DNA from: a virus
DNA: 64,000 nt
Direction: 5' to 3' (one strand)
Virus record (IMG/VR): IMGVR_UViG_3300028920_000022
Span: 310,001 to 374,000 of that record
Positions 1 to 64,000 of the stretch are shown here, in pieces. Within the stretch, counting starts at the first letter, position 1. Each line of letters opens with the position of its first letter. The position numbers were made by a program, and so were the translations under genes. The notes beneath the pieces were generated by a model that saw nothing but the letters and a program-made list of their open reading frames with translations, did no database searches and was not told the origin of the DNA.

Positions 1-2
1 TT

Positions 3-3000
3 TCGTTCAGCCGCACAGATATTTTTGGAACTGAGCTATATTACGACAGTCAAATTTTGACAGCAACAGCTAACACAAATAGATTATTGGTTGGGCAATA
101 TCAGATAGATTATCGCAATGGAATAGTTTATGTTGGTGTAAGTGCTAGCCAAGATTTGGATTTGGGAACCATTAATTATAAAAACGGTGTAATAAGACCG
201 GAAAACCAGCACGTCACTGCTGTTTCTGAAGTTTATTATAGTATTAGCAACATTACCGGTATAGCAGAACGTTTAGAATATGACAGTTTTGCAGATCAAG
301 CTATTACACCTAGTGACTATGATGTTACTGATGAGCGATTTTTGAATGAAGACACTACATTACCATATATTAACAGTGCTGGTCAAATCACAGTTTCTGA
401 TGATATCAAAGCTGTGCGCGGAGTATATGACGCTTATGACTTGAATAATCATGCTGAGGTAACTAATTTTGCTGTTGGAGCTACGGTTTCTTCAAACGTT
501 ATTACGCTGGACTCTGCCGGCGTAGAAAAAACAGAAAATTATACAATTAGTGCTGGCGGAACCGTGGTTGTTGATACTATTACTGCTGGCGCAGCTATTG
601 TGGGTGTGACGAGCGTTCTAAGACTTGCTGATAATGTAGAGTTGTGGGACAATGGCGGAGTATTTAACTCATACACGATTACCTTGTCTGGCGCCGGCAC
701 TCCTGTTGTCGGGCAAGCAGTAAGAGTTATTTATAATGTACAATTAAATGGTGGTGCAACCCCGGTGGTTGATTACAACCGTGGGGATTATTTTATTGAT
801 TATGAATATTTGGCGGATGAAATACTGGTAAGTTACGAATATGGTGATAATAAGATAGATTTTCGTAGTAGCTTAGCAATAGATGAAGGAGAAACTTACT
901 ACGTTACTTATAGTATCGGGGCGTTGCGTAATTCTTTATTGAGCAATTTTGGTAGTTTGGTGGATGTTCCTATTCTGAATACATTTGATGTTTCTTTGGA
1001 TAGAGAAATTTATCGTGATGCATTACAAGCGGCTTTACAGTCGTTTACCAAAGGTCCCACACTACCCGCCATTAGCCTGTTGGTTTCTCAGATTACCAAA
1101 ATTGATCCTCGTATTACCGAGTCTGTGTTTGATATTTGGTCTTTAGGGGTAAGTAATCTGTATTGGAATGCGGTAGATTATACCGGAACTCCCACCTTAA
1201 TGGCAGGAAAATTTGATAATGGCGTATTGTTGGATACATCCGGTCAGACCATCACTTTTCCTGTGTCCAGCAATTTGCGATTAGAAGAAGGCACGTTGGA
1301 GTGTTGGGTAATTCCAGAGTGGGACGGTTTAGATAATGATGCCACTTTGACCTTTTCTGATTTGACTCGGGATGGGTATCGTCTTTCTACTTCTAATATT
1401 TTTATTGGAGCCGATAGCCATAATCCAACTTATTCAGATACTTATACGTTTTCTGTTAACAGGACAGACACTAACAGCCCAATTGGCTTGCCTTCTGCTG
1501 TATATACTCAGGCTGGCTTATTTGTTTATTATGATGATGTGTTGAAGCGATGGTATATGTTAGTAAAGGATCGTCCAGACGGTTACACATATCAAGGAAC
1601 CATCCAATCATCTGGTGAAGTTTACGACGTAAATTATATTACCGATTTAGGTGAAATTACCGATTCTACTCGTAGTTTTACAGATAAAATAGAATTTTCT
1701 TTAAAGTTAGATACACACGATGCGTTAAGTCCTGACGGATATACTACCGGGGATGGTTATGTACCCGGCTATTCTTTTGATGGGATTACGTTTATGGCAG
1801 ATGATCAGCATTATATTTTTGATGCTGGTGGCACCACAAGTACCAACCGTTTTTCCATTTATAAGGATGGGCGCGGGTATTTGAATTTTGCTGTATGTGA
1901 CAATGGTCGTAGTGCTAGCGGTAAACATACTTATAAAGTAAGTGCGGATATATCGGATTGGTTAGCTGGACAAGCTCATCATTTGGCTATTTCTTGGAAA
2001 CTTAACTCTTCTGATCGCCGTGATGAAATGCATTTATTCCTGGACGGAGAAGAGGTTCCAAACATTTTACGCTTTGGTGGTCGTCCGGTATCTTCAGGTA
2101 CTGATAGGTTTAGGACAGTTAAGCCAGAATATGTGGTTGGGGCGGTTCCTAGACCTGCGTTGACTAATGATGATATGACAACCACAGTCGGTTCGGACAC
2201 AGTCGTTTCTGCTAGTGTAAACTTTACTACAGCAGGTATACTTCCCGGCGATACTATTGAAATACTAGAGGTGGGTTTTGGAACCTACACTATTTTAGCA
2301 GTAGCTGGTAATACTTTACAGTTAAATGCCGCTGTTCCTTCCAGTTTTAGTGATGCTAGGTTTACTGTTAATCAATATGCGGTAGTGGTAGAAAGCGCAA
2401 TTGATTTGTATAGCAATATAGCCGTTTCTCTGTTAAGAGGGGGTATTGAAACAGAGCTTCCTGGTGTGAGGGCAGATATCCCAGGGTATAGTATAAGTAA
2501 AAACGCCCAATTACAGAATGTTTTAACAATATTAGGAAACGCTCAGGTTGGTGATCAAATTGTTATTCGTACTTTGGGTTTGAATTTTAGGCGATGTAGA
2601 GATCGTATCTATTTATGGGGGGACATCACCAGTGTTTTAAAGACACAATTGCCGCCACCTATAAACCTGGACGAAGTCACAATAGTGCCTGTTTTGTTGC
2701 CATTGACACCAATAGGACCCAGCAACGCCACGTTGGTGGGTGGTAATTTTGTTGCTACTGGCATTGCTGCAACTCAGCCATCCAACGAAACTGAAGGCAG
2801 GGTATTAGCAGTTAGAGTGACTGGAGGAAACGTTGACTTTAGTACAAACGTAACCGTTACTATTAATGGTGCTTCAGATGGCGGAGCAACAGAGGTATTG
2901 TCGTTTAGTGCTGCGGGAATTACAAACACCGCAAACCGGTGGCAAGTTGTAACTTCTGTAGATGTTACATGTAAACCCTTAGTAACAACCTCAAACTCTA

Positions 3001-4820
3001 CCGCTGTAGAGATTAAAGAAGCATATAGCATTACCGATTCTGATGGCAACACTATTTACCCAATAATACGTTTTAGCTTCAAAACTCAAACTGGTGCCAC
3101 TTTAACAGGAGATGGATCAACAACAGTTAGCGATAGTAACGGTGTGTTTGTTGACTCTGATATTGGAAATAAAATGGTTATTAGTGCACCAGCGGCTGTG
3201 GCTGGTACTTACACCATTATCGCTCGCACATCTACTACAGAAATTAGAATTACTCCCGCTCCCGGTATAGCATTTGCCAACGGGACTTATGACATATATA
3301 ACGTTTCTCTCGGCAGAAGCGGTTTCCAGAATGGGTTTTTTACTTTTGAAACTGCTGGGCAAGTAGATGGTTATTACAATTTGCCCCAGGGCTATTATGA
3401 TTTTGATTATTCTGCATACTTAGAGGTACCATTAGATCCAGTACAAAATTCTATTGCATATATTGGGTCCGATCTAAACGGAGAAAAACAAGCTAAAGCA
3501 ATAATTGATGAATTTAGAATTCTTTCTGAAACCAGAACGGATACTCGTACAGGAGAATCTATTGATAGTAGTGAGCAGTCTATTACTACAGATTACAATT
3601 CGTTGACAGCATTTACTTCGGATAGTAGCACTTTAATGCTTCTGCATTTTGATGAATTACCATTTGTTAATGATTCTGAGTTTTGGATTAGTTCTAATAG
3701 GGATTATTTGCAGTCCGGCTCTAGTATCAATAGCAATTTTAATCAAAGCATTGTAATAACCGACCAACCGTTGGTAATTGATAACACCGGCAGATTATCC
3801 ACTACTTCAGAGGGCACCATTGAATTTTGGGTTAGCCCCCGTTTTGATACATATAACGATCCAAATGTACGTTTTTATTTTGATGCTTCCGGTTCCATAG
3901 TAGAAAACTCTACTTCCTTAACCGTAGGAACTGTACAAACGGCAGGCAGGGTTTCTAGTGTAGTAAGTGTGCGGTTACAAACTGATACTCAAAACACAGG
4001 AACTGATTATTTTGTAGGGGGAAGCGTTGCTAGCGATTATAGAACTATTAATTTGGGCAAGGCACTACCTTCTCAGAATACTCCCGTCAAGGTAACATAT
4101 GTTCCGGCAGGGCTGTCTGGAGATCGTATTTCTATATACAAAGACAACACAGGGTTCCTTAATTTCAACGTTACAGCTTCAGGAATAGACTATCAGGTAC
4201 GGCAGCCCATCTTTTGGCAGAGAGACACTTGGCACCGAATAATGGCAACCTATAAATTCAACACCTCCAGCAATTTAGATGAAGTTCGTTTATTTGTGGA
4301 TGGTGAAGAGCGTGGTATGATTTTGTTTGGGGCTGGGTTAATATTTGGCACAGGAGCTGTATTTGGGCAGGGGTTAGCCGGGCTAGATAATAGTCATTTA
4401 ATTGCAGATATTAACTTCTATGATCCTATAAATCAGTTCTACGTTGGTTCCGACTATCTTGGAGCCAATACAGCCCATGCTCGGTTTGATAATTTAAAGC
4501 TAAGTAATATCGCCAGGACTCCTACAACTATCGTGGGACAGGCTAAAGACATAAATTACAGTTCCAATTTGAGTGTGGTTTATCCTGTGGTAGAAGATGT
4601 ATACACTACATATTTGATTAATTTTGACCAACTTGTTACCAAGACCGAAGATTTGGCAGTATTAAGAGATGCTGAATATGGCATTTTCAACTTTACCTTA
4701 GACATCATTGATTCTTTTGGTATAGTAACGGAAGACGCTAAAGTGCAGCAAATTATAGAAAATCTCATTACCGCCTTGAAACCCGGACAGTCTAAGGTGA
4801 CAATTAACTATATTGAGTGA
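3..4820 (+). CDS. Giant virion protein with two LamG-like domains (5' truncated)
   Basis: The frame is open from base 3, so the true start lies upstream of the window; a TTG at 57 is only an internal candidate. At least 1,600 residues are visible. Two concanavalin/LamG-like segments can be recognised. The first lies around residues 400-720 counted from the TTG, with a GTLECWVIPEW strand and a later HHLAISW...HLFLDGEEV segment. The second lies around 1250-1490, with GTIEFWVSPRF and WHRIMATY...LFVDGEE. Between and around them are beta-rich repeats rich in Thr, Ser, Val and Gly. There is no transmembrane segment. LamG folds in phage virions usually bind glycans. Position upstream of another virion gene supports a baseplate or tail-fibre role, but the exact structural part is not identifiable. 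It carries five Asp-Gly-Tyr tripeptides. Confidence 0.75.
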   Translation, partial: SFSRTDIFGTELYYDSQILTATANTNRLLVGQYQIDYRNGIVYVGVSASQDLDLGTINYKNGVIRPENQHVTAVSEVYYSISNITGIAERLEYDSFADQAITPSDYDVTDERFLNEDTTLPYINSAGQITVSDDIKAVRGVYDAYDLNNHAEVTNFAVGATVSSNVITLDSAGVEKTENYTISAGGTVVVDTITAGAAIVGVTSVLRLADNVELWDNGGVFNSYTITLSGAGTPVVGQAVRVIYNVQLNGGATPVVDYNRGDYFIDYEYLADEILVSYEYGDNKIDFRSSLAIDEGETYYVTYSIGALRNSLLSNFGSLVDVPILNTFDVSLDREIYRDALQAALQSFTKGPTLPAISLLVSQITKIDPRITESVFDIWSLGVSNLYWNAVDYTGTPTLMAGKFDNGVLLDTSGQTITFPVSSNLRLEEGTLECWVIPEWDGLDNDATLTFSDLTRDGYRLSTSNIFIGADSHNPTYSDTYTFSVNRTDTNSPIGLPSAVYTQAGLFVYYDDVLKRWYMLVKDRPDGYTYQGTIQSSGEVYDVNYITDLGEITDSTRSFTDKIEFSLKLDTHDALSPDGYTTGDGYVPGYSFDGITFMADDQHYIFDAGGTTSTNRFSIYKDGRGYLNFAVCDNGRSASGKHTYKVSADISDWLAGQAHHLAISWKLNSSDRRDEMHLFLDGEEVPNILRFGGRPVSSGTDRFRTVKPEYVVGAVPRPALTNDDMTTTVGSDTVVSASVNFTTAGILPGDTIEILEVGFGTYTILAVAGNTLQLNAAVPSSFSDARFTVNQYAVVVESAIDLYSNIAVSLLRGGIETELPGVRADIPGYSISKNAQLQNVLTILGNAQVGDQIVIRTLGLNFRRCRDRIYLWGDITSVLKTQLPPPINLDEVTIVPVLLPLTPIGPSNATLVGGNFVATGIAATQPSNETEGRVLAVRVTGGNVDFSTNVTVTINGASDGGATEVLSFSAAGITNTANRWQVVTSVDVTCKPLVTTSNSTAVEIKEAYSITDSDGNTIYPIIRFSFKTQTGATLTGDGSTTVSDSNGVFVDSDIGNKMVISAPAAVAGTYTIIARTSTTEIRITPAPGIAFANGTYDIYNVSLGRSGFQNGFFTFETAGQVDGYYNLPQGYYDFDYSAYLEVPLDPVQNSIAYIGSDLNGEKQAKAIIDEFRILSETRTDTRTGESIDSSEQSITTDYNSLTAFTSDSSTLMLLHFDELPFVNDSEFWISSNRDYLQSGSSINSNFNQSIVITDQPLVIDNTGRLSTTSEGTIEFWVSPRFDTYNDPNVRFYFDASGSIVENSTSLTVGTVQTAGRVSSVVSVRLQTDTQNTGTDYFVGGSVASDYRTINLGKALPSQNTPVKVTYVPAGLSGDRISIYKDNTGFLNFNVTASGIDYQVRQPIFWQRDTWHRIMATYKFNTSSNLDEVRLFVDGEERGMILFGAGLIFGTGAVFGQGLAGLDNSHLIADINFYDPINQFYVGSDYLGANTAHARFDNLKLSNIARTPTTIVGQAKDINYSSNLSVVYPVVEDVYTTYLINFDQLVTKTEDLAVLRDAEYGIFNFTLDIIDSFGIVTEDAKVQQIIENLITALKPGQSKVTINYIE

Positions 4821-4821
4821 C

Positions 4822-5067
4822 ATGACAAAGAGAATAGATGTATCTACAGTTCAGAATACCTGGCATGACGCACAGTTCGTTGATAAAGCGGATATGGACG
4901 TTGAACAAAACTACAATAACGTTTCAAACTCTGCTATTGTCAATAACTTCATGGGTTCCGGAGTTTTGCCAGACAACCCCCAACAGCTAGTTTTATTCGA
5001 TTCAGATGATTTGACCGGAACACAGGCGGAAATCTTAGCCGCTGGCAATTTGATGGTACCGGTTTAG
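4822..5067 (+). CDS. N-terminal piece of the following virion protein, probably split by a frameshift
   Basis: This is an 81-residue frame starting at an ATG one base after the previous stop; a TTG at 4813 is also possible. The sequence is acidic and Asn-rich with no recognised domain, and it ends at a TAG at 5065. The downstream frame (5070 onward) is open back to 5010, so the two overlap. Slipping back one base at the AAT-TTG junction near 5047-5052 gives a continuous ...ILAAGN-FDGTGLDVHSQ... reading. This looks more natural than either separate end. The downstream frame also lacks a Shine-Dalgarno sequence. I infer one protein of about 975 residues, broken by a lost T in a T-run or, less likely, by programmed -1 frameshifting, since no canonical slippery heptamer is visible. 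A genuine small gene cannot be excluded. Confidence 0.6.
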   Translation: MTKRIDVSTVQNTWHDAQFVDKADMDVEQNYNNVSNSAIVNNFMGSGVLPDNPQQLVLFDSDDLTGTQAEILAAGNLMVPV

Positions 5068-5069
5068 AT

Positions 5070-7748
5070 GTGCATTCGCAACCCAGCGATACTACTTTGG
5101 GGAACCAAATTGAAGTAGAGCTAACCGGATCTGATGTATTAGGCAGATTGAGTGTAAAGGTGCTAATTGTGGGCTTGTCTTTTGATGGCGAACTACAAAT
5201 GGACCGTATGTACTTCTATGTTAACGAAAAACAGGTTACGTCCAAGCATTATGCCGAAGTTTTAACCATTATGTTTAATGACTTCAAGGGCAATAATAAT
5301 TGTTCTCGCGCTCTTGGTGGCAGGATTGTGATGCGGGAGGCGAACTCTTTTCAACTTTCTCGCGATGCCAAGATGGTAGCGCAAGATATCATGCCGGATT
5401 TGTTTTTCCGAGATTTTAAAGTGGCGGATCAAAGTGTTGGTTTGTTTGCTACTTTGCAGGCAGGAATTGGTTCAGAACATGATGTAGACGCTCTTGCAAT
5501 CAACGTGACCGGCAAACAGCCACATCGAACTATAAACCCCAATGATGTTACAACCCAAATAGGACAGAAATTCTTGGCACGTTCTGACAATATTCAGAAG
5601 GTAACTTTATTGTTGGGCGTTGAACGAAATACCTCTGCTACCGAAGATGCTTGGTATGATTGGTCTGGGGATTTGGTGGTAAGCATTTATTCTTTGCAAA
5701 CTACCGTCAATTGTCCAACACAAATAGTTCCGGGTTTGGACATTGAATATGATCCTAGTGCAGCTCCTTTGGCAGAGGTAAGTTTTAGCCAGGCAGAGCT
5801 GGAAAGTGTAGGATATGTATTAACCGCTGTAGCTCAGCCTGTAGATTTTGTTTTTAGTAATACATCTATAGCTAGCGCTGGTGGAATCACTTCTGGGAAC
5901 TATTATGCAGTTACTTTTAGACGATCTGGTGCTGCAGCAGACGGATACATATTTTCCGAAGTAGCTACTAACAAGATAGACGATTCCAGGTTAACAATAT
6001 ATAGTGGAATATGGACCGATGTTGTAGAAGAAGATTTGTGGTTCCAGGTATGGTCTGATGCCGCCAAAGTATCTGATGGTAAGGGATATGATGCCGGAAA
6101 CGGAATACAGTATAATAAAACTGTTTTAAGTTCAACAACCGGTGCCTACATAGACAATGAAGTTGGCGGATTTTCGTTTGTAAACACCGGGCAGGGAATT
6201 ACAAACACTGGTATAATTCAAGCCACCACTCAACAAAGTGTTACGACTCAAGACGAACGTACCGGTGATAATACCTATTCGCGCAAACAGTATATTCCAT
6301 CATTTAGTTTTGTAAACTCTACTACTTTAGCTAGTTTGAAGGTAACTTCTGAACCATTAATTATTGGTTGCGCCGTTGATATTAACCCTCAGGTTACAGA
6401 TACTATCACTGGAAATCAAGATTATCCAGGTCTAGCTAAAGGTGACGAATTTACCATAATTAACCCCGATGCTTCTTTACTTTCGCTTCGGTTGATGGGT
6501 AGAAAGCTAATTCCAAACAATACCTGCAACGCGGTAGGTTATCGTATATATGGTGTTGATTTGTGTGTGGATGGCTATGGCGATGTTAATGGAGACGGAT
6601 ATATAGACAGTTCCGATGTTGCCGCCGCTGCGGCTCTTTTAGGAGAAAGCGTTTGGTCTTCTTCTACTCAGCAGAAAATAGTTGATGGCTATATTACTAC
6701 GTTAGAACTATTGCGGGCGGATGTGGACGGAGATGGGTATATTACATCTAACGATGTTGATTTAATTACAAATTTTGTAAACCGTAGTATTAATGCGTTC
6801 CCCGTAGGCACATCATTCAACCACCTTACTCTGACGGTACAACAGAGTATAGGGCGATATGATGGGTATTTCGATTGTAATGGTCGTGTCAGGCTGGATG
6901 GATATAGTGGATATAACATTGTTGATCCTTCCAGTTTAAGTGCTGCTGAGCTGATTTATGATGGATATTTGTCCGCGGTCAGTATTGATGGTAGTGACAG
7001 CGCTTTTACCACAGTCCCATTTGTTACAGTACCTTATCAAGTAGAGTTCCAACCATTCTGGCAGGACTATTTGTTGTCCTTTTCCAGTAGTGCCAGAATG
7101 CTACCAGCTTCATTTACTTATGCCACCAGTGCAACTGCGACCTCCTGTGCTACAGCCACCACGTTTGAATGTACCAACAGGAATGAGGGGACCCCTTCGT
7201 GCGATCCTGGTAGAACAGAAATTATGGTTCCTTCTAATCTAATCATTGGTACAGGAGGAGAGATCCTTCGACCAGATGGCAATCATTATAAAGTGGATAT
7301 GGAAATTGGTACGGTAATATTACGTTTGCCGGATAGCCCACTTTCCGAATCGGTAATTGATGTTTTCCGCAGTTTCGTAGCAGATCGTGGCGATGGGTTT
7401 ACCAACCATGCGTACCCTGCCATGCGTTATGCTGATTGTACTACTGTTCAACCGGAAGATTTGGCTTTAAATAAGGTACGTTTTGGCGTTTCACTGCAGT
7501 CATTTGCCCCCAATTTGGATGGCTATACAGATGCCGATGGTTATGGCATTATTATTGATGACATTATTGGCGTTTATATGGACCATAGTTCCGGTATTTT
7601 GAAGTTAACAATTAAGGATTTGTCTGTTGATAGCATTTATCTTACTCTGGTGACAAAGATTCAAATCCAGGTTTTCCTGAAGAAGGGAGGGTGGAATAAC
7701 AGTGTTTTGATTGTGGAACCAGATGAAGTCTCAGGGCTAATTTCCTAA
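5070..7748 (+). CDS. Virion protein with a dockerin-like calcium-binding module
   Basis: The 892-residue frame begins at a GTG without a visible ribosome binding site and probably continues the frame ending at 5067. The N-terminal half is beta-rich and typical of tail or fibre proteins. Residues about 503-573 hold two dockerin/EF-hand-like loops: GDVNGDGYIDSSDV and, about 47 residues later, ADVDGDGYITSNDV. Each has the D-x-N/D-x-D-G-x-I-x-x-x-D spacing of type I dockerins. The C-terminal third is again beta-rich with a Cys-containing stretch (TSCATATTFEC). Ten Asp-Gly-Tyr tripeptides occur. Dockerins normally bind cohesins in bacterial and archaeal proteins. Here the module may bind Ca2+ and stabilise or dock the virion protein; that role is inferred. 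The gene is followed directly by a strong terminator. Confidence 0.72.
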   Translation: MHSQPSDTTLGNQIEVELTGSDVLGRLSVKVLIVGLSFDGELQMDRMYFYVNEKQVTSKHYAEVLTIMFNDFKGNNNCSRALGGRIVMREANSFQLSRDAKMVAQDIMPDLFFRDFKVADQSVGLFATLQAGIGSEHDVDALAINVTGKQPHRTINPNDVTTQIGQKFLARSDNIQKVTLLLGVERNTSATEDAWYDWSGDLVVSIYSLQTTVNCPTQIVPGLDIEYDPSAAPLAEVSFSQAELESVGYVLTAVAQPVDFVFSNTSIASAGGITSGNYYAVTFRRSGAAADGYIFSEVATNKIDDSRLTIYSGIWTDVVEEDLWFQVWSDAAKVSDGKGYDAGNGIQYNKTVLSSTTGAYIDNEVGGFSFVNTGQGITNTGIIQATTQQSVTTQDERTGDNTYSRKQYIPSFSFVNSTTLASLKVTSEPLIIGCAVDINPQVTDTITGNQDYPGLAKGDEFTIINPDASLLSLRLMGRKLIPNNTCNAVGYRIYGVDLCVDGYGDVNGDGYIDSSDVAAAAALLGESVWSSSTQQKIVDGYITTLELLRADVDGDGYITSNDVDLITNFVNRSINAFPVGTSFNHLTLTVQQSIGRYDGYFDCNGRVRLDGYSGYNIVDPSSLSAAELIYDGYLSAVSIDGSDSAFTTVPFVTVPYQVEFQPFWQDYLLSFSSSARMLPASFTYATSATATSCATATTFECTNRNEGTPSCDPGRTEIMVPSNLIIGTGGEILRPDGNHYKVDMEIGTVILRLPDSPLSESVIDVFRSFVADRGDGFTNHAYPAMRYADCTTVQPEDLALNKVRFGVSLQSFAPNLDGYTDADGYGIIIDDIIGVYMDHSSGILKLTIKDLSVDSIYLTLVTKIQIQVFLKKGGWNNSVLIVEPDEVSGLIS

Positions 7749-7763
7749 TCGCGCGTTATATAG

Positions 7764-7796
7764 AAAGCCGGCTATCAAAAGATAGCCGGCTTTTTT
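7764..7796 (+). terminator. Rho-independent terminator after the first virion block
   Basis: A perfect 13-bp inverted repeat (AAAGCCGGCTATC / GATAGCCGGCTTT) encloses an AAAA loop and is followed by a T-run. It separates the virion genes from the glycan island. The remaining 37 bases up to the next start show no convincing promoter. Confidence 0.93.
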
Positions 7797-7833
7797 GTCG
7801 AGAGCATTCTAGCATTACCGTTTCAAAATTCTT

Positions 7834-9000
7834 ATGAAGATCAAAATTCAACAGTTTTTATTTGGGAAAAACCATTCTTGGGCAGTTGTTGGACAAAATA
7901 TTGGACGAGCATTATTAAAAAAAGGTCACGAGGTTCATTTTGTATCTACGGATGGCATTAAAGAAAAATTTATCCCAGAAGACTTGAAACCTCATATTAA
8001 AGAAAAACCTCAAGGTTCGTATGATATGCAGATTTCATATACAGCAATGAAGAATTTTCCAGCTTTCCTAAGTAGCGGAGATAAAAATCGTTTTGGTATT
8101 TGGAATTATGAAACTACAATAATTCCTCCAGGTTTTGCGAAATACTATAAATTTACTGATAAGTTTTTGCCTTCTTCAGAATTTGCTGCAAAAATATTTA
8201 TTGATAATGGTGTTCCGTCCGATTATGTGCGCGTTATCCCACACGGAATTAATGTACAAGAATATTTATCTTATGACGTTTATCCATTAAAAACTAAAAA
8301 ACGTTATAAAATATTAGCCAATATTGCTCAACCGCATGTGAGAAAAAACATAGACGGTTTATTTGAATCTTATGGTATGGCTTTTACCCAAGATGATGAT
8401 GTATGTTTGGTGGCAAAAGTGAGCGCTAAAAGACTTGCCCCCACCCCACAAATAACCGCTAGAACTAGACGCGGCGCCAGGAAACAACAAGCTAAACAAC
8501 AGCTTGATGACAATAGAACTCGTGGTTTTGAAGTAGATTTCTTTGACATTTATAATAAATTTTGTAAAAAATACCCAAAACATGCTGAAGTAGAAATAAT
8601 AAACGAATTTGTGCCCAGCATGGTTTCTATTTATAACGCTTGTGATATCGTTTATTCAGTGACTCATGCCGAATGTTTCTGGCTTCCCGGTTTGGAAGGA
8701 ATGGCTACTAACAACTTGGTTATTGCTCCAAATTGGGGAGGACAATTGGAATACATGAATGAGGATAATTCTTTGTTGATTGCAGGAAAAGAAGGTAGAG
8801 CACCAAAGAAAATGCAATATTGGGTTCCTTCACCTTATGCTGTTACGTTTTTGCCAGATTTGGATGATTCTGTTGCCAAATTGCAAATGGCAGTAGGAAA
8901 CTATGAGAACTTAATGAAAAAGTTTAAACCAGGAATGAAAGAACAACTGGAAAGATTAACTTGGGAAAATGTTGCTGGAAAGATTTTGGACCTCACATGA
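7834..9000 (+). CDS. Glycosyltransferase, GT4-like (GT-B fold)
   Basis: This 388-residue retaining-type GT-B enzyme is predicted to transfer a sugar from a nucleotide donor. The N-terminal Rossmann domain starts with MKIKIQQFLFG and GRALLKKGHEV. The C-terminal donor domain shows RVIPHGIN, the phosphate-binding-like AQPHVRKNIDGL segment, and an E-x7-E-like region (THAECFWLPGLEGMATN) typical of GT4. A basic insertion at about residues 205-235 (TARTRRGARKQQAK) is unusual. It is the first gene after the terminator and overlaps the next gene by 4 bp (ATGA), so it probably heads the island's transcript. No strong Shine-Dalgarno is visible before the ATG. Confidence 0.85.
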   Translation: MKIKIQQFLFGKNHSWAVVGQNIGRALLKKGHEVHFVSTDGIKEKFIPEDLKPHIKEKPQGSYDMQISYTAMKNFPAFLSSGDKNRFGIWNYETTIIPPGFAKYYKFTDKFLPSSEFAAKIFIDNGVPSDYVRVIPHGINVQEYLSYDVYPLKTKKRYKILANIAQPHVRKNIDGLFESYGMAFTQDDDVCLVAKVSAKRLAPTPQITARTRRGARKQQAKQQLDDNRTRGFEVDFFDIYNKFCKKYPKHAEVEIINEFVPSMVSIYNACDIVYSVTHAECFWLPGLEGMATNNLVIAPNWGGQLEYMNEDNSLLIAGKEGRAPKKMQYWVPSPYAVTFLPDLDDSVAKLQMAVGNYENLMKKFKPGMKEQLERLTWENVAGKILDLT

Positions 9001-9716
9001 AACTGTCTATTGTAATACCTGTACACAATAATTTTAACTTTACCAAGGCGTGCATAAACGATCTGCGTAGATTACCAAAAGATCACGAAATTATTATTGT
9101 GGATAATGGATCTAGCAAACCAGACAAGAAGAGAAAAATGATTACGGATCGAACTGCACCATATGTTTCTATGCTAGCTAAAGAAATGGAAAATTTGGTG
9201 TACATCAGGAATGATGAGAATCTGGGGTTTGCCAAGGCATCCAATCAGGGCTATGCGGCATCACAAGGAGAGTTTGTGATGTTTTTGAATAACGATATTC
9301 GAGTCAAAAGCGATCATGAAACCTGGACACAACCGATTATGGCGGCTGCTGAGGATGGCTCTCTTGTTGGTCCAACTGGGGGTCTGTTGGACGAGAACTT
9401 AAAATTCCTGAGAGAAGAAGATAAACTTATTGATTCTAAATATTTCTATATGTGTGCTTGGAATTTGACCGCTAAAAAAGAAACGTGGGAAAAACTTAAG
9501 GTGGATGATTGTGTTGGACCGTTTATAGAAGACTGGGGGTCCTATTTTGAAGATACTGATTTGTCATTTAGAGCTAAAGAACTAAATATTTCATTTAAAA
9601 TACTACCCGCCCCTGTTTTACATTTTGGTCGGATGACAGGAAAGCAGCTAGGCTTGCAACAACTATATGCAGAAGCACATACAAAATTCGTTAACAAGTG
9701 GGTTGGTCGCATATGA
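8997..9716 (+). CDS. Glycosyltransferase family 2
   Basis: The ATG at 8997 overlaps the previous stop (ATGA) and gives the canonical GT2 start KLSIVIPVHNN; an upstream TTG in frame would add an implausible extension. At 239 residues it is a single GT-A catalytic domain. It shows IIIVDNGSS (nucleotide binding), MFLNNDI (DxD-equivalent) and an acidic catalytic segment, SYFEDTDLSFRAKEL. No membrane segment is seen, so it should act in the cytoplasm on a soluble or membrane-associated acceptor. It overlaps the next gene by 4 bp. Donor and acceptor cannot be predicted. Confidence 0.87.
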   Translation: MKLSIVIPVHNNFNFTKACINDLRRLPKDHEIIIVDNGSSKPDKKRKMITDRTAPYVSMLAKEMENLVYIRNDENLGFAKASNQGYAASQGEFVMFLNNDIRVKSDHETWTQPIMAAAEDGSLVGPTGGLLDENLKFLREEDKLIDSKYFYMCAWNLTAKKETWEKLKVDDCVGPFIEDWGSYFEDTDLSFRAKELNISFKILPAPVLHFGRMTGKQLGLQQLYAEAHTKFVNKWVGRI

Positions 9717-10567
9717 AAGTACACATACTTACATTGAACTGGAATGGAAAGCATTATCTTTCTGAGTTATCCAAACAGCTCGGTTGGGAAACCGGATTTT
9801 GTTGGGAGGATGGTAAGATAAAAGAGGATTGGGATTATCCTGTTTGGCATATTAGGGACAACGGTTCCAAAGACGGTTCTATAGATGAGATCAATCGTTG
9901 GCAGCTTATGAGTGACTGTAGGATTTCGGCGAAGGTATATGATATTGGACACAACCGAGATAGTTTTGCTAAGGGCATGAATTACCTATTTGATCAAGCA
10001 AACCCGGCGGATGATGATTTGGTTTATTTGTTGAATAACGATGTTTCTTTTACTTGTCAGGGAAAGCCGGTTTTGGAAACAATGTGGAATTTACAGAAGA
10101 AAACCAAAGCAGGAGTGGTGGGTGTTCGTTTACTTTACAATAATACTGATAAGCTACAGCATGCTGGAGTAATTTTTAGTCACAGGTATAACGATCTACC
10201 TTTTCATTTCAGACCAGGAGAGAAGTCTGACGCTAATGCTAAGAAAAACAGGTATTTTCAAGTGGTAACTGCAGCTTTATGTTTGGTCAATCCTATAAGT
10301 TGGCGAAGAGTTGGTGGTTTTGATGAGAGGTATTCGTGGGCATTTGACGATGTTGACTTAAATCTAAAAATAGGACAAACAGAAAAAATTGCCTACTGTG
10401 GGGAAACATTTGCCTATCATGAAGAAAGTGCATCATTAAAAAAGAACCCAGCGCATAAGCTATTTATGAATCAAAACGTTAGGATTTTGAGAGAAAAGTG
10501 GGCTGGTAAATATAAAATAGATCATGATAGATATCTTAAAGATCCTAATTATAACATAATAAAGTAA
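9713..10567 (+). CDS. Glycosyltransferase family 2, paralogue of the 11520 gene
   Basis: The ATG at 9713 is set by the ATGA overlap. The 284-residue protein has LTLNWNGK, RDNGSKDGS, YLLNNDVSF (DxD-like) and an acidic catalytic motif WAFDDVDLNLKIG. The C-terminal segment (HEESASLKKNP, then ...WAGKYKID) is clearly shared with the gene at 11520, indicating duplication inside the island. It resembles rhamnosyltransferase-type GT2 enzymes, but the sugar cannot be assigned. TAATG overlap links it to the next gene. Confidence 0.85.
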   Translation: MKVHILTLNWNGKHYLSELSKQLGWETGFCWEDGKIKEDWDYPVWHIRDNGSKDGSIDEINRWQLMSDCRISAKVYDIGHNRDSFAKGMNYLFDQANPADDDLVYLLNNDVSFTCQGKPVLETMWNLQKKTKAGVVGVRLLYNNTDKLQHAGVIFSHRYNDLPFHFRPGEKSDANAKKNRYFQVVTAALCLVNPISWRRVGGFDERYSWAFDDVDLNLKIGQTEKIAYCGETFAYHEESASLKKNPAHKLFMNQNVRILREKWAGKYKIDHDRYLKDPNYNIIK

Positions 10568-11523
10568 TGCCAAAAACTATAAACACGAAATATTTTCCAT
10601 TTGCACCAGGATTACCATATAAAATCAAAAATGGAAGATATGTTATTCCTACTATGGATTATTCTTATTGGCAAAAAGCTTTAGATTGTGAAGAAATAGT
10701 TGTAGCAGCTTATAAAGGTTTATTTGAATCTTTGTTTTCTTTATCTATATTCGAAGCAATAAATTATGTGTTTCCCGGAAAAACACTATACTGGTCAGGT
10801 AATACAGAGTTTAATCAATTGGTTTATTTAAATGGTCTGGGATCTTCTGCTTATTTTTTAAATCAAGAGCAGCTTGAACAATATCCGGTTCCAATATTTT
10901 TTGATGCAGAAGGTAGAACTTATTTTAATTGTTTGAATAATTATATTGATGTTAAAACTTATCAAGGAGAATTTAGATATCAAGACCGAAAACCGGCAGC
11001 TGAACAGTTGTTTCGTAACGCTTTGGTAGATTGGTCTATTCAATATTTGCCTAAATGGCGGCATTTGGCAGAACCTCCGGATTTAAAAGAATGGTCAATA
11101 GCACATCATTTTAGGGCAAACAGATCATTCGTGTTGTTTGTGGAAGGTTTATCTGCCCATGAACCTTCAGGTTTAAACTGGTCAATCGCAGATCTTCGGT
11201 CTTTTTCTGCCATGCTCAGATCTAGCCTATTACCTTTTGTGGTTTTAACTCAGCGCCCTCAGAAATATGCAGGGCTCAATGTCTACCTGCCCCCATTCGA
11301 ATTAAATACAGCCCTGTATCTAATTTCTAAAGCGCATTCTGTGTTGTCTCCGGATATGGACTGGTTATTAGCCGCTATGTTGATGGAAAAATCAGTCGTG
11401 GGAAATTCCCAAAAGGGTATATTTGATTTGGAAAAAAATAAACGATATTTAAAGGTGGATGGTAAAATATGTTTTTTTAAAGACATTACTCCACTTCAAG
11501 CCTTTGGAGCCGTCAAGATATGA
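10567..11523 (+). CDS. Unrecognised island protein, possibly GT-B glycosyltransferase
   Basis: The 318-residue protein lies between two paralogous GT2 genes with 1-bp and 4-bp overlaps. The C-terminal half has alternating strands and helices with an ISKAHSVLSPDMDWLLAAMLMEKSVVG segment, in shortened form AHSVLSPD...AAMLMEKSVVG. That recalls the donor-binding domain of GT9-type enzymes, where a surveillance-like S-P-D motif precedes a helix. The N-terminal 150 residues show no known motif and no signal or membrane segment. A sugar-transferase role is inferred from fold pattern and neighbourhood only. Confidence 0.55.
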   Translation: MPKTINTKYFPFAPGLPYKIKNGRYVIPTMDYSYWQKALDCEEIVVAAYKGLFESLFSLSIFEAINYVFPGKTLYWSGNTEFNQLVYLNGLGSSAYFLNQEQLEQYPVPIFFDAEGRTYFNCLNNYIDVKTYQGEFRYQDRKPAAEQLFRNALVDWSIQYLPKWRHLAEPPDLKEWSIAHHFRANRSFVLFVEGLSAHEPSGLNWSIADLRSFSAMLRSSLLPFVVLTQRPQKYAGLNVYLPPFELNTALYLISKAHSVLSPDMDWLLAAMLMEKSVVGNSQKGIFDLEKNKRYLKVDGKICFFKDITPLQAFGAVKI

Positions 11524-12320
11524 TTTATGCTTTAACATTAACATGGAATAATTGTGAAAAATTGCAAAACCTTTATAATTCTTTAATTGAGGTTAGAAAA
11601 TTTACAGATTTAAAATGGTTTGTGCGGGATAATAATTCACAAGATGAAACTGAGGAATTTGCGAAAACAATGAATCCTGAGTTTGTGTATTACTATAAAT
11701 ACAAAAACAATGATGAAAGTTTTTCGCAAGGTAATAATTTTCTTTTTAATAAAGCAAAAGAAGCGGGGTTAGGCGGGGATGATTTTATTTTATTGTTAAA
11801 TGATGATATTATTTTTAAAAACCCTGAATCTTTAAAAAATATGTTATCTTTAATGACGGAAAGAGTGGCAATAGTAGGAACTAGATTATTATTTCCGGAT
11901 GGGCATTTGCAACATGCTGGGGTGGTGTTTGTAGAAAATGATAAAGGTAGATTTCCACACAATTACAGATCTGGAGAACCAGATGATTCTATTGCCCAAA
12001 TGAATAGGGAATTTCAGGCAGTAACCGGAGCCTGTATGCTAATTAGGGCAAAATATATACATTCTGTTTTACTGGACACGAATTATATTTGGGGATACGA
12101 AGATGTTGATCTTGCCTTACGCATGGTTGCAAAAAAGAAACGGGTTTTATATTGCGGAAATACGCACATCATACATGATGAAAGCTCGTCACTGAATAAA
12201 AACCCACAAAACAAAAAATTCTTCTTTAAAAATCTAGCTTATTTTAATCGACAGTGGGCTGGTAAATTTGATGTGGATATAGAAAAGTATCGAAAAAACC
12301 AATTATATAGGGCTCTATGA
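11520..12320 (+). CDS. Glycosyltransferase family 2, paralogue of the 9713 gene
   Basis: This is a 266-residue single-domain GT2. Motifs are LTLTWNNCEKL, RDNNSQDET, LLLNDDIIF (metal-binding DxD equivalent) and IWGYEDVDLALRM (catalytic acid region), then HDESSSLNKNP and a WAGKFDVD tail matching the 9713 protein. It overlaps its neighbours by 4 bp on both sides, so translation is probably coupled. No membrane anchor is visible. It likely adds one sugar in the same glycan as its paralogue. Confidence 0.86.
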   Translation: MIYALTLTWNNCEKLQNLYNSLIEVRKFTDLKWFVRDNNSQDETEEFAKTMNPEFVYYYKYKNNDESFSQGNNFLFNKAKEAGLGGDDFILLLNDDIIFKNPESLKNMLSLMTERVAIVGTRLLFPDGHLQHAGVVFVENDKGRFPHNYRSGEPDDSIAQMNREFQAVTGACMLIRAKYIHSVLLDTNYIWGYEDVDLALRMVAKKKRVLYCGNTHIIHDESSSLNKNPQNKKFFFKNLAYFNRQWAGKFDVDIEKYRKNQLYRAL

Positions 12321-13105
12321 CAGACACAACAATAATGATGGTAACTTTTAATCGCTTAGAATTAACCAAAGATACGTTTAAATTATCATTAAATACTACT
12401 GGTAAAAAGTTTAATTTAGTAGTGGTGGACAATGGTTCAACAGATGGGACCCAAGAATGGTTAAAAAATAAGGAATTTGATTGTCCTTGTTTGGCAAGTT
12501 TGACGTTGTTATTGCTACCGGAGAATAGAGGTATTGCTTATGGCAGAAATGCGGCGTTGAAAGCCGCCAAGGAAAAATACCCTGAAACAAAGTATTTTTG
12601 TACATTAGATAACGATATTGGCATACGAAACGATTGGTTAGTTGATTGTTGTGATGTTGTGGATGAGGTTCCGCGGGTAGGTATGTGTGGTGTTAACCTG
12701 GAAGGAAACACATATCCCAGAACAAATGTAAAAATTAAAGGGAGATCATTAACAATTCAGGTGAAACCTAGAGGAAATTTGGGGGCAGTGTGTACTGTAT
12801 TTACTAAAGAAACGCAAGAAAAAATTGGCTATTTTTGTGAGGAATATAAAATGTATGGTCACGAAGATGCGGATTATGGGTTTCGCATTCGAATGTTAGG
12901 GTTGGGTTTAGTTTATTTGAACGAGCCTGGGGTAGATTTATGTGCCGTTCATAAAGGCATTGATGAGGGAGAATACAGAGAATTTAAAAACAAGTTATTT
13001 AAGGAAAACCTAGGAGCTTTTCAAAAGAATGCGGCTAGTTATGCACGCAAGACCAAGCCCATATATGTAGACTTTTCTGAGGATATTTCGGCATTTATGG
13101 GGTAA
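12317..13105 (+). CDS. Glycosyltransferase family 2
   Basis: The 262-residue protein starts at an ATG overlapping the previous stop (ATGA). It has MMVTFNRLELT, VVVDNGSTDGTQEW, a FCTLDNDIGI DxD-type motif and MYGHEDADYGFRI as the catalytic acidic region. These are the ordered hallmarks of inverting GT2 enzymes. It is more distant from the 9713/11520 pair. It is followed after 2 bp by the large protein at 13108. Confidence 0.87.
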   Translation: MTDTTIMMVTFNRLELTKDTFKLSLNTTGKKFNLVVVDNGSTDGTQEWLKNKEFDCPCLASLTLLLLPENRGIAYGRNAALKAAKEKYPETKYFCTLDNDIGIRNDWLVDCCDVVDEVPRVGMCGVNLEGNTYPRTNVKIKGRSLTIQVKPRGNLGAVCTVFTKETQEKIGYFCEEYKMYGHEDADYGFRIRMLGLGLVYLNEPGVDLCAVHKGIDEGEYREFKNKLFKENLGAFQKNAASYARKTKPIYVDFSEDISAFMG

Positions 13106-13107
13106 TC

Positions 13108-15177
13108 ATGCAAATTAAACCAGACGAGTTAAACAAATATACTTCATCTTATCGTTCATGCAGCTTTACCCCATCCGGTTGCGTGCTAGCCCCAAGAAAC
13201 AGCATGTTATCTTTGGATTTTTCCTCTATAGAATGTCCAAATGAATGCACGCTACAGTTTAAACGCAAAAGCGGTAATGGCAAAATGACAATTCGTGCTG
13301 ATGGTGTAGCCAGCAGAACTTTTGCGAGAGCCATAACTACGCAAGGAATTACGGTTTCACTTGGTGGCGATAGGAAGGTTGATGTTTTAAGAGTAGCAGA
13401 TTGTTCTGGGGAAATATTGCTGTGTGGCGTAGAAATAAATGAAAATGGTTCTGCTGGCAAAGCCACTAAGAAACCTACTGTTTTAGTTCCACAGGAAACG
13501 AATTGGGATACGGTTTTGAAAGCCTGTGGCAAATATCGTGGACTTAAACTTTCAAAAGATATTTTATATGCAATCGAAGGGGCAACCATTGACGCTTATA
13601 ATATTGATAACATAGAGACTGAGCCACAGAATGTTGCGAAGTGCACGGGGGATATTATCAAGTTCGCGTATCCTTGTCAAATTTTATCCATAATTTTGAA
13701 TGACGCAGTACAGATTAAAGATCCTAAATACGTACACATGCAAAATTCGGCAATAGTGTCAGTTATAAAAAGCAAATCTGGTGACAAGAAAGTAAGTTCT
13801 GATGCTACATTACCACTGAAAACAGTAACAGACGTTTATGATAGTGCTGGCAAATGTTTATTTGAGGTTGCAACTCAAAAGAAAGACGTAGAGCGAAGTG
13901 GGGACAGTGTTATTTTAAAACGGCACGGAGAGATTACTATACCCATCGTTAATTTATCTTCAAGCATGATTTATACTGTAGTTCTTACGGTAGGGCGCAT
14001 AGGTGGAAATGGAAAAATTAGTGCTGAATTTGTTAACAAGCGTGGCATAGGACAGGGCACATCTACGTTCATTGCTTATGAGCGTGTACAGAACGGAGTT
14101 ATGCGTTTAGAATCTGGCATGGGACAAGCTGGTGAATATTCGTTACATATCTTTAGACCAGAAACTTCTGTAGGAAATGTACGAATCGATAGCGTTAAGA
14201 TTCCAGATGGTAAGCAGCATAACTTTGTTAATCCCATAATGTTACCAGACGTTAATTATAATACAGGAACACCTGCTCCCAAAGGATCTGTACGTAAAGT
14301 TTCTGATTATAGTCTTAGCGTAGTTAATGAGGACATTAAAGATATATTTAAATACTATGCTGTTTTAAATTCTCCTACGTATAAAAATGTTTATAATGAC
14401 GTTTCGGGTTCGGTGAATTTAATCGGGGCTGGTGCTAAACAGTGGTTTAATAAAATTTCGCCTTTATTTCCAAAAATAACGAAACAAGTTTGTGATTTTA
14501 CTGTTTGTTCTATTGGTAGTATAGTGCCGGCTTCAGTGGTATGGTTAGAGGAGTTTGATCATAATGTTAGGTTCGAAGATGTCGAATTATTGAAACCAGT
14601 TAATATTATTTGTACCCCATCATTGTCCAATTTGTATATGTTAAGGCGTTGGTTTCCTGATAAAAATGTAAAAGTGCAGCACCGTCCCTGGCCAATATTA
14701 GGTCCAAAAGCAAAAAGCAAACAAGATTATTATGTTTATTTAGAAAAAGACTCTAATGTTACACAATTATTATTACAATTGTGGAAAAAAGAATATGGAA
14801 AATTATACGTGGTTGGCGCTAGATGTAAGATACCTGAACATATAAATTATATTTCCGAATACGAGCCATACAATGAATTATACAAAGTAATTGCTGGCGC
14901 ATATGGCATTATAGATATTAGTGCCAATTCTCATTATATTTCTGGAATCCTAGAGTTAGCCTGTGTATTGGGTTTGCAAGTAATCACTAACAATCATAAG
15001 TATTTATCATATACTCCATATATAATTAGAAATAGCCGTGGTAATAATGAATATTATGTATTAAAAAAGGACATTATTTCAACTATAGAAAGATGCATAC
15101 ACGGTAGTTTTGTACCGAAACCAACACATTATAATACCAAAATGGCGATGGCAAAAATGTTGGAGATCAAATGTTAA
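13108..15177 (+). CDS. Large multidomain island protein with a GT-B-like C-terminus
   Basis: This 689-residue protein has no family I recognise with certainty. Residues 1-115 and about 180-400 look like beta-sandwich modules (alternating Val/Ile/Thr strands, many Gly), similar in texture to carbohydrate-binding domains. Residues about 445-680 alternate strands and helices like a GT-B glycosyltransferase, with CTPSLSNLYMLRRWFPDKNV and a later YGIIDISANSHYISGILELACVLG, quoted here only as motif ends (CTPSL, ISANSHY, ELACVLG). No signal peptide is seen. A sugar-transfer role coupled to glycan binding is inferred. It overlaps the following CgeB-like transferase by 7 bp. Confidence 0.5.
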   Translation: MQIKPDELNKYTSSYRSCSFTPSGCVLAPRNSMLSLDFSSIECPNECTLQFKRKSGNGKMTIRADGVASRTFARAITTQGITVSLGGDRKVDVLRVADCSGEILLCGVEINENGSAGKATKKPTVLVPQETNWDTVLKACGKYRGLKLSKDILYAIEGATIDAYNIDNIETEPQNVAKCTGDIIKFAYPCQILSIILNDAVQIKDPKYVHMQNSAIVSVIKSKSGDKKVSSDATLPLKTVTDVYDSAGKCLFEVATQKKDVERSGDSVILKRHGEITIPIVNLSSSMIYTVVLTVGRIGGNGKISAEFVNKRGIGQGTSTFIAYERVQNGVMRLESGMGQAGEYSLHIFRPETSVGNVRIDSVKIPDGKQHNFVNPIMLPDVNYNTGTPAPKGSVRKVSDYSLSVVNEDIKDIFKYYAVLNSPTYKNVYNDVSGSVNLIGAGAKQWFNKISPLFPKITKQVCDFTVCSIGSIVPASVVWLEEFDHNVRFEDVELLKPVNIICTPSLSNLYMLRRWFPDKNVKVQHRPWPILGPKAKSKQDYYVYLEKDSNVTQLLLQLWKKEYGKLYVVGARCKIPEHINYISEYEPYNELYKVIAGAYGIIDISANSHYISGILELACVLGLQVITNNHKYLSYTPYIIRNSRGNNEYYVLKKDIISTIERCIHGSFVPKPTHYNTKMAMAKMLEIKC

Positions 15178-16112
15178 CGATTTTATATTTGCCCATCGGA
15201 TCTCAGCCGGGAACTGTAGATGCTTTTAAGAAAACTGGTGCAACGGTGCATGTGTTTGATTTTTTGGAACAAAAAGCATCTGCCAATGAGATGTTTCTAC
15301 GGTTTGTGGAGCGTTATAGTCCTGATTTAGTTCATATGCAGCTGCAGATGACTAACGCCATTAGACCAGAAACAATACAAAAAGCTAGACAAATTAGTCC
15401 AAAAACTATATTTACCAATTGGAGCGGAGATATTCGTAAACAAGCGGATCGTTATTTCGTTTCAATTTCTAAAGTTGTGGATTATTCTTTATTATCTAGC
15501 GTTGGACAAATAGAATTATATAAAAAAGCTGGCGCAAAAAATCCAGTTTATTGGCAAATTGGATATGATCCCAAGTTATATTATCCGAAAAATAAAACTG
15601 AATTTAAGTATGATGTTTCATTTATTGCCAATGCACATGCAAGTAATTTGTTTCCGGACGCTGCGTTGAGGAAACAAATAGTACAAAGGTTAAAAAATGA
15701 ATTTGGTGCTCGGGCTGGGATGTATGGATCTGGACATGGTCGCGGAATTGGTACCATTGACATTACTAAAGTAAACGAAGTATATACTGATAGTATTTGT
15801 GTGTTAAGTGTGAGCAACTTTAACGACGTTCCGCATTATTTTTCCGATCGTTTGTTGATGTGTATTGCATCTGGGCGACCAACAATTGCGTATAGGTTCC
15901 CCGGAATAGATAGTTATTTTGCCGAGAATGGTGATATTTTGGTTGCCCGAAACATAAATGATATAGTTTCGTTGGTTAAAAAGTGTAAAAATGATTTAAG
16001 TTTTGCCAATCGTGTCGGAAAATACGGTGGTCTCAAAGCTGCTGCCGAGCACACTTTTGAGTCTCGAATATGGGAATTGTTGGGGCTTACCAAACTGACT
16101 GGAAAATTATGA
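15171..16112 (+). CDS. CgeB/YkvP-like glycosyltransferase
   Basis: The 313-residue GT-B protein has an N-terminal Rossmann half (ILYLPIGSQPGTVDAFKKTG, then DLVHMQL). The C-terminal half matches the glycosyltransferase 1_2 (CgeB-like) family: VSFIAN, LSVSNFNDVPHYFSDRL, CIASGRPTIAY and the terminal helix region HTFESRIWELL. This family is common in phages and surface-polysaccharide clusters. It sits in the middle of an unbroken overlap chain of transferases. Donor and acceptor are unknown. Confidence 0.78.
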   Translation: MLTILYLPIGSQPGTVDAFKKTGATVHVFDFLEQKASANEMFLRFVERYSPDLVHMQLQMTNAIRPETIQKARQISPKTIFTNWSGDIRKQADRYFVSISKVVDYSLLSSVGQIELYKKAGAKNPVYWQIGYDPKLYYPKNKTEFKYDVSFIANAHASNLFPDAALRKQIVQRLKNEFGARAGMYGSGHGRGIGTIDITKVNEVYTDSICVLSVSNFNDVPHYFSDRLLMCIASGRPTIAYRFPGIDSYFAENGDILVARNINDIVSLVKKCKNDLSFANRVGKYGGLKAAAEHTFESRIWELLGLTKLTGKL

Positions 16113-16735
16113 ACATTAATTTATACCTTAATCATTATGTAGATAAAAACCCAACCCGTCAGGGAGAAATAGAGGTATGTTTAAAGAAAAACTTATCCAA
16201 CCCATCCTTTAATGTTGTACTTTTTGAGTCACAGTCTAGAGTTAGATATCAAGATTTTTTTGATTTTATAAACAAATATTCTGCAGACGATGATATTAAT
16301 GTTATTGCTAATTTAGACATATATTTTGATGAGACTATTGATTTATGTCGAGACATGGAGAAAAACTCATTTTACGCTTTAAGCCGGTGGGATGTAAAAA
16401 AGAACAGAATTGTAGCGCACTATGCACGAGCCGAGAGCCAGGATGTGTGGGTATTTAAGGGCAAAGTAAATATTAAAGGTGATTTCTTTTTAGGGCTACG
16501 TGGGTGTGATAATAGGATTGCTTATGAAGCAAAAATGGCCGGTTACAACGTATTTAACCCTAGCCATACAATAAAAGCATATCATTATCATTCATCAAGG
16601 ATTAGGAATTATAGCATTAGGAACAAGAACGATGTTGTTCCTGGACCATATGTTGTAGTGCCACCTTGTGCTTTAAATTCTATGAATCCTTCTGCGGCTT
16701 ATGTTGTGGGATCTAGTCGAAGGAAACGCCGATGA
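16109..16735 (+). CDS. Probable GT-A-type glycosyltransferase
   Basis: The ATG at 16109 overlaps the upstream stop (ATGA); an earlier in-frame start would only extend into the neighbour. The 208-residue protein has a strand followed by IANLDIYFDETID, a plausible DxD metal site. Further on are ALSRWDV and a conserved-looking LRGCDNRIAYEAKMAGYNV...NPS...HYH pattern, known from small cytoplasmic glycosyltransferase-like proteins of surface glycan clusters. It is basic at the C-terminus (GSSRRKRR). The transferase call is moderate. Confidence 0.6.
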   Translation: MNINLYLNHYVDKNPTRQGEIEVCLKKNLSNPSFNVVLFESQSRVRYQDFFDFINKYSADDDINVIANLDIYFDETIDLCRDMEKNSFYALSRWDVKKNRIVAHYARAESQDVWVFKGKVNIKGDFFLGLRGCDNRIAYEAKMAGYNVFNPSHTIKAYHYHSSRIRNYSIRNKNDVVPGPYVVVPPCALNSMNPSAAYVVGSSRRKRR

Positions 16736-17397
16736 TAGAGCGTAAAATTCATATGTTATGGGTAACTGCTCGTCCTAATGTATTTAAAAAAACCCAGGCT
16801 GAATGGTTGTCCAAAGCTAAGAATCCTAAAGATGTTACTACTAAGGTTGCTGTAGACAATGTATGGGATGCTAGTTTTTTAGACGGTTATGATGTATTAG
16901 TCACTAATCCGCCCAGAAAAGGTGTAGCTTTTCCAGCTTATTGTCTCACAACCACTTTTTCGATTCCTAGTTTAAATGATATAATTATTTTAGCTTCTGA
17001 TGATTTTTATCCTCCCGACCAATGGGATGTGTTTATTAATCAAGAAATGGAACAAAGACGTTGTTTATTGGTTAATGATGGGGTTGTTAAATTAGACGCC
17101 AATGTAGTTACAATACCTATAATGGACGGTTATGCGTTTATGGCTTTAAATAGAATATTATACCATAAAGCTTATAGGCACATGTTTAGTGATGCTGAAT
17201 TATATCAAAACTGTAACGAACTGGGTTTAATTAAAAATATAAGAGACAAGGATGTAGTATTTCAGCACAAGCACTATACACACAAAACAAGAGAAAAAGA
17301 TTCGCTTGATTATCACAATCAAAAGAAATTTTATATTGATAAGAAGATTTTTAATTACCGCATGCGCAAAAGTTTGAAGTTTCGGATTAAAATATGA
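16732..17397 (+). CDS. Probable GT-A-type glycosyltransferase
   Basis: The 221-residue protein begins with a Rossmann-like strand (KIHMLWVTARP). It has IIILASDDFYPPDQWD, whose SDD aligns with the DxD metal-binding site of GT-A enzymes, and DGYAFMALN further on. The tail is strongly basic (KKFYIDKK...RMRKSLKFRIKI). It overlaps both neighbours by 4 bp. The family is not certain, and the sugar specificity is unknown. Confidence 0.58.
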   Translation: MIERKIHMLWVTARPNVFKKTQAEWLSKAKNPKDVTTKVAVDNVWDASFLDGYDVLVTNPPRKGVAFPAYCLTTTFSIPSLNDIIILASDDFYPPDQWDVFINQEMEQRRCLLVNDGVVKLDANVVTIPIMDGYAFMALNRILYHKAYRHMFSDAELYQNCNELGLIKNIRDKDVVFQHKHYTHKTREKDSLDYHNQKKFYIDKKIFNYRMRKSLKFRIKI

Positions 17398-18140
17398 AAA
17401 TCGTTAAACAAGAGAAAAAGAAAATAATTTCTGTATTGGGAGCCCCTCATACAGGAACGACCATTGTTAATAATATATTAAATTCAATGGACAATGCTTT
17501 TTGTATTTCTGAGCCACACTGGGTGTTGTGCAAGAACAGAAAGAAACTGAAGCTGGATAAAATTAAGAATATTAACTTTACTGACAAAAATGATTTTATG
17601 GAAGGTTTGGCTAAAAAATTACACAAAAGTGGATATGATTTTGGTGGAGTAAAAGAAACCTATAGGCACGGAGAAAACAAACTAAAACAAATATATCAAA
17701 AAATAATTAATATGTCAGATATCGTAATATTTGTATACCGAGACCCGGCAGCTTTATATAATAGTCAGAAAAAGATCAGACCTGAACGAAGCGATGATGC
17801 AAATGCTCGTGCTATTAAAGGTATGATGTTTAATTTTGAAAAACAATATGAATTAATGAAAAGTTGTGAAAATAAAGCTGTTAACATTGTATTGGAAGAT
17901 TTGTGTGGCGCAGGCAACAATAAAGCTATTAAATATTTGAACACAGTTTTTGCTGGAAAAGCGCAGTTTGAGGGACCATTTTCTTTACATAAAACAGATT
18001 TTATTTTTGGGAACCCTCAAGCGAATAGGAGTAACAATTTGCGCCCAGCTAATATGGACACTTCGTTAGTTACTAACAAAGAACGTCGCAAACTAAATGC
18101 TATTTATCAAACCTATGAATCCTTAAAGGTAAAATTATGA
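17394..18140 (+). CDS. Sulfotransferase-like protein
   Basis: This 248-residue protein has the two signatures of PAPS-dependent sulfotransferases. The 5'-phosphosulfate-binding P-loop-like GAPHTGTT lies at residues 16-23. The 3'-phosphate-binding segment VYRDPAALYNSQ starts at about residue 114. Known family members move sulfate from PAPS to hydroxyl groups of sugars or other small acceptors. Embedded among glycosyltransferases with 4-bp overlaps, it is likely to sulfate the island's glycan. PAPS would come from the host, as no PAPS-forming enzyme is seen in the window. Confidence 0.75.
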   Translation: MKIVKQEKKKIISVLGAPHTGTTIVNNILNSMDNAFCISEPHWVLCKNRKKLKLDKIKNINFTDKNDFMEGLAKKLHKSGYDFGGVKETYRHGENKLKQIYQKIINMSDIVIFVYRDPAALYNSQKKIRPERSDDANARAIKGMMFNFEKQYELMKSCENKAVNIVLEDLCGAGNNKAIKYLNTVFAGKAQFEGPFSLHKTDFIFGNPQANRSNNLRPANMDTSLVTNKERRKLNAIYQTYESLKVKL

Positions 18141-19027
18141 AAAAAGTATTGGCTAGTCATCTTATACGCGCTTCTACTAAATGCGCTCATGGGGGTTTAT
18201 TTTTAGTTGATGTTGAAACCGGCAAATATAAAAAATTATTTGATTGGGATGAAGATATTGAACTTGTAGGTAGAGCCGGAGATAGGGGATTGCGCGGAAT
18301 ATCAGTTTATAAGAATAAAATATATGTTGCTTCAGCAAAAAGTATTTTAATATTTGATAATAAATTTAAACTTATTAACAGATTAAAGAATGGCTATCTG
18401 GGGGCATGCCATGAAACTATGGTTTTTAATGATAAATTATATATTGTATCTACTGGATTTGATTCATTAATAGTATTTGATTTGACTAAAGATGAATTTG
18501 AATATGGTTTGTTAGTACGTGGTAAAAATGCAAAAAAATTTAATTGTAATAAACCAAATCAAATAAAAAAGAATGAAACTATTCATTTAAATAGTGTTTG
18601 TAATTTTGCTGGTAGTGTGTTCTTTTCTGGAACACACACGAGGTCTTTGTTAAAAATAGAAAAAGATATGAAAATATCTCGCAAATTGGGAATTCCAGCT
18701 GGAACCCATAATTGTTACATTATAAACAAAAGAGAGATAATAAAAAACGATACGCAAGGTAACAGAATAGTATTAACCAATCATGGTGGTAAAGTATTAA
18801 AAAGTGTAGCTATTAAGAGAGTACCTTGTAAGAAAACAGAAGTAGGTGAAAGTGTTGCTAGGCAACCATTTGCTAGAGGTTTGGTTTATGATTCCAAATA
18901 TGTAGTTGGAGGCTCTTCTCCAGCAATGGTATCGGTTTATGACAGGAAGACTCTTACAAATATTAGAGACATTATTATGTCAGATGATATTCGTATGAGC
19001 ATACATGGTATTGCCATTTGGGAGTAA
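18137..19027 (+). CDS. Beta-propeller protein of unknown function
   Basis: The 296-residue protein is built of repeated four-stranded blades, for example GLRGISVYKNKIYVAS, HETMVFNDKLYIVSTG, HLNSVCNFAGSVFFSG and ARGLVYDSKYVVGG. Each has the pattern of hydrophobic strand, turn, then Y/F-V-x-S/G. This is a five- to seven-bladed propeller without a signal peptide. Propellers in glycan clusters can be enzymes or binding scaffolds, and no catalytic motif is visible. It lies between the sulfotransferase and a GT-A-like gene, overlapping the former by 4 bp. Confidence 0.6.
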   Translation: MKKVLASHLIRASTKCAHGGLFLVDVETGKYKKLFDWDEDIELVGRAGDRGLRGISVYKNKIYVASAKSILIFDNKFKLINRLKNGYLGACHETMVFNDKLYIVSTGFDSLIVFDLTKDEFEYGLLVRGKNAKKFNCNKPNQIKKNETIHLNSVCNFAGSVFFSGTHTRSLLKIEKDMKISRKLGIPAGTHNCYIINKREIIKNDTQGNRIVLTNHGGKVLKSVAIKRVPCKKTEVGESVARQPFARGLVYDSKYVVGGSSPAMVSVYDRKTLTNIRDIIMSDDIRMSIHGIAIWE

Positions 19028-19741
19028 ATGAAAGCAATTGTATTAACATATGATGAGCGGGCAACTTTTGCTGATTTAACTATTAGCAGTTACATGCAGT
19101 CGTGGAAAAAATGTCCATTACAGTTTGTGGTACCGTATAATAACGAGAAACCTTATTATAAAGATAAGTTTGAAAACATAGAGTTTGTAAAAACAGACAA
19201 GAGCGTAAAAAATACCATGTGTTCTTTGTTGCAGCCAATTAATGATAATGAGTTTGTATATTGGTGTTTAGATGATATTTATCTTCATGAAATTAAAAAT
19301 CAACATTTGTTGAACTTTATATTTAACATTGCCAATAAAAAAAACACATTTGATGTCTTGAGATTACGTAACCCACCAAGAAGATTAAGGTGGGAAAATG
19401 TTGTTATTAAGAATAAACATTTTTATAGAACAGGATTTGGTCATAGCCAGTTTTGGTTTCATTACTTTGTCCGAGCAAAAGTATTAAAAAAGATATTTTT
19501 TTCTGATATAATAAAACCTAATGCCACAATAGGCAAAATAGGAATAGAAAGGAGAAAAATATTAACGCCCAATTATTCTGTTTTATATCCACAACGTGAT
19601 GTTGTTATTTTTGGAGAAAGCACACGGCGTGGTACTAACACACTAAATTGTAAGGAGGCGTTGGAAAAATACAACATTAAACATAATATTACGAAGTTTA
19701 GTAGGATTAGAATATTTAATAACTTTATAAGGAGGGTATGA
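19028..19741 (+). CDS. Probable GT-A-type glycosyltransferase
   Basis: The ATG directly follows the preceding stop. The 237-residue protein opens with AIVLTYDERATFADLTISSY, resembling the first strand and helix of GT-A transferases. It has VYWCLDDIYLHE, a probable Asp-Asp metal site, and a later FGHSQFWFHYF segment. It is basic and AT-rich (many AAA/ATA codons) like its neighbours. Family assignment is tentative. Confidence 0.58.
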   Translation: MKAIVLTYDERATFADLTISSYMQSWKKCPLQFVVPYNNEKPYYKDKFENIEFVKTDKSVKNTMCSLLQPINDNEFVYWCLDDIYLHEIKNQHLLNFIFNIANKKNTFDVLRLRNPPRRLRWENVVIKNKHFYRTGFGHSQFWFHYFVRAKVLKKIFFSDIIKPNATIGKIGIERRKILTPNYSVLYPQRDVVIFGESTRRGTNTLNCKEALEKYNIKHNITKFSRIRIFNNFIRRV

Positions 19742-20643
19742 GAATAATATTTTTTAATAATTGGCATTATGGTGATTTACATGTTTCGCGTGGTTTTGTT
19801 GATGCCATTCGCAATTATGTAAAGGCTGATGAATTTTTGTATGCCCATAATAATAGTCATGTTTTTGGCGGGTCAATTATTGAAGACAAAAAATTATTGC
19901 AAGGTTTAGATAAGTGGGTACCGTTCATTAAAAAGGGAAACGATTTATTTATAAATACTTGGTATGGAACTAGTAAAAGAAAATATGTATACCAGGAGAC
20001 CTTAAGTTTTTCTTGTTTATATTCGTTGTTTGAAAGTACGTGCAAGGAAGCTTTGGGTATAAATTTGTCTGAAATACATTCGGACCCATGTAAATTTTAT
20101 CCTCAAATAGATTATAGTTTATATAAAATTGATTCCATAAACAGTTTTATGGAAAAGCACAAAGGTGTACGCAAAGTTCTTGTTTGCAATGGTAATGTTA
20201 ACTCATGCCAAGCGGTAAATTTTGATATGTGGCCAAGTATCCAACATGTGGCTAAAAAACATCCACGCACATTGTGGTTAGTAACTAATAACAACATTAA
20301 AACACAAGGAAACATTATTTATACACCAGATATAATTCAAAAAGAAAATGGCAATGACTTGAATGAAAATTCTTACATAAGCACATTTTGTGATTTAATT
20401 GTGGGAAGGTTTTCAGGACCACACACATATTCGTATACTAAAGATAATTTATTTAATTCAAACAAAACCATACTTTCATTTTATAATTCACGAAATAAAG
20501 TTATAGCTTCGACTGATTGGATAGGTAATAGATTTAGAAATAAGATAAAGTATTCTGCTAAAATTGTAGATTCTGTTTATGTTGACACAAAAAACGTAGC
20601 AAACGAGATAAGTAAACAAATAAAATTAAGGAAAGGAAAATAA
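19738..20643 (+). CDS. Putative GT-B-like glycosyltransferase
   Basis: The 301-residue protein starts at an ATG overlapping the previous stop. It begins with a Rossmann-type strand plus FNNWHYGDLHVSRGFVDAI, as in GT9/GT11-like enzymes, where a conserved G-D-hydrophobic motif follows the first strand. Mid-protein KVLVCNGNVNSCQA and TLWLVTNN are strand-loop units of a second Rossmann domain, and CDLIVGRFSGPHTYSY resembles the donor-binding loop. The fold inference is moderate and the substrate unknown. AAGGAAAGG just upstream of the next gene marks a fresh ribosome binding site there. Confidence 0.5.
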   Translation: MRIIFFNNWHYGDLHVSRGFVDAIRNYVKADEFLYAHNNSHVFGGSIIEDKKLLQGLDKWVPFIKKGNDLFINTWYGTSKRKYVYQETLSFSCLYSLFESTCKEALGINLSEIHSDPCKFYPQIDYSLYKIDSINSFMEKHKGVRKVLVCNGNVNSCQAVNFDMWPSIQHVAKKHPRTLWLVTNNNIKTQGNIIYTPDIIQKENGNDLNENSYISTFCDLIVGRFSGPHTYSYTKDNLFNSNKTILSFYNSRNKVIASTDWIGNRFRNKIKYSAKIVDSVYVDTKNVANEISKQIKLRKGK

Positions 20644-20952
20644 ATGTCAGATACACTAGGGTCTTTAATTGATAAATTATTAACTGCCGATTTAAAAATG
20701 TGGCACAACCAAGAAGTGCTTTATCAAATACGTCGTATGACTTTTGATGAATTTAAAGAAAAATATTGGCAAACTGAAGATGGAGCAGAAAAACTGTGGC
20801 AAGCATTAAAGAAGGCATGTGATCTGAATGTTCAGCGTAATCAGTTAATTGACGAAGTGGATGAAAAGATTGTGGAAATGATTGCTGACGCAAAAAATGG
20901 GGAAAATTTAGATAATGGAAAACATATTCAAAGAAAACATAAAACCTATTAA
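20644..20952 (+). CDS. Small helical protein, possibly DUF4254-like
   Basis: The 102-residue, wholly helical protein has an ADLKMWHNQ segment near the start and a DLNVQRNQLIDEVDEKI segment near residues 65-81. That order (W-H-N/x...LNxQRNxLIDxID) resembles DUF4254, a family of unknown function found in lipopolysaccharide and glycan clusters. A good Shine-Dalgarno (AAGGAAAGG) precedes the ATG. The end overlaps the acetyltransferase start by 38 bp. Confidence 0.5.
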   Translation: MSDTLGSLIDKLLTADLKMWHNQEVLYQIRRMTFDEFKEKYWQTEDGAEKLWQALKKACDLNVQRNQLIDEVDEKIVEMIADAKNGENLDNGKHIQRKHKTY

Positions 20953-21400
20953 TATAGAATGTAGAGTTTTAAAAAATACAGACGTTGATAGTTTAAGTAT
21001 TTTTTTTGATGAAATTATGTCCAATAATGATAATGAATTGTTTTGTCCGCACCCATTTACAAAGGAGTATGCACATAAAATTTGCAATTATAGTGGTTTA
21101 GATGTGTATTGTGCTGTGTTTGGTGATAAAAACATATTAGGTTATGGAATGTTGCGGGGATGGGATGAAGGATTTGAAATACCATCTCTTGGTATTGCAA
21201 TTAGTAGAAGTGCTCGTGGGATAGGCTTGGGTAAAATGTTTATGTTGTTTTTGCACAGCTTCGCAAAATGTAGGGGTTCAAAATATATAAGACTAACAGT
21301 ATATGATAAAAATATAATTGCTAAAAATTTGTATAATGAATTGGGTTATAGTTTTAAACGATATGATGAAAACAGCGCTGTTGGTATTTTGGAATTATGA
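20915..21400 (+). CDS. GNAT-family N-acetyltransferase
   Basis: The 161-residue single-domain GNAT has a central beta strand (NILGYGMLRGWDEG), the acetyl-CoA pyrophosphate-binding motif A (SARGIGLGKMFMLFL) and the C-terminal YDKNIIAKNLYNELGYSFKRY motif B. It transfers an acetyl group from acetyl-CoA to an amine. Within this cluster the likely substrate is an amino sugar, such as the product of the DegT aminotransferase; this is inferred. It overlaps both neighbours. Confidence 0.85.
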   Translation: MENIFKENIKPINIECRVLKNTDVDSLSIFFDEIMSNNDNELFCPHPFTKEYAHKICNYSGLDVYCAVFGDKNILGYGMLRGWDEGFEIPSLGIAISRSARGIGLGKMFMLFLHSFAKCRGSKYIRLTVYDKNIIAKNLYNELGYSFKRYDENSAVGILEL

Positions 21401-22221
21401 GTTCACGATTAGAGTTAAAACTTTCTATACGTTTAGGGCTGGGAGATTGTATTTATATATGGGGAGCCTTAAATGGTGTTAAAAATAATTATAAGCGAAT
21501 TTATGTTAACGCCGACTGGCACATATTAAAGTTATATAAAAATAATTCGCAAAAATATAAGAAGTTTTTTATAAAATTTATGGAACTGGTATATAGCGAC
21601 CCCTGTTTTATATTAAATAGTAAAACAGAATGTCCTGGTAGAAATTTGGTTAACAAATGGTTTCCCGGTATTCCGCCAGCAATTCCAAGAATTTCAAGAT
21701 TGTGTGACAACCATCCGAAAAAACCAAATGAAGATTATATAGTTATAACAACTAAAGTAAGAGAGTTTAATAGACAGTGGTTTGTTGAATTGCAGAGCGA
21801 ACTAATGGCAGAAATTAAACGGTTATCTGAAAAATACAAAATTGTAGTGATAGGCGAAAGAGAAGTAGAAATGAATGCCGAATATAAAATTCATGGATCG
21901 TTAAAAATATATTCATTGTACAATGATTTTAATAATGAATTTAATTTTATAGATTTAACAGTACCGACATTATGCGGAGAACTACCGCCCGATATAGACA
22001 ACATAAAGATAGATTGTGGGTTAATGCGCGATGCGAAGGCAGTAATTACAATCGGTAGTGGTGGAAACCTTGCGTTAGCCACAGCTACAGCTACAAATCT
22101 AATTGGGATAAGAAAAGATCGTTATAGGTTTATGGATTCAATTTATAAAAATTATACCAACAACATTAAAGTTAGCGATAACGCATCGCAATTTTTAGAA
22201 AGATTACGTGAAGTGAAGTGA
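21397..22221 (+). CDS. Putative GT-B-like glycosyltransferase (GT9-like pattern)
   Basis: The 274-residue protein starts KLSIRLGLGDCIYIWGALNGV, the glycine-rich first loop expected of GT9/heptosyltransferase-type folds. A second Rossmann part follows (KYKIVVIGEREVE). Then comes LMRDAKAVITIGSGGNLALATATATNLIG, in short DAKAVITIGSGGN, resembling the donor phosphate-binding loop where such enzymes sense the nucleotide sugar. There is no membrane segment. It overlaps the GNAT gene by 4 bp. Confidence 0.55.
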   Translation: MSSRLELKLSIRLGLGDCIYIWGALNGVKNNYKRIYVNADWHILKLYKNNSQKYKKFFIKFMELVYSDPCFILNSKTECPGRNLVNKWFPGIPPAIPRISRLCDNHPKKPNEDYIVITTKVREFNRQWFVELQSELMAEIKRLSEKYKIVVIGEREVEMNAEYKIHGSLKIYSLYNDFNNEFNFIDLTVPTLCGELPPDIDNIKIDCGLMRDAKAVITIGSGGNLALATATATNLIGIRKDRYRFMDSIYKNYTNNIKVSDNASQFLERLREVK

Positions 22222-22222
22222 A

Positions 22223-22963
22223 ATGAATTTAATATTATGTTGTTATAACCGTGTAGGGTATGAAATATTAAATTATACCATTAATAACTGTAAATTTTCT
22301 CGAATTGCGGTATTTACCCATGATAACGGCATTGATGGCAGAATTATAGATAAATGTAAAGATAATAATATATTTTGTTCAACAGAGAATATAAACAAAG
22401 TAGATTTGCCATTTAAACCGGATATTATCTCTAGTGTTTATTACAGGTATATAATTAAGGAACATGTTATAAAAGCGTGTAATGGTAAAATATTTAATGC
22501 GCACCCATCATTATTGCCAAAGCATAGAGGGTGCTCCTCGGTACCTTGGGCTATTATCGAAGGAGATCAAGTAACTGGAATTACTTTTCATTATATAGAT
22601 AAGAACATAGATACTGGAAGGATATTGTTACAAATTTCAATACAAATATCAAAAGATGAAACTCAGGAAAGTTTATATAATAAATGTATGGATAAAGTAA
22701 GAGATATTATGGATAAAGTAAGAGATATGTGGCCGGCGGCTTTATCTTTGGTACAAAATGGTTTTGTTGGAATTTGCCAAGAAGGAATTTCTTCATATCA
22801 TAAAAGAGGAGTACCTTATGATGGAAAAATTGATCCGAATTGGAACGAAGATAAAGTGTGTCGTTTTATAAGGGCAATGTATTTTCCTCCATTACCAGGA
22901 CCTACGTTAAATGGTAAAGTAATTACATCAATAAAAAGTTTCCGAGAGGAGGTTTTAAAATGA
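22223..22963 (+). CDS. Sugar N-formyltransferase-like protein
   Basis: The 246-residue protein belongs to the formyl_trans_N family, which uses N10-formyl-THF. The catalytic triad Asn-His-Asp is visible: N92 and H94 in NAHPSLLPKHRG, and D130 in IDKNIDTG. Length and lack of the tRNA-binding C-terminal domain favour a sugar formyltransferase (WbkC/ArnA N-domain type) over methionyl-tRNA formyltransferase. With Gmd and a DegT aminotransferase in the same cluster, an N-formylated perosamine-like sugar is a reasonable prediction. A perfect 21-bp tandem duplication adds seven residues at about 156-169 (MDKVRDI repeated), so a helix is lengthened. Confidence 0.82.
   Translation: MNLILCCYNRVGYEILNYTINNCKFSRIAVFTHDNGIDGRIIDKCKDNNIFCSTENINKVDLPFKPDIISSVYYRYIIKEHVIKACNGKIFNAHPSLLPKHRGCSSVPWAIIEGDQVTGITFHYIDKNIDTGRILLQISIQISKDETQESLYNKCMDKVRDIMDKVRDMWPAALSLVQNGFVGICQEGISSYHKRGVPYDGKIDPNWNEDKVCRFIRAMYFPPLPGPTLNGKVITSIKSFREEVLK
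22687..22728 (+). repeat. Perfect 21-bp tandem duplication inside the formyltransferase gene
   Basis: Positions 22687-22707 and 22708-22728 are identical 21-mers beginning TATGGATAAAG. The unit is in frame and repeats MDKVRDI. It looks like a recent slippage event or an assembly artefact. Confidence 0.95.
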
Positions 22964-23769
22964 AACATTGTTGCTTTAGTATTTTGTATAACGAACTTCC
23001 GTTTTTAAAACAAAAATTACCATTTCTTTATAAGTATTTTGATCAAATAATTTTATATGATTTACATGTTGATTCGAAAACATTTTCTACAGATGGCAGC
23101 CACGAGTACATTAAAAAATACCCAGATCCAAAGAATAAAATAACATTGATAGAAAAAAAAGATTTGTCTGGTGTTAAGGGCGTGGGTATAAGCTTTGAGA
23201 CAAAAAGAAAGATGTTTGCTGTTGGGTCTAGATATGTAAGAAATGATATTGATGTTTTTTGGTGTCCAGATTTAGATGAGTTTTTTTCTAAATCGTTAAT
23301 TTCTAAAGTTGAAAAACTTTTCTCATCTAAAAGTGGTACTATAATGATCCCTCACGTTATATTTTTTAAAAATGAAAAATTTGTTTTTTGTAAAAAGAAC
23401 GGTGATGATAGAATAATATTACCGTACTCAAGAATAGCAAAGCATAAACCGGGAAACGTGTATGGGCATTGCAACATACAAAACCAACATAAGCCATTGA
23501 TTAGAATTTCTGACGAATTCCTGTTTCATTTTGCTTATGTTGGTAAAAACAAAATGAAATTTAAAAAAGGTTTGTATGCCAGATTTACCCCTAAAATTGT
23601 TGGGTACTACAATGATGTGTGGAAAAACTTTGATGAATCAAAAGTAGGAGATGATGTGTATGGTTTTCCCAACATGCACCCGGCTCTACAAGTAGGTATC
23701 AAAAGACATTCTTATAATTTCCCGGATTACATAAATATTCATGAAATGATTAACGATTTGTATGTCTAA
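22960..23769 (+). CDS. Glycosyltransferase, GT2/GT92-like
   Basis: The 269-residue protein starts CCFSILYNELPFLKQKLPFL. It has the acidic motif VFWCPDLDEFFSK at about residues 103-115, the D-x-D-E pattern of GT92/GT2-like transferases of the 'glycosyl transferase family 2_4' type. It ends with a conserved-looking HFAYVGK...KGLYARF region. It overlaps the formyltransferase (4 bp) and kinase-like gene (8 bp). Confidence 0.72.
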   Translation: MKHCCFSILYNELPFLKQKLPFLYKYFDQIILYDLHVDSKTFSTDGSHEYIKKYPDPKNKITLIEKKDLSGVKGVGISFETKRKMFAVGSRYVRNDIDVFWCPDLDEFFSKSLISKVEKLFSSKSGTIMIPHVIFFKNEKFVFCKKNGDDRIILPYSRIAKHKPGNVYGHCNIQNQHKPLIRISDEFLFHFAYVGKNKMKFKKGLYARFTPKIVGYYNDVWKNFDESKVGDDVYGFPNMHPALQVGIKRHSYNFPDYINIHEMINDLYV

Positions 23770-24361
23770 AATAATACTAAATGATAATGATCTGGTGACT
23801 CATCCGCTATCAAGCGGTTCTGTTTTTTATTATAAAGATAAATTATACGTATCTTGGAACCCTATCGGTTTAAATATATTGGAAAAACTTCCGATACAAA
23901 AAGTGAAACCAACTAACTTTTTGTATCTAGAAACCCCAGTGTGGGAGTTAAATAACTATGAACATAGGGTTAGAATTCAAGAATGTACTCCGTACATGGT
24001 TAAAGAACTGTTATTAGCTTTGTGTAATTTACACATTGAATTGCACAAATGCGGTTTATTTTTACATGATGTGCACGAGGCTAACATAAATTATACACAA
24101 GATGGTATTGTTTGGTTAGATTTAGGATCTATAAAAGTAGGGAAGGGACATACAGAACCTGCGTTTTTTGGTACATGTTATCTTGCGCAAAAATATTTAT
24201 ATAATGATTTTAAATTTGGGCATACTAAATATAACATAAAACAGTTACAAAAAAGCACAGCTCCAATACGCAATCTTGTCACAATAAAAGAAAATACACT
24301 TGTTTGGAATGAATTTAAAAAAATAATTAACAATAAAGAGGTAAAAATTAAAAAATCATAA
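23762..24361 (+). CDS. Kinase-fold protein of the LPS/O-antigen kinase type
   Basis: The 199-residue protein carries the catalytic core of the protein-kinase-like fold. The catalytic-loop equivalent is H102-D103...N108 in FLHDVHEANINY, and D120-L-G-S is a metal-binding (DFG-equivalent) motif. The N-lobe is short and poorly conserved. In O-antigen systems such kinases (WaaP- or WbdD-like) phosphorylate a sugar. The next frame is a methyltransferase, and the pair may be one kinase-methyltransferase protein broken by a frameshift (open frame from 24345). Confidence 0.65.
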   Translation: MSKIILNDNDLVTHPLSSGSVFYYKDKLYVSWNPIGLNILEKLPIQKVKPTNFLYLETPVWELNNYEHRVRIQECTPYMVKELLLALCNLHIELHKCGLFLHDVHEANINYTQDGIVWLDLGSIKVGKGHTEPAFFGTCYLAQKYLYNDFKFGHTKYNIKQLQKSTAPIRNLVTIKENTLVWNEFKKIINNKEVKIKKS

Positions 24362-24395
24362 AAATGTTAATAAAAAAGCCTGTATAGTTACCGAT

Positions 24396-24854
24396 ATGAT
24401 GAATGATATAAGTTTTAGAACTGTAACCGATGTGGCGTGTAATAAAGGATATTATGCGATGTATGCCGCAAAACGTGCGCAGTCGGTGGTTGGTTTTGAT
24501 GTAGATGTTCAATGTGTTCATGAAGCTACAAAATTAGCAAAGAAAAGGAAAGCCAATGCTATATTTGCTGTGAAAAACGTGAATACTTTAGTTAATTGCA
24601 AGCTGCATGAAAATTTAAGATTTTACTCAGATTTAGTGTTGGCTTTGGCAATTGTTCATCATTTAAATGGAGTGGTTAAACCAAAGGCTTTTGCTAGAGG
24701 ACTTAGTAATATTTCAAATAAATATATTCTTATAGAAGATATTAATTCTGCAAAATTATATAAAGATGAGTTTGTAAAATTGGGATTTGAATTAATCAGG
24801 CGTGAGGAAAGCTATCCTTTGCCAAGATCGTTGTCGTTATACAGGAGAAAATAA
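24396..24854 (+). CDS. SAM-dependent methyltransferase, probably joined to the upstream kinase
   Basis: The 152-residue class I methyltransferase core has motif I DVACNKGYYAMYAA, then VVGFDVD (acidic end of strand 2) and LVLALAIVHHL (motif IV region). The frame stays open upstream to 24345 with no ATG before 24396 and no Shine-Dalgarno. The short N-terminus and the unusual 34-bp gap, in a cluster where genes otherwise overlap, suggest fusion to the kinase-like frame. A frameshift in the A-rich stretch at about 24342-24356 would explain the break. A kinase/methyltransferase pairing recalls the O-antigen chain terminator WbdD, in reverse domain order. Confidence 0.68.
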   Translation: MMNDISFRTVTDVACNKGYYAMYAAKRAQSVVGFDVDVQCVHEATKLAKKRKANAIFAVKNVNTLVNCKLHENLRFYSDLVLALAIVHHLNGVVKPKAFARGLSNISNKYILIEDINSAKLYKDEFVKLGFELIRREESYPLPRSLSLYRRK

Positions 24855-25472
24855 ATGTATTATGGGCAATTTTTAATTGATAAATATTTGCATCAAACAT
24901 TTTTTAATGATAAAAAGCGTGGTTTTTTTGTAGAATGTGGCGCTTTAGATGGCAAGTTGGAATCATCTTGTTTGTTTTTTGAGCATTCGTTGTCGTGGAC
25001 TGGAATGAATATAGAAGCTGTTCCTCCATTATTTAAAATGTTGCAGAAAAATCGCCCAAACTGTATTAATATAAATATAGCATTATCTAATAATAACGAT
25101 GAAGCAATTTTTAAACATGCAATCCACCCTAAACACGGGATGTTGTTTGGGAACGGATCTTTGGGGCACCACGAATCCCACATGCAAGATTTATTAAAAC
25201 AAGGGTGCAACTTTAAGGAATACAAAGTACAATGTAAAAAATTTTCTCAAGTGTTTAAAAATGAAGTTCCGATTGATTTATTTGTTTTAGACGTAGAAGG
25301 ACATGAGCTACAGGCTCTTGAAGGAATTTTGGAAATAGACGATGAATTTTTGCCTAAGATATTTTGTATCGAATATACTTTTTCTGGACTAGATAACATT
25401 TCTAATATGTTAAAAAAATATAAATTACACTCAACGCGCCAACAAAACGCTATATATGTAAAAAATGTCTAG
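24855..25472 (+). CDS. FkbM-family methyltransferase
   Basis: This 205-residue protein has the FkbM order of motifs: GFFVECGALDGKLESSC (SAM-binding motif I), WTGMNIEAVPPLFKML (acidic ribose-binding residue in NIEA), and DLFVLDVEGHELQALEG (the hallmark V-E-G-x-E). FkbM enzymes typically O-methylate sugars. It starts right after the preceding stop and overlaps the GT29-like gene by 8 bp. A methyl cap on the glycan is the likely product. Confidence 0.85.
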   Translation: MYYGQFLIDKYLHQTFFNDKKRGFFVECGALDGKLESSCLFFEHSLSWTGMNIEAVPPLFKMLQKNRPNCININIALSNNNDEAIFKHAIHPKHGMLFGNGSLGHHESHMQDLLKQGCNFKEYKVQCKKFSQVFKNEVPIDLFVLDVEGHELQALEGILEIDDEFLPKIFCIEYTFSGLDNISNMLKKYKLHSTRQQNAIYVKNV

Positions 25473-26088
25473 ATTACAGTTTGTTCAACCAATTTTAGAT
25501 ATTTCTCCATCGATTGCTATCGTTGGATCAAGTGGGAATCTGTGTAATCATAAATATGGAAAAATTATTGATCAGTTTCAGGATGTTATTAGATTTAATC
25601 GTGCTCCAACAAAAAATTATGAAGAAATAGTTGGACATAAAACTACTCTTCGTGTAGCTAATAATCATGTTTTTATTAATCTTGCTCCATCACTAAAAGG
25701 ATTTACTGATCAGCCGCCAGATTTTATTAGGAATCTTCGTAATAGTAGAATTTTGTACATGGGTCCGAGTATGGAACAAGAAAATAAAGAAAAGCATACC
25801 CATGCAAGTAATGAGTTGTTTGTGTTTAAATTTGAAAGTTTGGGAGATTTAAAACGCGCTGTTGGATTTGTTTCGCCTCGTCCTCCCAGCGTAGGGTGTA
25901 TAATGATTTGTTTATGTGTGATAGCGAACATAAAACCATATTTATTTGGATTCGATTTAAATGTAAATGATTCATCTAGAACGCATTATTGGGAAGATAG
26001 ACCAAGCTTAAGCCCATGTCATAAAATAGATTATGAGAAGAGGTTTTTAAACAAATTAGCAAAAGCGGGGAAAATAAAAATTAAATGA
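25465..26088 (+). CDS. GT29 sialyltransferase-like glycosyltransferase
   Basis: The 207-residue protein shows sialyl motifs of CAZy family GT29 in order. The L-motif-like part is IAIVGSSGNLCN at residues 17-28, then DVIRFNRAPT and VGHKTTLRVANN. The S-motif-like part is PPSVGCIMICLC plus LFGFDLN. The VS-like segment is HYWED...HKIDYEKRF. GT29 enzymes use CMP-sialic acid or CMP-Kdo-type donors. They are best known from eukaryotes, with scattered bacterial and viral relatives. It is shorter than animal enzymes and has no membrane anchor. The downstream KdsA-like and CMP-sugar synthetase genes could supply its donor. Confidence 0.75.
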   Translation: MSRLQFVQPILDISPSIAIVGSSGNLCNHKYGKIIDQFQDVIRFNRAPTKNYEEIVGHKTTLRVANNHVFINLAPSLKGFTDQPPDFIRNLRNSRILYMGPSMEQENKEKHTHASNELFVFKFESLGDLKRAVGFVSPRPPSVGCIMICLCVIANIKPYLFGFDLNVNDSSRTHYWEDRPSLSPCHKIDYEKRFLNKLAKAGKIKIK

Positions 26089-27047
26089 ATACAAATCTTA
26101 AAAAACATTGGTCTAATATGCACGGTGAGCGCAGACATCTTTTGTCAAATTTGCCGAAGTGGAAAGTTAAGAGAATTATTTCTAATTTTAATAATTATTT
26201 TGTAAATAATTTACCTATGGAAAAAATTAACTTTGCAATAGATTGGGGCTGCGGCGGCGGGGTTTTAACAAATGAATTGAAAAAAGTAACTTCCGTATTG
26301 GCTCTTGATATTTGTGAAGATAGCCTTAGTAACTGTGTAAAATATGCAAACCCAGATCGTGCCGAATTACTACCTAACAGCTTGTGTGATTTTAAATATA
26401 ATTACGGAAAAGCTGATTTAATTTTAGCACATGCCGTGGTCTGGCATTTCCCTACGTTGGAATATTTTAAACAAGTAGTTGACATTTGGACTAATGATAT
26501 ACAGGCAACATATATTGCCTTCAATACAAAAAAAATAACTAAACAGAACTTTGTGCAGGCTACAAATTACAAAAATGATTTTTTAGACGCTTTACTTTTA
26601 AAAGATGAGTTTGTTATAGATTTGTTTAATTCAAAAGGTTATTCGTTGTTGTTTTCAGGTACATTTAATAGGAAACCAAAGCCTCAAACATATTTTATAT
26701 TTTTTAAGGATCCGCGTAAAATATTGATAGATATAGATGAAACTATCTGTACTACTCCTGGAAACAAAAATATACCGAGAGATTATAATACAGCATCCCC
26801 GATTATCGAAAATATAAAAGCAATTAATAAATTATATGATACTGGGCATCACATAACCTATTGGACGGCTAGAGGATCTGGGACTGGAGTTGATTGGTCC
26901 GACGTTACATATAAACAATTAAAAAAATGGGGTGTTAAATATCATAAAGTGTTGTTTGGGAAACCAGAGTATGATTTGTTTATTGATGATAAAGTGTTAA
27001 ATGTTAGAGATTGGGAAAAAAATAAACGATTTTTGCCAAAATATTAA
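26085..27047 (+). CDS. Methyltransferase-HAD phosphatase fusion
   Basis: The 320-residue protein has two domains. Residues about 1-205 form a SAM-dependent methyltransferase (AIDWGCGGGVLTNEL, LALDIC, LILAHAVVWHF). Residues about 215-320 form a small HAD phosphatase: ILIDIDETIC (DxDxT nucleophile), YWTARGSG (motif II Thr) and GKPEYDLFIDDK (motif III/IV). The HAD part resembles phosphatases of sugar-nucleotide pathways. Two genes further on is a KdsA-like synthase, so a KdsC-like removal of phosphate from the eight-carbon sugar acid is an attractive guess. The methyltransferase substrate is unknown. Confidence 0.75.
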   Translation: MNTNLKKHWSNMHGERRHLLSNLPKWKVKRIISNFNNYFVNNLPMEKINFAIDWGCGGGVLTNELKKVTSVLALDICEDSLSNCVKYANPDRAELLPNSLCDFKYNYGKADLILAHAVVWHFPTLEYFKQVVDIWTNDIQATYIAFNTKKITKQNFVQATNYKNDFLDALLLKDEFVIDLFNSKGYSLLFSGTFNRKPKPQTYFIFFKDPRKILIDIDETICTTPGNKNIPRDYNTASPIIENIKAINKLYDTGHHITYWTARGSGTGVDWSDVTYKQLKKWGVKYHKVLFGKPEYDLFIDDKVLNVRDWEKNKRFLPKY

Positions 27048-27063
27048 TATTTTGCTGTTTAGA

Positions 27064-28023
27064 ATGTATGAGAAAATGTATAATAGAAATATTAGAATGT
27101 ATGATGAGCCACACGCTCCTGTTTTTATCAGCAAAAATAAATGCAAACATAAGAGTGTAATTGCTATTCCGCCATCTTATTATAAAAATGAATGCCTTGA
27201 CGTTCAGGGTGTTTTAAAATATATACATTATTTAGTTGAATGCGGTGCTACAACGCTAATGACTACTGCAGGCACATCACAATTTAATCTATTAACAACA
27301 AATGAAATTCATATATTTAATAAAGTGGTGGCAACAGCCAAATGCTCAAAGATATTTGGAATACCTCCTATTTCTTCAAATGAATCTGTTAAGTTTGTGC
27401 GACGGGCAAAAGAATATATTGGCAAATCAAATCTTATGGTTTTGTATCCAGATAGGTTTTATGATTATGGGTCTATATATTCCCATATTGCAAAAATTAG
27501 GGAGGCGTCTTTATATCCAGTGTATTTACACGCCATGCCAATGCGTAAAGGTACTGGTGGAGAATGGAACTTTACTTCTGATATAATATCAAGTTTATTT
27601 GAAAAAAAACTGATATGTGGAATAAAAGAAGAACATAGTAATCTTCAAGAGTCATATAATTTTATTAGAAATTTGCCCCCGAATTTAGACGTGATCGTTG
27701 CTGGTGGTAGCATGAGACGTCATCAGTTTTTAAAAACGGCCGGAGCTAATTCATTTTTGTCTGGAATAGGAAATTTATTTCCACAAATAGAAATCAATTA
27801 TTGTAACGAAATAGATAGTGGGCGTTTTGGTGACAGTCAAATAGCTTTAGAGTCGAAATTGTTCGATGTCTTTTTAAAATATGGGTGGCACCCAAGTTTA
27901 AGAGTAGCCTTGGCTCATTTGGGCTTATTGAGTCATTATAATCGTAATCCGTGGCCTAAATTAAGCGGTGCTGCGATTGATGAAATTAAAAATGTAATAT
28001 CCGAGGTCGTAAATGAAAAATAA
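27064..28023 (+). CDS. DapA/NanA-family aldolase or lyase
   Basis: I choose the ATG at 27064, since an earlier in-frame ATG at 27001 lies inside the previous gene. About 319 residues form a TIM barrel. The Schiff-base lysine is in ICGIKEEHSN and the tyrosine region is LMVLYPDRFYDY. The usual GTTGE loop is replaced by TTAGTSQFN. Family members condense or cleave pyruvate with an aldehyde (dihydrodipicolinate synthase, N-acetylneuraminate lyase, KDG aldolase). Beside KdsA and CMP-synthetase genes a role in 2-keto-3-deoxy sugar metabolism is likely, but the substrate is not predictable. Confidence 0.72.
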   Translation: MYEKMYNRNIRMYDEPHAPVFISKNKCKHKSVIAIPPSYYKNECLDVQGVLKYIHYLVECGATTLMTTAGTSQFNLLTTNEIHIFNKVVATAKCSKIFGIPPISSNESVKFVRRAKEYIGKSNLMVLYPDRFYDYGSIYSHIAKIREASLYPVYLHAMPMRKGTGGEWNFTSDIISSLFEKKLICGIKEEHSNLQESYNFIRNLPPNLDVIVAGGSMRRHQFLKTAGANSFLSGIGNLFPQIEINYCNEIDSGRFGDSQIALESKLFDVFLKYGWHPSLRVALAHLGLLSHYNRNPWPKLSGAAIDEIKNVISEVVNEK

Positions 28024-28789
28024 AGTGTGGATTTTGGGTCCCTGTAGTTTAGAGGGTAGAGATTTATTTATAAACACATTATCAGCAATTGAACCAATTA
28101 TGCGTGGAAAACAATGGTATATGAAAGCTAGTTTTGATAAGGCAAACAGAACATCTCTGTATGGCGGTAGAGGTCCGGGATTAGAAGAGTCACAAAAAGT
28201 TTGGAAAGAAGCCCACGAACTTTTTCCACACGTTAAATTTATAACTGACGTTCATGAAGTACATCAGGTAGAAAAGCTGGTAGGATATGTAGATGTTGTA
28301 CAAACGCCAGCCTTTTTGTGCCGACAAACAGATCTTATCGTTGAATGTGCGAAGCATTTTCAAGCCATCAATATTAAAAAGGGACAATGGATAGGACCTA
28401 ACAATCTTATCAAATCTGTGGATAAAGTAAAAGAAACAAACCCAAATTGCGAAGCATGGATTTGTGATCGCGGATCTAATTTTGGATATCATGATTTGTT
28501 CGTTAATTTTGGAATTGTTGACGAATTAAAAGAATATTATGATAAGATTATTTTGGACTGTACGCATTCTACCCAACGGTCAAGAAAAGTACATGGAAAA
28601 CAGGGTGATAGAGTTTTGGCAGAACGATATTTTGTGTCTGCTGATGTTTTTAATTATGATGGCGTTTTTGCAGAAGTTCATCCAAACCCGCCTGAATCTG
28701 TTTCTGACGCTGATTGTGTTTTAGATTTGTTTAGATTAAAAATGTTAGTGCAAAAAGCAGATGCCGTTGGGAAGGTGGTTTGTGAATAA
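28013..28789 (+). CDS. kdsA: 3-deoxy-D-manno-octulosonate 8-phosphate synthase-like (KdsA)
   Basis: The 258-residue protein matches KdsA in length and motif order: LGPCSLEG, KASFDKANRTS, GGRGPGLEES, ITDVHEVHQVE, VDVVQTPAFLCRQTDL, INIKKGQWIGP and DCTHSTQ. KdsA condenses arabinose 5-phosphate with phosphoenolpyruvate to Kdo-8-phosphate, precursor of CMP-Kdo. PEP-binding lysine and metal-ligand histidine positions appear kept. It overlaps the aldolase by 11 bp and the CMP-synthetase by 8 bp. A phage-borne KdsA suggests boosting or redirecting Kdo-type sugar into the phage glycan. A related long-chain sugar acid as product is possible. Confidence 0.88.
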   Translation: MKNKVWILGPCSLEGRDLFINTLSAIEPIMRGKQWYMKASFDKANRTSLYGGRGPGLEESQKVWKEAHELFPHVKFITDVHEVHQVEKLVGYVDVVQTPAFLCRQTDLIVECAKHFQAINIKKGQWIGPNNLIKSVDKVKETNPNCEAWICDRGSNFGYHDLFVNFGIVDELKEYYDKIILDCTHSTQRSRKVHGKQGDRVLAERYFVSADVFNYDGVFAEVHPNPPESVSDADCVLDLFRLKMLVQKADAVGKVVCE

Positions 28790-29450
28790 ATTAGCTGTAA
28801 TCCCGGCAAGAGCAGGTTCAACTCGTCTAAAAAATAAAAATATATATCCATTAGGAGGTAAACCTTTAATAAGATGGGTTACTGAAGCAGTCGTTAATTC
28901 TGGGTGTTTTGATAAAATATTGGTTTCTACTGATGGAGATAAAATATTCGATGCCGTAAAGGATTTACCGGTAGAAAGGCATGTTAGACCGGCTAGTTTA
29001 GCAACTACAAAATCTACAGTTTTAAACGCTATGTTGGATTTAATTGAACATAGTAATGTAGAATATGATGTTTTTTCATATTTTTTGCCAACCTGTCCAT
29101 TTATTAATTGCCAAGATATACAAAATGGTATCAGACGAATAGATAAGTCTGATTTTGTAATAAGTATGACCGAGTTTTCTGAAACAATTCAGTTAGCGTG
29201 TTTAATTAATAATAGCAACGTTATTCCAGTTTTTGATAATTTAGAAATTGGCGCAACAAATAGCAAGTTTATTAAAAAGTACTACAAACCTTCAGGTGCA
29301 TTTTATATTGGTAAATGGGATAAAATTTTAGAATATAAAAATTTTTTTAGTGGAAATGTTCAGGCTGTTATTGTCCCAAAAGAACGCTCAATTGACATAA
29401 ATAACCACTATGATCTTTTATATGCCGAGAGTGTGTTAAAATTACGTTAA
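28782..29450 (+). CDS. CMP-sugar (nonulosonate/Kdo-type) cytidylyltransferase
   Basis: The GTG start at 28782 is preferred: it overlaps the kdsA stop, has AAGG upstream, and gives the canonical N-terminus NKLAVIPARAGSTRL. The 222-residue protein contains IPARAGSTRLKNKN...LGGKPLI (CTP-binding loop), ILVSTDGDKI and SYFLPTCPF (NeuA-type). It activates a sugar acid with CTP. Sequence style is nearer to NeuA/PseF than to KdsB, yet the neighbour is KdsA, so the substrate may be Kdo-like. It likely feeds the GT29-like transferase. Confidence 0.82.
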   Translation: MNKLAVIPARAGSTRLKNKNIYPLGGKPLIRWVTEAVVNSGCFDKILVSTDGDKIFDAVKDLPVERHVRPASLATTKSTVLNAMLDLIEHSNVEYDVFSYFLPTCPFINCQDIQNGIRRIDKSDFVISMTEFSETIQLACLINNSNVIPVFDNLEIGATNSKFIKKYYKPSGAFYIGKWDKILEYKNFFSGNVQAVIVPKERSIDINNHYDLLYAESVLKLR

Positions 29451-29461
29451 ATTTATCAGTG

Positions 29462-30541
29462 ATGATTCCCGTTTATAAACCCTATCTTCCCAAACATATA
29501 TTACGATATGCGCATGATGCCTTAGGTTCCGGCTGGCTGTCTAGAGGTAAGTATAATGCACTAGCCTCTGAAAAACTTCAAGAAATTTTGAGAGTAAAAC
29601 ATGTGCTGCTGACTAGTAACGGAACTACTGCCGGGCACCTTGTCGCAATAGCTTTAAAAGATTGCTTTGGTTATAATGAAATAATTATGCCGAATAACGT
29701 TTACGTCGCTGCGTGGAATGTTTACAAATACGAAAATATCAAAATTAATATCGTGGACGCAAATATAAAAACTTGGAATTTCGATTATAAATTGTTAGAT
29801 AAAGCAATACGGAAAAATACAGATTGTGCAGTTGGTGTTGTCCATAATCTAGGGAATATCGTAAATGTCCCAAACTTAAAACAACAATATCCGAATACCA
29901 TGTTTGTTGAAGATGCATGTGAAGGGTTTTTAGGAGAGTATTCCGGAAAACCAGTTGGAAGTGAATCGCTTTCTTTTGTTTCTTTTTTTGGTAATAAAAA
30001 TATCACCTCCGGCGAAGGCGGGGCGGTTTTAATTAATGATACGGATATATACGAATATTTGAATTGTAAACATGGTCAGGGACAACATTTTGATGATGAG
30101 CGTTTTGTGCATAGAATGTTGGGTTATAATTATCGTATGACCAATGTGCAAGCTGCTTTATTGTGTGGACAGTTGGAATGTTTGGACCAAATTAAAGAAA
30201 ACAAGAAAAGAGTTTTTGATACCTACTATAAACATCTTGGCTCTGAATTTGTTTTGCAGGAAACCGATCCTAATACCGTTTCTGCTAATTGGATGTTAGG
30301 TATAAGAGTTTCCGGTTCAAACTATAAAAATGCAGAAAGTCTATTTTCGAGTCGTGGTATAGAAATAAGACCAATGTTCTGTGATGTTGGTTTGCATGGA
30401 CATTTTGGCGGAATTTCTACTTTCAATAATGCCTATCTTTTGCGCCGGGAATGTATTGTGCTGCCAAGTTATCCAGAGTTAACCGAAGACGAAATAAAAT
30501 ATATTGTTAAAACTCTAAAAGAATATAAAGAGAACCTATGA
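29462..30541 (+). CDS. DegT/DnrJ/EryC1-family PLP aminotransferase
   Basis: The 359-residue protein begins MIPVYKPYLP. It has TSNGTTAGHL (PLP phosphate loop), FVEDACEGF (Asp for the pyridine nitrogen), SFFGNKNITSGEGG with the PLP lysine, and MLGYNYRMTNVQAAL. These enzymes aminate keto sugars attached to nucleotides. The GNK-x-I-x-x-GEGG context and a 4-bp overlap with gmd suggest GDP-perosamine synthase, which acts on the Gmd product. Amination of a Kdo-like sugar (KdnA type) is the alternative. Confidence 0.82.
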   Translation: MIPVYKPYLPKHILRYAHDALGSGWLSRGKYNALASEKLQEILRVKHVLLTSNGTTAGHLVAIALKDCFGYNEIIMPNNVYVAAWNVYKYENIKINIVDANIKTWNFDYKLLDKAIRKNTDCAVGVVHNLGNIVNVPNLKQQYPNTMFVEDACEGFLGEYSGKPVGSESLSFVSFFGNKNITSGEGGAVLINDTDIYEYLNCKHGQGQHFDDERFVHRMLGYNYRMTNVQAALLCGQLECLDQIKENKKRVFDTYYKHLGSEFVLQETDPNTVSANWMLGIRVSGSNYKNAESLFSSRGIEIRPMFCDVGLHGHFGGISTFNNAYLLRRECIVLPSYPELTEDEIKYIVKTLKEYKENL

Positions 30542-31515
30542 AAGCATGTTTGACTGGGATTACGGGACAGACCGGGTCTTATTTGGCAGAATTGTTGCTA
30601 GAAAAAGGCTACGATGTCTATGGACTGGTACGTAGAACTAGCTCTTTTAGTACAGGACGTATAGATCATATCTATGATAAATTGCACCTTACTTATGGTG
30701 ACTTGGCGGATTATTCCTCCATCTCTTCTTGGGTGGGAGATATAAAACCGGATTTGCTATTTAACATGGCGGCTCAAAGCCATGTTAAAGTCAGCTTCGA
30801 TATTCCGGAATATACAGCCGATGTAACTGGTACTAGCGTAATTAGAGTTTTGGAAGCTATTAGAAAAAATAGCCCCAAAACAAGGTTTCTTACGGCCAGC
30901 ACGTCAGAGTTGTTCGGTAGTAGCCCTCCGCCTCAAAATGAACAAACTCCCTTTCACCCTCGCTCCCCATACGCCGTAGCTAAATTGGCGGGATTTTGGG
31001 CAACTATAAATTATAGGGAAGCATATAATCTTTTCGCTACTAATGCTATTATGTTTAATACCGAGTCGGTGAGACGTGGAGAAACTTTTGTAACCAGAAA
31101 AATTACCAGAGCAGCTACTCGTATCAAACTTGGTCTGCAAGATAAACTGGTTCTAGGTAATATCTCTGCTAAACGAGATTGGAATCATAACAAAGATACC
31201 GTCAGAGGTATGCTCATGGCTATTACCGCCAACGAACCAGATGATTATGTGATTGCTTCCGGCGAAATGCACTCTGTTCAGGAATTCGTAGAGTTGGTAT
31301 TCTCTAAGCTAGATTTAGATTGGGAGAAATACGTGGAAATAGATGAACGCTATTATCGCCCATCTGAAGTTGATGCTCTTTGTGGTGATTCTACCAAGAT
31401 TCGTAATAAATTGGGTTGGGAACCAGAATTTTCTTTTAATGATCTAGTAGAGGAAATGGTCCAGCACGATCTCGCCCTGGCTGGTAAAGAAAAGCTTTTG
31501 AAGGAAGCGGTATGA
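30538..31515 (+). CDS. gmd: GDP-mannose 4,6-dehydratase
   Basis: The 325-residue short-chain dehydrogenase-type enzyme has NAD(P)-binding GITGQTGSYLAELLL, LVRRTSSF, the catalytic STSELFG, YAVAKLAG (Y-x3-K), and the diagnostic Gmd segment ESVRRGETFVTRKITRA. It converts GDP-mannose to GDP-4-keto-6-deoxymannose, the branch point for fucose, perosamine and rhamnose sugars. It lies between the aminotransferase and GDP-fucose synthase, both of which can use this product. Confidence 0.92.
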   Translation: MKACLTGITGQTGSYLAELLLEKGYDVYGLVRRTSSFSTGRIDHIYDKLHLTYGDLADYSSISSWVGDIKPDLLFNMAAQSHVKVSFDIPEYTADVTGTSVIRVLEAIRKNSPKTRFLTASTSELFGSSPPPQNEQTPFHPRSPYAVAKLAGFWATINYREAYNLFATNAIMFNTESVRRGETFVTRKITRAATRIKLGLQDKLVLGNISAKRDWNHNKDTVRGMLMAITANEPDDYVIASGEMHSVQEFVELVFSKLDLDWEKYVEIDERYYRPSEVDALCGDSTKIRNKLGWEPEFSFNDLVEEMVQHDLALAGKEKLLKEAV

Positions 31516-32477
31516 AAATTCTAGTCACAGGTAGTTCCGGGTTTCTAGGACATCATGTTCTGGAAGAATTTTATAACAAATCTAAAGAAACCATTATTTC
31601 TCCAGGAAGTATAAATTGCGATCTAACAAACCCTAATGATGTAGATAATTATTTTAAAAATACTAGGTGTGATTGTATTCTACATTTGGCTGCTGTTTGT
31701 GGCGGAATCTTGGCGAATCGCAATAGCCCTGCAGATTTTTTAGTTAAGAATTTGCAAATGGGAATAAATATATTCGAAGCTGCAAGAAAAAATGATATTA
31801 AATACGTGTATACTCTGGGTAGCGTGTGTGGTTATCCAAAGTATTGCCAAGTTCCTTTTAAGGAGGATAACCTGTGGAATGGTTATCCTGAAGGGACTAA
31901 TGCCCCGTATGGGCACGCAAAACGTACCCTTCTAATGCTTCAAAACACTTACCGAAAACAATACGGTATTAAAGGAACACACCTAATACCGGTGAACCTG
32001 TTTGGAACCCAAGACCATTTTGATCTAATCAATAGCCACGTAATTCCTGCATTAATTCGCAAGTTTCTTACTGCTGTAGATGAACCTGCTCCATCAGTAG
32101 AATTATGGGGTAGCGGGGAAGTCAGTAGGGAGTTTCTGTATGCTCCCGATTGTGCGGAAGCAATAGTTAAAACCGTTCTTATGAAGCTAGATTATCCAGA
32201 GCCCATTAATCTAGGGACAGGACGTGATATATCTATAAGGGAATTGGCAGAAACCATTGCCAAACTATGTGGATATAAAGGAGATATTGTCTTCAATACC
32301 AATATGCCAGATGGGCAACCTAAACGCAGATTAGATGTATCTAGGGCAAAAGAAGTTCTGGGTTGGGAAGCTAAAACTTCTCTGCTGGAAGGGTTAACCC
32401 ATACAATCACGTGGTACGAAGATAATAGGCACTTGACAGAGGATTCAAATGACAAGAACAACCAAAAAAGCTCGTAA
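31512..32477 (+). CDS. fcl: GDP-L-fucose synthase
   Basis: The 321-residue NADPH-dependent 3,5-epimerase/4-reductase has VTGSSGFLGHH, the catalytic Cys region LGSVCGYPK, GTNAPYGHAKR (Y-x3-K) and NLFGTQDHFD. NSHVIPALIRKF carries the catalytic His. It turns the Gmd product into GDP-L-fucose (or colitose-like sugars). It overlaps gmd by 4 bp. The C-terminus (LTEDSNDKNNQKSS) overlaps the start of the Lys-rich protein by 29 bp. Confidence 0.9.
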   Translation: MKILVTGSSGFLGHHVLEEFYNKSKETIISPGSINCDLTNPNDVDNYFKNTRCDCILHLAAVCGGILANRNSPADFLVKNLQMGINIFEAARKNDIKYVYTLGSVCGYPKYCQVPFKEDNLWNGYPEGTNAPYGHAKRTLLMLQNTYRKQYGIKGTHLIPVNLFGTQDHFDLINSHVIPALIRKFLTAVDEPAPSVELWGSGEVSREFLYAPDCAEAIVKTVLMKLDYPEPINLGTGRDISIRELAETIAKLCGYKGDIVFNTNMPDGQPKRRLDVSRAKEVLGWEAKTSLLEGLTHTITWYEDNRHLTEDSNDKNNQKSS

Positions 32478-33033
32478 GACCACCAAGAAAACTAGCAAGA
32501 AAACTAGCAAGAAAACTAGCAAGAAAACTAGTAAGAAAACTGTAAAGAAAGCAAATGGCACCAAGGTAAGACGTGTTACTCCTGACAACACTATTAATGT
32601 TTCAGAAATAGCCTCTACATTGGGATATGATGAGTTGGCAAAACAGCTAACTGTCGAAAAACCAAAACCTGTAGTTACCGATGTTACCAGGAATGGCAAG
32701 AACGTTTATAAGCGGTATGACAATGCAAAGGTAGAGGAATCTTCGGATGAGTTTTTGCGTAAGTTTTCTGACATGAGTGAGACAGAGTTTGCTGCTTGGA
32801 TTTTGGGTAGAGAAGCTGCTGAAAAGATCGTTCAGGCTGAGGAAACCTTAGCCAAGCTGACCAAAGAATATTGGCAGGCAAAACGTAGGCTTATTTGTGC
32901 CACTCAGGCGCTTAATGCAGCTTATGCTAAACTAGAGGAAAAAGGCACTTTAGTCACTTCTAGTGAATTGTCCAAGAGCGAAGCCCGAACTGTTGTAGCG
33001 AAAGCATTAGAGGAAGAACTCTGGAATAGGTAA
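32449..33033 (+). CDS. Lys-rich N-tail protein of unknown function
   Basis: The 194-residue protein begins with a histone-H1-like basic tail (KKARKTTKK followed by repeats of KKTS) over residues about 5-35. The rest is helical and acidic, with a coiled-coil-like stretch in the middle (AEETLAKLTKEYWQAKRRL). The tail is encoded by a 12-bp tandem repeat. Basic tails of this kind bind nucleic acid or polyanions; the function is unknown. It separates the fcl and dehydratase genes, overlapping both. Confidence 0.62.
   Translation: MTRTTKKARKTTKKTSKKTSKKTSKKTSKKTVKKANGTKVRRVTPDNTINVSEIASTLGYDELAKQLTVEKPKPVVTDVTRNGKNVYKRYDNAKVEESSDEFLRKFSDMSETEFAAWILGREAAEKIVQAEETLAKLTKEYWQAKRRLICATQALNAAYAKLEEKGTLVTSSELSKSEARTVVAKALEEELWNR
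32485..32544 (+). repeat. 12-bp tandem repeat encoding KKTS
   Basis: The unit AAGAAAACTAGC occurs as three perfect copies, one copy with a single change (AAGAAAACTAGT) and a degenerate fifth. It lies in frame in the basic tail, so repeat number can change without breaking the gene. Confidence 0.92.
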
Positions 33034-34010
33034 TGGGTAGGACCAAAATTTTATGCACAGGTAGTGGCGGGTTTATATTTTCTAATTTTGTTCGTCAAAT
33101 ATTAAAATTTAACCCACCATCTGTAAAAGCCAAATATGAAGTTGTTGGTGTGGATAAGTGTACTTTACCTAAAGTATTGAATACTATTTATACCAACAGA
33201 GGTCATAAGTTTCATATTGGTGATGTAACAGATAGACATTTTATGAATATTATATTTGAGCTAGAACGCCCAGATATAGTAATTCACGCTGCTGCCGAAA
33301 CTTTTGTTGATAATGCAATTGAAGATGCTAACAAATTTGTTAAAACAAATGTAGAGGGAACACAAGTTATAATAGACATGTGTTTAAAATGGAATGTAAA
33401 AAGATGTGTGTACATCTCTACTGACGAAGTATATGGGCATCTGGTTAGTGAAGATTTATCGTCTTGGACGGAACATTCTATTCTTAATCCACGCAACCCA
33501 TATTCTGCCACCAAGGCAGCTGGCGAGTTGCTAATAAGAGCTGCACATGAAACTCATGGATTGCCCTATAATATTACTCGATCTTGCAACAATTATGGTC
33601 CCAGACAACCAGTTCGTAATCTAATCCCTAAAATTATTGCCAACATTCATCATGAGAGACCGGTGCCTATTTTTGGCCAAGGTATGCAGATACGTGATTG
33701 GATCCATGTTCAGGACTGTTGTGCTGCAATAATTAAAATAATAGAAGATGCTCCACTTAATGAAATATATAACATATCTGCAAAACAGGAATATACGAAT
33801 ATAGAGGTATTTCATGAGATTTGCAATATATTGGGTCGAGGGCATGATCTATTAAAGTTTGTTGAAGACAGAAGGGGACATGATTTTCGATACTCAATAA
33901 ACAACCAAAAAATGTTAGATTTAGGTTGGGAACCCAAATTCAAGTTTAAAGCTGGGTTAGAGCATACGGTCGATTGGTACATGAAAAACACTTGGTTTTT
34001 GAAGGATTAA
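33033..34010 (+). CDS. NAD-dependent 4,6-dehydratase, RmlB/RfbB-like
   Basis: The 325-residue extended SDR protein has a Rossmann loop CTGSGGFIFSNFV, YISTDEVYGH (Thr-Asp-Glu active-site triad of dTDP-glucose 4,6-dehydratases), NPYSATKAAGE (Y-x3-K) and RSCNNYGPRQ. The third glycine of the usual G-x2-G-x2-G loop is Phe16 here, which is unusual and may change cofactor affinity. It likely makes a 4-keto-6-deoxy nucleotide sugar. No RmlC/RmlD partners are seen in the window. TAATG overlap with the preceding gene. Confidence 0.82.
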   Translation: MGRTKILCTGSGGFIFSNFVRQILKFNPPSVKAKYEVVGVDKCTLPKVLNTIYTNRGHKFHIGDVTDRHFMNIIFELERPDIVIHAAAETFVDNAIEDANKFVKTNVEGTQVIIDMCLKWNVKRCVYISTDEVYGHLVSEDLSSWTEHSILNPRNPYSATKAAGELLIRAAHETHGLPYNITRSCNNYGPRQPVRNLIPKIIANIHHERPVPIFGQGMQIRDWIHVQDCCAAIIKIIEDAPLNEIYNISAKQEYTNIEVFHEICNILGRGHDLLKFVEDRRGHDFRYSINNQKMLDLGWEPKFKFKAGLEHTVDWYMKNTWFLKD

Positions 34011-34013
34011 ACT

Positions 34014-34289
34014 GTGGGCAAGAAAGTATTTAAAAATGTGGAAGAGTTTTTGGAATCCGTATTGGCTTATCCACGCCGAGTAAAATTAAACGAAACTTCA
34101 AAATATGTTTCTTTTAAGGCAGATGACGGAGTTGTGTTTTCTATTAGCAAATCAGATTATGATAAAGGTATAAAAAAGGCAAATATTCCATATAGGGTTG
34201 GTGTTTTTGCTCAAGCTATGACCAGCAAAGCGGGGCAAGAGAAGTATTGTGAATCGTTGAACTATGGAAAGCCAGATTTTGAGGAATAA
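34014..34289 (+). CDS. Small conserved-looking protein of unknown function
   Basis: The 91-residue protein starts at GTG with a clear Shine-Dalgarno (AAGGA, 7-bp spacing). It is a mixed alpha/beta protein with KKVFKNVEEFLESVLAY and a SKAGQEKYCESLNYGK tail. No domain is recognised. It stands at the boundary between the glycan island and the FtsZ-like/replication block. Confidence 0.6.
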   Translation: MGKKVFKNVEEFLESVLAYPRRVKLNETSKYVSFKADDGVVFSISKSDYDKGIKKANIPYRVGVFAQAMTSKAGQEKYCESLNYGKPDFEE

Positions 34290-34291
34290 AT

Positions 34292-34651
34292 ATGGATAAT
34301 TTAATTGATAAGATTGTACCATATTTACAAGCCAGGCTGTCAGATTCTGATGGGCAAGTTTTTGATATAGAAGATTTAAAGAAATTTATAAGAATATCTA
34401 TAAGTATTAATGCGCCATATCCTGATAATGATTTAGATAATTACTTTAAAATTCATTTGGAAAGCATAGTTAGTTATGCTGCTGTTAAAGCTTTGGCTGC
34501 ACATGCGTTGAAAGAAAAGGGTTGCGAGTTTAGAGATGTCACTGACACCACATTGCCACCTAAATTGAGTGAGTTTTTGTTACAGGCGTCTCAACAAGAG
34601 TTTGATAGTTGGATGCGTATAAAAGAATTAGAGGAAAGAAATGGGAGTTAA
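34292..34651 (+). CDS. Unknown helical protein upstream of the FtsZ-like gene
   Basis: The 119-residue mostly helical and acidic protein has a VSYAAVKALAAHALKEKG helix in the middle and a C-terminal QQEFDSWMRIKELEE helix. It overlaps the start of the FtsZ-like gene by 11 bp, so the two are probably co-translated. No family recognised. Confidence 0.6.
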   Translation: MDNLIDKIVPYLQARLSDSDGQVFDIEDLKKFIRISISINAPYPDNDLDNYFKIHLESIVSYAAVKALAAHALKEKGCEFRDVTDTTLPPKLSEFLLQASQQEFDSWMRIKELEERNGS

Positions 34652-36011
34652 AACAGAAGTAGTATCTGAAAAACCAGAAGAAATTGAAGATGACATTTCG
34701 CAAGAACCAGTTTCCGCCTCAAACGAAGATGAGGGTGTGAATCAGGACAAATTAGCAGAACTGAAAGCCAAAATGGCTTCAAAAAAACAAGGAGACAAAG
34801 TGCCACCACGTATAGTAGAAAAAAAGAAAAAGAGTCTTAATTTGGGCATTATAGGAAGCGGACAAGGAGGTTCGCGCGTTGCTTCTGCCTTCTATTCGCT
34901 AGGTTATAACGCTATTGTTTTTAACACTGCGCCTCAAGATTTAGAAGCAATTGATATTCCTGAAGATAAAAAATATCTTTTGGAGTATGGCATCGGTGGT
35001 GCCGCTAAAGATATACAAATTGGACATGATGCCGCAGAAGCTCACCGAGATGGTATAAACGCTTTAATCCAAGAGGAGTTGGCTGACGCCCAGGTTTTTG
35101 TGCTGTGTTTTAGTTTGGGTGGGGGCTCGGGCGCAGGATCGTTTGAGACAATAGTTGAGATTTTGGCAGAAACTGGACGACCTATTGTGGTTATTACGGT
35201 TCTTCCCATGAGCACAGATGATGCTTTAACTAAAAACAATTCATTACAAACACTATCTAAACTAAGCCAAATAGCACAAAATAAGGGAATTAATAATATC
35301 ATTGTTGTTGATAATGCTAAGCTGGAAACAATTTATAGTGATGTTGGTCATATGGATTTCTTTAAAGTAGGAAATCAGGCTATTGTTGAACCAATTGATG
35401 CTTTTAACCATCTTTCGTCTTTGGCGTCTCATGATAAGAGTATGGACCCAATGGAGTGGGCAAAGGTGCTTACTGATGGCGAAGGGTTTTGTGTGTATGG
35501 CGAAATGACTGTAGAAAACTATGAAGAAGAAACTGCCATTGCTGAGGCTGTATTGAACAACTTAGACAAGGGACTTTTGGCTAGTGGTTTTGATCTTGAG
35601 CAAACCAAATATGCTGGCGCGTTGGTCGTAGCCAATGAAAACGTGTGGAAGAAGATCCACCATGGTAGCGTAAATTATGCTATGAGTTTAATTAAAGAAA
35701 CCTGCAGCAGTGCTGAAGGTGTTTATCGTGGAACCTATGAAGTAGATATGGACCGAGATGTGGTCAAGGTTTATTCTATCTTCTCAGGTCTGGGACTTCC
35801 TGATAGCCGTGTACAACAGCTTAAAAAGGAAGCCGAAGCTGAAATTGCTAAAGCAAAACAACAAGCTAAAACCCGTAATACTAAGTTAACTCTGGATACT
35901 GGGACAGATAAGGTTGTTTCAAAGGCAGATGAAGTACGTGCGAAAATTGCCAAACGTAGCTCCTCGTTTGGTAAGAACTTTGCCAGTGGCAAAGATTTTC
36001 GTAAAAAGTAA
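34641..36011 (+). CDS. FtsZ/tubulin-like GTPase
   Basis: The 456-residue protein has an acidic N-terminal tail (about 65 residues), then the GTPase domain: GIIGSGQGGSRVASAF (T1-like), FNTAPQDL (T3-like), and the tubulin/FtsZ signature GGGSGAGS at residues 160-167 (T4). VDNAKL follows in the T6 region. The expected T7 catalytic loop reads M-D269-P-M-E272-W, with Asp...Glu in place of the usual Asp...Asp. The C-terminal part is helical and basic (KAKQQAKTRN, then FGKNFASGKDFRKK). Phage relatives (PhuZ, TubZ) form filaments that position or segregate DNA. This one is divergent, so filament formation is inferred. A strong AGAGGA lies before the ATG. Confidence 0.8.
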   Translation: MGVKTEVVSEKPEEIEDDISQEPVSASNEDEGVNQDKLAELKAKMASKKQGDKVPPRIVEKKKKSLNLGIIGSGQGGSRVASAFYSLGYNAIVFNTAPQDLEAIDIPEDKKYLLEYGIGGAAKDIQIGHDAAEAHRDGINALIQEELADAQVFVLCFSLGGGSGAGSFETIVEILAETGRPIVVITVLPMSTDDALTKNNSLQTLSKLSQIAQNKGINNIIVVDNAKLETIYSDVGHMDFFKVGNQAIVEPIDAFNHLSSLASHDKSMDPMEWAKVLTDGEGFCVYGEMTVENYEEETAIAEAVLNNLDKGLLASGFDLEQTKYAGALVVANENVWKKIHHGSVNYAMSLIKETCSSAEGVYRGTYEVDMDRDVVKVYSIFSGLGLPDSRVQQLKKEAEAEIAKAKQQAKTRNTKLTLDTGTDKVVSKADEVRAKIAKRSSSFGKNFASGKDFRKK

Positions 36012-37522
36012 TGCCAAAACTGATAATTGATAACAATAAACGGTGCCACCTTGATGACGAAAATGATGTTGATTTTCTCAGGGAGCTAGATACAGAATTA
36101 TCGTTTAATGTTCAAGGGGCACAATATACTGCGGCTTTCAAACATGGGTGGATGGATCCGTTCGAGGGGAAGTTTGTCCGCTGGGATGGAACGCAAAGAT
36201 TCCTGGAAGAAACGAATCTAAGTTTTCCTATTGGTTTGCGCCGCAGAGTAGAAGAGTTTTATGCTGGAAAAGCCAGGGATTTGGAAATATCAGATCTCCG
36301 TCCTCAGAAAACTATAAGCGATTGGGATCAATATCAGTATCCTGATGTTATTGCCCGGTTGCAAGAATGGGGGAAAATTCCGTACCCTCACCAGTTGGAA
36401 ACATTAAACGTTGTTAAACAACATGATCATGGTATTATTCGTATTGGTACCGGAGGGGGTAAAACCATCTGCGCAGCACTAATTGTCGCTAATCGTTGTA
36501 AAAAGTCTATCATTTATGTGGTAGGAAAAGACTTATTATATCAGATTTATAAACTGTTTTGTGCACTGTTTGATCAAGATAAAACAGAAATTGGTATTGT
36601 TGGCGATGGACAATGCAAAATAGGTGATATAAACATTGTCAGCGTTTGGACAGCAGGTTGCGCTTTGGGTATGAAGAAGGGCAATGTCTTGTTTGAATCT
36701 GATGGAGACGAAGCTCCGGTAGAGCCAGCAAAATATGTTGCTATCCGTCAAATGATGAAGGATGCCAAGCTCCATCTTCTGGATGAGTGTCATGTTGCTG
36801 CTTGCCAAACTATTCAGGAGTTGTCCAGACATATAAACCCTGAGTTTCTTTATGGTATGTCTGCTTCCCCTTGGCGAGATGATGGGGCAGATCTTATGAT
36901 AGAAAGCATTCTCGGAAATAGAATTATAGATATTTCCGCCAGCACGCTAATTAAACAAGGTCTTCTTGTTAAACCAATTATTAAATTCAAAAGAGTGCCG
37001 GGAACAAAAGTGGGAACAAATTACCAATCTATTTATAAAAACTATATAGTAGAAAACGATATAAGAAATAAAATGGTAACAGATTCCGCAGAAAACTTGG
37101 TCAAGAAGGGATATAAAACATTAGTTCTGTACAATAGTTTAAAACATGGAAAAATATTGGAAAAGCAAATTTCCCAACGAATACCTTGTAAGCTTTTGAG
37201 CGGGAAGGACCCTACTAGTGTAAGGGAATATGCCAGAGAGGATTTATTAAATAACAAGATAAATTGTATTATAGCATCAAGAATCTTTGATCTTGGGGTA
37301 GATATTCCTGAGTTGTCGGGATTAATTGTTGCCGGAAGTGGAAAAAGCTCAGTAAGAGCGTTGCAAAGGATCGGTCGAGTCATTCGTAGCAACCCAGGAA
37401 AGAAGGTAGCAGCCGTTATAGATTTTGTGGATGATGCCAAATATTTAAAGGATCATGCTCAATCTAGGAAACGAATCTATAGCAGCGAAGAAGAATTTGA
37501 TATTCGATGGCCAACCAAATGA
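36011..37522 (+). CDS. SF2 DNA helicase, UvsW-like
   Basis: The 503-residue DEAD/DEAH-type helicase has YPHQLETLNVV (Q-motif area), Walker A GTGGGKT at 146-152, DECH at 258-261, MSASPWR (motif III), FDLGVDIPEL (motif V) and ALQRIGRVIRSN (motif VI, from 450). The layout resembles T4 UvsW and related phage ATPases that act on branched DNA during recombination-dependent replication. It starts inside the preceding stop (TAATG) and overlaps the next gene by 16 bp. Confidence 0.87.
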   Translation: MPKLIIDNNKRCHLDDENDVDFLRELDTELSFNVQGAQYTAAFKHGWMDPFEGKFVRWDGTQRFLEETNLSFPIGLRRRVEEFYAGKARDLEISDLRPQKTISDWDQYQYPDVIARLQEWGKIPYPHQLETLNVVKQHDHGIIRIGTGGGKTICAALIVANRCKKSIIYVVGKDLLYQIYKLFCALFDQDKTEIGIVGDGQCKIGDINIVSVWTAGCALGMKKGNVLFESDGDEAPVEPAKYVAIRQMMKDAKLHLLDECHVAACQTIQELSRHINPEFLYGMSASPWRDDGADLMIESILGNRIIDISASTLIKQGLLVKPIIKFKRVPGTKVGTNYQSIYKNYIVENDIRNKMVTDSAENLVKKGYKTLVLYNSLKHGKILEKQISQRIPCKLLSGKDPTSVREYAREDLLNNKINCIIASRIFDLGVDIPELSGLIVAGSGKSSVRALQRIGRVIRSNPGKKVAAVIDFVDDAKYLKDHAQSRKRIYSSEEEFDIRWPTK

Positions 37523-38094
37523 CTATACCAACTGATGGGCTTTCTAAACATTGGCAAAAATTCTTTAAGCGGTTTGATGAAATTGATACCCTTAAAGTAT
37601 CACAATGGAAAGAAGTTCATTTTCTAGCTTATATTTGTAAACGTTTTAAAGATACGTTTGGTAGAAACTTTTCTGTCACTATTCAAAATTGCCCATCAAA
37701 ATCTCCAGATATTTATGCAATAAAAAGAATTATTGCTATGTTGGGAACCACCAACATGCGCACAGTAAAAGAATATATTGATTGGGTTTATGATAAAAAG
37801 ATAGTGCCAAAAAGAACACGTATAAGAAAAGTTGGATATTTTCTTACATCCGGGTTTGGTAATGAGTTTTATTTTGATAGGAAACAGGCGCCTAAAATAA
37901 AAAGATCAACTGAACTTCCCGATGATTATAAACGTGTTGCTACCACCTTGGGTGTCTCAGCTTCTACTTATGGCGATTTGGCGTTTATTAAAATGGCAGC
38001 CGATCAATCCCAATCGAGCCCATATAACGTGTTGTTTGCTAATTTGGAGGCAATGGGGTTCGATCTTGATATATTAAAGGAGATTGCAGAATGA
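37507..38094 (+). CDS. Unknown protein of the replication block
   Basis: The 195-residue basic helical protein has WQKFFKRFDEI at the start and TRIRKVGYFLTSG in the middle. Charged and aromatic composition and neighbours (helicase, DnaC/DnaB pair) suggest a DNA-associated role, but no motif is recognisable. It overlaps the helicase by 16 bp and the next gene by 4 bp. Confidence 0.6.
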   Translation: MANQMTIPTDGLSKHWQKFFKRFDEIDTLKVSQWKEVHFLAYICKRFKDTFGRNFSVTIQNCPSKSPDIYAIKRIIAMLGTTNMRTVKEYIDWVYDKKIVPKRTRIRKVGYFLTSGFGNEFYFDRKQAPKIKRSTELPDDYKRVATTLGVSASTYGDLAFIKMAADQSQSSPYNVLFANLEAMGFDLDILKEIAE

Positions 38095-38585
38095 GTATTG
38101 ATATTCCACAAAAAGATGATCAAATATTTATTAAATTGGTTGGAGCAGCTAGCGGTGATTATTGTTCGGTTATAGATTGGGGAGCAGACGGTTGGAATCA
38201 GAAATGGGCAATTTTAAATGTAAATGGCACAAAGTGTCAAATAAATATATCTCAAATAGCCCATTTTAACATTATTAAACGTGGTGATTCTAAACAATAT
38301 ACAATTAATAAATCTGCTAAACATGATAATCCCGCTTTAGCTAGAGCAACAAAACAGGCAATAGCTACAGTTACTAAAATGGAAAAGAGAGTCGAGCCCG
38401 ATCCAGATCCTACACCAGAATTACAAGGAGTGACTGATCCGACTCTGCGTGCCTTGAAATTGGTGGATTTGCGTAAAACACAGCAGAAAATTAAGGCAGA
38501 GCAAATTAGGGATCATATGACCGATTCGGAATTAAAACCTGTGAAACATCATTATGAAATGCCCAGCTTTAAGAAACGTACCTGA
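38091..38585 (+). CDS. Unknown protein upstream of the helicase loader
   Basis: The 164-residue protein has an N-terminal beta-rich half (FIKLVGAASGDYCSVIDWG, then WAILNVNG) that might form a small barrel. A proline/acid linker (EPDPDPTPE) and a helical, basic C-terminus follow. No family is recognised. Its end overlaps the DnaC-like gene by 32 bp. Confidence 0.58.
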   Translation: MSIDIPQKDDQIFIKLVGAASGDYCSVIDWGADGWNQKWAILNVNGTKCQINISQIAHFNIIKRGDSKQYTINKSAKHDNPALARATKQAIATVTKMEKRVEPDPDPTPELQGVTDPTLRALKLVDLRKTQQKIKAEQIRDHMTDSELKPVKHHYEMPSFKKRT

Positions 38586-39249
38586 AAATAAATTAACATT
38601 TGCTTTAAAACAAATAGATGAGAATTATGACGACGATTCCGTAATGGTTCGTCGTAAAGCCTGTCATAGATATTTCGATGCCAATATTCCCGTTAGATAT
38701 TGGAATCTGGAAATGCATCGGGATTTTGAGGGCGATAATGGTATCCTGTCTTATTATAAAAACCTGATAACGGACATCCCGAAATTATATAACGAGGGAT
38801 TAGCTATTATTTTAGCTGGGGGCTTTGGACGTGGCAAAACGATGGTTGCCACCAACTTGCTTAAACGCGCCTTAGAAAAAGGATATACCGGTCTGTACGT
38901 CGGTCTCAATGATGTTATTTCTGCAATTACATCTAATGAGAAATTTACAGCCAGACGGGAATTATTAGAAGCACATTTTCTAGTAATAGACGAATTTGAT
39001 TCCCGGCACATGGCGCAAAGCGGAAATGCTCAAGATTTCTTCGGAAGAATTATAGAAGATATCCTAAGAATACGTTTAAATAACCAAATGCCGATCATTT
39101 TGTGTACTAACAATATTGATGTAGTTTCCGCATTTAGGGACAGTTTGCAGGAGAGTTTAGCCAGTTTGATGAACTATATGGATATTGTGCCGGTTTTGGG
39201 TTCAGATTATCGTCCAATAGAGAAACAGAAAAGGCTTAGTGGAGAGTAA
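38554..39249 (+). CDS. DnaC/IstB-like AAA+ ATPase, probable helicase loader
   Basis: The 231-residue protein has Walker A GGFGRGKT at residues 89-96, Walker B FLVIDEFD with D146-E147, and sensor-1-like PIILCTNNI. It lies directly upstream of a DnaB-like helicase, the usual order for loader and helicase. It should place the hexamer on single-stranded phage DNA. The N-terminal part (KACHRYFDANIPVRYW) resembles the linker seen before the AAA+ core in phage loaders. Confidence 0.85.
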   Translation: MKCPALRNVPENKLTFALKQIDENYDDDSVMVRRKACHRYFDANIPVRYWNLEMHRDFEGDNGILSYYKNLITDIPKLYNEGLAIILAGGFGRGKTMVATNLLKRALEKGYTGLYVGLNDVISAITSNEKFTARRELLEAHFLVIDEFDSRHMAQSGNAQDFFGRIIEDILRIRLNNQMPIILCTNNIDVVSAFRDSLQESLASLMNYMDIVPVLGSDYRPIEKQKRLSGE

Positions 39250-39251
39250 TT

Positions 39252-40697
39252 ATGGATTGGGACTTATTAAGAGCCATTTCTCAACATCAAAAATTAGCAT
39301 TAGATTTTTCTCTCCAATATGATGAGAGGATGTTTCTTGACAATAATGCCCAGCTTTTAGGTAGAGCATTTATTGATTATGTAAGAACATTCAAGAATCG
39401 TCCCACCAAACGTTCCATGTCTGAAGTCTATTCTTCAGATACCCAAATGTTGGGATTGATCGAAAATTTCTACAACAAACATAATACTCCCTATGATGAG
39501 GCAGATTATAGTTTTGATTTAGCTAGACTCAAACAACGATTTGGGGAAACCAAAATCAAAGAGGTCAAGGAATATCTCAATGCTGGCTCTTCTACAGATC
39601 TCACCAGTGCTATAAAGCATATTCAGAAACAGATTAACGAGGTTAAATCTGTTAGTTCTTCTAATCAAATATTTGCTCGTCAGACTCTAAAAGATCATAT
39701 TCCCGACTTTAAGAGAGATTATGTAGCCAAGACAAAAGATAAGGATCTTGGTAGGGGGATATTAACTGGTTACTCTTTTCTTGATTATATAAATAATGGG
39801 TTTAGACCGTCAGATTTGGTGATTATTGCAGCCGAGACTGGTGCGGGGAAGTCTATGTTTATGAGCAATATGGCGATCCAAACTTGGATGCAGAAGAATC
39901 AAATTACCACTCCAACGGATCAATTGCAAAAAGGATATAACGTTACTTACTTCAGTTTGGAAATGCCATATAGGGATTGTTTTCGTAGAGTTTTAGCTAG
40001 GCTCGCTGATGTTCCAAATTATGGTATTCGAGACGCAACTCTAACCCAAGCCGAGGCAGAATCGGTAATAACTGCGTTTGATTTTATCCAACGTTACCCT
40101 CATGAGTTTGACATTGTAGATGTACCCAGAGGGTTTTCAGTAGAGCAGTTGGAGCTGAAATTCGAGGAAATAAAAGCTGATTATACTCCAGATATTATAT
40201 TTATTGATTATATGGGTTTAATGGAGGATATGGATGAAGATTCGGAAGACTGGTTGGCATTGGGCAAATTAGCGGGGAAAATACATGAATTTGCCCGTGT
40301 ATATGGAATACCGGTAGTAACAGCTGTACAATTGAATCGATTGGCTCCCAGCAAAAATCAAACCGAGGTTCAGACAATAGGATTGCATAGAATAGGGCGC
40401 TCTTCTTTAATGGCACAGCATGCGACAGTGGTTATTCAGATTGAATCCCGTCCAGATGAGGATACCCACGATGATTTCATTTATCATATAATTAAGAATC
40501 GTGATGGGGAATCACGCAAGAAACATACCATTTGGAAGAATTTTAGTCATTCTTCGATTACGGATAAACCATATAATTCTAAAGATAATGAGAATTGGTC
40601 AGAGGAGGATGACATTTCAGTGGATATGTCAGGAATATTAGGACTTTTTGCGGATGAAAACACCAAAACAGACAGTAGCCAAAGCGATCAGGGTTGA
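39252..40697 (+). CDS. DnaB-like replicative DNA helicase
   Basis: The 481-residue RecA-type hexameric helicase has an N-terminal helical domain. After a linker come the motor motifs: ETGAGKS (Walker A, 195-201), YFSLEM, the Walker B DIIFIDYMG, and VVTAVQLNR (motif H3). HATVVIQIESR and an acidic C-terminal tail (SEEDDISVD) complete it. Length is normal for DnaB. It unwinds duplex at the phage fork and would be loaded by the upstream AAA+ protein. The C-terminus overlaps the next small gene by 44 bp. Confidence 0.9.
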   Translation: MDWDLLRAISQHQKLALDFSLQYDERMFLDNNAQLLGRAFIDYVRTFKNRPTKRSMSEVYSSDTQMLGLIENFYNKHNTPYDEADYSFDLARLKQRFGETKIKEVKEYLNAGSSTDLTSAIKHIQKQINEVKSVSSSNQIFARQTLKDHIPDFKRDYVAKTKDKDLGRGILTGYSFLDYINNGFRPSDLVIIAAETGAGKSMFMSNMAIQTWMQKNQITTPTDQLQKGYNVTYFSLEMPYRDCFRRVLARLADVPNYGIRDATLTQAEAESVITAFDFIQRYPHEFDIVDVPRGFSVEQLELKFEEIKADYTPDIIFIDYMGLMEDMDEDSEDWLALGKLAGKIHEFARVYGIPVVTAVQLNRLAPSKNQTEVQTIGLHRIGRSSLMAQHATVVIQIESRPDEDTHDDFIYHIIKNRDGESRKKHTIWKNFSHSSITDKPYNSKDNENWSEEDDISVDMSGILGLFADENTKTDSSQSDQG

Positions 40698-40833
40698 GCA
40701 CGATCCAGACTCTGATGACTTATTTTTGGTTTTTGAGATTGTAGATGATGATTTCAAACGAAGAATCAAGCGAGATTGGACCGATGATATAGAATTAAAG
40801 TTGATAGGTAAAAATCTCGTATTGGAGGAATAA
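40654..40833 (+). CDS. Small unknown protein
   Basis: The ATG at 40654 is preferred to a TTG two codons upstream. The 59-residue protein has charged beta-strand-like segments (DDLFLVFEIVDDDF, DIELKLIG). It is nested in the end of the dnaB-like gene and its stop overlaps the next start (TAATG), a typical small phage gene. No function is recognised. Confidence 0.6.
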   Translation: MKTPKQTVAKAIRVEHDPDSDDLFLVFEIVDDDFKRRIKRDWTDDIELKLIGKNLVLEE

Positions 40834-41150
40834 TGCCATTTTATGATCATGAATGTGATTTTTGCGGGTATATTTGGGAGGATTTTTATTCCATGGTTGA
40901 TGATCCGCCCACAACCTGTCCCAGCTGTAACACTACCGGAAAAGTAAAAAGGCTTATTTCCAACAATATAGCCGTGAGGGTAGCTTTACATGGTCAGGAA
41001 TTAAAAGACAAAATTAATGAAGACAGAAAGAAAATGTCCAGAGAAGTAGCTAAAGATGAGAATCTGAGGGCTAATATTATGGGTGAGGATAAATATCATC
41101 AAGATCAGATTCGAAGCAAAGAATTGGATGATAATCTTAAACAATTATGA
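40833..41150 (+). CDS. FmdB-type zinc-ribbon protein
   Basis: The 105-residue protein has an N-terminal ribbon PFYDHECDFCGY...TCPSCNTTG with two CxxC pairs, as in the FmdB/zinc_ribbon_8 family, followed by a charged helical tail. Members are putative regulatory proteins of unknown mechanism and occur in many phages. It lies between the helicase and sigma-like genes. Confidence 0.8.
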   Translation: MPFYDHECDFCGYIWEDFYSMVDDPPTTCPSCNTTGKVKRLISNNIAVRVALHGQELKDKINEDRKKMSREVAKDENLRANIMGEDKYHQDQIRSKELDDNLKQL

Positions 41151-41278
41151 AAAGTCGTTTAATCGCAATATTAAAAATATTACTTGATATAGATGATATA
41201 GAAATTATCAAATGTGTTATCGAGTCTTTGATTGAAGAGCTTGGTGACAACGATAGTTCCATTGACAAAGGAGATTAA
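41147..41278 (+). CDS. 43-residue protein between zinc ribbon and sigma factor
   Basis: A short frame begins at an ATG overlapping the zinc-ribbon stop (ATGA) and ends with a TAA overlapping the sigma-like start (TAATG). It therefore exactly fills the gap. The product is a short amphipathic, acidic helix (MKSRLIAILKILLDIDDIEI at the start). The double coupling supports a real gene. No function is recognised. Confidence 0.6.
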   Translation: MKSRLIAILKILLDIDDIEIIKCVIESLIEELGDNDSSIDKGD

Positions 41279-41937
41279 TGAGTTCACCAGATCCGGCTGA
41301 AATTAATAAAATTGCTAATGAGTTTTTGAGATTAAAGAAATTAGTTGCTAAATACCCGAATGATATTAAAAAACTTAAGAAATATAGGCGGTTCCAAGAT
41401 TATTGTATGAGAAAGATGGCATATCTAGTTAATGTTCGTGTTGGTAAATATAAGCAATTTTCTAATTATAATGATTTAAAGCAAGATGGTTTTGAAGCTT
41501 TATTGATGGCATTTGAGACCTATGATACAAAGAAGGGCAATTTTTGTTGGTGGGCAGATCGTTACATAAACACCAGGATTTATAGATCAGCGAATGCTCA
41601 TTCTACTATTCGTTTTCCATTACGTAGAGCCAAAGAAACGCCCCCTCACAAAACCAACTCTATGCCAATATTGGTTGACCAAGAAAAAAACCCCAGCCAA
41701 CAAGTCGAGGAATCCCAGAATTTAGACTTTATTATGGACATTATCAATGAACTTCCTGAAGCACAAAAACAGGTTATTTTAATGCGTCACGAGTTCGATG
41801 GTGGAAAGAATTGTTCTGTAACTAAAATGTCTTCTTGTCTTAAAATATCTAGGAACACATGTAAACAATTACTAGAAGAAGCTGAACAGTTTTTGAAAGA
41901 TAAACTAACCCCTTACTACAGTGAAGTTCGAGGATAG
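41278..41937 (+). CDS. Sigma-70-family RNA polymerase sigma factor
   Basis: The 219-residue protein has a region-2 core (YNDLKQDGFEALLMAFETYD followed by KKGNFCWWADRYI), matching the D-L-x-Q-E-G...F-D...FxxWA pattern. The C-terminal region 4 helix-turn-helix is ELPEAQKQVILMRHEF and KMSSCLKISRNTCKQLLEEA. It should redirect host RNA polymerase to phage promoters, probably late ones. Genes downstream of the 48.1-kb terminator are candidates. A very short region 3 is typical of small alternative factors. Confidence 0.85.
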   Translation: MSSPDPAEINKIANEFLRLKKLVAKYPNDIKKLKKYRRFQDYCMRKMAYLVNVRVGKYKQFSNYNDLKQDGFEALLMAFETYDTKKGNFCWWADRYINTRIYRSANAHSTIRFPLRRAKETPPHKTNSMPILVDQEKNPSQQVEESQNLDFIMDIINELPEAQKQVILMRHEFDGGKNCSVTKMSSCLKISRNTCKQLLEEAEQFLKDKLTPYYSEVRG

Positions 41938-44900
41938 ATGTTTAAACAAGATATTTGTTATGAGATCTGGGGCGGGGAAAGCGGTAAGTATAGACTACGT
42001 GATAGTGATGGTACAGCCATTGATCAAAGTCCTGAAGATACTTGTGCCAGGGTAGCGAGGGCTTTGGCTGATGTAGAACCAGCAGATCAAGAAAAATGGT
42101 ATAAGGAGTTTGTTAGAGTTTTAGGAACACGGTTTGCTGGCGGTGGAAGGATTATGGCCAATGCCGGGGCTGGCAAATATAAGAAAGAGACCTCATGTAT
42201 AAACTGCGTTGTCATGCGTCAGCTGCCAGATTCGATGCTTGGGATAATGTCAGTTGCAACCGAAGCCGCTCTTACATTAAAAGCCGGCTGTGGTGTTGGT
42301 TATGATTTTTCTTCTATTCGACCTAAAGGTGCACATGTATTTGGGGCTGGTGCTGCCACTTCTGGAGTAATGTCCTTTATTGAAATATTTAATTCAGTAT
42401 GTCAAACTGTTATGTCTGGAGGGGGACGTAGAGGCGCACAGATGGGTTGCCTTGACGCCCAACATCCAGATATAGAAGAATTTATTTTGTCCAAACGAAA
42501 AGATGGTGCCTTTCGTTATTTCAATTTTTCCGTTTTGATTACTGATGCGTTTATGCATGCTGTAGAAAATGGTGATGATTGGGACCTATGGTTTTGGAAT
42601 AAATCAAACAAAACCAAAGATGAAGTTGATGTTAAAATAATTGAAAAGAACGATATACCATATAATCACCCGGAATCTCAGTATTTTAGTTTTGCTGAAG
42701 ATCATGTGGAGTGTGTATATAGTAAGAGAACTCCAGATGTTGTTTTTGAGAAGAAGGTTTTTAGGACATTAAAAGCCAATGAATTATTTGAACTAATTAC
42801 TAAATCTACTTATAATTTTAGTGATCCTGGTTTCATATTAATTGATAAGATGAACCGGGAAAATAACTTATATTTCTTGGAAACCATTAGATCAACAAAT
42901 CCATGTGTAACTGGAGATACATTAATATCAACCAATGAAGGGCTGGTTCCGGCAAAAAACTTGGTAGGAAAAAAGATTACTGTTCCTGTTGATTTTAGAA
43001 TGGAACGTGGGGTTAATGCTGAAACATCTTATTGGAAGAAGACTAGAGAAGATGCTCAAATTTTGAAATTACAGACAAAAGAGGGTTATTCTATTAAAGC
43101 TACTCCAGATCATCGCATTATGACCAATGATGGTTGGAAGGAATTGCAAAACTTAAGTCCTGGCGATAAAGTTCATATATACCAAGGCAATGGTGCTTTT
43201 GGTAGCAAGGGATCGTTTGGGGAAGGTGCGGTTTTTGGTTGGTTAGTTGGAGATGGGACTATTACGGGTCAAAAAGCTGTATTATCTTTTTGGGGAGAAG
43301 AAGAACATATATTGGCAAAATCGATGGCGAAGTATGCCAGCAAAATGGTTGCTAATGAGACTAGTGCTAAAGCCAACCGATCTTATGATGAGCTGTGTGC
43401 ATATTCAGTAGAAGAGCGCAATGAAAGTCGTGTAGCTTCTGTAAGGCTGCGAAGGATTGTGGAACGTGAAGGTTTGGTTGAAAACAAACTTCAGGTACCA
43501 CCATCTGTTTGGGCTGGCACAGAAGCAATGCAAAGAGGATTTTTGAGTGGGTTGTTTAGCGCAGATGGGACTGTGGGAAATAAAAACAGCGTTTCTGTTC
43601 GTTTATCATCCACATCTCCTGATTTATTGTCACAGGTTCAAGTTTTACTACAAGGTTTTGGTATTGCTAGTAAAATATATTTAAATAGAAATCCCGCAGG
43701 ATATAGATCTTTGCCCGATGGGCATGGAGGACATAAAGAATATTTGTGCAAAGCGGGTCATGAGTTGATAATTTCCAAGTATAATCTTGTTAATTTTATG
43801 AACCGAATTGGTTTTTTGTTGCCTTATAAACAAAAAGCCCTGCTAAACAACATAGATAGTTTGAATGTGTTGGGTCCTCGTCCTGAGCATTTTACAGCTA
43901 CAGTAGAAAGTGTGACTAAAGATGGAATTGAGGATGTATATGATTGTTCAGTACCTGGAGTAAATGCATTTATAGCGAATGGTTTAGTTATTCATAATTG
44001 TAGCGAACAGCCACTATCCCCCTTATCCAACTGTCTTTTAGGTTCCATGATGTTGCCGGTATATGTAAGGAACCCATTTACCTCTGATGCTTATTTTGAT
44101 TGGGAAGGGTTTGCCAAAGATGTCCGTGTGGCTTCTCGTATGTTGGATAATGTTATTGAGATTAACAATCTACCTCTACCAGAATTAGAGGAAAACCTAC
44201 GATATCAGCGCCGTCATGGTTTGGGTTTTACCGGATTAGGCTCAGTACTAAATATGTTGGGTATTAAGTACAATTCCTCAACTGGTGTTGCTTTTGGCGA
44301 AAAGATTTCTAAAACCATGGCACAACAAAGCCTGTTAGAATCTATTCATTTAGCTAGAGAAAAGGGTCCTGCACCATTTTCTGAACTAATAGAAAACCGG
44401 GCTAGGTTTTTAAATTCCGAGTATAATAAACGTTTATTGGAAACTTTTCAAGAAACACAAGCTATTATTGAACAGGTTATGGAATATGGTGTACGCTGGA
44501 GCCACGCTACATCTTTAGCTCCAACCGGCACAATGTCTCTTACTTGGGGTAACAATTGTTCTAACGGTTTAGAGCCGGTATTTATGAATTCGTATTTGCG
44601 AAACATAAGAATGCCAGGGAAAAAGACCAAAACTCAGATGGAAGTTTTCGATTATGCCTATTATGAATGGAGACAATTATTCGGAGACGATCCGCTACCT
44701 AATACCTGGGTAACAACGGATGATTTAACCATTGAAGACCATTTAAATATGCAGGCAGCAATTCAGAAATATGTTGATTCTGCCACCTCTAAAACAATAA
44801 ATGTACCCACCGAATGTTCATATGAAGATTTTAAAAATGTATATATTGAAGGATGGAAACGAGGATTAAAGGGAGTAACGACTTATCGTTTTAATCCAAA

Positions 44901-45081
44901 GATTACATCAGGAGTATTGGTAAGGAAGGAAGATATTGCTAATACTAGTTATGTATTCGAGCTAGAGGATGGAGAAGAAATCACTCTACGAGGTGACGAA
45001 AAGGTAGAATATGATGGTGAAACTCATATTGCTGCTAATTTATACGAGGCGTTAAAAGAAGGTATTTACGGTAACATGTGA
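41938..45081 (+). CDS. nrdJ: Adenosylcobalamin-dependent ribonucleotide reductase with an intein
   Basis: The 1,047-residue precursor has residues 1-322 and 688-1047 as class II NrdJ exteins (about 682 residues after splicing). They carry SCINCVV (reducing Cys), FRYFNFSVLITDAFM, the joined NPCSEQPL active-site region and CNGLEP/LAPTGTMSL-type motifs. Residues 323-687 are an intein inserted before the conserved Cys of the NPC motif. The class II enzyme uses B12 to make deoxynucleotides without oxygen dependence. The usual C-terminal redox module is missing here and encoded by the next gene. Confidence 0.92.
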   Translation: MFKQDICYEIWGGESGKYRLRDSDGTAIDQSPEDTCARVARALADVEPADQEKWYKEFVRVLGTRFAGGGRIMANAGAGKYKKETSCINCVVMRQLPDSMLGIMSVATEAALTLKAGCGVGYDFSSIRPKGAHVFGAGAATSGVMSFIEIFNSVCQTVMSGGGRRGAQMGCLDAQHPDIEEFILSKRKDGAFRYFNFSVLITDAFMHAVENGDDWDLWFWNKSNKTKDEVDVKIIEKNDIPYNHPESQYFSFAEDHVECVYSKRTPDVVFEKKVFRTLKANELFELITKSTYNFSDPGFILIDKMNRENNLYFLETIRSTNPCVTGDTLISTNEGLVPAKNLVGKKITVPVDFRMERGVNAETSYWKKTREDAQILKLQTKEGYSIKATPDHRIMTNDGWKELQNLSPGDKVHIYQGNGAFGSKGSFGEGAVFGWLVGDGTITGQKAVLSFWGEEEHILAKSMAKYASKMVANETSAKANRSYDELCAYSVEERNESRVASVRLRRIVEREGLVENKLQVPPSVWAGTEAMQRGFLSGLFSADGTVGNKNSVSVRLSSTSPDLLSQVQVLLQGFGIASKIYLNRNPAGYRSLPDGHGGHKEYLCKAGHELIISKYNLVNFMNRIGFLLPYKQKALLNNIDSLNVLGPRPEHFTATVESVTKDGIEDVYDCSVPGVNAFIANGLVIHNCSEQPLSPLSNCLLGSMMLPVYVRNPFTSDAYFDWEGFAKDVRVASRMLDNVIEINNLPLPELEENLRYQRRHGLGFTGLGSVLNMLGIKYNSSTGVAFGEKISKTMAQQSLLESIHLAREKGPAPFSELIENRARFLNSEYNKRLLETFQETQAIIEQVMEYGVRWSHATSLAPTGTMSLTWGNNCSNGLEPVFMNSYLRNIRMPGKKTKTQMEVFDYAYYEWRQLFGDDPLPNTWVTTDDLTIEDHLNMQAAIQKYVDSATSKTINVPTECSYEDFKNVYIEGWKRGLKGVTTYRFNPKITSGVLVRKEDIANTSYVFELEDGEEITLRGDEKVEYDGETHIAANLYEALKEGIYGNM
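42904..43998 (+). other. Intein with LAGLIDADG homing endonuclease in nrdJ
   Basis: The 365-residue insertion runs from Cys323 (CVTGDTLISTNEG, block A) to the C-terminal HN before Cys688. Splicing block B is ATPDHRI. Two dodecapeptide motifs occur: VFGWLVGDGTI from 432 and GFLSGLFSADG from 534. The end is YDCSVPGVNAFIANGLVIHN (blocks F and G). All splicing residues are present (Cys1, His-Asn, Cys+1), so it should splice. The endonuclease appears intact, suggesting a still-mobile element. Confidence 0.95.
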
Positions 45082-45683
45082 TGGAAAAAATATCTAAAAA
45101 AATAGTTGATTGTAGAATTAGCAAAGAAATCCCTCGTAAAGAACATTATCGTAGTGTGCCGGAACGCCCCAAAACTTTACAATCTGAAACTAAGAAAATA
45201 AAATTAGATACCGGCGATGGGGTCAAAAACGCTTATATTACTGTTTCGTTTTATGCTGGCAGCAGAGACCCTTACGAAGTTTTTATAAATACTCCCATTG
45301 GTAATAATTTAAAAGATTTGCAAATATTGGAATTATCTGCGCGAATGACAAGTTTAGCGTTAAGACACGGGGTTCCGGTAAATCATATTGTAAATCAGTT
45401 AAATAAAATTGATGGACAATATATCTATTCAATTCCTGCAAATCTAGCTAAGGCATTGCAAAGTTATATTCCAAAAGAAAAACACGAAGAAGAATCTAAT
45501 AATGAAATTATTTGTGAACCTGAAGAAATGTCAGACGAGGAACTGGATCGTTTAATTTTAGGGGAAGATTCGGTAGAGACCGGGGTAGCGGGAACTAGCT
45601 GTCCTAAATGTAAGAAAAACGCATATATAATGCAAGAGGGTTGTGGAAGGTGTTTAAGCTGTGGTTATAGTGGCTGTTCATGA
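45081..45683 (+). CDS. Detached C-terminal TSCPD/zinc-ribbon module of NrdJ
   Basis: About 200 residues start at ATG 45081, which shares its first base with the nrdJ stop; a GTG three bases earlier is possible. The mid part (KNAYITVSFYAGSRDPYEVF, NLKDLQILELSARMTSLALR) matches the TSCPD domain found at the C-terminus of class II reductases. The end is a zinc-ribbon CPKCKKN...CGRCLSCGYSGC, the module carrying the shuttle cysteines that re-reduce the active site. Splitting it from the main chain is a common phage arrangement. Confidence 0.82.
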   Translation: MEKISKKIVDCRISKEIPRKEHYRSVPERPKTLQSETKKIKLDTGDGVKNAYITVSFYAGSRDPYEVFINTPIGNNLKDLQILELSARMTSLALRHGVPVNHIVNQLNKIDGQYIYSIPANLAKALQSYIPKEKHEEESNNEIICEPEEMSDEELDRLILGEDSVETGVAGTSCPKCKKNAYIMQEGCGRCLSCGYSGCS

Positions 45684-46057
45684 AAGATACGTTATTTTCA
45701 GACCGAGAAGATGTATTCAAAGTTGTAGAAAAGGTTAGATTTTCTTGGTTAAGGTTTATTTTAGAGCAGAGCGGTTTAGATATTGAAGACTGTATGCCGG
45801 AGGACGAAGATCCGGAAAAGATGACTATTGCTCAAAAAGCAAAGTTAAGGCATATTTTAGATAAGAATAAGATTTTAATATTAGATGATCATGACGGAGG
45901 CATTCGGTTATATATAGATGAGGACTTAATTGCCGAGTGGAAAAAGCCCGTATGCGATCTTCGGCATGATAACAAACAACTAGATCCTAGAAAAAAGTAT
46001 TATGTAGGAATTAATATTGACTATTGGTCAGTTTTTGATGAAGAAATGGAGAAGTAA
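45680..46057 (+). CDS. Unknown acidic protein
   Basis: The 125-residue protein is rich in Asp and Glu, with an amphipathic helical first half (VFKVVEKVRFSWLRFILEQSG) and a beta-like second half (KILILDDHDGGIRLYIDED). It overlaps both neighbours by 1-4 bp. No family is recognised. Confidence 0.6.
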   Translation: MKDTLFSDREDVFKVVEKVRFSWLRFILEQSGLDIEDCMPEDEDPEKMTIAQKAKLRHILDKNKILILDDHDGGIRLYIDEDLIAEWKKPVCDLRHDNKQLDPRKKYYVGINIDYWSVFDEEMEK

Positions 46058-46332
46058 TGGAAGAAAAAGTTGAAGAAGCTGTTGTTGAAGAAACCATAGA
46101 ATCTACGGAACCTGAGAAGGTTAGCCAGGAAGATTTAACATTAGTTAGCAATGCTAGAAATAAACTTACTCAAGCTAACTTGGAAGCTGAAAAAGCGGTA
46201 GCTATTAAACATATTGCAGAACTAGAATTAAAAAATGTAATTCTGGAACTCTTTAATAAATATAAGATCACTTATGGGGTAGATTCTGTAATGGAAGATG
46301 GCACCATAGTTAAACCTGGAGAGAAAGAATGA
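46057..46332 (+). CDS. Small Glu-rich helical protein
   Basis: The 91-residue protein has an acidic N-terminal tail (EEKVEEAVVEETIESTEPE), then a long helix likely to form a coiled coil (NARNKLTQANLEAEKAVAIK). A short beta-turn tail follows (YGVDSVMEDGTI). No function is known. It is translationally coupled on both sides. Confidence 0.58.
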   Translation: MEEKVEEAVVEETIESTEPEKVSQEDLTLVSNARNKLTQANLEAEKAVAIKHIAELELKNVILELFNKYKITYGVDSVMEDGTIVKPGEKE

Positions 46333-46730
46333 AAGACGAAGTCCTATCGAGATTAGCTAACATTGCAATAGTACAAACTAATGTGCTGCGAGTATTGGGT
46401 ATAGTTCGTGGTGTAATCAGTAGAGAAAAACTACAAGCTTTACAAAACAGATCTCGTACTTTGGATGTAGAATTTGTTGATCTTTTCTTGGCAGCAAACG
46501 AAAATAAGCAAGACGATATTGATATTGCTGAAAAGGTCAAACAGGCTAAAGCTGCGTTGGCAGGACAAAAAAACCTTAAGACATCTGTCGAGGCTGTAGA
46601 TGGAGGAGTAGTAGTTAATGCTCCCGAGGATGAGTCGGAATTGCCAGAACATGTCAAAAAGACAGCTAAAAAGAAGGCAAAAAAGACTACTCGCAAAGCC
46701 AAAGTAAATGCGAAAAATCAAGAAGAATAA
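46329..46730 (+). CDS. Protein with a histone-H1-like Lys-rich C-terminal tail
   Basis: The 133-residue protein has a helical N-terminal two thirds. The last 25 residues are KKTAKKKAKKTTRKAKVNAK, a basic tail like those of H1-type or nucleoid proteins. It is the second Lys-rich-tail protein of the window, with the tail at the opposite end. It may bind DNA or another polyanion. The end overlaps the methionine aminopeptidase start by 23 bp. Confidence 0.6.
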   Translation: MKDEVLSRLANIAIVQTNVLRVLGIVRGVISREKLQALQNRSRTLDVEFVDLFLAANENKQDDIDIAEKVKQAKAALAGQKNLKTSVEAVDGGVVVNAPEDESELPEHVKKTAKKKAKKTTRKAKVNAKNQEE

Positions 46731-47553
46731 TTTTGGTCGTGACGAACTAATTACGTTAAAAGACGAAATATGGCTGCGTTACCAGAAAGTTGCTGGTAAA
46801 TGCGTGGCTAATGTTTTTTCTGCGTGCGCTCAAGAAATAAAAAACCAAACACCCAATTTGTCTTTAAAAAACCTAGAAGAAATTGCTATTTCTAAATGTA
46901 AAGAAATGGATTGTTCTCCTACATTTTTAGGATATCGTGGTTTTCCTAGTGCCATATGTACATCTGTTAATGAACAGGTAGTTCATGGGATTGCTACAGA
47001 TTATGTATTACAAGAAGGTGATTTGATTTCTGTAGATTTAGGCGCAACTTATAATGGTGCAATTGCTGATGCCGCTAGAACCTGGATTTATGGCGAACCC
47101 AAGGAAGACCGTCATGTAGTAATGTTAGAGGCGTGTAAGGAAGCATTGCAACGCGGTATTGATGCTGTTATAGTTGGTAATCAAATAGGTGCTATTGGAC
47201 ATCGTATTTATAAATATGTAGTAGGCGGTTCAGCGGGACATTTTGGATATTTTGGTTTAGTAACAGATTTTGGAGGGCATGGGCTGGATTGGAACCAACC
47301 ACATGCGGATCCGTTTGTATCCAACCGATCAGAACCATGGGAAGGCGCTAGAATTGTTCCTGGTTTGGCTATTGCTATTGAACCAATGTTAACATTGTCG
47401 TTTAAACGTTCTGTAGAAGTGCCTACCAGAATTTTAGATGATAAATGGACTGTAGTTACGGATAGTTTAAGTTGCCATTTTGAAGATTCTGTTACTGTAA
47501 TGGAAGACGGGGTGCATGTTGTCACAGGAGGAAACAGTGAAGATACAGTTTGA
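46708..47553 (+). CDS. map: Type I methionine aminopeptidase
   Basis: The 281-residue protein holds the full set of metal ligands of the family. D110 and D121 lie in SVDLGATYNGAIADAARTW, H191 in GGHG, E225 in AIAIEPML and E259 in CHFEDSVTV. His93 in VVHGIA is also conserved. It removes N-terminal Met from new proteins. The phage copy may process abundant virion proteins during infection. It is slightly longer at the N-terminus than the E. coli enzyme. It overlaps the previous gene and the next by 17 bp. Confidence 0.92.
   Translation: MRKIKKNNFGRDELITLKDEIWLRYQKVAGKCVANVFSACAQEIKNQTPNLSLKNLEEIAISKCKEMDCSPTFLGYRGFPSAICTSVNEQVVHGIATDYVLQEGDLISVDLGATYNGAIADAARTWIYGEPKEDRHVVMLEACKEALQRGIDAVIVGNQIGAIGHRIYKYVVGGSAGHFGYFGLVTDFGGHGLDWNQPHADPFVSNRSEPWEGARIVPGLAIAIEPMLTLSFKRSVEVPTRILDDKWTVVTDSLSCHFEDSVTVMEDGVHVVTGGNSEDTV
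47526..47531 (+). promoter_or_regulatory. Perfect Shine-Dalgarno that sets a GTG start
   Basis: AGGAGG lies 5 bp before GTG at 47537. It makes that GTG, not the upstream in-frame ATG at 47516, the likely start of the next small gene. Confidence 0.75.
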
Positions 47554-47719
47554 TGAGGGGGGCTTTATTGAAATAAAAGCATCTTCTACCCCTAGCAAAG
47601 TAGATATTATACTTGCGGCAGTAGATTATGATAACCCATTAAAGAAAATTATTAATTCCGTCGAAATAGATGGCAAGGATTTTTTTAAACTAGTTAATTC
47701 GGTAAAACTTTCTGGGTAA
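47537..47719 (+). CDS. Small unknown protein
   Basis: The 60-residue protein starts at GTG with a perfect Shine-Dalgarno 5 bp upstream. It is beta-rich (FDEGGFIEIKA, then KVDIILAAVDY, then SVEIDGKDFFKLV). It overlaps the map gene end by 17 bp. No family is recognised. Confidence 0.6.
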   Translation: MKIQFDEGGFIEIKASSTPSKVDIILAAVDYDNPLKKIINSVEIDGKDFFKLVNSVKLSG

Positions 47720-47794
47720 TACTGTCGAGGGTTGTGACTTGTATTCCTTATGATTTTCGGAGTTCAGAACTCTATTTTGCAAATAGGAGTGGTT

Positions 47795-48106
47795 ATGAGA
47801 AAGTATATTTCGAAATTTGTGAGGCGGTTGAATCCCAGAAGTTTTAGTAATAACAGACAGAAGGCTTTGTACCGGCTGTTAACCGCCAAGGGTGATGGTT
47901 GGGTGCGTTTGAACGATTTCAGGGTCCCTTCAGCGGGTTCTAGAATTCGAGATTTGCGCAAGAATGATTTTGGCGCCTTTGATGTTCGCTGCCGTTCTGC
48001 TGCAGATTTGGGGCGGGAAGGCGGAACCCATACATTTTACTACAGGTTGGCACAGCGTAATTTGACGCTGGAGAAGATTCGTAATGTGTTTGAAATAGAA
48101 GTCTAG
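47795..48106 (+). CDS. Small basic protein, possibly winged-helix-like
   Basis: The ATG at 47795 has AGGAG 5 bp upstream and is preferred to the ATG at 47750. The 103-residue protein is strongly basic at the N-terminus (MRKYISKFVRRLNPRSF). It continues RQKALYRLLTAKGDGWVRLNDFRV...RIRDLRK, a helix-turn pattern resembling winged-helix DNA-binding proteins. GC content is higher than its neighbours. It stands alone before a terminator, so it may be regulated separately. A DNA-binding role is inferred. Confidence 0.55.
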   Translation: MRKYISKFVRRLNPRSFSNNRQKALYRLLTAKGDGWVRLNDFRVPSAGSRIRDLRKNDFGAFDVRCRSAADLGREGGTHTFYYRLAQRNLTLEKIRNVFEIEV

Positions 48107-48115
48107 ACGTAGCTT

Positions 48116-48123
48116 TATAAATA
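48116..48123 (+). promoter_or_regulatory. Possible T4-type late promoter box
   Basis: TATAAATA matches the T4 late promoter core exactly and sits in the short gap ahead of the terminator and the fibre genes. Such an AT-rich octamer can arise by chance, and transcription from it would meet the terminator at once, so support is weak. Confidence 0.2.
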
Positions 48124-48130
48124 CGTTTTC

Positions 48131-48162
48131 AAAGCCCGGGGCTTATAGCCCCGGGCTTTTTT
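48131..48162 (+). terminator. Rho-independent terminator before the fibre block
   Basis: A perfect 12-bp GC-rich stem (AAAGCCCGGGGC / GCCCCGGGCTTT) with a TTATA loop is followed by a T-run. It closes the 40-kb unit that began after the terminator at 7.78 kb. The 66 bases between it and the next ATG hold no clear promoter. Confidence 0.95.
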
Positions 48163-48228
48163 GTGCCTGCAATCGTATCGGCATAATTCCGAATATATTT
48201 GAATCTCTATGCTTTTTTGCAGGCTTAA

Positions 48229-51200
48229 ATGACACGTTATCCTGATAATGTAGATACAGGCGGGACTGGTGCATCAGCAACTCTGCCAGACGTAATTGAC
48301 AACGTTTCCCCAGTTAGTGCAATAGTAGTAAATAGGCTACGTAATGCAATTCTGGCTATCGAGAACGAGCTGGGTATAAACCCTAGCGAACGTTTTGGTA
48401 CAGTTAGAGACCGTTTAGATTGCTTGGAGTTTGGTCCTTGTGGTAGTGGCGGGGGCGGATCTTTATCTACTATCCTTCAAGATGGCGTCACGGTTATGAA
48501 CAATGTAGAGGCTCTGAATATTATTGGAGCCAATGTTACGGATGCAGGCGACCACCAGGCAGATGTTAATTTTTCTACTTTTATGTTGCTGGACGGATCC
48601 AGAGCAGCTACCGCTAATTGGGACCTGGGCGGAAATCGTATTACTAACCTAGCTGACCCTATTAATCCCCAGGACGCAGTAACAATGGCATATGTAGATG
48701 CTTTGTTCTCAGATGGCTATGCACCCGTATTAGAAACATTAACAGTATCTGCTGATGGACAAACTGTATTTACCTTAAGTCAAGTACCAGAATTACCAGG
48801 CGCTGTAGCGTTTTTCGCAGAGGGTATTAAACAGGAATTTGGTGTAGATTATACAGTGTCTGGTGCGAATATACATTATACCGGCGCAGAACCACTGTTA
48901 ACTACGGACACTATTGATGTTATTTATTATGTGTTAAGCTCTGGTTTTCCTGGTGGTGGAATACATCAGACATTAGCACAAACATTATTTTATGGAAATG
49001 TTACCGGCGGAGAAGATATCGTTGTCTCTGTCACTGACGCTATTACTAGCGAAAACCCCGCTGTTCCCGTATCTGTTATTGGTGACTTAAGTATAACTGG
49101 AAAATTAACTGTAGGTGGACTAATTGATCCAACCGGTCTTGTTCTTGATACACAGGGAAGCACTCCTGGGGGTGTACCTGCAGCTAATAAAGGAACCATT
49201 TGGTATCGCGCAAGTGATGAGCACATGGTTTACACTACAGATGCTGGTTTGGTGATTGATTTAACTACGGGAATAGTACCAACATTGGCAGAGGTTTTGG
49301 ATGCTGGTAACACTACGGATGGTTATGATATTATCATGTCAAATGGTAGTATTATTACCGCAACTACCGGCACTGGTGCCACTGACGGTTCTGATGTAGA
49401 TATATTAGCTGGTCCTGCTACCGGTACAGGGGCAGGTGGAGCAGTTAATATCAATGGTGGGTCAGCGGCAGCCGGAGCAGGTGGTAATGTAGTTATATAT
49501 GGCGGAGATGGTGGTACTGAAGGCGACGTATTAGTTGGGGCGGCTGGGAATACAGTTTTTTCTGTTATTGGTGATGTTTTAGGAACTATTACTTTTGATA
49601 AGGATGTTGCTCCCATTATCAATCAAACAGCTCCAACTTCTGGTGCCGGGTCTGATTTTCGTATTGATGTTCAGGACGCAACAACTACGGGAACTGGCGG
49701 AGATTTTATAGTTAATGCCGGATCGGGAGCGGGAGTATCACAGGGCGGAGCGATTGATCTTAATGCTGGCGGAACAGGAACGGGTTCTGGCGGTATAGTT
49801 TCCATTACTGGCGGGGATGGAACAATTAATGGCGGAACAATAACCCTTGAATCTGGTGCAGCAGCAACCGGCGGGGATTTGGAGTTGTTTGCCGGAGATT
49901 CTGCGGCAGGTACAGGTGGCAACGTTATAGTAAAAACTCAGGGCAACACAATTGGCGATATACAGTTTTTGTTGGATGCCAACACTGTAGCAGAGTTTTT
50001 GGGAAGTGCGCTGGGTACTTTTAGGTTTGGTAGGGCAACCACTCCTGTAATTAATGTTGAACAAAATACATCAGGAGCTGGTGCTGCTTTTACTATCACT
50101 TCACAGAAAGGCGGAAGTGGTGGGGTTAACGATGGTGGTGGATTATTCTTAAATGGTGGTAATGCTAGTGATTTGGGTGGCGACGGTGGAGCTGTTGAGA
50201 TTAGTGGTGGTACCGGAACTAATACTGGAATAATTGCACTTCATACAAATATTATAGAAATTGATGAAAATACTGTTGATATTCGTTCTGTAACCGATGG
50301 GTCTGTAAATGCAGATAGTGGTAGTTTTGCGATTCATTCAGGCAACATTACTGATGCAGGAAATAGTGGCTCGGTTATTTTCAATAGTGGATCTTCAGCA
50401 GGTGGAGATTCTGGCAATTTAGATTTATATACTGGCGGGGCGTCTACCTCAGGATCTATCCAGGCGTATACTGGAGATGGATATACAGATTCAGGTGATA
50501 TTGACATATACACCGGAGACGGGTACACAAGCTCTGGTGACATTGATATAGTAACTGGGGATGCCACTTACGGAACTGCTGGGCATTTACATCTTACTGC
50601 TGGTGATAGTTTATCAGGAAATCAGTCGGATATCTATATTGCTAGCGGAAGGGTGTTAACGGGGACTGATCGTAATCTAGTGAATATTTATGGCGGAGAT
50701 GGGTATTCTAATGGGTCTACGATTAATATTATTGCTGGAGCCGGGTATTGGGGTAGTGGTGGTACTCTTAATTTATATGGTGGATCCGGATCTACCAGTT
50801 CTGTACACGCTGATGATTTAGGACCTGGAGATGGAGGATCTGTTTTAGTTAGTGGAGGGGGTTGCATAAGTGGTACATGTGGTGATGCGAGCCTAGGTGG
50901 TGGCGTTACTGCACACGGAACTGGGGGCAATGTTTATATAAACGGTGGATTTACTCATGATGGACCATCAGCTGGAAGTGTTTATATTTCTGGTGGTGTA
51001 GATTATGGTGGAAATGATGATGGTTATGTAATATTTAGTATGGCTGACGAAGAAGTTGGCAGATTCGGGCGCGATCCGAGTGCATTAGTGTGTTCCTTAC
51101 AGGTACCAATTAAACTGAAGGAAGTTGCCAATCCGGGAAGACCAGCGACAGGATATGCTTATTTGTATTTATCGTCAACTGATGGGCATTTATGGATAAA

Positions 51201-51237
51201 TAAAGATGATGGCTCTGCTAGGGATTTGGAGACATAA
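48229..51237 (+). CDS. Long glycine-rich tail-fibre protein
   Basis: The 1,002-residue protein has an N-terminal attachment-like part (VNRLRNAILAIENELG, FGTVRDRLD) and the fibre motif ITNLADPINPQDAVTMAYVD (residues about 138-157), common in phage fibres. From about residue 390 a long array of short Gly-rich strands with pattern G-G-x-V/I-x-I/L-x-G/S-G suggests a beta-helix shaft. The C-terminus (IKLKEVANPGRPATGYAY, then STDGHLWINKDDGSARDLET) resembles fibre tip domains. It probably binds the host. Six Asp-Gly-Tyr tripeptides occur. Confidence 0.82.
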   Translation: MTRYPDNVDTGGTGASATLPDVIDNVSPVSAIVVNRLRNAILAIENELGINPSERFGTVRDRLDCLEFGPCGSGGGGSLSTILQDGVTVMNNVEALNIIGANVTDAGDHQADVNFSTFMLLDGSRAATANWDLGGNRITNLADPINPQDAVTMAYVDALFSDGYAPVLETLTVSADGQTVFTLSQVPELPGAVAFFAEGIKQEFGVDYTVSGANIHYTGAEPLLTTDTIDVIYYVLSSGFPGGGIHQTLAQTLFYGNVTGGEDIVVSVTDAITSENPAVPVSVIGDLSITGKLTVGGLIDPTGLVLDTQGSTPGGVPAANKGTIWYRASDEHMVYTTDAGLVIDLTTGIVPTLAEVLDAGNTTDGYDIIMSNGSIITATTGTGATDGSDVDILAGPATGTGAGGAVNINGGSAAAGAGGNVVIYGGDGGTEGDVLVGAAGNTVFSVIGDVLGTITFDKDVAPIINQTAPTSGAGSDFRIDVQDATTTGTGGDFIVNAGSGAGVSQGGAIDLNAGGTGTGSGGIVSITGGDGTINGGTITLESGAAATGGDLELFAGDSAAGTGGNVIVKTQGNTIGDIQFLLDANTVAEFLGSALGTFRFGRATTPVINVEQNTSGAGAAFTITSQKGGSGGVNDGGGLFLNGGNASDLGGDGGAVEISGGTGTNTGIIALHTNIIEIDENTVDIRSVTDGSVNADSGSFAIHSGNITDAGNSGSVIFNSGSSAGGDSGNLDLYTGGASTSGSIQAYTGDGYTDSGDIDIYTGDGYTSSGDIDIVTGDATYGTAGHLHLTAGDSLSGNQSDIYIASGRVLTGTDRNLVNIYGGDGYSNGSTINIIAGAGYWGSGGTLNLYGGSGSTSSVHADDLGPGDGGSVLVSGGGCISGTCGDASLGGGVTAHGTGGNVYINGGFTHDGPSAGSVYISGGVDYGGNDDGYVIFSMADEEVGRFGRDPSALVCSLQVPIKLKEVANPGRPATGYAYLYLSSTDGHLWINKDDGSARDLET

Positions 51238-51239
51238 AT

Positions 51240-51626
51240 ATGGGAACTTATTCAGAACGAGTTATTGGGTATGAGTTTGGACCTGTTGTTATTTCAACTA
51301 TCACTACAGTTACTGTGGGAACGATTGATGGAACCGATTTGAGAGGAATAACACAGAATTATAGCGCAGACGTTGAAATTCATGCGGTCCGATATGGAGG
51401 TGCTACGGGTTATACAGGTACAGCTACCAACACCGCGTCTGCGGAGCGAGGCACTGGTGACGTTCTTTGTCATAATGGTACGGCTGTTCTACTTGGAAAT
51501 GGTATAGCGAATGTATCGTTGGATGATAGTGGAACCGACATTTTAGTCAAATTGTCGACTAATCAGAATGGAGCCATGTCACACTTTGTCTGGCTTGTAT
51601 TTCGGGTAGCGGGTGATGTAGCATGA
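51240..51626 (+). CDS. Small virion-type beta-rich protein
   Basis: The 128-residue protein is Gly, Thr and Ser rich with a beta-strand pattern (VVISTITTVTVGTIDG, DILVKLSTNQNG, FVWLVFRVAGD). It starts 2 bp after the fibre gene and overlaps the next glycosyltransferase by 4 bp. It is likely a fibre-associated virion protein or tip factor; no family is recognised. Confidence 0.6.
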   Translation: MGTYSERVIGYEFGPVVISTITTVTVGTIDGTDLRGITQNYSADVEIHAVRYGGATGYTGTATNTASAERGTGDVLCHNGTAVLLGNGIANVSLDDSGTDILVKLSTNQNGAMSHFVWLVFRVAGDVA

Positions 51627-52408
51627 GAATTACTGTTCTTTGCCCAACACATCGCGGTCCAACTGAGTTGCTTAGTGTGACCCGAATGTTTCGGAATCAG
51701 CGTCACCAGGATCGGCGATTGGTGTTTATTGAGAACGGACCTGCGCTGGGCGTCTCACGGTCGTTAGGAATTGTTGCGGATGCTGTGATGCAGTCCGATC
51801 ATTCCAAAGTTTCGGCGCTCAACGTCGGGTTGGCGTGGCTCCGCACGCATGGAGGCGGGGCTTGGGCTTTATGGGATGATGACGACTACTATGGTCCTGA
51901 ATATTTAACCGGAGTAGCTGTTGTTTTGCCAAAATATAATTTGATTGGTAAACGTTCCTTATATGTACGCCGTAATGATGGGCGGTTGTGGTTGATAGAA
52001 CGTTCTGCCGGATGGCCACTTGGTCATAGCTTTGCTGGTTGGTCGGATTGTTGTGATTTTCGTGAGTGTAATAGGTGGGGAGAAGATGATTTCTTCGTAC
52101 AAGATATGTTAGATCATGGTGCACAAATTGGCGACTCTGGCGCCACTTCATTTGTGTGGCAACGATCAGGTGATTTATCGAAACATATTTGGCCAGCTAC
52201 GGATGACCAAATTGCCCAAATTTTAACACTTAAAAGCGCCAATAGTAAAATTATTGATTATGGAAATGCGAATCGCATATTGGTAGACTGTGTTGAGAAA
52301 CAGTCAGGAAGAGTTGTAGAACTTCCTGATTTCGATCCGCTCAACGTACCTGGAATTCCCATCGAATTCCAAGAAAAAATTAAACAGTTGAGGGTTAATA
52401 ATGGTTAG
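51623..52408 (+). CDS. Glycosyltransferase family 2-like, inside the fibre operon
   Basis: The 261-residue protein starts MRITVLCPTHRGPTELLSV (GT2 nucleotide-binding strand). It has VSALNVGLAWLR, AWALWDDDDYYGPEYL (DxD metal motif) and RWGEDDFFVQDML (catalytic acidic region). The first 280 bases are clearly GC-richer than the flanks, hinting at recent exchange. Being co-transcribed and overlapped with two fibre genes (4 and 8 bp), it is a good candidate for glycosylating those fibres; this is inferred. Confidence 0.78.
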   Translation: MRITVLCPTHRGPTELLSVTRMFRNQRHQDRRLVFIENGPALGVSRSLGIVADAVMQSDHSKVSALNVGLAWLRTHGGGAWALWDDDDYYGPEYLTGVAVVLPKYNLIGKRSLYVRRNDGRLWLIERSAGWPLGHSFAGWSDCCDFRECNRWGEDDFFVQDMLDHGAQIGDSGATSFVWQRSGDLSKHIWPATDDQIAQILTLKSANSKIIDYGNANRILVDCVEKQSGRVVELPDFDPLNVPGIPIEFQEKIKQLRVNNG

Positions 52409-55400
52409 AACTAGAGAAGGATTTTTAGGCGGAATAACCATATTGGATGAGGATGGTTACGGATTGGTTACAGCTAGTAATGCCCGTATTACCAACGTTA
52501 CCGACCCTGTTAATCCACAAGATGCTGCCACTAAAAACTATGTAGATGGTTATTTTGAAGCTCATAATGAATGGAGTGAAATTTTAGCTATTGGAAATAT
52601 AACTGATGGAAATAATCCTACAATTAGTACTGGAGACAAGATTGTAGGAGAAACAGATCTTGAATTAGACTGTGCTGCTGATGGATATGTAATAGTTAAT
52701 GCTGGTGGAACTGAAATTGTTCGTTTCGGTTTGGGAAGCTTGGCGATGCAGTTTGGGGATTCTGATAATGCAATTATTGGATTCCCCACTTCGGCTACTG
52801 ATGGTGTTAGCCTTACTATTAGGGGACAGGGTGGGAACGCAAGTTTCGCAGATGGCGGAAATGTGTTTATCATGGGTGGTGATAGCGGTGGCGGTGGCGG
52901 TTCTGCTGGTGGAAATGTTAACATTTCATCTGGCGACGGCTCGGGGGGCTCCCCGGGTGACATTAATATTGAAACCCCAGCCGTGACAAGTTCTTGTGGC
53001 GGAAGTATTAATATAAACACCGCCAACTCTAGCGCTTGTGGTCCTGGTGGAATTTTTGTCACTGTTGGAAATACTTCTGCTGGTTATGGTGACAGCTACT
53101 CATATAGTCCTAATGTTGGCTCGATACCATCTCCAGTATCTTATAAACTTGTTTTAAGAACAGAAGACGGATCTGCTGTAGGCAGTTGCGGAGGTATTTT
53201 ATTTAAAGTTGGTGATGCCAATTATACCCCAGCTCCATTGACTTTAATTGGTGGTGACTCATCTTCTGCTACAGGGACCAAGGGTGGAGATGTTATAGTT
53301 CGTTCGGGTAATAGTGACTTTGGTGAAGGTGGGGACCTTTTTATTATATCGGGATCATCTAGTGGTACCGGAGATGGTGGAGATATTTATATTCGTACCG
53401 GAGATGGTGGAGTAGGTGCCGGGGATGGCTATATTATCTTCGAAGCCACTTCGAGTAATGAAATTGCTCAATTTAATAATTTAAACGGAAATCCTACACT
53501 TCAATTTGGCAATCATGGAGCCGCACTAATTACACAAGATAGCATAGCAACTGCCGCTGAAGCGTTTACCATTAGAGCACAATCTTCCACTGGTTCAACT
53601 GGCGGTGATTTAGAATTATATTCTGGTGATTCTGCTTATGCCCAGTACCCAGGTGATGTTAACATTTACAGCGGTGTTGGTGGAGGACAAGTTTATTCTG
53701 GTAATATTAATCTTTCTACGGATTTGGGGTATACTTCGATCGGTGGTGGCGGCAATATTTCTATTACCACAAATCAAAGCAATGGTTTGAGGGGTGGATC
53801 TATTCTTTTGCAAACCGGTGACGCTTCTAGTGGTGGCCCAGGTACTATCACAATTGCAACCGGAAATGCGAATTCTGGCACTGGGAACCAACATATCAAT
53901 ATAACTGCCGGAAACCAAATCGCTTCATTTAGCGGCGCAGCGGGTAGCGTAAATCTTACTTCCGGAAATGGTACCGGAACATCTGATGCCGGAAGTGTAA
54001 CACTTACAGCAGGAAATTGTGATACTGGGGCGCCAGGAACAATTCTTCTTGTTGCTGGAGATGCCGGCGGCGGAGTAGATGGTGGCGACGTTACTATTCG
54101 AAGTGGATCTGGCGGCAGCGGAGCAGGAGATGGTTATATTATTTTTGAAGCCAGTGTTAGCGGTGAAATTGCTCAATTCAACAATTTAAACGGAAATCCT
54201 ACACTTCAGTTTGATAATCACGGATCTGCAGAAATTAATGGATCTCAAAATTTCTCAATCTATGGGTTAGATAGCGGAACCGTTGATACTTTAATGATGG
54301 GATTGAGCGGTGATAATCTTTTGGTTGGCGATGGCACAAGCGTTGATGATGTGAGGTTGCAATCAGCAACCGCGGTTGAAGCATGGGTTGCAGGATCCAG
54401 AGTGATCGAAATGAGTACCGGCAGTCTTTTCTTTGCATCAGCGGTTGCCGGACCGGTTATTCAACAAGAGCAGACAGGCAACGAAAATTGTGATGATTTG
54501 ACATTACACGCTCAAAATGTCGTAGTAACAGCTGGTGGTCCATTTACTGCAGGAGATATGGTCGTTGCAGCCGGGCAGGTTTCATCAGATAGTGGCGCCG
54601 GCACCAGTAGTGGTGGTGATGTAATCTTACAACACGGAAAATACCAAGACACTGGTTTGCTTCAAGGCGCTAAATTAGGACAAGATGTAAATGGACAATA
54701 TATAAGTGTAGGAGCCGCTTCGGTTTCATCAACCGGCATGGTGCGTGGACCGGAAGACTTCTCGATCTATGGATTAAACACTACTCCGGCTAATGCTAGA
54801 TTAATAGCTTTTGATGATGACGATCTTAGAGTTGGTGATACTAATAATAGCAATTTGTATCTTTCAACTGGTCCCGCTGCGGGAGCCGACGGGTATGTTG
54901 TTTTAGAATCTGATGTTAATGAAATTGTTAGGTTTAGCAGTGATGGAACAGGGGATGCATTTATAGGGTTTGATGTTGGATTTACTAATGGTATTGGTTT
55001 AGCCATAGAGGCTCAAACTACCATGGCTGGAATTGGTGGCGAGCTTTATTTAGCCGCAGGTGATAGTAGCTCTGGATTCGATGGAAATGATGTAACTATA
55101 AAATCTGGCACAGCAGGTGCCGGGCCAGGTAGTGATGGATACATTATTGGAATGATTGGCGGCACAACTGAGTTTACAATAGGACCCAATTACTTTGCGC
55201 ATAGCCCTAATGGATGTAATGTTTCTAGAACAGGTTATTGGCGTAACGGAGAAATATTAGACATTGCTGCACTTGTGAACGGAGGAGCGTTTGATGCCAA
55301 TATTTTGTGGTGGTACAATGATACACTTTTACTTGGAGATGCTACTCGTTCTGACTCTTCTACTTTAGCATCTAATACTGCAGTAAATTTGCGTATTGGT

Positions 55401-56765
55401 AATGATGGTGTTTTTAGGGTTCGTAGTGGCTGGGTAGAAATTCACCCTAATGGAGCCGCCAGCTCTGGGCTTGGAACCATTGCCGGACCTGAAAATTTTG
55501 ACATTTATGGGTTAAATACTGTTCCTGCTGACGCAAGACTAATAGGGCTGGATGGTAACGATCTTCGTGTTGGTGACGCTAATAATAGCAATTTGTATCT
55601 GTCAACCGGACAAGCCGTACCATCTGGGGTTGATGGATATATTATATTCGAACGTGGCTCCGGAAATGAAATATTTAGAGTAGATGAAGATGGTTATAAT
55701 AATATAGATCGTATTTTCTTCTATGGTGATCGTGATTATGATACCATGATTACTAGAGATATTCCAGGAGCTACCACTAGTAACTTATCTAGAGATTTAA
55801 TCATACAAGGACAAACTGGATATTATCCAAATAGATCTGGAAATCTTATCTTGTCCAGCGGTGACTTGACTTCCTACGGTAGTGGAAGTCTGTATGGCGC
55901 CATTGAGTTTCATATTGGAGGATATGAGTCCGATACCACCTTTAAGATGAATGATGATGGTAGAATTGAGTGGGGCGCTGATAGTTTGATGGGGCTTGTG
56001 GCTACTAGTACTACAGGCGCCGGTGCGACTATGGAAATATACGCTCAAGAATCTTCCGCCAATAACGGTGGAGATGTAGATATCCGAGGCGGAGAGGCTT
56101 CTGGTGTGACGGGCGATGGTGGTGATGTTGATATCACTGGAGGAGCATGTCCTAGCAATACCGGCGGAAATGTTAATATATATTCTGGTGATGGTGACGC
56201 AAGCGGTGTGGTCAATATAGGCTATAGCGGATCCTTTGATATCGTTACTTTTGGGGTACAGACACTTGTTGAACCAACGACTGCATACTACATTTCTCGC
56301 TCTAGAGTAGCATCTTCTGATGAATACGCCCTGAAAGCTTTTTCTCCTAATTCGGTATTAACTACACTTGCCCCAAATGGTACCGCTGATGGCTATACCC
56401 AACAGGTTATCTTTGAAGTAGGAACAACAACTACTTGGAATGGCGATCAGGAAACCTGTTTGGCCGTTGCTATACCTACAAATTATTATGGGAAAATAAC
56501 TGTGGATGTTACCGCAGAAGACCAGGCTGATCCCCAGAACGCTTATGGCTATGCTAATTCGTTCTTGATCAGTAATGATGCAGGTGTAGTTACCATCAGA
56601 GATAGTAGCCTGGCTCCTACTGAACAAGATCCTCAGGCTACCGGTGTGTCAGCGACAGTAGATGCAAATGGTGATGATGTTAGGGTTAGAGTAACAGGTA
56701 ATGTTGGAGAAAATTGGACCTGGACAGCTATGATGCATGGAATTGTATGTGAGCGTAGTGTATGA
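52401..56765 (+). CDS. Very long glycine-rich fibre protein with internal repeats
   Basis: The 1,454-residue protein has the fibre motif ITNVTDPVNPQDAATKNYVD early (residues about 34-53), shared with the 48229 protein. The shaft has the same Gly-rich strand pattern. Long repeats are visible: a GDGYIIFEA...EIAQFNNLNGNPTLQF unit twice, and an NFSIYGL/DFSIYGLNT...DDLRVGD...NNSNLYLSTG unit three times. A distinct C-terminal domain (about 1310-1454: YYISRSRVASSDEYALKAF, then NWTWTAMMHG) is likely the receptor-binding knob. Ten Asp-Gly-Tyr tripeptides. It overlaps its neighbours. Confidence 0.85.
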   Translation: MVRTREGFLGGITILDEDGYGLVTASNARITNVTDPVNPQDAATKNYVDGYFEAHNEWSEILAIGNITDGNNPTISTGDKIVGETDLELDCAADGYVIVNAGGTEIVRFGLGSLAMQFGDSDNAIIGFPTSATDGVSLTIRGQGGNASFADGGNVFIMGGDSGGGGGSAGGNVNISSGDGSGGSPGDINIETPAVTSSCGGSININTANSSACGPGGIFVTVGNTSAGYGDSYSYSPNVGSIPSPVSYKLVLRTEDGSAVGSCGGILFKVGDANYTPAPLTLIGGDSSSATGTKGGDVIVRSGNSDFGEGGDLFIISGSSSGTGDGGDIYIRTGDGGVGAGDGYIIFEATSSNEIAQFNNLNGNPTLQFGNHGAALITQDSIATAAEAFTIRAQSSTGSTGGDLELYSGDSAYAQYPGDVNIYSGVGGGQVYSGNINLSTDLGYTSIGGGGNISITTNQSNGLRGGSILLQTGDASSGGPGTITIATGNANSGTGNQHINITAGNQIASFSGAAGSVNLTSGNGTGTSDAGSVTLTAGNCDTGAPGTILLVAGDAGGGVDGGDVTIRSGSGGSGAGDGYIIFEASVSGEIAQFNNLNGNPTLQFDNHGSAEINGSQNFSIYGLDSGTVDTLMMGLSGDNLLVGDGTSVDDVRLQSATAVEAWVAGSRVIEMSTGSLFFASAVAGPVIQQEQTGNENCDDLTLHAQNVVVTAGGPFTAGDMVVAAGQVSSDSGAGTSSGGDVILQHGKYQDTGLLQGAKLGQDVNGQYISVGAASVSSTGMVRGPEDFSIYGLNTTPANARLIAFDDDDLRVGDTNNSNLYLSTGPAAGADGYVVLESDVNEIVRFSSDGTGDAFIGFDVGFTNGIGLAIEAQTTMAGIGGELYLAAGDSSSGFDGNDVTIKSGTAGAGPGSDGYIIGMIGGTTEFTIGPNYFAHSPNGCNVSRTGYWRNGEILDIAALVNGGAFDANILWWYNDTLLLGDATRSDSSTLASNTAVNLRIGNDGVFRVRSGWVEIHPNGAASSGLGTIAGPENFDIYGLNTVPADARLIGLDGNDLRVGDANNSNLYLSTGQAVPSGVDGYIIFERGSGNEIFRVDEDGYNNIDRIFFYGDRDYDTMITRDIPGATTSNLSRDLIIQGQTGYYPNRSGNLILSSGDLTSYGSGSLYGAIEFHIGGYESDTTFKMNDDGRIEWGADSLMGLVATSTTGAGATMEIYAQESSANNGGDVDIRGGEASGVTGDGGDVDITGGACPSNTGGNVNIYSGDGDASGVVNIGYSGSFDIVTFGVQTLVEPTTAYYISRSRVASSDEYALKAFSPNSVLTTLAPNGTADGYTQQVIFEVGTTTTWNGDQETCLAVAIPTNYYGKITVDVTAEDQADPQNAYGYANSFLISNDAGVVTIRDSSLAPTEQDPQATGVSATVDANGDDVRVRVTGNVGENWTWTAMMHGIVCERSV

Positions 56766-57685
56766 AAAAGTTAGTACATAATATTCTGCACCCAACAAAT
56801 ATCCCAAATTGCAAATTATGGTGGGAAGGAGATTTTACCCCTAACGCGGGTAACGTTATAGATGCTGATGGTGATGATTATGTTTATTCTTCTATTCCCA
56901 ATCGCGGAGAACTTGGAGGAGACTTTAGTTCTGCCACTTATAAACCATTAGTTTCTCACCTAGAGAGCGGAGGTTTTCCTAGAAGAGTACCATATTTTAC
57001 AGACGGTTATCAAATAAGCTCTTTGGCTCCAAGTAGCTGGAAGTTTTTGCATAAGGAATTTACTCTTGTGTTTGTAGTTTTTTGTGCCGATACAGGTACA
57101 ATATTTAGTACTTTTAGTGATCCTAGTGATTCAGGAATAGATATAGTTTTGTGGAAAGAAGCGGATGGTGGAGATATAACATTGTATGTTGGTGATGGTT
57201 CTGGTGGCGTGGCTATAAATGATAGCGCCCATGGTTTAACGGATAATATATTACATGTGTGTTCAATTAGATTAGCACAAACCGGTTATGATGTTAGGAT
57301 TGATCAAGAAACAAAATTAGAAGATGTTCCAGCTTGGCCGTTAACTGTGGATGATCCCCCAGATACCTTAAACATTGCATGCCGAAGCGGAGTTACTAAT
57401 CAATTTACGGGTAATCTAATCGCTGCTGTTGCATATGATGGCTATCTGGCTTTAGAGCAATTGGAACAAATAGAATATCACTTTATCTCTAAATATGGAG
57501 ATCAAAGCGTTCATGTGGCTCAAAAACCTACTTTTTATTTTAATATTGATATGACACCCTATGGTTATCATATAGACGTTGAAAATCCGGATTCGGGGTT
57601 GTATGCGAATAGATTGGCGGATTTTTCTGGGAATGCTCATGATGCTTTCCAAAATACCAAAAATAAACAGGGAAAAATAGATTAG
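56762..57685 (+). CDS. Short LamG-like adhesin paralogue, truncated at a module boundary
   Basis: The 307-residue protein begins NIPNCKLWWEGDF and has the LamG-type segment FTLVFVVFCADTGTIF...LYVGDG...VCSIRLAQTGYDVRIDQETKLE. It aligns along its length with the N-terminal 300 residues of the two large genes at 58273 and 60834. It ends at the shared FYFN...DLSGNAH-x-x-x-QNTxxKQG block, where the others continue into further domains. A stop follows NKQGKID directly. It is either a natural short form or a truncated duplicate. AT-rich throughout. Confidence 0.72.
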   Translation: MKKLVHNILHPTNIPNCKLWWEGDFTPNAGNVIDADGDDYVYSSIPNRGELGGDFSSATYKPLVSHLESGGFPRRVPYFTDGYQISSLAPSSWKFLHKEFTLVFVVFCADTGTIFSTFSDPSDSGIDIVLWKEADGGDITLYVGDGSGGVAINDSAHGLTDNILHVCSIRLAQTGYDVRIDQETKLEDVPAWPLTVDDPPDTLNIACRSGVTNQFTGNLIAAVAYDGYLALEQLEQIEYHFISKYGDQSVHVAQKPTFYFNIDMTPYGYHIDVENPDSGLYANRLADFSGNAHDAFQNTKNKQGKID

Positions 57686-57707
57686 CTAATATTTCGACAT
57701 CACAATA

Positions 57708-57713
57708 AAGGAG
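57708..57713 (+). promoter_or_regulatory. Strong Shine-Dalgarno
   Basis: AAGGAG lies 4 bp before the ATG at 57718. It is one of the few free-standing ribosome binding sites in this overlap-rich region and confirms that start. Confidence 0.7.
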
Positions 57714-57717
57714 AAAT

Positions 57718-58269
57718 ATGAGCGGTTTTGGTCCATCAAGTGTAGCTACTATTCAAGCCGATATTACCGCAATTGAAACCGATCTTGCGTCAATTGAAGA
57801 TCGTGCTGTCACTATTCCCGCTGGTACTACTTCAGTAGCAGAGCGGTTTATTACGCCATTAACGGCACATGTAGCTTCTCAAGCTTTACCTGTAGCTGGG
57901 GCTTTTACAAATCAAGCTTTGGCAGCCATACCTGATGGAGCGAAGCGAATCATATTTTGGGTTGCATTTACCCGAGGCTCTGCCACAAGTTCGGCTAGAT
58001 TTAGAGTAGAATTTAGCCCTGATGATGCCAACGGGTATAGAACTTCTGTTATCAATGATTCTAGTTTTTATTCTTCTGGGCAGGAAGGTAATGTTGAGTT
58101 TTATACAGAAACTGTTGAAGGTCCGGTGCCTGATGCGGCTGCAGCTACGAGGTATATATTAGCTTTTGATATACCATCTGGATCCAGTTCGTTTAGGCTT
58201 TTAGCGGCAGAAATGGGAGATGTGGGAAACCCGGGAACAATAGCTATAGATTATGTGGCAGAAGGATAA
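57718..58269 (+). CDS. Virion-type beta-rich protein
   Basis: The 183-residue protein has a short helical N-terminus (ATIQADITAIETDLASIEDRA, likely a trimerising coiled coil), then a jelly-roll-like beta domain (RIIFWVAFTRGSATSSARFRV, FRLLAAEMGDVG). Fibre or head-decoration proteins show this layout. It has its own Shine-Dalgarno and is followed by the LamG genes. Confidence 0.62.
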   Translation: MSGFGPSSVATIQADITAIETDLASIEDRAVTIPAGTTSVAERFITPLTAHVASQALPVAGAFTNQALAAIPDGAKRIIFWVAFTRGSATSSARFRVEFSPDDANGYRTSVINDSSFYSSGQEGNVEFYTETVEGPVPDAAAATRYILAFDIPSGSSSFRLLAAEMGDVGNPGTIAIDYVAEG

Positions 58270-58272
58270 AAA

Positions 58273-60837
58273 ATGGTTCTTGGTTCATTTGCTAAAAGAA
58301 CATTATTAAACCCTGGTAGTGTAACTAGAGTTTCTGCTGGTACTAAATTAACTTATGCGTCTAATGTGCCGATTCCGACATTATGGGTTGAGTTTGATTA
58401 TGGGACCTCGATTGACTCTGCTTCTGAGCCGTGGGTGTATTCGTCGGTAACGAACCGGGGCACGTTGGGCGGAACATTTTCGTCTGCCGGAGCTGCGAGG
58501 CTTCAGGTCGCGCACATCGAGAGTGGTAGCTTTGCGCGTCAGGTTGCGCGGGGAGACGGAAGCGCGACGTATGCGGACTGGAGTGCTGCCCTAGCGGACC
58601 AGAAGTTCCTGCACGGCGATAAGGTAATGATCGACCTCACCTTGCGAGTGAACAGCTTTACCGCTGGCGACACGGTGATCGATTCCTGCGCTTGGGGCGG
58701 AGGAAACACCGGGATCCTTGTCTACGTGTCGGCCGTTGGGCAGCTGACAATCGTGCTCAATAATGGCACGGGCACGACGTGCGTTGCCTACACAACCGGT
58801 AGTAACAATATCGTAGCTGGTACGGTTCACACCGTGACCTTGATCCACGATTCGACCCGTTCGCCGCAGACCGAAGTTCTAGTCGACGGAGTGCAGGTCA
58901 ACACCCATGCCATGACGGGTACGCCGTCTACCGGTAATGCGACCTATTCGTTGCGCTTGGGACACCGCAATTCGGGCGGCACCGCGTTTGATGGTCAAAT
59001 CCTTGCGCTCGTTGCTCGTGTTGGCACGTATGTAGCGGCAGAGGGTGCGCTAGTGCGTGGCTACCTCTCCGCGAAGTACCAGCAGCAGAACGCTCAGTCT
59101 CTCCAAGTGCCGACATTCTATTTTAATCTTTCTGTTTATGACGATTATACGATTGACACTGGCAATGCGGAGCCGGGAGACCAAGTAAATCGAATTATAG
59201 ATCTTAGTGGAAATATTCATACTGCGATCCAGAACACCGACGCCAAGCAAGGCACCCTCGGCACCGACAGCGACGGTAACACCGAGATCGCGGTGGACGG
59301 AACGGCGGACTACTACGGGGTTGCGGCTGGTGGCGGTTGGCCGTCGGGAACAAGCCACACGATCTGGGCCGAACTTGACAGCGACAACCCGACTGTCCCA
59401 ACAGAGTTTTTGTTCGATTTCCAAACCGGGCGACTTGCGCTTGGGACGCGGATGGGCGGGACCGGAAAGGCAGGAATATACATATCCGGATATACCGGAG
59501 TCGCTGACAACATCGCTGGTGAACAGTCACTAGAGTGGCACCTCGACGACACCGCTAACACGGTAAGCATGTACCGGACCGGGCAATACTTGGGAGAGGG
59601 CGCGTACATTGGATCAATTGCTATGGGCGGGACCGTCACCCTGGGCATTCACCACAACGGTAGCTCAGCCCCATGGGACGGGGCATTCCAAGAACTCTGG
59701 GCCCGCGATTCCCTCCAGTCCACTACCGAAATCTTCGAGTCCCGCGCCGCACGAGCCGCACGCTACCCGACGCGGTGGGCGGACACGCTGCCGCTGGTTG
59801 TACCGGTGGGCCCCGAAGGTTGCTGGTTCGATACGAGTGACGCGGCGAATTTCGTGCTGGATGGGACCGACATCATCGTCGCCAAGGACTGCAGCCGGCT
59901 GATTGACGATCCGGTCAGCAATGGGGACTTTGAGACGGGCAGTCCGCCGAGCGATTGGACTGCTATTAGCGGTGATACCCTGTCGGCACAGGCAGGCGCG
60001 CGAACCGGCGGCAGTGGTTCACAGATCCTTCGCGGTAGGATCGAGATAGGAGACACGCTTGGATATGCCGTGCAGTCCTGCCTCACGGTTGGACAGCGAT
60101 CCATGTTCGACATTTGGATGCGCGGTGACGGTACCAACGGCTACCCGAGGGTAACGGACAGTGGCGGGGTGAATGTCTGGACCGGGACCACATCCAACAC
60201 GTGGCAGCACGCAATAGCTGTCGTGAACTCGAACCACGCCGATCTAACGCTGCAGACACGTGGTGACAACGCGACCCAGGACTACGCCGAATTTGACGAC
60301 CTGATCGTCACCCCCGGCAACCACGCCTACCAGCCCACCGCCGCGAACCGGCCGACGTATGACGTGGCGAACGGGTGTATGAACTTCGTGGCGGCGAACT
60401 CGGAGTGGGCGGACACGGGGATCGTACCGGGCGTGGCTGGGTCGGTTGACTTGTGGGTCAAGCAGACTGCCGGCACCTACGCATGGGGAGCGTACAACGC
60501 TGGCGCGAACAAACTCTGGCTCCAGAACAGCGGCGGAAATTGGCTCCTCGCGCTGGGGACGGATACGCTGCCGAGCGGGGTTGCAGTGTCCGGTGCGTGG
60601 CAACACGTAACGTGCACGTGGGGTGCCGGAGCATATTCGATCACCGTCGATGGCACGCGAGTGACCGGGACATACACCAGCGGGCTACCAACGATCGCAA
60701 TCTTCCTCGCGTGCCGTAACTTGATCGGCGTAGCAAACACGTTCAGCGATGTCCAAATCAGCGGCTACCAGCATCGCCCCTACGCCATGACTGCCGATCA
60801 AATTGCGTACCTCCACACCCTCGGGCGCAACCCATGA
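58273..60837 (+). CDS. LamG-type multidomain adhesin, GC-mosaic
   Basis: The 854-residue protein starts at an ATG with AAGGA upstream. The N-terminal LamG-like domain is about 35-280. A central domain (about 285-500) begins FYFNLSVYDDYTID and includes WPSGTSHTIWAELDSDN. Then comes the strongly conserved ESRAARAARYPTRWADTLPL...GCWFDTSDA. A C-terminal LamG-like domain (about 690-854) ends ...YLHTLGRNP. By eye, bases about 58400-59105 and 59217-60838 are GC-rich, the rest AT-rich, so the gene is assembled from modules of different origin. It is presumably a glycan-binding virion adhesin. No Asp-Gly-Tyr is present. Confidence 0.78.
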   Translation: MVLGSFAKRTLLNPGSVTRVSAGTKLTYASNVPIPTLWVEFDYGTSIDSASEPWVYSSVTNRGTLGGTFSSAGAARLQVAHIESGSFARQVARGDGSATYADWSAALADQKFLHGDKVMIDLTLRVNSFTAGDTVIDSCAWGGGNTGILVYVSAVGQLTIVLNNGTGTTCVAYTTGSNNIVAGTVHTVTLIHDSTRSPQTEVLVDGVQVNTHAMTGTPSTGNATYSLRLGHRNSGGTAFDGQILALVARVGTYVAAEGALVRGYLSAKYQQQNAQSLQVPTFYFNLSVYDDYTIDTGNAEPGDQVNRIIDLSGNIHTAIQNTDAKQGTLGTDSDGNTEIAVDGTADYYGVAAGGGWPSGTSHTIWAELDSDNPTVPTEFLFDFQTGRLALGTRMGGTGKAGIYISGYTGVADNIAGEQSLEWHLDDTANTVSMYRTGQYLGEGAYIGSIAMGGTVTLGIHHNGSSAPWDGAFQELWARDSLQSTTEIFESRAARAARYPTRWADTLPLVVPVGPEGCWFDTSDAANFVLDGTDIIVAKDCSRLIDDPVSNGDFETGSPPSDWTAISGDTLSAQAGARTGGSGSQILRGRIEIGDTLGYAVQSCLTVGQRSMFDIWMRGDGTNGYPRVTDSGGVNVWTGTTSNTWQHAIAVVNSNHADLTLQTRGDNATQDYAEFDDLIVTPGNHAYQPTAANRPTYDVANGCMNFVAANSEWADTGIVPGVAGSVDLWVKQTAGTYAWGAYNAGANKLWLQNSGGNWLLALGTDTLPSGVAVSGAWQHVTCTWGAGAYSITVDGTRVTGTYTSGLPTIAIFLACRNLIGVANTFSDVQISGYQHRPYAMTADQIAYLHTLGRNP

Positions 60838-63386
60838 CGCGCATTTTAACCTCAAAGAATTTATTTAGTGTAACCGGTTCCGACAAAATCGGATGGAGCC
60901 CCGCCTCAATCGCAGATTGTCAACTGTGGTGGGAATGTGATTTTTCAGATAAAAGAGGAAGATCTATTACACCCGGACCGCCAGATGTATATGATTCAAT
61001 TCCAAATTTAGGCAGATTTCTGGGTACGTTTGATGCCGCCGCAGCTGCGCGCCCTACCGTTGCCTATATAACCTCAAATGATGTAATTAGACAAGTTGCC
61101 CTCTTTGACGCTACCAATGATAGATTGCAAAGTAGCTTGGCTGCCACTAATTGGAAAAATTTGCACTCAGGTAACTTTACCATATTTGCCGTATATAGAC
61201 CTACGACTGATTCTGCTGGATATATTTTCGCTACCCAGGAAAATAACGCCAATAATACCGGAGTAGCTATATATTTCAATACCGAGGCTAATGGTGGAGG
61301 GTTTACCGTAAGTAATGGAACCGGCGTTTATGTCATTAATCAAAGCTCTGGCGTTGATACAGTAACCGTTGGTGAAGTGTGTATCCAGGAAGTATACGTA
61401 GAACAAGGAGCTATTACCGAATATGAAATTGTTATCAATGGTATAGCTAATGTTGGAGGACCATTAATAGGCGATCCGTCTAGTGGAGATCCCACAAATA
61501 CCGCAGCAATTGGGGCTGGAAGTAATGCTTCTACAGATCCTTTCGGTGGTCAAATAATGGCGATTATTGGATACGATCGATCACTTACAGATTTAGAAAG
61601 AGCGGTGATTAGGGATTATTTAGCAAGTAAGTATCAAGAGAATGGAGTTTCGGTAGAACAGAATCCTACGTTTTATTTCGATTTTAGTACAAAAAGAAGT
61701 TACCATATAGACACAGGAAATGCTCAAGCTGGGGAACAGGCGGATATTTTATATGATTTAAGTGGAAATGCTCATCAGGGTATTCAAAATACAAATAATA
61801 AGCAGGGTACTATGGGTTTTGATGATGATAATAATAGGGAAGTGGAAGTTGATGGGACGGCTGATTGTTATGCATTGAGCGCCGCCGCGGGTTGGCCGGC
61901 TGGAACGAGCCACTCGTTTTGGTGTGAATACGATCCTGACGGCTCCACCGGCGCAAATCAGTATTTCGTGGACTTCGCCACCGGGCGCCTAATCTTTGCG
62001 CACCTTGGCGTGACCGGAAAATTGGGTGTGTACGATGGGTCATGGAGAGGATTGGGATCTGCGATTACCGGTGAGCAGTCAGTGGAATTTCACTGCAACG
62101 ACACAGCCAACACGATCGAGGCTTACCGAACCGGCACCCTAGTTGGACAGGCTACTTACGGCGCATCCGTGGCGATGGGCGGAACCACTGCGCTGTTATC
62201 GCACAATGGGCAAGCGGCTGGGTTTATTGATGGTTCCATCCAAGAACTCTGGGGCCGCGATTCCCTCATGTCGACCACCGAAATCTTCGAGTCCCGCGCC
62301 GCCCGTGCAGCAAAGTATCCTACTCGGTGGGCTGATACTTTACCATTAGTTGTACCAGTGGGACCGGAAGGATGTTGGTTCGATACTAGTTCAGCTGATA
62401 ATTTTGTATTGGATGGCACGGACATCATCGTCGCCAAGGACTGCAGCCGGCAGATTGACGATCCGCTGGTGGACGGTGACATGGAAGCGGTGGGGACCGC
62501 TAACTGGGCGTCACTGTCCGGCGCCACGATCACGAAACAGGGCGGCGCATATCAGGGCGCACAATGCCTGCGTGCCGCTCTCGCCGTCGCTGACACGTTC
62601 GGGGCCGCCCGTCAGGTGGCGTTGACGGTCGGCGAGCGGTATTTGGTCGAAGGTGTTGCTCAGGGTGACGGCACCAACGGTTTCCCGCGTCTATATTTTG
62701 GCGGTTCTCAGAACCTGTGGAACGGCACAACGGCCAACGCTTGGCAGGAGTGCGTAGCGGTCGAAACGGCTGGGTTCACTCAACTGGACTTGGGCGTCGG
62801 TGGTGTCAATGGCACGGCTGACTATGCTGAGTGGGATGCAGTCACCATCACCCCCGGAAACCACGGCTACCAGGCTACGAGCGCGAACCGGCCGACGTAT
62901 GACGTAGCCAACAAATGCATGACATTCACGGCGGCGAACAGTGAACTTCTAGACTGGGTGGTCCCGAACGCAAGCGCGGGAACATTGTTGGGGTGGGTTA
63001 AGTTCGGGGGTGTGCAACAAACACTGGCTGGATCATGGGATACCAGCGACTATTGCTTGCTCGAATTGGACGGCGCACAAAAGGTTCGGGCATATGTCGG
63101 AACACACGTTATCGTTAGTACAAACACACTGTCTACTGGTGTGTGGCACCTTCTGGCTATAACGTGGGACGGATCATCTGAAACGTTATACATTGACAAC
63201 TTGCCCCCGCAGTCTAAATCAGACGGGGACTCTGCCAGCACCCGTGCCTTGACCGTTGGGGCGCGTGATTTCAACGGTGCGATCGATTGGTATTTGAACG
63301 GATCGATCAGCGACGTACAGCTTCGTCCCTACGCAATCACGGCGGCTGAGTACGCCTACCTCTACGGCATCGGGCGCAACCCATGA
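60834..63386 (+). CDS. LamG-type multidomain adhesin, paralogue of the 58273 gene
   Basis: The 850-residue protein has the same domain order as the 58273 product (about 40-275 LamG-like; FYFDFSTKRSYHID; WPAGTSHSFW; ESRAARAAKYPTRWADTLPL; GCWFDTSSA; C-terminal LamG ending GIGRNP). The N-terminal half is AT-rich to about 61880. Then it is GC-rich, with an AT-rich island at about 62320-62410 that recodes the same conserved peptide with different codons. The identical end sequence CGCAACCCATGAC occurs at both paralogue stops. It overlaps the upstream gene by 4 bp. Confidence 0.78.
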   Translation: MTRILTSKNLFSVTGSDKIGWSPASIADCQLWWECDFSDKRGRSITPGPPDVYDSIPNLGRFLGTFDAAAAARPTVAYITSNDVIRQVALFDATNDRLQSSLAATNWKNLHSGNFTIFAVYRPTTDSAGYIFATQENNANNTGVAIYFNTEANGGGFTVSNGTGVYVINQSSGVDTVTVGEVCIQEVYVEQGAITEYEIVINGIANVGGPLIGDPSSGDPTNTAAIGAGSNASTDPFGGQIMAIIGYDRSLTDLERAVIRDYLASKYQENGVSVEQNPTFYFDFSTKRSYHIDTGNAQAGEQADILYDLSGNAHQGIQNTNNKQGTMGFDDDNNREVEVDGTADCYALSAAAGWPAGTSHSFWCEYDPDGSTGANQYFVDFATGRLIFAHLGVTGKLGVYDGSWRGLGSAITGEQSVEFHCNDTANTIEAYRTGTLVGQATYGASVAMGGTTALLSHNGQAAGFIDGSIQELWGRDSLMSTTEIFESRAARAAKYPTRWADTLPLVVPVGPEGCWFDTSSADNFVLDGTDIIVAKDCSRQIDDPLVDGDMEAVGTANWASLSGATITKQGGAYQGAQCLRAALAVADTFGAARQVALTVGERYLVEGVAQGDGTNGFPRLYFGGSQNLWNGTTANAWQECVAVETAGFTQLDLGVGGVNGTADYAEWDAVTITPGNHGYQATSANRPTYDVANKCMTFTAANSELLDWVVPNASAGTLLGWVKFGGVQQTLAGSWDTSDYCLLELDGAQKVRAYVGTHVIVSTNTLSTGVWHLLAITWDGSSETLYIDNLPPQSKSDGDSASTRALTVGARDFNGAIDWYLNGSISDVQLRPYAITAAEYAYLYGIGRNP

Positions 63387-63451
63387 CCCGTCTCGCCGCG
63401 GTCGCCCCGTTCGTTGCGGAGCCGACCAACAAAGGTTATCGCAAAACATGA
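63383..63451 (+). pseudogene. 22-codon frame, probable remnant of a further adhesin copy
   Basis: An ATG overlaps the adhesin stop exactly as the 60834 start overlaps its own predecessor. The product starts MTRLA..., similar to MTRIL of the adhesin, but stops after 22 codons at a TGA overlapping the protease start. It looks like the leftover start of a deleted third large paralogue, or a translational coupler. GC-rich. Confidence 0.35.
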
Positions 63452-64000
63452 AAGAGGAAATGGAGAAACTGCTGATACGAATTATACTTCTTATTACCGC
63501 TTGCACCCCGCCAATACAACAACCAAATCCCGAACAATCGGCAGCAGTCCTGCTACGTCTTAATCACCCATATTGTGGCGCCGTGGCGGTTAGTCCACAC
63601 CACCTCGTAACCACCGAACATTGTATGATGGGAGCTACTATAGTAGAATACCTGGATCAAGATGGTTGGCGATTCTGGAACCCACATTCGGCAACATTAA
63701 TACGTACCGATAAACCACGAGACCTAGCCCTGCTCGAAACCGAATACCCGCTTACTTCATGGAGTAAACCTCGCACCGAAGAATTAGTTGCGGGTGAACC
63801 GGTATGCACCAGTGCTCGATTTACTTGGATCTGCGGCAAGGTAATACATCCACTCACGCTTGCATGTGTGGATCGTGGAAATGGTAAACTATGTTCGAAA
63901 AAATCCATCGAAGCCCAAGAATGGTTGACTGAAACAGATTTGCCCACTTGGGTTGGATTGAGCGGATCGGGTGTGTGGGATGCACAAGGTAGAATTGTGG
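63448..64000 (+). CDS. Trypsin-like serine protease lipoprotein (3' truncated by window end)
   Basis: The frame is open to the window end (184 residues seen). The N-terminus KLLIRIILLITACTPP is a lipoprotein signal peptide with a lipobox ending in Cys (I-T-A-C). The chymotrypsin-fold triad is visible: His in VTTEHC, Asp in DLALLE, and Ser in GLSGSGVWD (G-x-S-G). It should be exported and anchored in a membrane. Similar serine proteases are used for surface processing. Such a protein in a phage suggests action on the host envelope or exclusion of other phages (inferred). The start could also be the ATG at 63460. Confidence 0.72.
   Translation, partial: MKEEMEKLLIRIILLITACTPPIQQPNPEQSAAVLLRLNHPYCGAVAVSPHHLVTTEHCMMGATIVEYLDQDGWRFWNPHSATLIRTDKPRDLALLETEYPLTSWSKPRTEELVAGEPVCTSARFTWICGKVIHPLTLACVDRGNGKLCSKKSIEAQEWLTETDLPTWVGLSGSGVWDAQGRIV

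Follow-up and report, generated by a model that had tools for sequence, protein, structure and literature searches.

A TubZ-like tubulin with a conserved basic C-terminal peptide in the replication block of huge phages

The locus and the domain layout of the tubulin

The window analysed here is a stretch of 64,000 nucleotides taken from a virus record of 458,729 bp, in which it occupies positions 310001-374000. The source of the record is a huge tailed phage (at least 459 kb), assigned to the tailed phages because the record encodes a terminase large subunit (TerL) at 229971-231005. At 34641-36011 of the window, on the forward strand like its parts, the frame that overlaps its start and the genes of the replication block, lies an open reading frame for a TubZ-like phage tubulin of 456 aa (P0001), which is the sole match to the tubulin family in the whole record. 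The frame starts with ATG; its first 11 bases overlap the gene before it, and it shares a single base with the downstream helicase gene.

The protein begins with an N-terminal extension (residues 1-66, 34641-34838), in which an acidic patch (D17-D18) is followed by a predicted helix at residues 35-50 (KLAELKAKMASKK) and then by PPRIVEKKKKSL. The GTPase domain (residues 67-240, 34839-35360) was delimited by alignments and is modelled with pLDDT values mostly above 90. It contains the motifs GSGQGGSR, NTAPQD, GIGGAAKD, GGGSGAG (residues 160-166, 35118-35138) and VDNAKLE, which, by the usual loop naming of this fold, would be T1, T2, T3, T4 and T6, respectively. Further downstream are the T7 loop, D269-P-M-E272 (35445-35456), a C-terminal helix H11 as in TubZ (residues 388-416, 35802-35888), located from the predicted secondary structure and the best structural matches, which are TubZ, and a conserved basic C-terminal peptide that ends in D-x-R-K (residues 428-456, 35922-36008).

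A tubulin of the TubZ type

A preliminary description of this DNA, based on the letters and their translations, had proposed a divergent FtsZ/tubulin-like protein with a GGGSGAGS signature. Both the signature, present as the GGGSGAG of T4, and the assignment hold, with Pfam, PDB and Foldseek matches far above chance. The Pfam models Tubulin (1.1e-14, 55.7 bits against a curated cut-off of 33) and TubZ-like_C (PF22453; 7.3e-11, 42.7 bits against a cut-off of 26) are both matched, and the best sequence match among solved structures is RepX/TubZ, with an E-value of 1.5e-18 that improves to 1.7e-39 when the family profile is used. An AlphaFold2 model was built from 34 related sequences (pLDDT 81.7, pTM 0.74). 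When compared with the PDB by Foldseek, this model has the tubulin-type fold and retrieves TubZ chains first (E 1.9e-25, TM-score by target 0.73-0.79, 20-24% identity), with CetZ and FtsZ ranking behind. Both hallmarks of the superfamily, the GTPase fold with the glycine-rich T4 signature and the acidic T7 residue, are present, as are the TubZ-type C-terminal domain and H11. The protein is nearer to TubZ than to FtsZ, and it is almost certainly a TubZ-like tubulin.

The T7 loop is of an ordinary type

In the preliminary description the T7 segment was read as altered, and D269 and E272 do lie in the T7 position when the protein is aligned with TubZ, phage G gp138, PhuZ and E. coli FtsZ. The window tubulin has SMDPME in the columns where E. 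coli FtsZ has NVDFAD, so that the FtsZ-type NxDxxD is absent; the strict NxDxxD is, however, a feature of FtsZ. The first Asp does not vary among 65 distinct relatives from phages, neither in the long-tailed clade to which the window tubulin belongs (50/50) nor in the short-tailed sister groups (15/15). At the second acidic position, 47 of the 50 long-tailed proteins carry Glu and three carry Asp, whereas all 15 short-tailed relatives have Asp. Glu at this position is also found in plasmid TubZs (Planococcus, FDSSEF; Paenibacillus peoriae, FDLDEW) and in RepX/TubZ (FDASEF), and the catalytic T7 residue of alpha-tubulin is likewise a glutamate, E254 (PMC13394414). Since Glu is this common in the clade and its relatives, we rejected the reading of the loop as a mark of a dead enzyme or of a new catalytic mechanism. 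Asp-x-x-Glu is an ordinary variant, which predicts a working GTPase rather than a dead one.

Conserved terminal tails

Long tails, acidic at the N-terminus and basic at the C-terminus, had also been noted, and their lengths and the basic C-terminus are borne out; the N-terminal tail (~65 aa) is acidic in its first half only and carries a net charge of -2 over 65 aa. Its conserved features are the Asp-Asp patch, the predicted helix (KLxxLKAK; pLDDT about 60 in the model) and an I-V-x-K-K-x-R-S segment, with D17 conserved in 86%, K37 in 80%, L38 in 90%, L41 in 98%, K42 in 94%, I58 in 88% and S65 in 98% of the sequences of clade A.

The C-terminal tail comprises 64 aa with an overall charge of +10. 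Its last 29 residues (428-456) form a basic peptide that is about as conserved as the GTPase domain (mean column conservation of 0.70 versus 0.74, 50 distinct members). The pattern of the tail is KxSxFGK...D-x-R-K, and across the same 50 sequences S441 is conserved in 98%, F443 in 96%, K445 in 92%, and both D452 and R454 in 100%. Every one of the 50 window-clade members ends in D-x-R-[KRN] and has a net charge between +5 and +11 over the last 25 residues. As the C-terminal tail of TubZ is a published partner-binding site (PMC5322520), the basic and highly conserved tail of the window tubulin is a putative partner-binding site of the TubZ type.

Relatives and phylogeny

Queries with the whole protein and with the DnaB-like helicase returned no relatives, while a fragment covering the GTPase domain, followed by an alignment query, recovered 44 loci in IMG/VR. 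These fall into two groups. The first is close to the window tubulin (38-62% identity) and belongs to large and huge phages; the second is distant (22-28% identity, mostly 383 aa) and includes L014. Huge phages contribute about 50 distinct proteins to the window family, with records of up to 481 kb. Among named phages (tblastn against 50,697 phage records), gp138 of Bacillus phage G is the sole relative. A search of predicted viral structures added one protein, A0A6J5RW92 of an uncultured Caudovirales phage, which is plainly a member of the window-tubulin family (56% identity in the structural alignment); its name, FtsZ Cell division GTPase, was given automatically and we found no study of it. 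In addition, a Polyangiaceae MAG contig (L059:2122-4050) carries a tubulin-like open reading frame of 642 aa with 27% identity over the core.

In the maximum likelihood tree, plasmid TubZ and phage G group together (UFBoot 90), apart from the window clade (80), and the distant group forms a clade with L014 (100). The deeper nodes are weak (64-75), which makes the exact rooting of the window clade provisional. The TubZ proteins of Bacillus plasmids (TubZ-Bt, 2xka; RepX/TubZ, 4ei7) have the fold, H11, the TubZ-like_C domain and the basic C-terminal tail in common with the window tubulin, and RepX also the D-x-x-E of T7. They differ in sequence (20-24% identity); the window tubulin has a long N-terminal extension and no adjacent tubR was found. 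Phage G gp138, annotated as 'FtsZ-like', is also encoded by a huge phage and is 25% identical over half of the protein, but it groups with plasmid TubZ and is preceded by a small gene, gp137. The latter (L002:7689-9116) gives weak winged-helix matches and lies directly before gp138, as a possible TubR-TubZ pair. The marine phage tubulins (L036, L044-L058) and L014 share the core at 22-28% identity, and no TubR neighbour was seen beside them either; they differ by their length of about 383 aa, the lack of a basic tail, the D-x-x-D of T7 and a gene position among terminase and capsid genes.

Phage tubulins are known as two subgroups (PMC3678025, PMC7950403), and a comparative survey of jumbo phages has noted two kinds of FtsZ/tubulin (PMC7824862). 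In the open-access literature we found no description of a replication-linked tubulin clade with a tail peptide, and the family is apparently uncharacterised.

Genomic context

The gene had been placed at the start of a replication block, which agrees with the annotation of its surroundings. The order found in the window clade is epimerase, tubulin, UvsW-like helicase, a 195-aa protein of no assigned function, DnaC-like loader and DnaB-like helicase. In the window, these neighbours are an NAD-dependent epimerase (33033-34010, Pfam Epimerase, 5.4e-55), which is the upstream neighbour in nearly all relatives, the UvsW-like helicase (36011-37522, Pfam ResIII/Helicase_C; PHROG 16, 8e-66), whose downstream position is conserved, the 195-aa all-helical protein (37507-38094, pLDDT 87.2), the helicase loader (38554-39249, PHROG 50, 2.5e-19) and the replicative helicase (39252-40697, Pfam DnaB_C, 2.3e-33). 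An independent search with the 195-aa protein retrieved 53 loci, 51 of them with the upstream side visible, and the tubulin was present in 48 of the 51; these counts refer to loci, some of which are overlapping or duplicate contigs. The remaining three replication blocks have no tubulin gene, two of them probably belonging to one phage. In L116 the epimerase gene directly abuts the helicase gene, and the tubulin was found neither elsewhere in this 88-kb record nor in the records L113 and L114. Although these records are fragments, the three blocks indicate that the tubulin gene is not strictly required. The synteny speaks for co-inheritance and perhaps co-expression, not for a physical link between the products.

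Loci of the distant marine group have another arrangement, with TerL and a gene of 626-684 aa without assigned function on one side of the tubulin gene and a capsid-like gene on the other. As an example, in L046:3121-13591, as in other marine loci, a tubulin gene for a protein without the basic tail is located within the packaging/capsid module.

Other genes of the window were noted in passing. A sigma-factor-like protein (41278-41937) is a conserved neighbour of the block in about 11 relatives, and the ribonucleotide reductase large subunit (41938-45081) contains an intein that carries a LAGLIDADG domain. A sugar-nucleotide run at 27001-34010 encodes a DHDPS-like aldolase, a DAHP-synthase-family protein, a cytidylyltransferase, a DegT aminotransferase, a GDP-mannose dehydratase and two epimerases. 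The product of 32449-33033 has an N-terminus of lysine/threonine-serine repeats, encoded by a 12-bp tandem repeat at 32484-32541.

Proposed function and alternative explanations

The analysis shows the fold, the clade, the intact GTPase motifs, the conservation of the tail and the synteny, and it found neither a linked TubR candidate nor a chimallin match. A TubZ-like GTPase of this kind may polymerise head to tail, in which case the T7 loop (D269, E272) of one subunit would complete the GTPase site of the next. We infer that dynamic, GTP-driven filaments would form during infection. The basic C-terminal peptide, connected to helix H11 by a short linker, would then be the binding site for a cargo or adaptor, like the TubZ tail for TubR, and the N-terminal extension may act as a second docking or regulatory element. 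Given the fixed place of the gene in the block of replication helicases, the cargo would probably be the phage genome undergoing replication or the complex that replicates it, which would be positioned or segregated in the host cell without a chimallin nucleus or a linked TubR. The most likely reading, to which we give an even chance, is a GTP-driven filament that positions or segregates replicating phage DNA through a putative partner bound to the tail. Capsid transport, suggested by the distant marine clade with its gene among packaging and capsid genes, is an equally possible role.

The best-known role of a phage tubulin is that of PhuZ (PMC7950403, PMC13282480), and the window tubulin could similarly form filaments in lytic growth by which the replication body is centred and capsids are brought to the phage DNA, with capsids or some other late protein bound to its basic tail. 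PhuZ (201phi2-1 gp59 and those of other nucleus-forming phages) belongs to the same superfamily and is likewise encoded by large lytic phages, and a role in capsid transport is suggested by the marine sister clade, with its gene between TerL and a capsid-like gene. However, the gene of the window clade sits among replication genes, and TerL is about 114 kb distant in the record (229971 versus 344641). The match to the PHROG PhuZ profile (PHROG 4733) is confined to some 80 positions within the GTPase domain (E 1.4e-7), whereas 201phi2-1 PhuZ is matched over its full length (1.2e-105). Chimallin gave no match in a search with one protein, nor with a profile in 14 phage records, the control 201phi2-1 being detected at 1e-220, although a divergent shell protein is possible in its place. 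The window tubulin is not a PhuZ. As the preliminary description had pointed out, the layout also departs from the short PhuZ tail, the tail being long and basic as opposed to the acidic knuckle of PhuZ (PMC3678025). We consider a PhuZ-like function unlikely.

Type III (TubZRC-like) partition of a phage genome held as a plasmid in pseudolysogeny, as has reportedly been described for the plasmid-state genome of phage c-st, would fit with TubZ as the nearest structural family, with the TubZ-like basic tail and with the lack of a tyrosine integrase match in the record. Such a system would also have a tubR directly upstream and tubC centromere repeats beside the genes. In 30 of 45 loci, no more than 96 nt separate the epimerase from the opening of the tubulin frame, which leaves no space for an upstream tubR. 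A 119-aa open reading frame that overlaps the tubulin start (34292-34651) was rejected as a TubR, being unconserved, absent from the other loci and without Pfam, PHROG or winged-helix (HTH) matches. A TubR-like nature of the 195-aa neighbour is unsupported, its all-helical model having no PDB fold match at E below 1. The small-protein family of phage G gp137 was not found in 11 records, with the positive control detected. No TubR-like neighbour was thus seen beside the window-clade tubulins, and a distant or very divergent tubR is possible. There is no centromere-like (tubC) repeat array in 32400-36100, just upstream and across the gene, or in 26000-46000, and ParA-type and ParB families have no match in the record. 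Partition of this type seems improbable.

Phages commonly block host division, and a member of the FtsZ superfamily might act as a decoy or inhibitor of host FtsZ so that the infected cell enlarges, but its identity to FtsZ is a mere 20% or so when the structures are aligned, and it keeps a full set of GTPase motifs under strong conservation next to its own conserved tail. We hold this explanation to be improbable as well.

Significance

Reviews tie phage tubulins either to PhuZ and nucleus-forming phages or to partition of the c-st type. Phage tubulins as such are already known; what is notable here is a replication-block tubulin family with its own conserved basic tail peptide. Somewhat more tentatively, it might stand for a third class by function, next to plasmid-type TubZRC partition and the nucleus spindles of PhuZ, namely a replication-block filament of huge phages that lack the nucleus, in which the basic peptide would couple directly to DNA or the replisome without TubR. 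A tubulin that almost every replication block of a group of huge phages contains, without a chimallin match, would make the question of tail and cargo testable with one defined peptide of 29 residues. It would also show that the cytoskeletal organisation of infection extends beyond the nucleus-forming phages.
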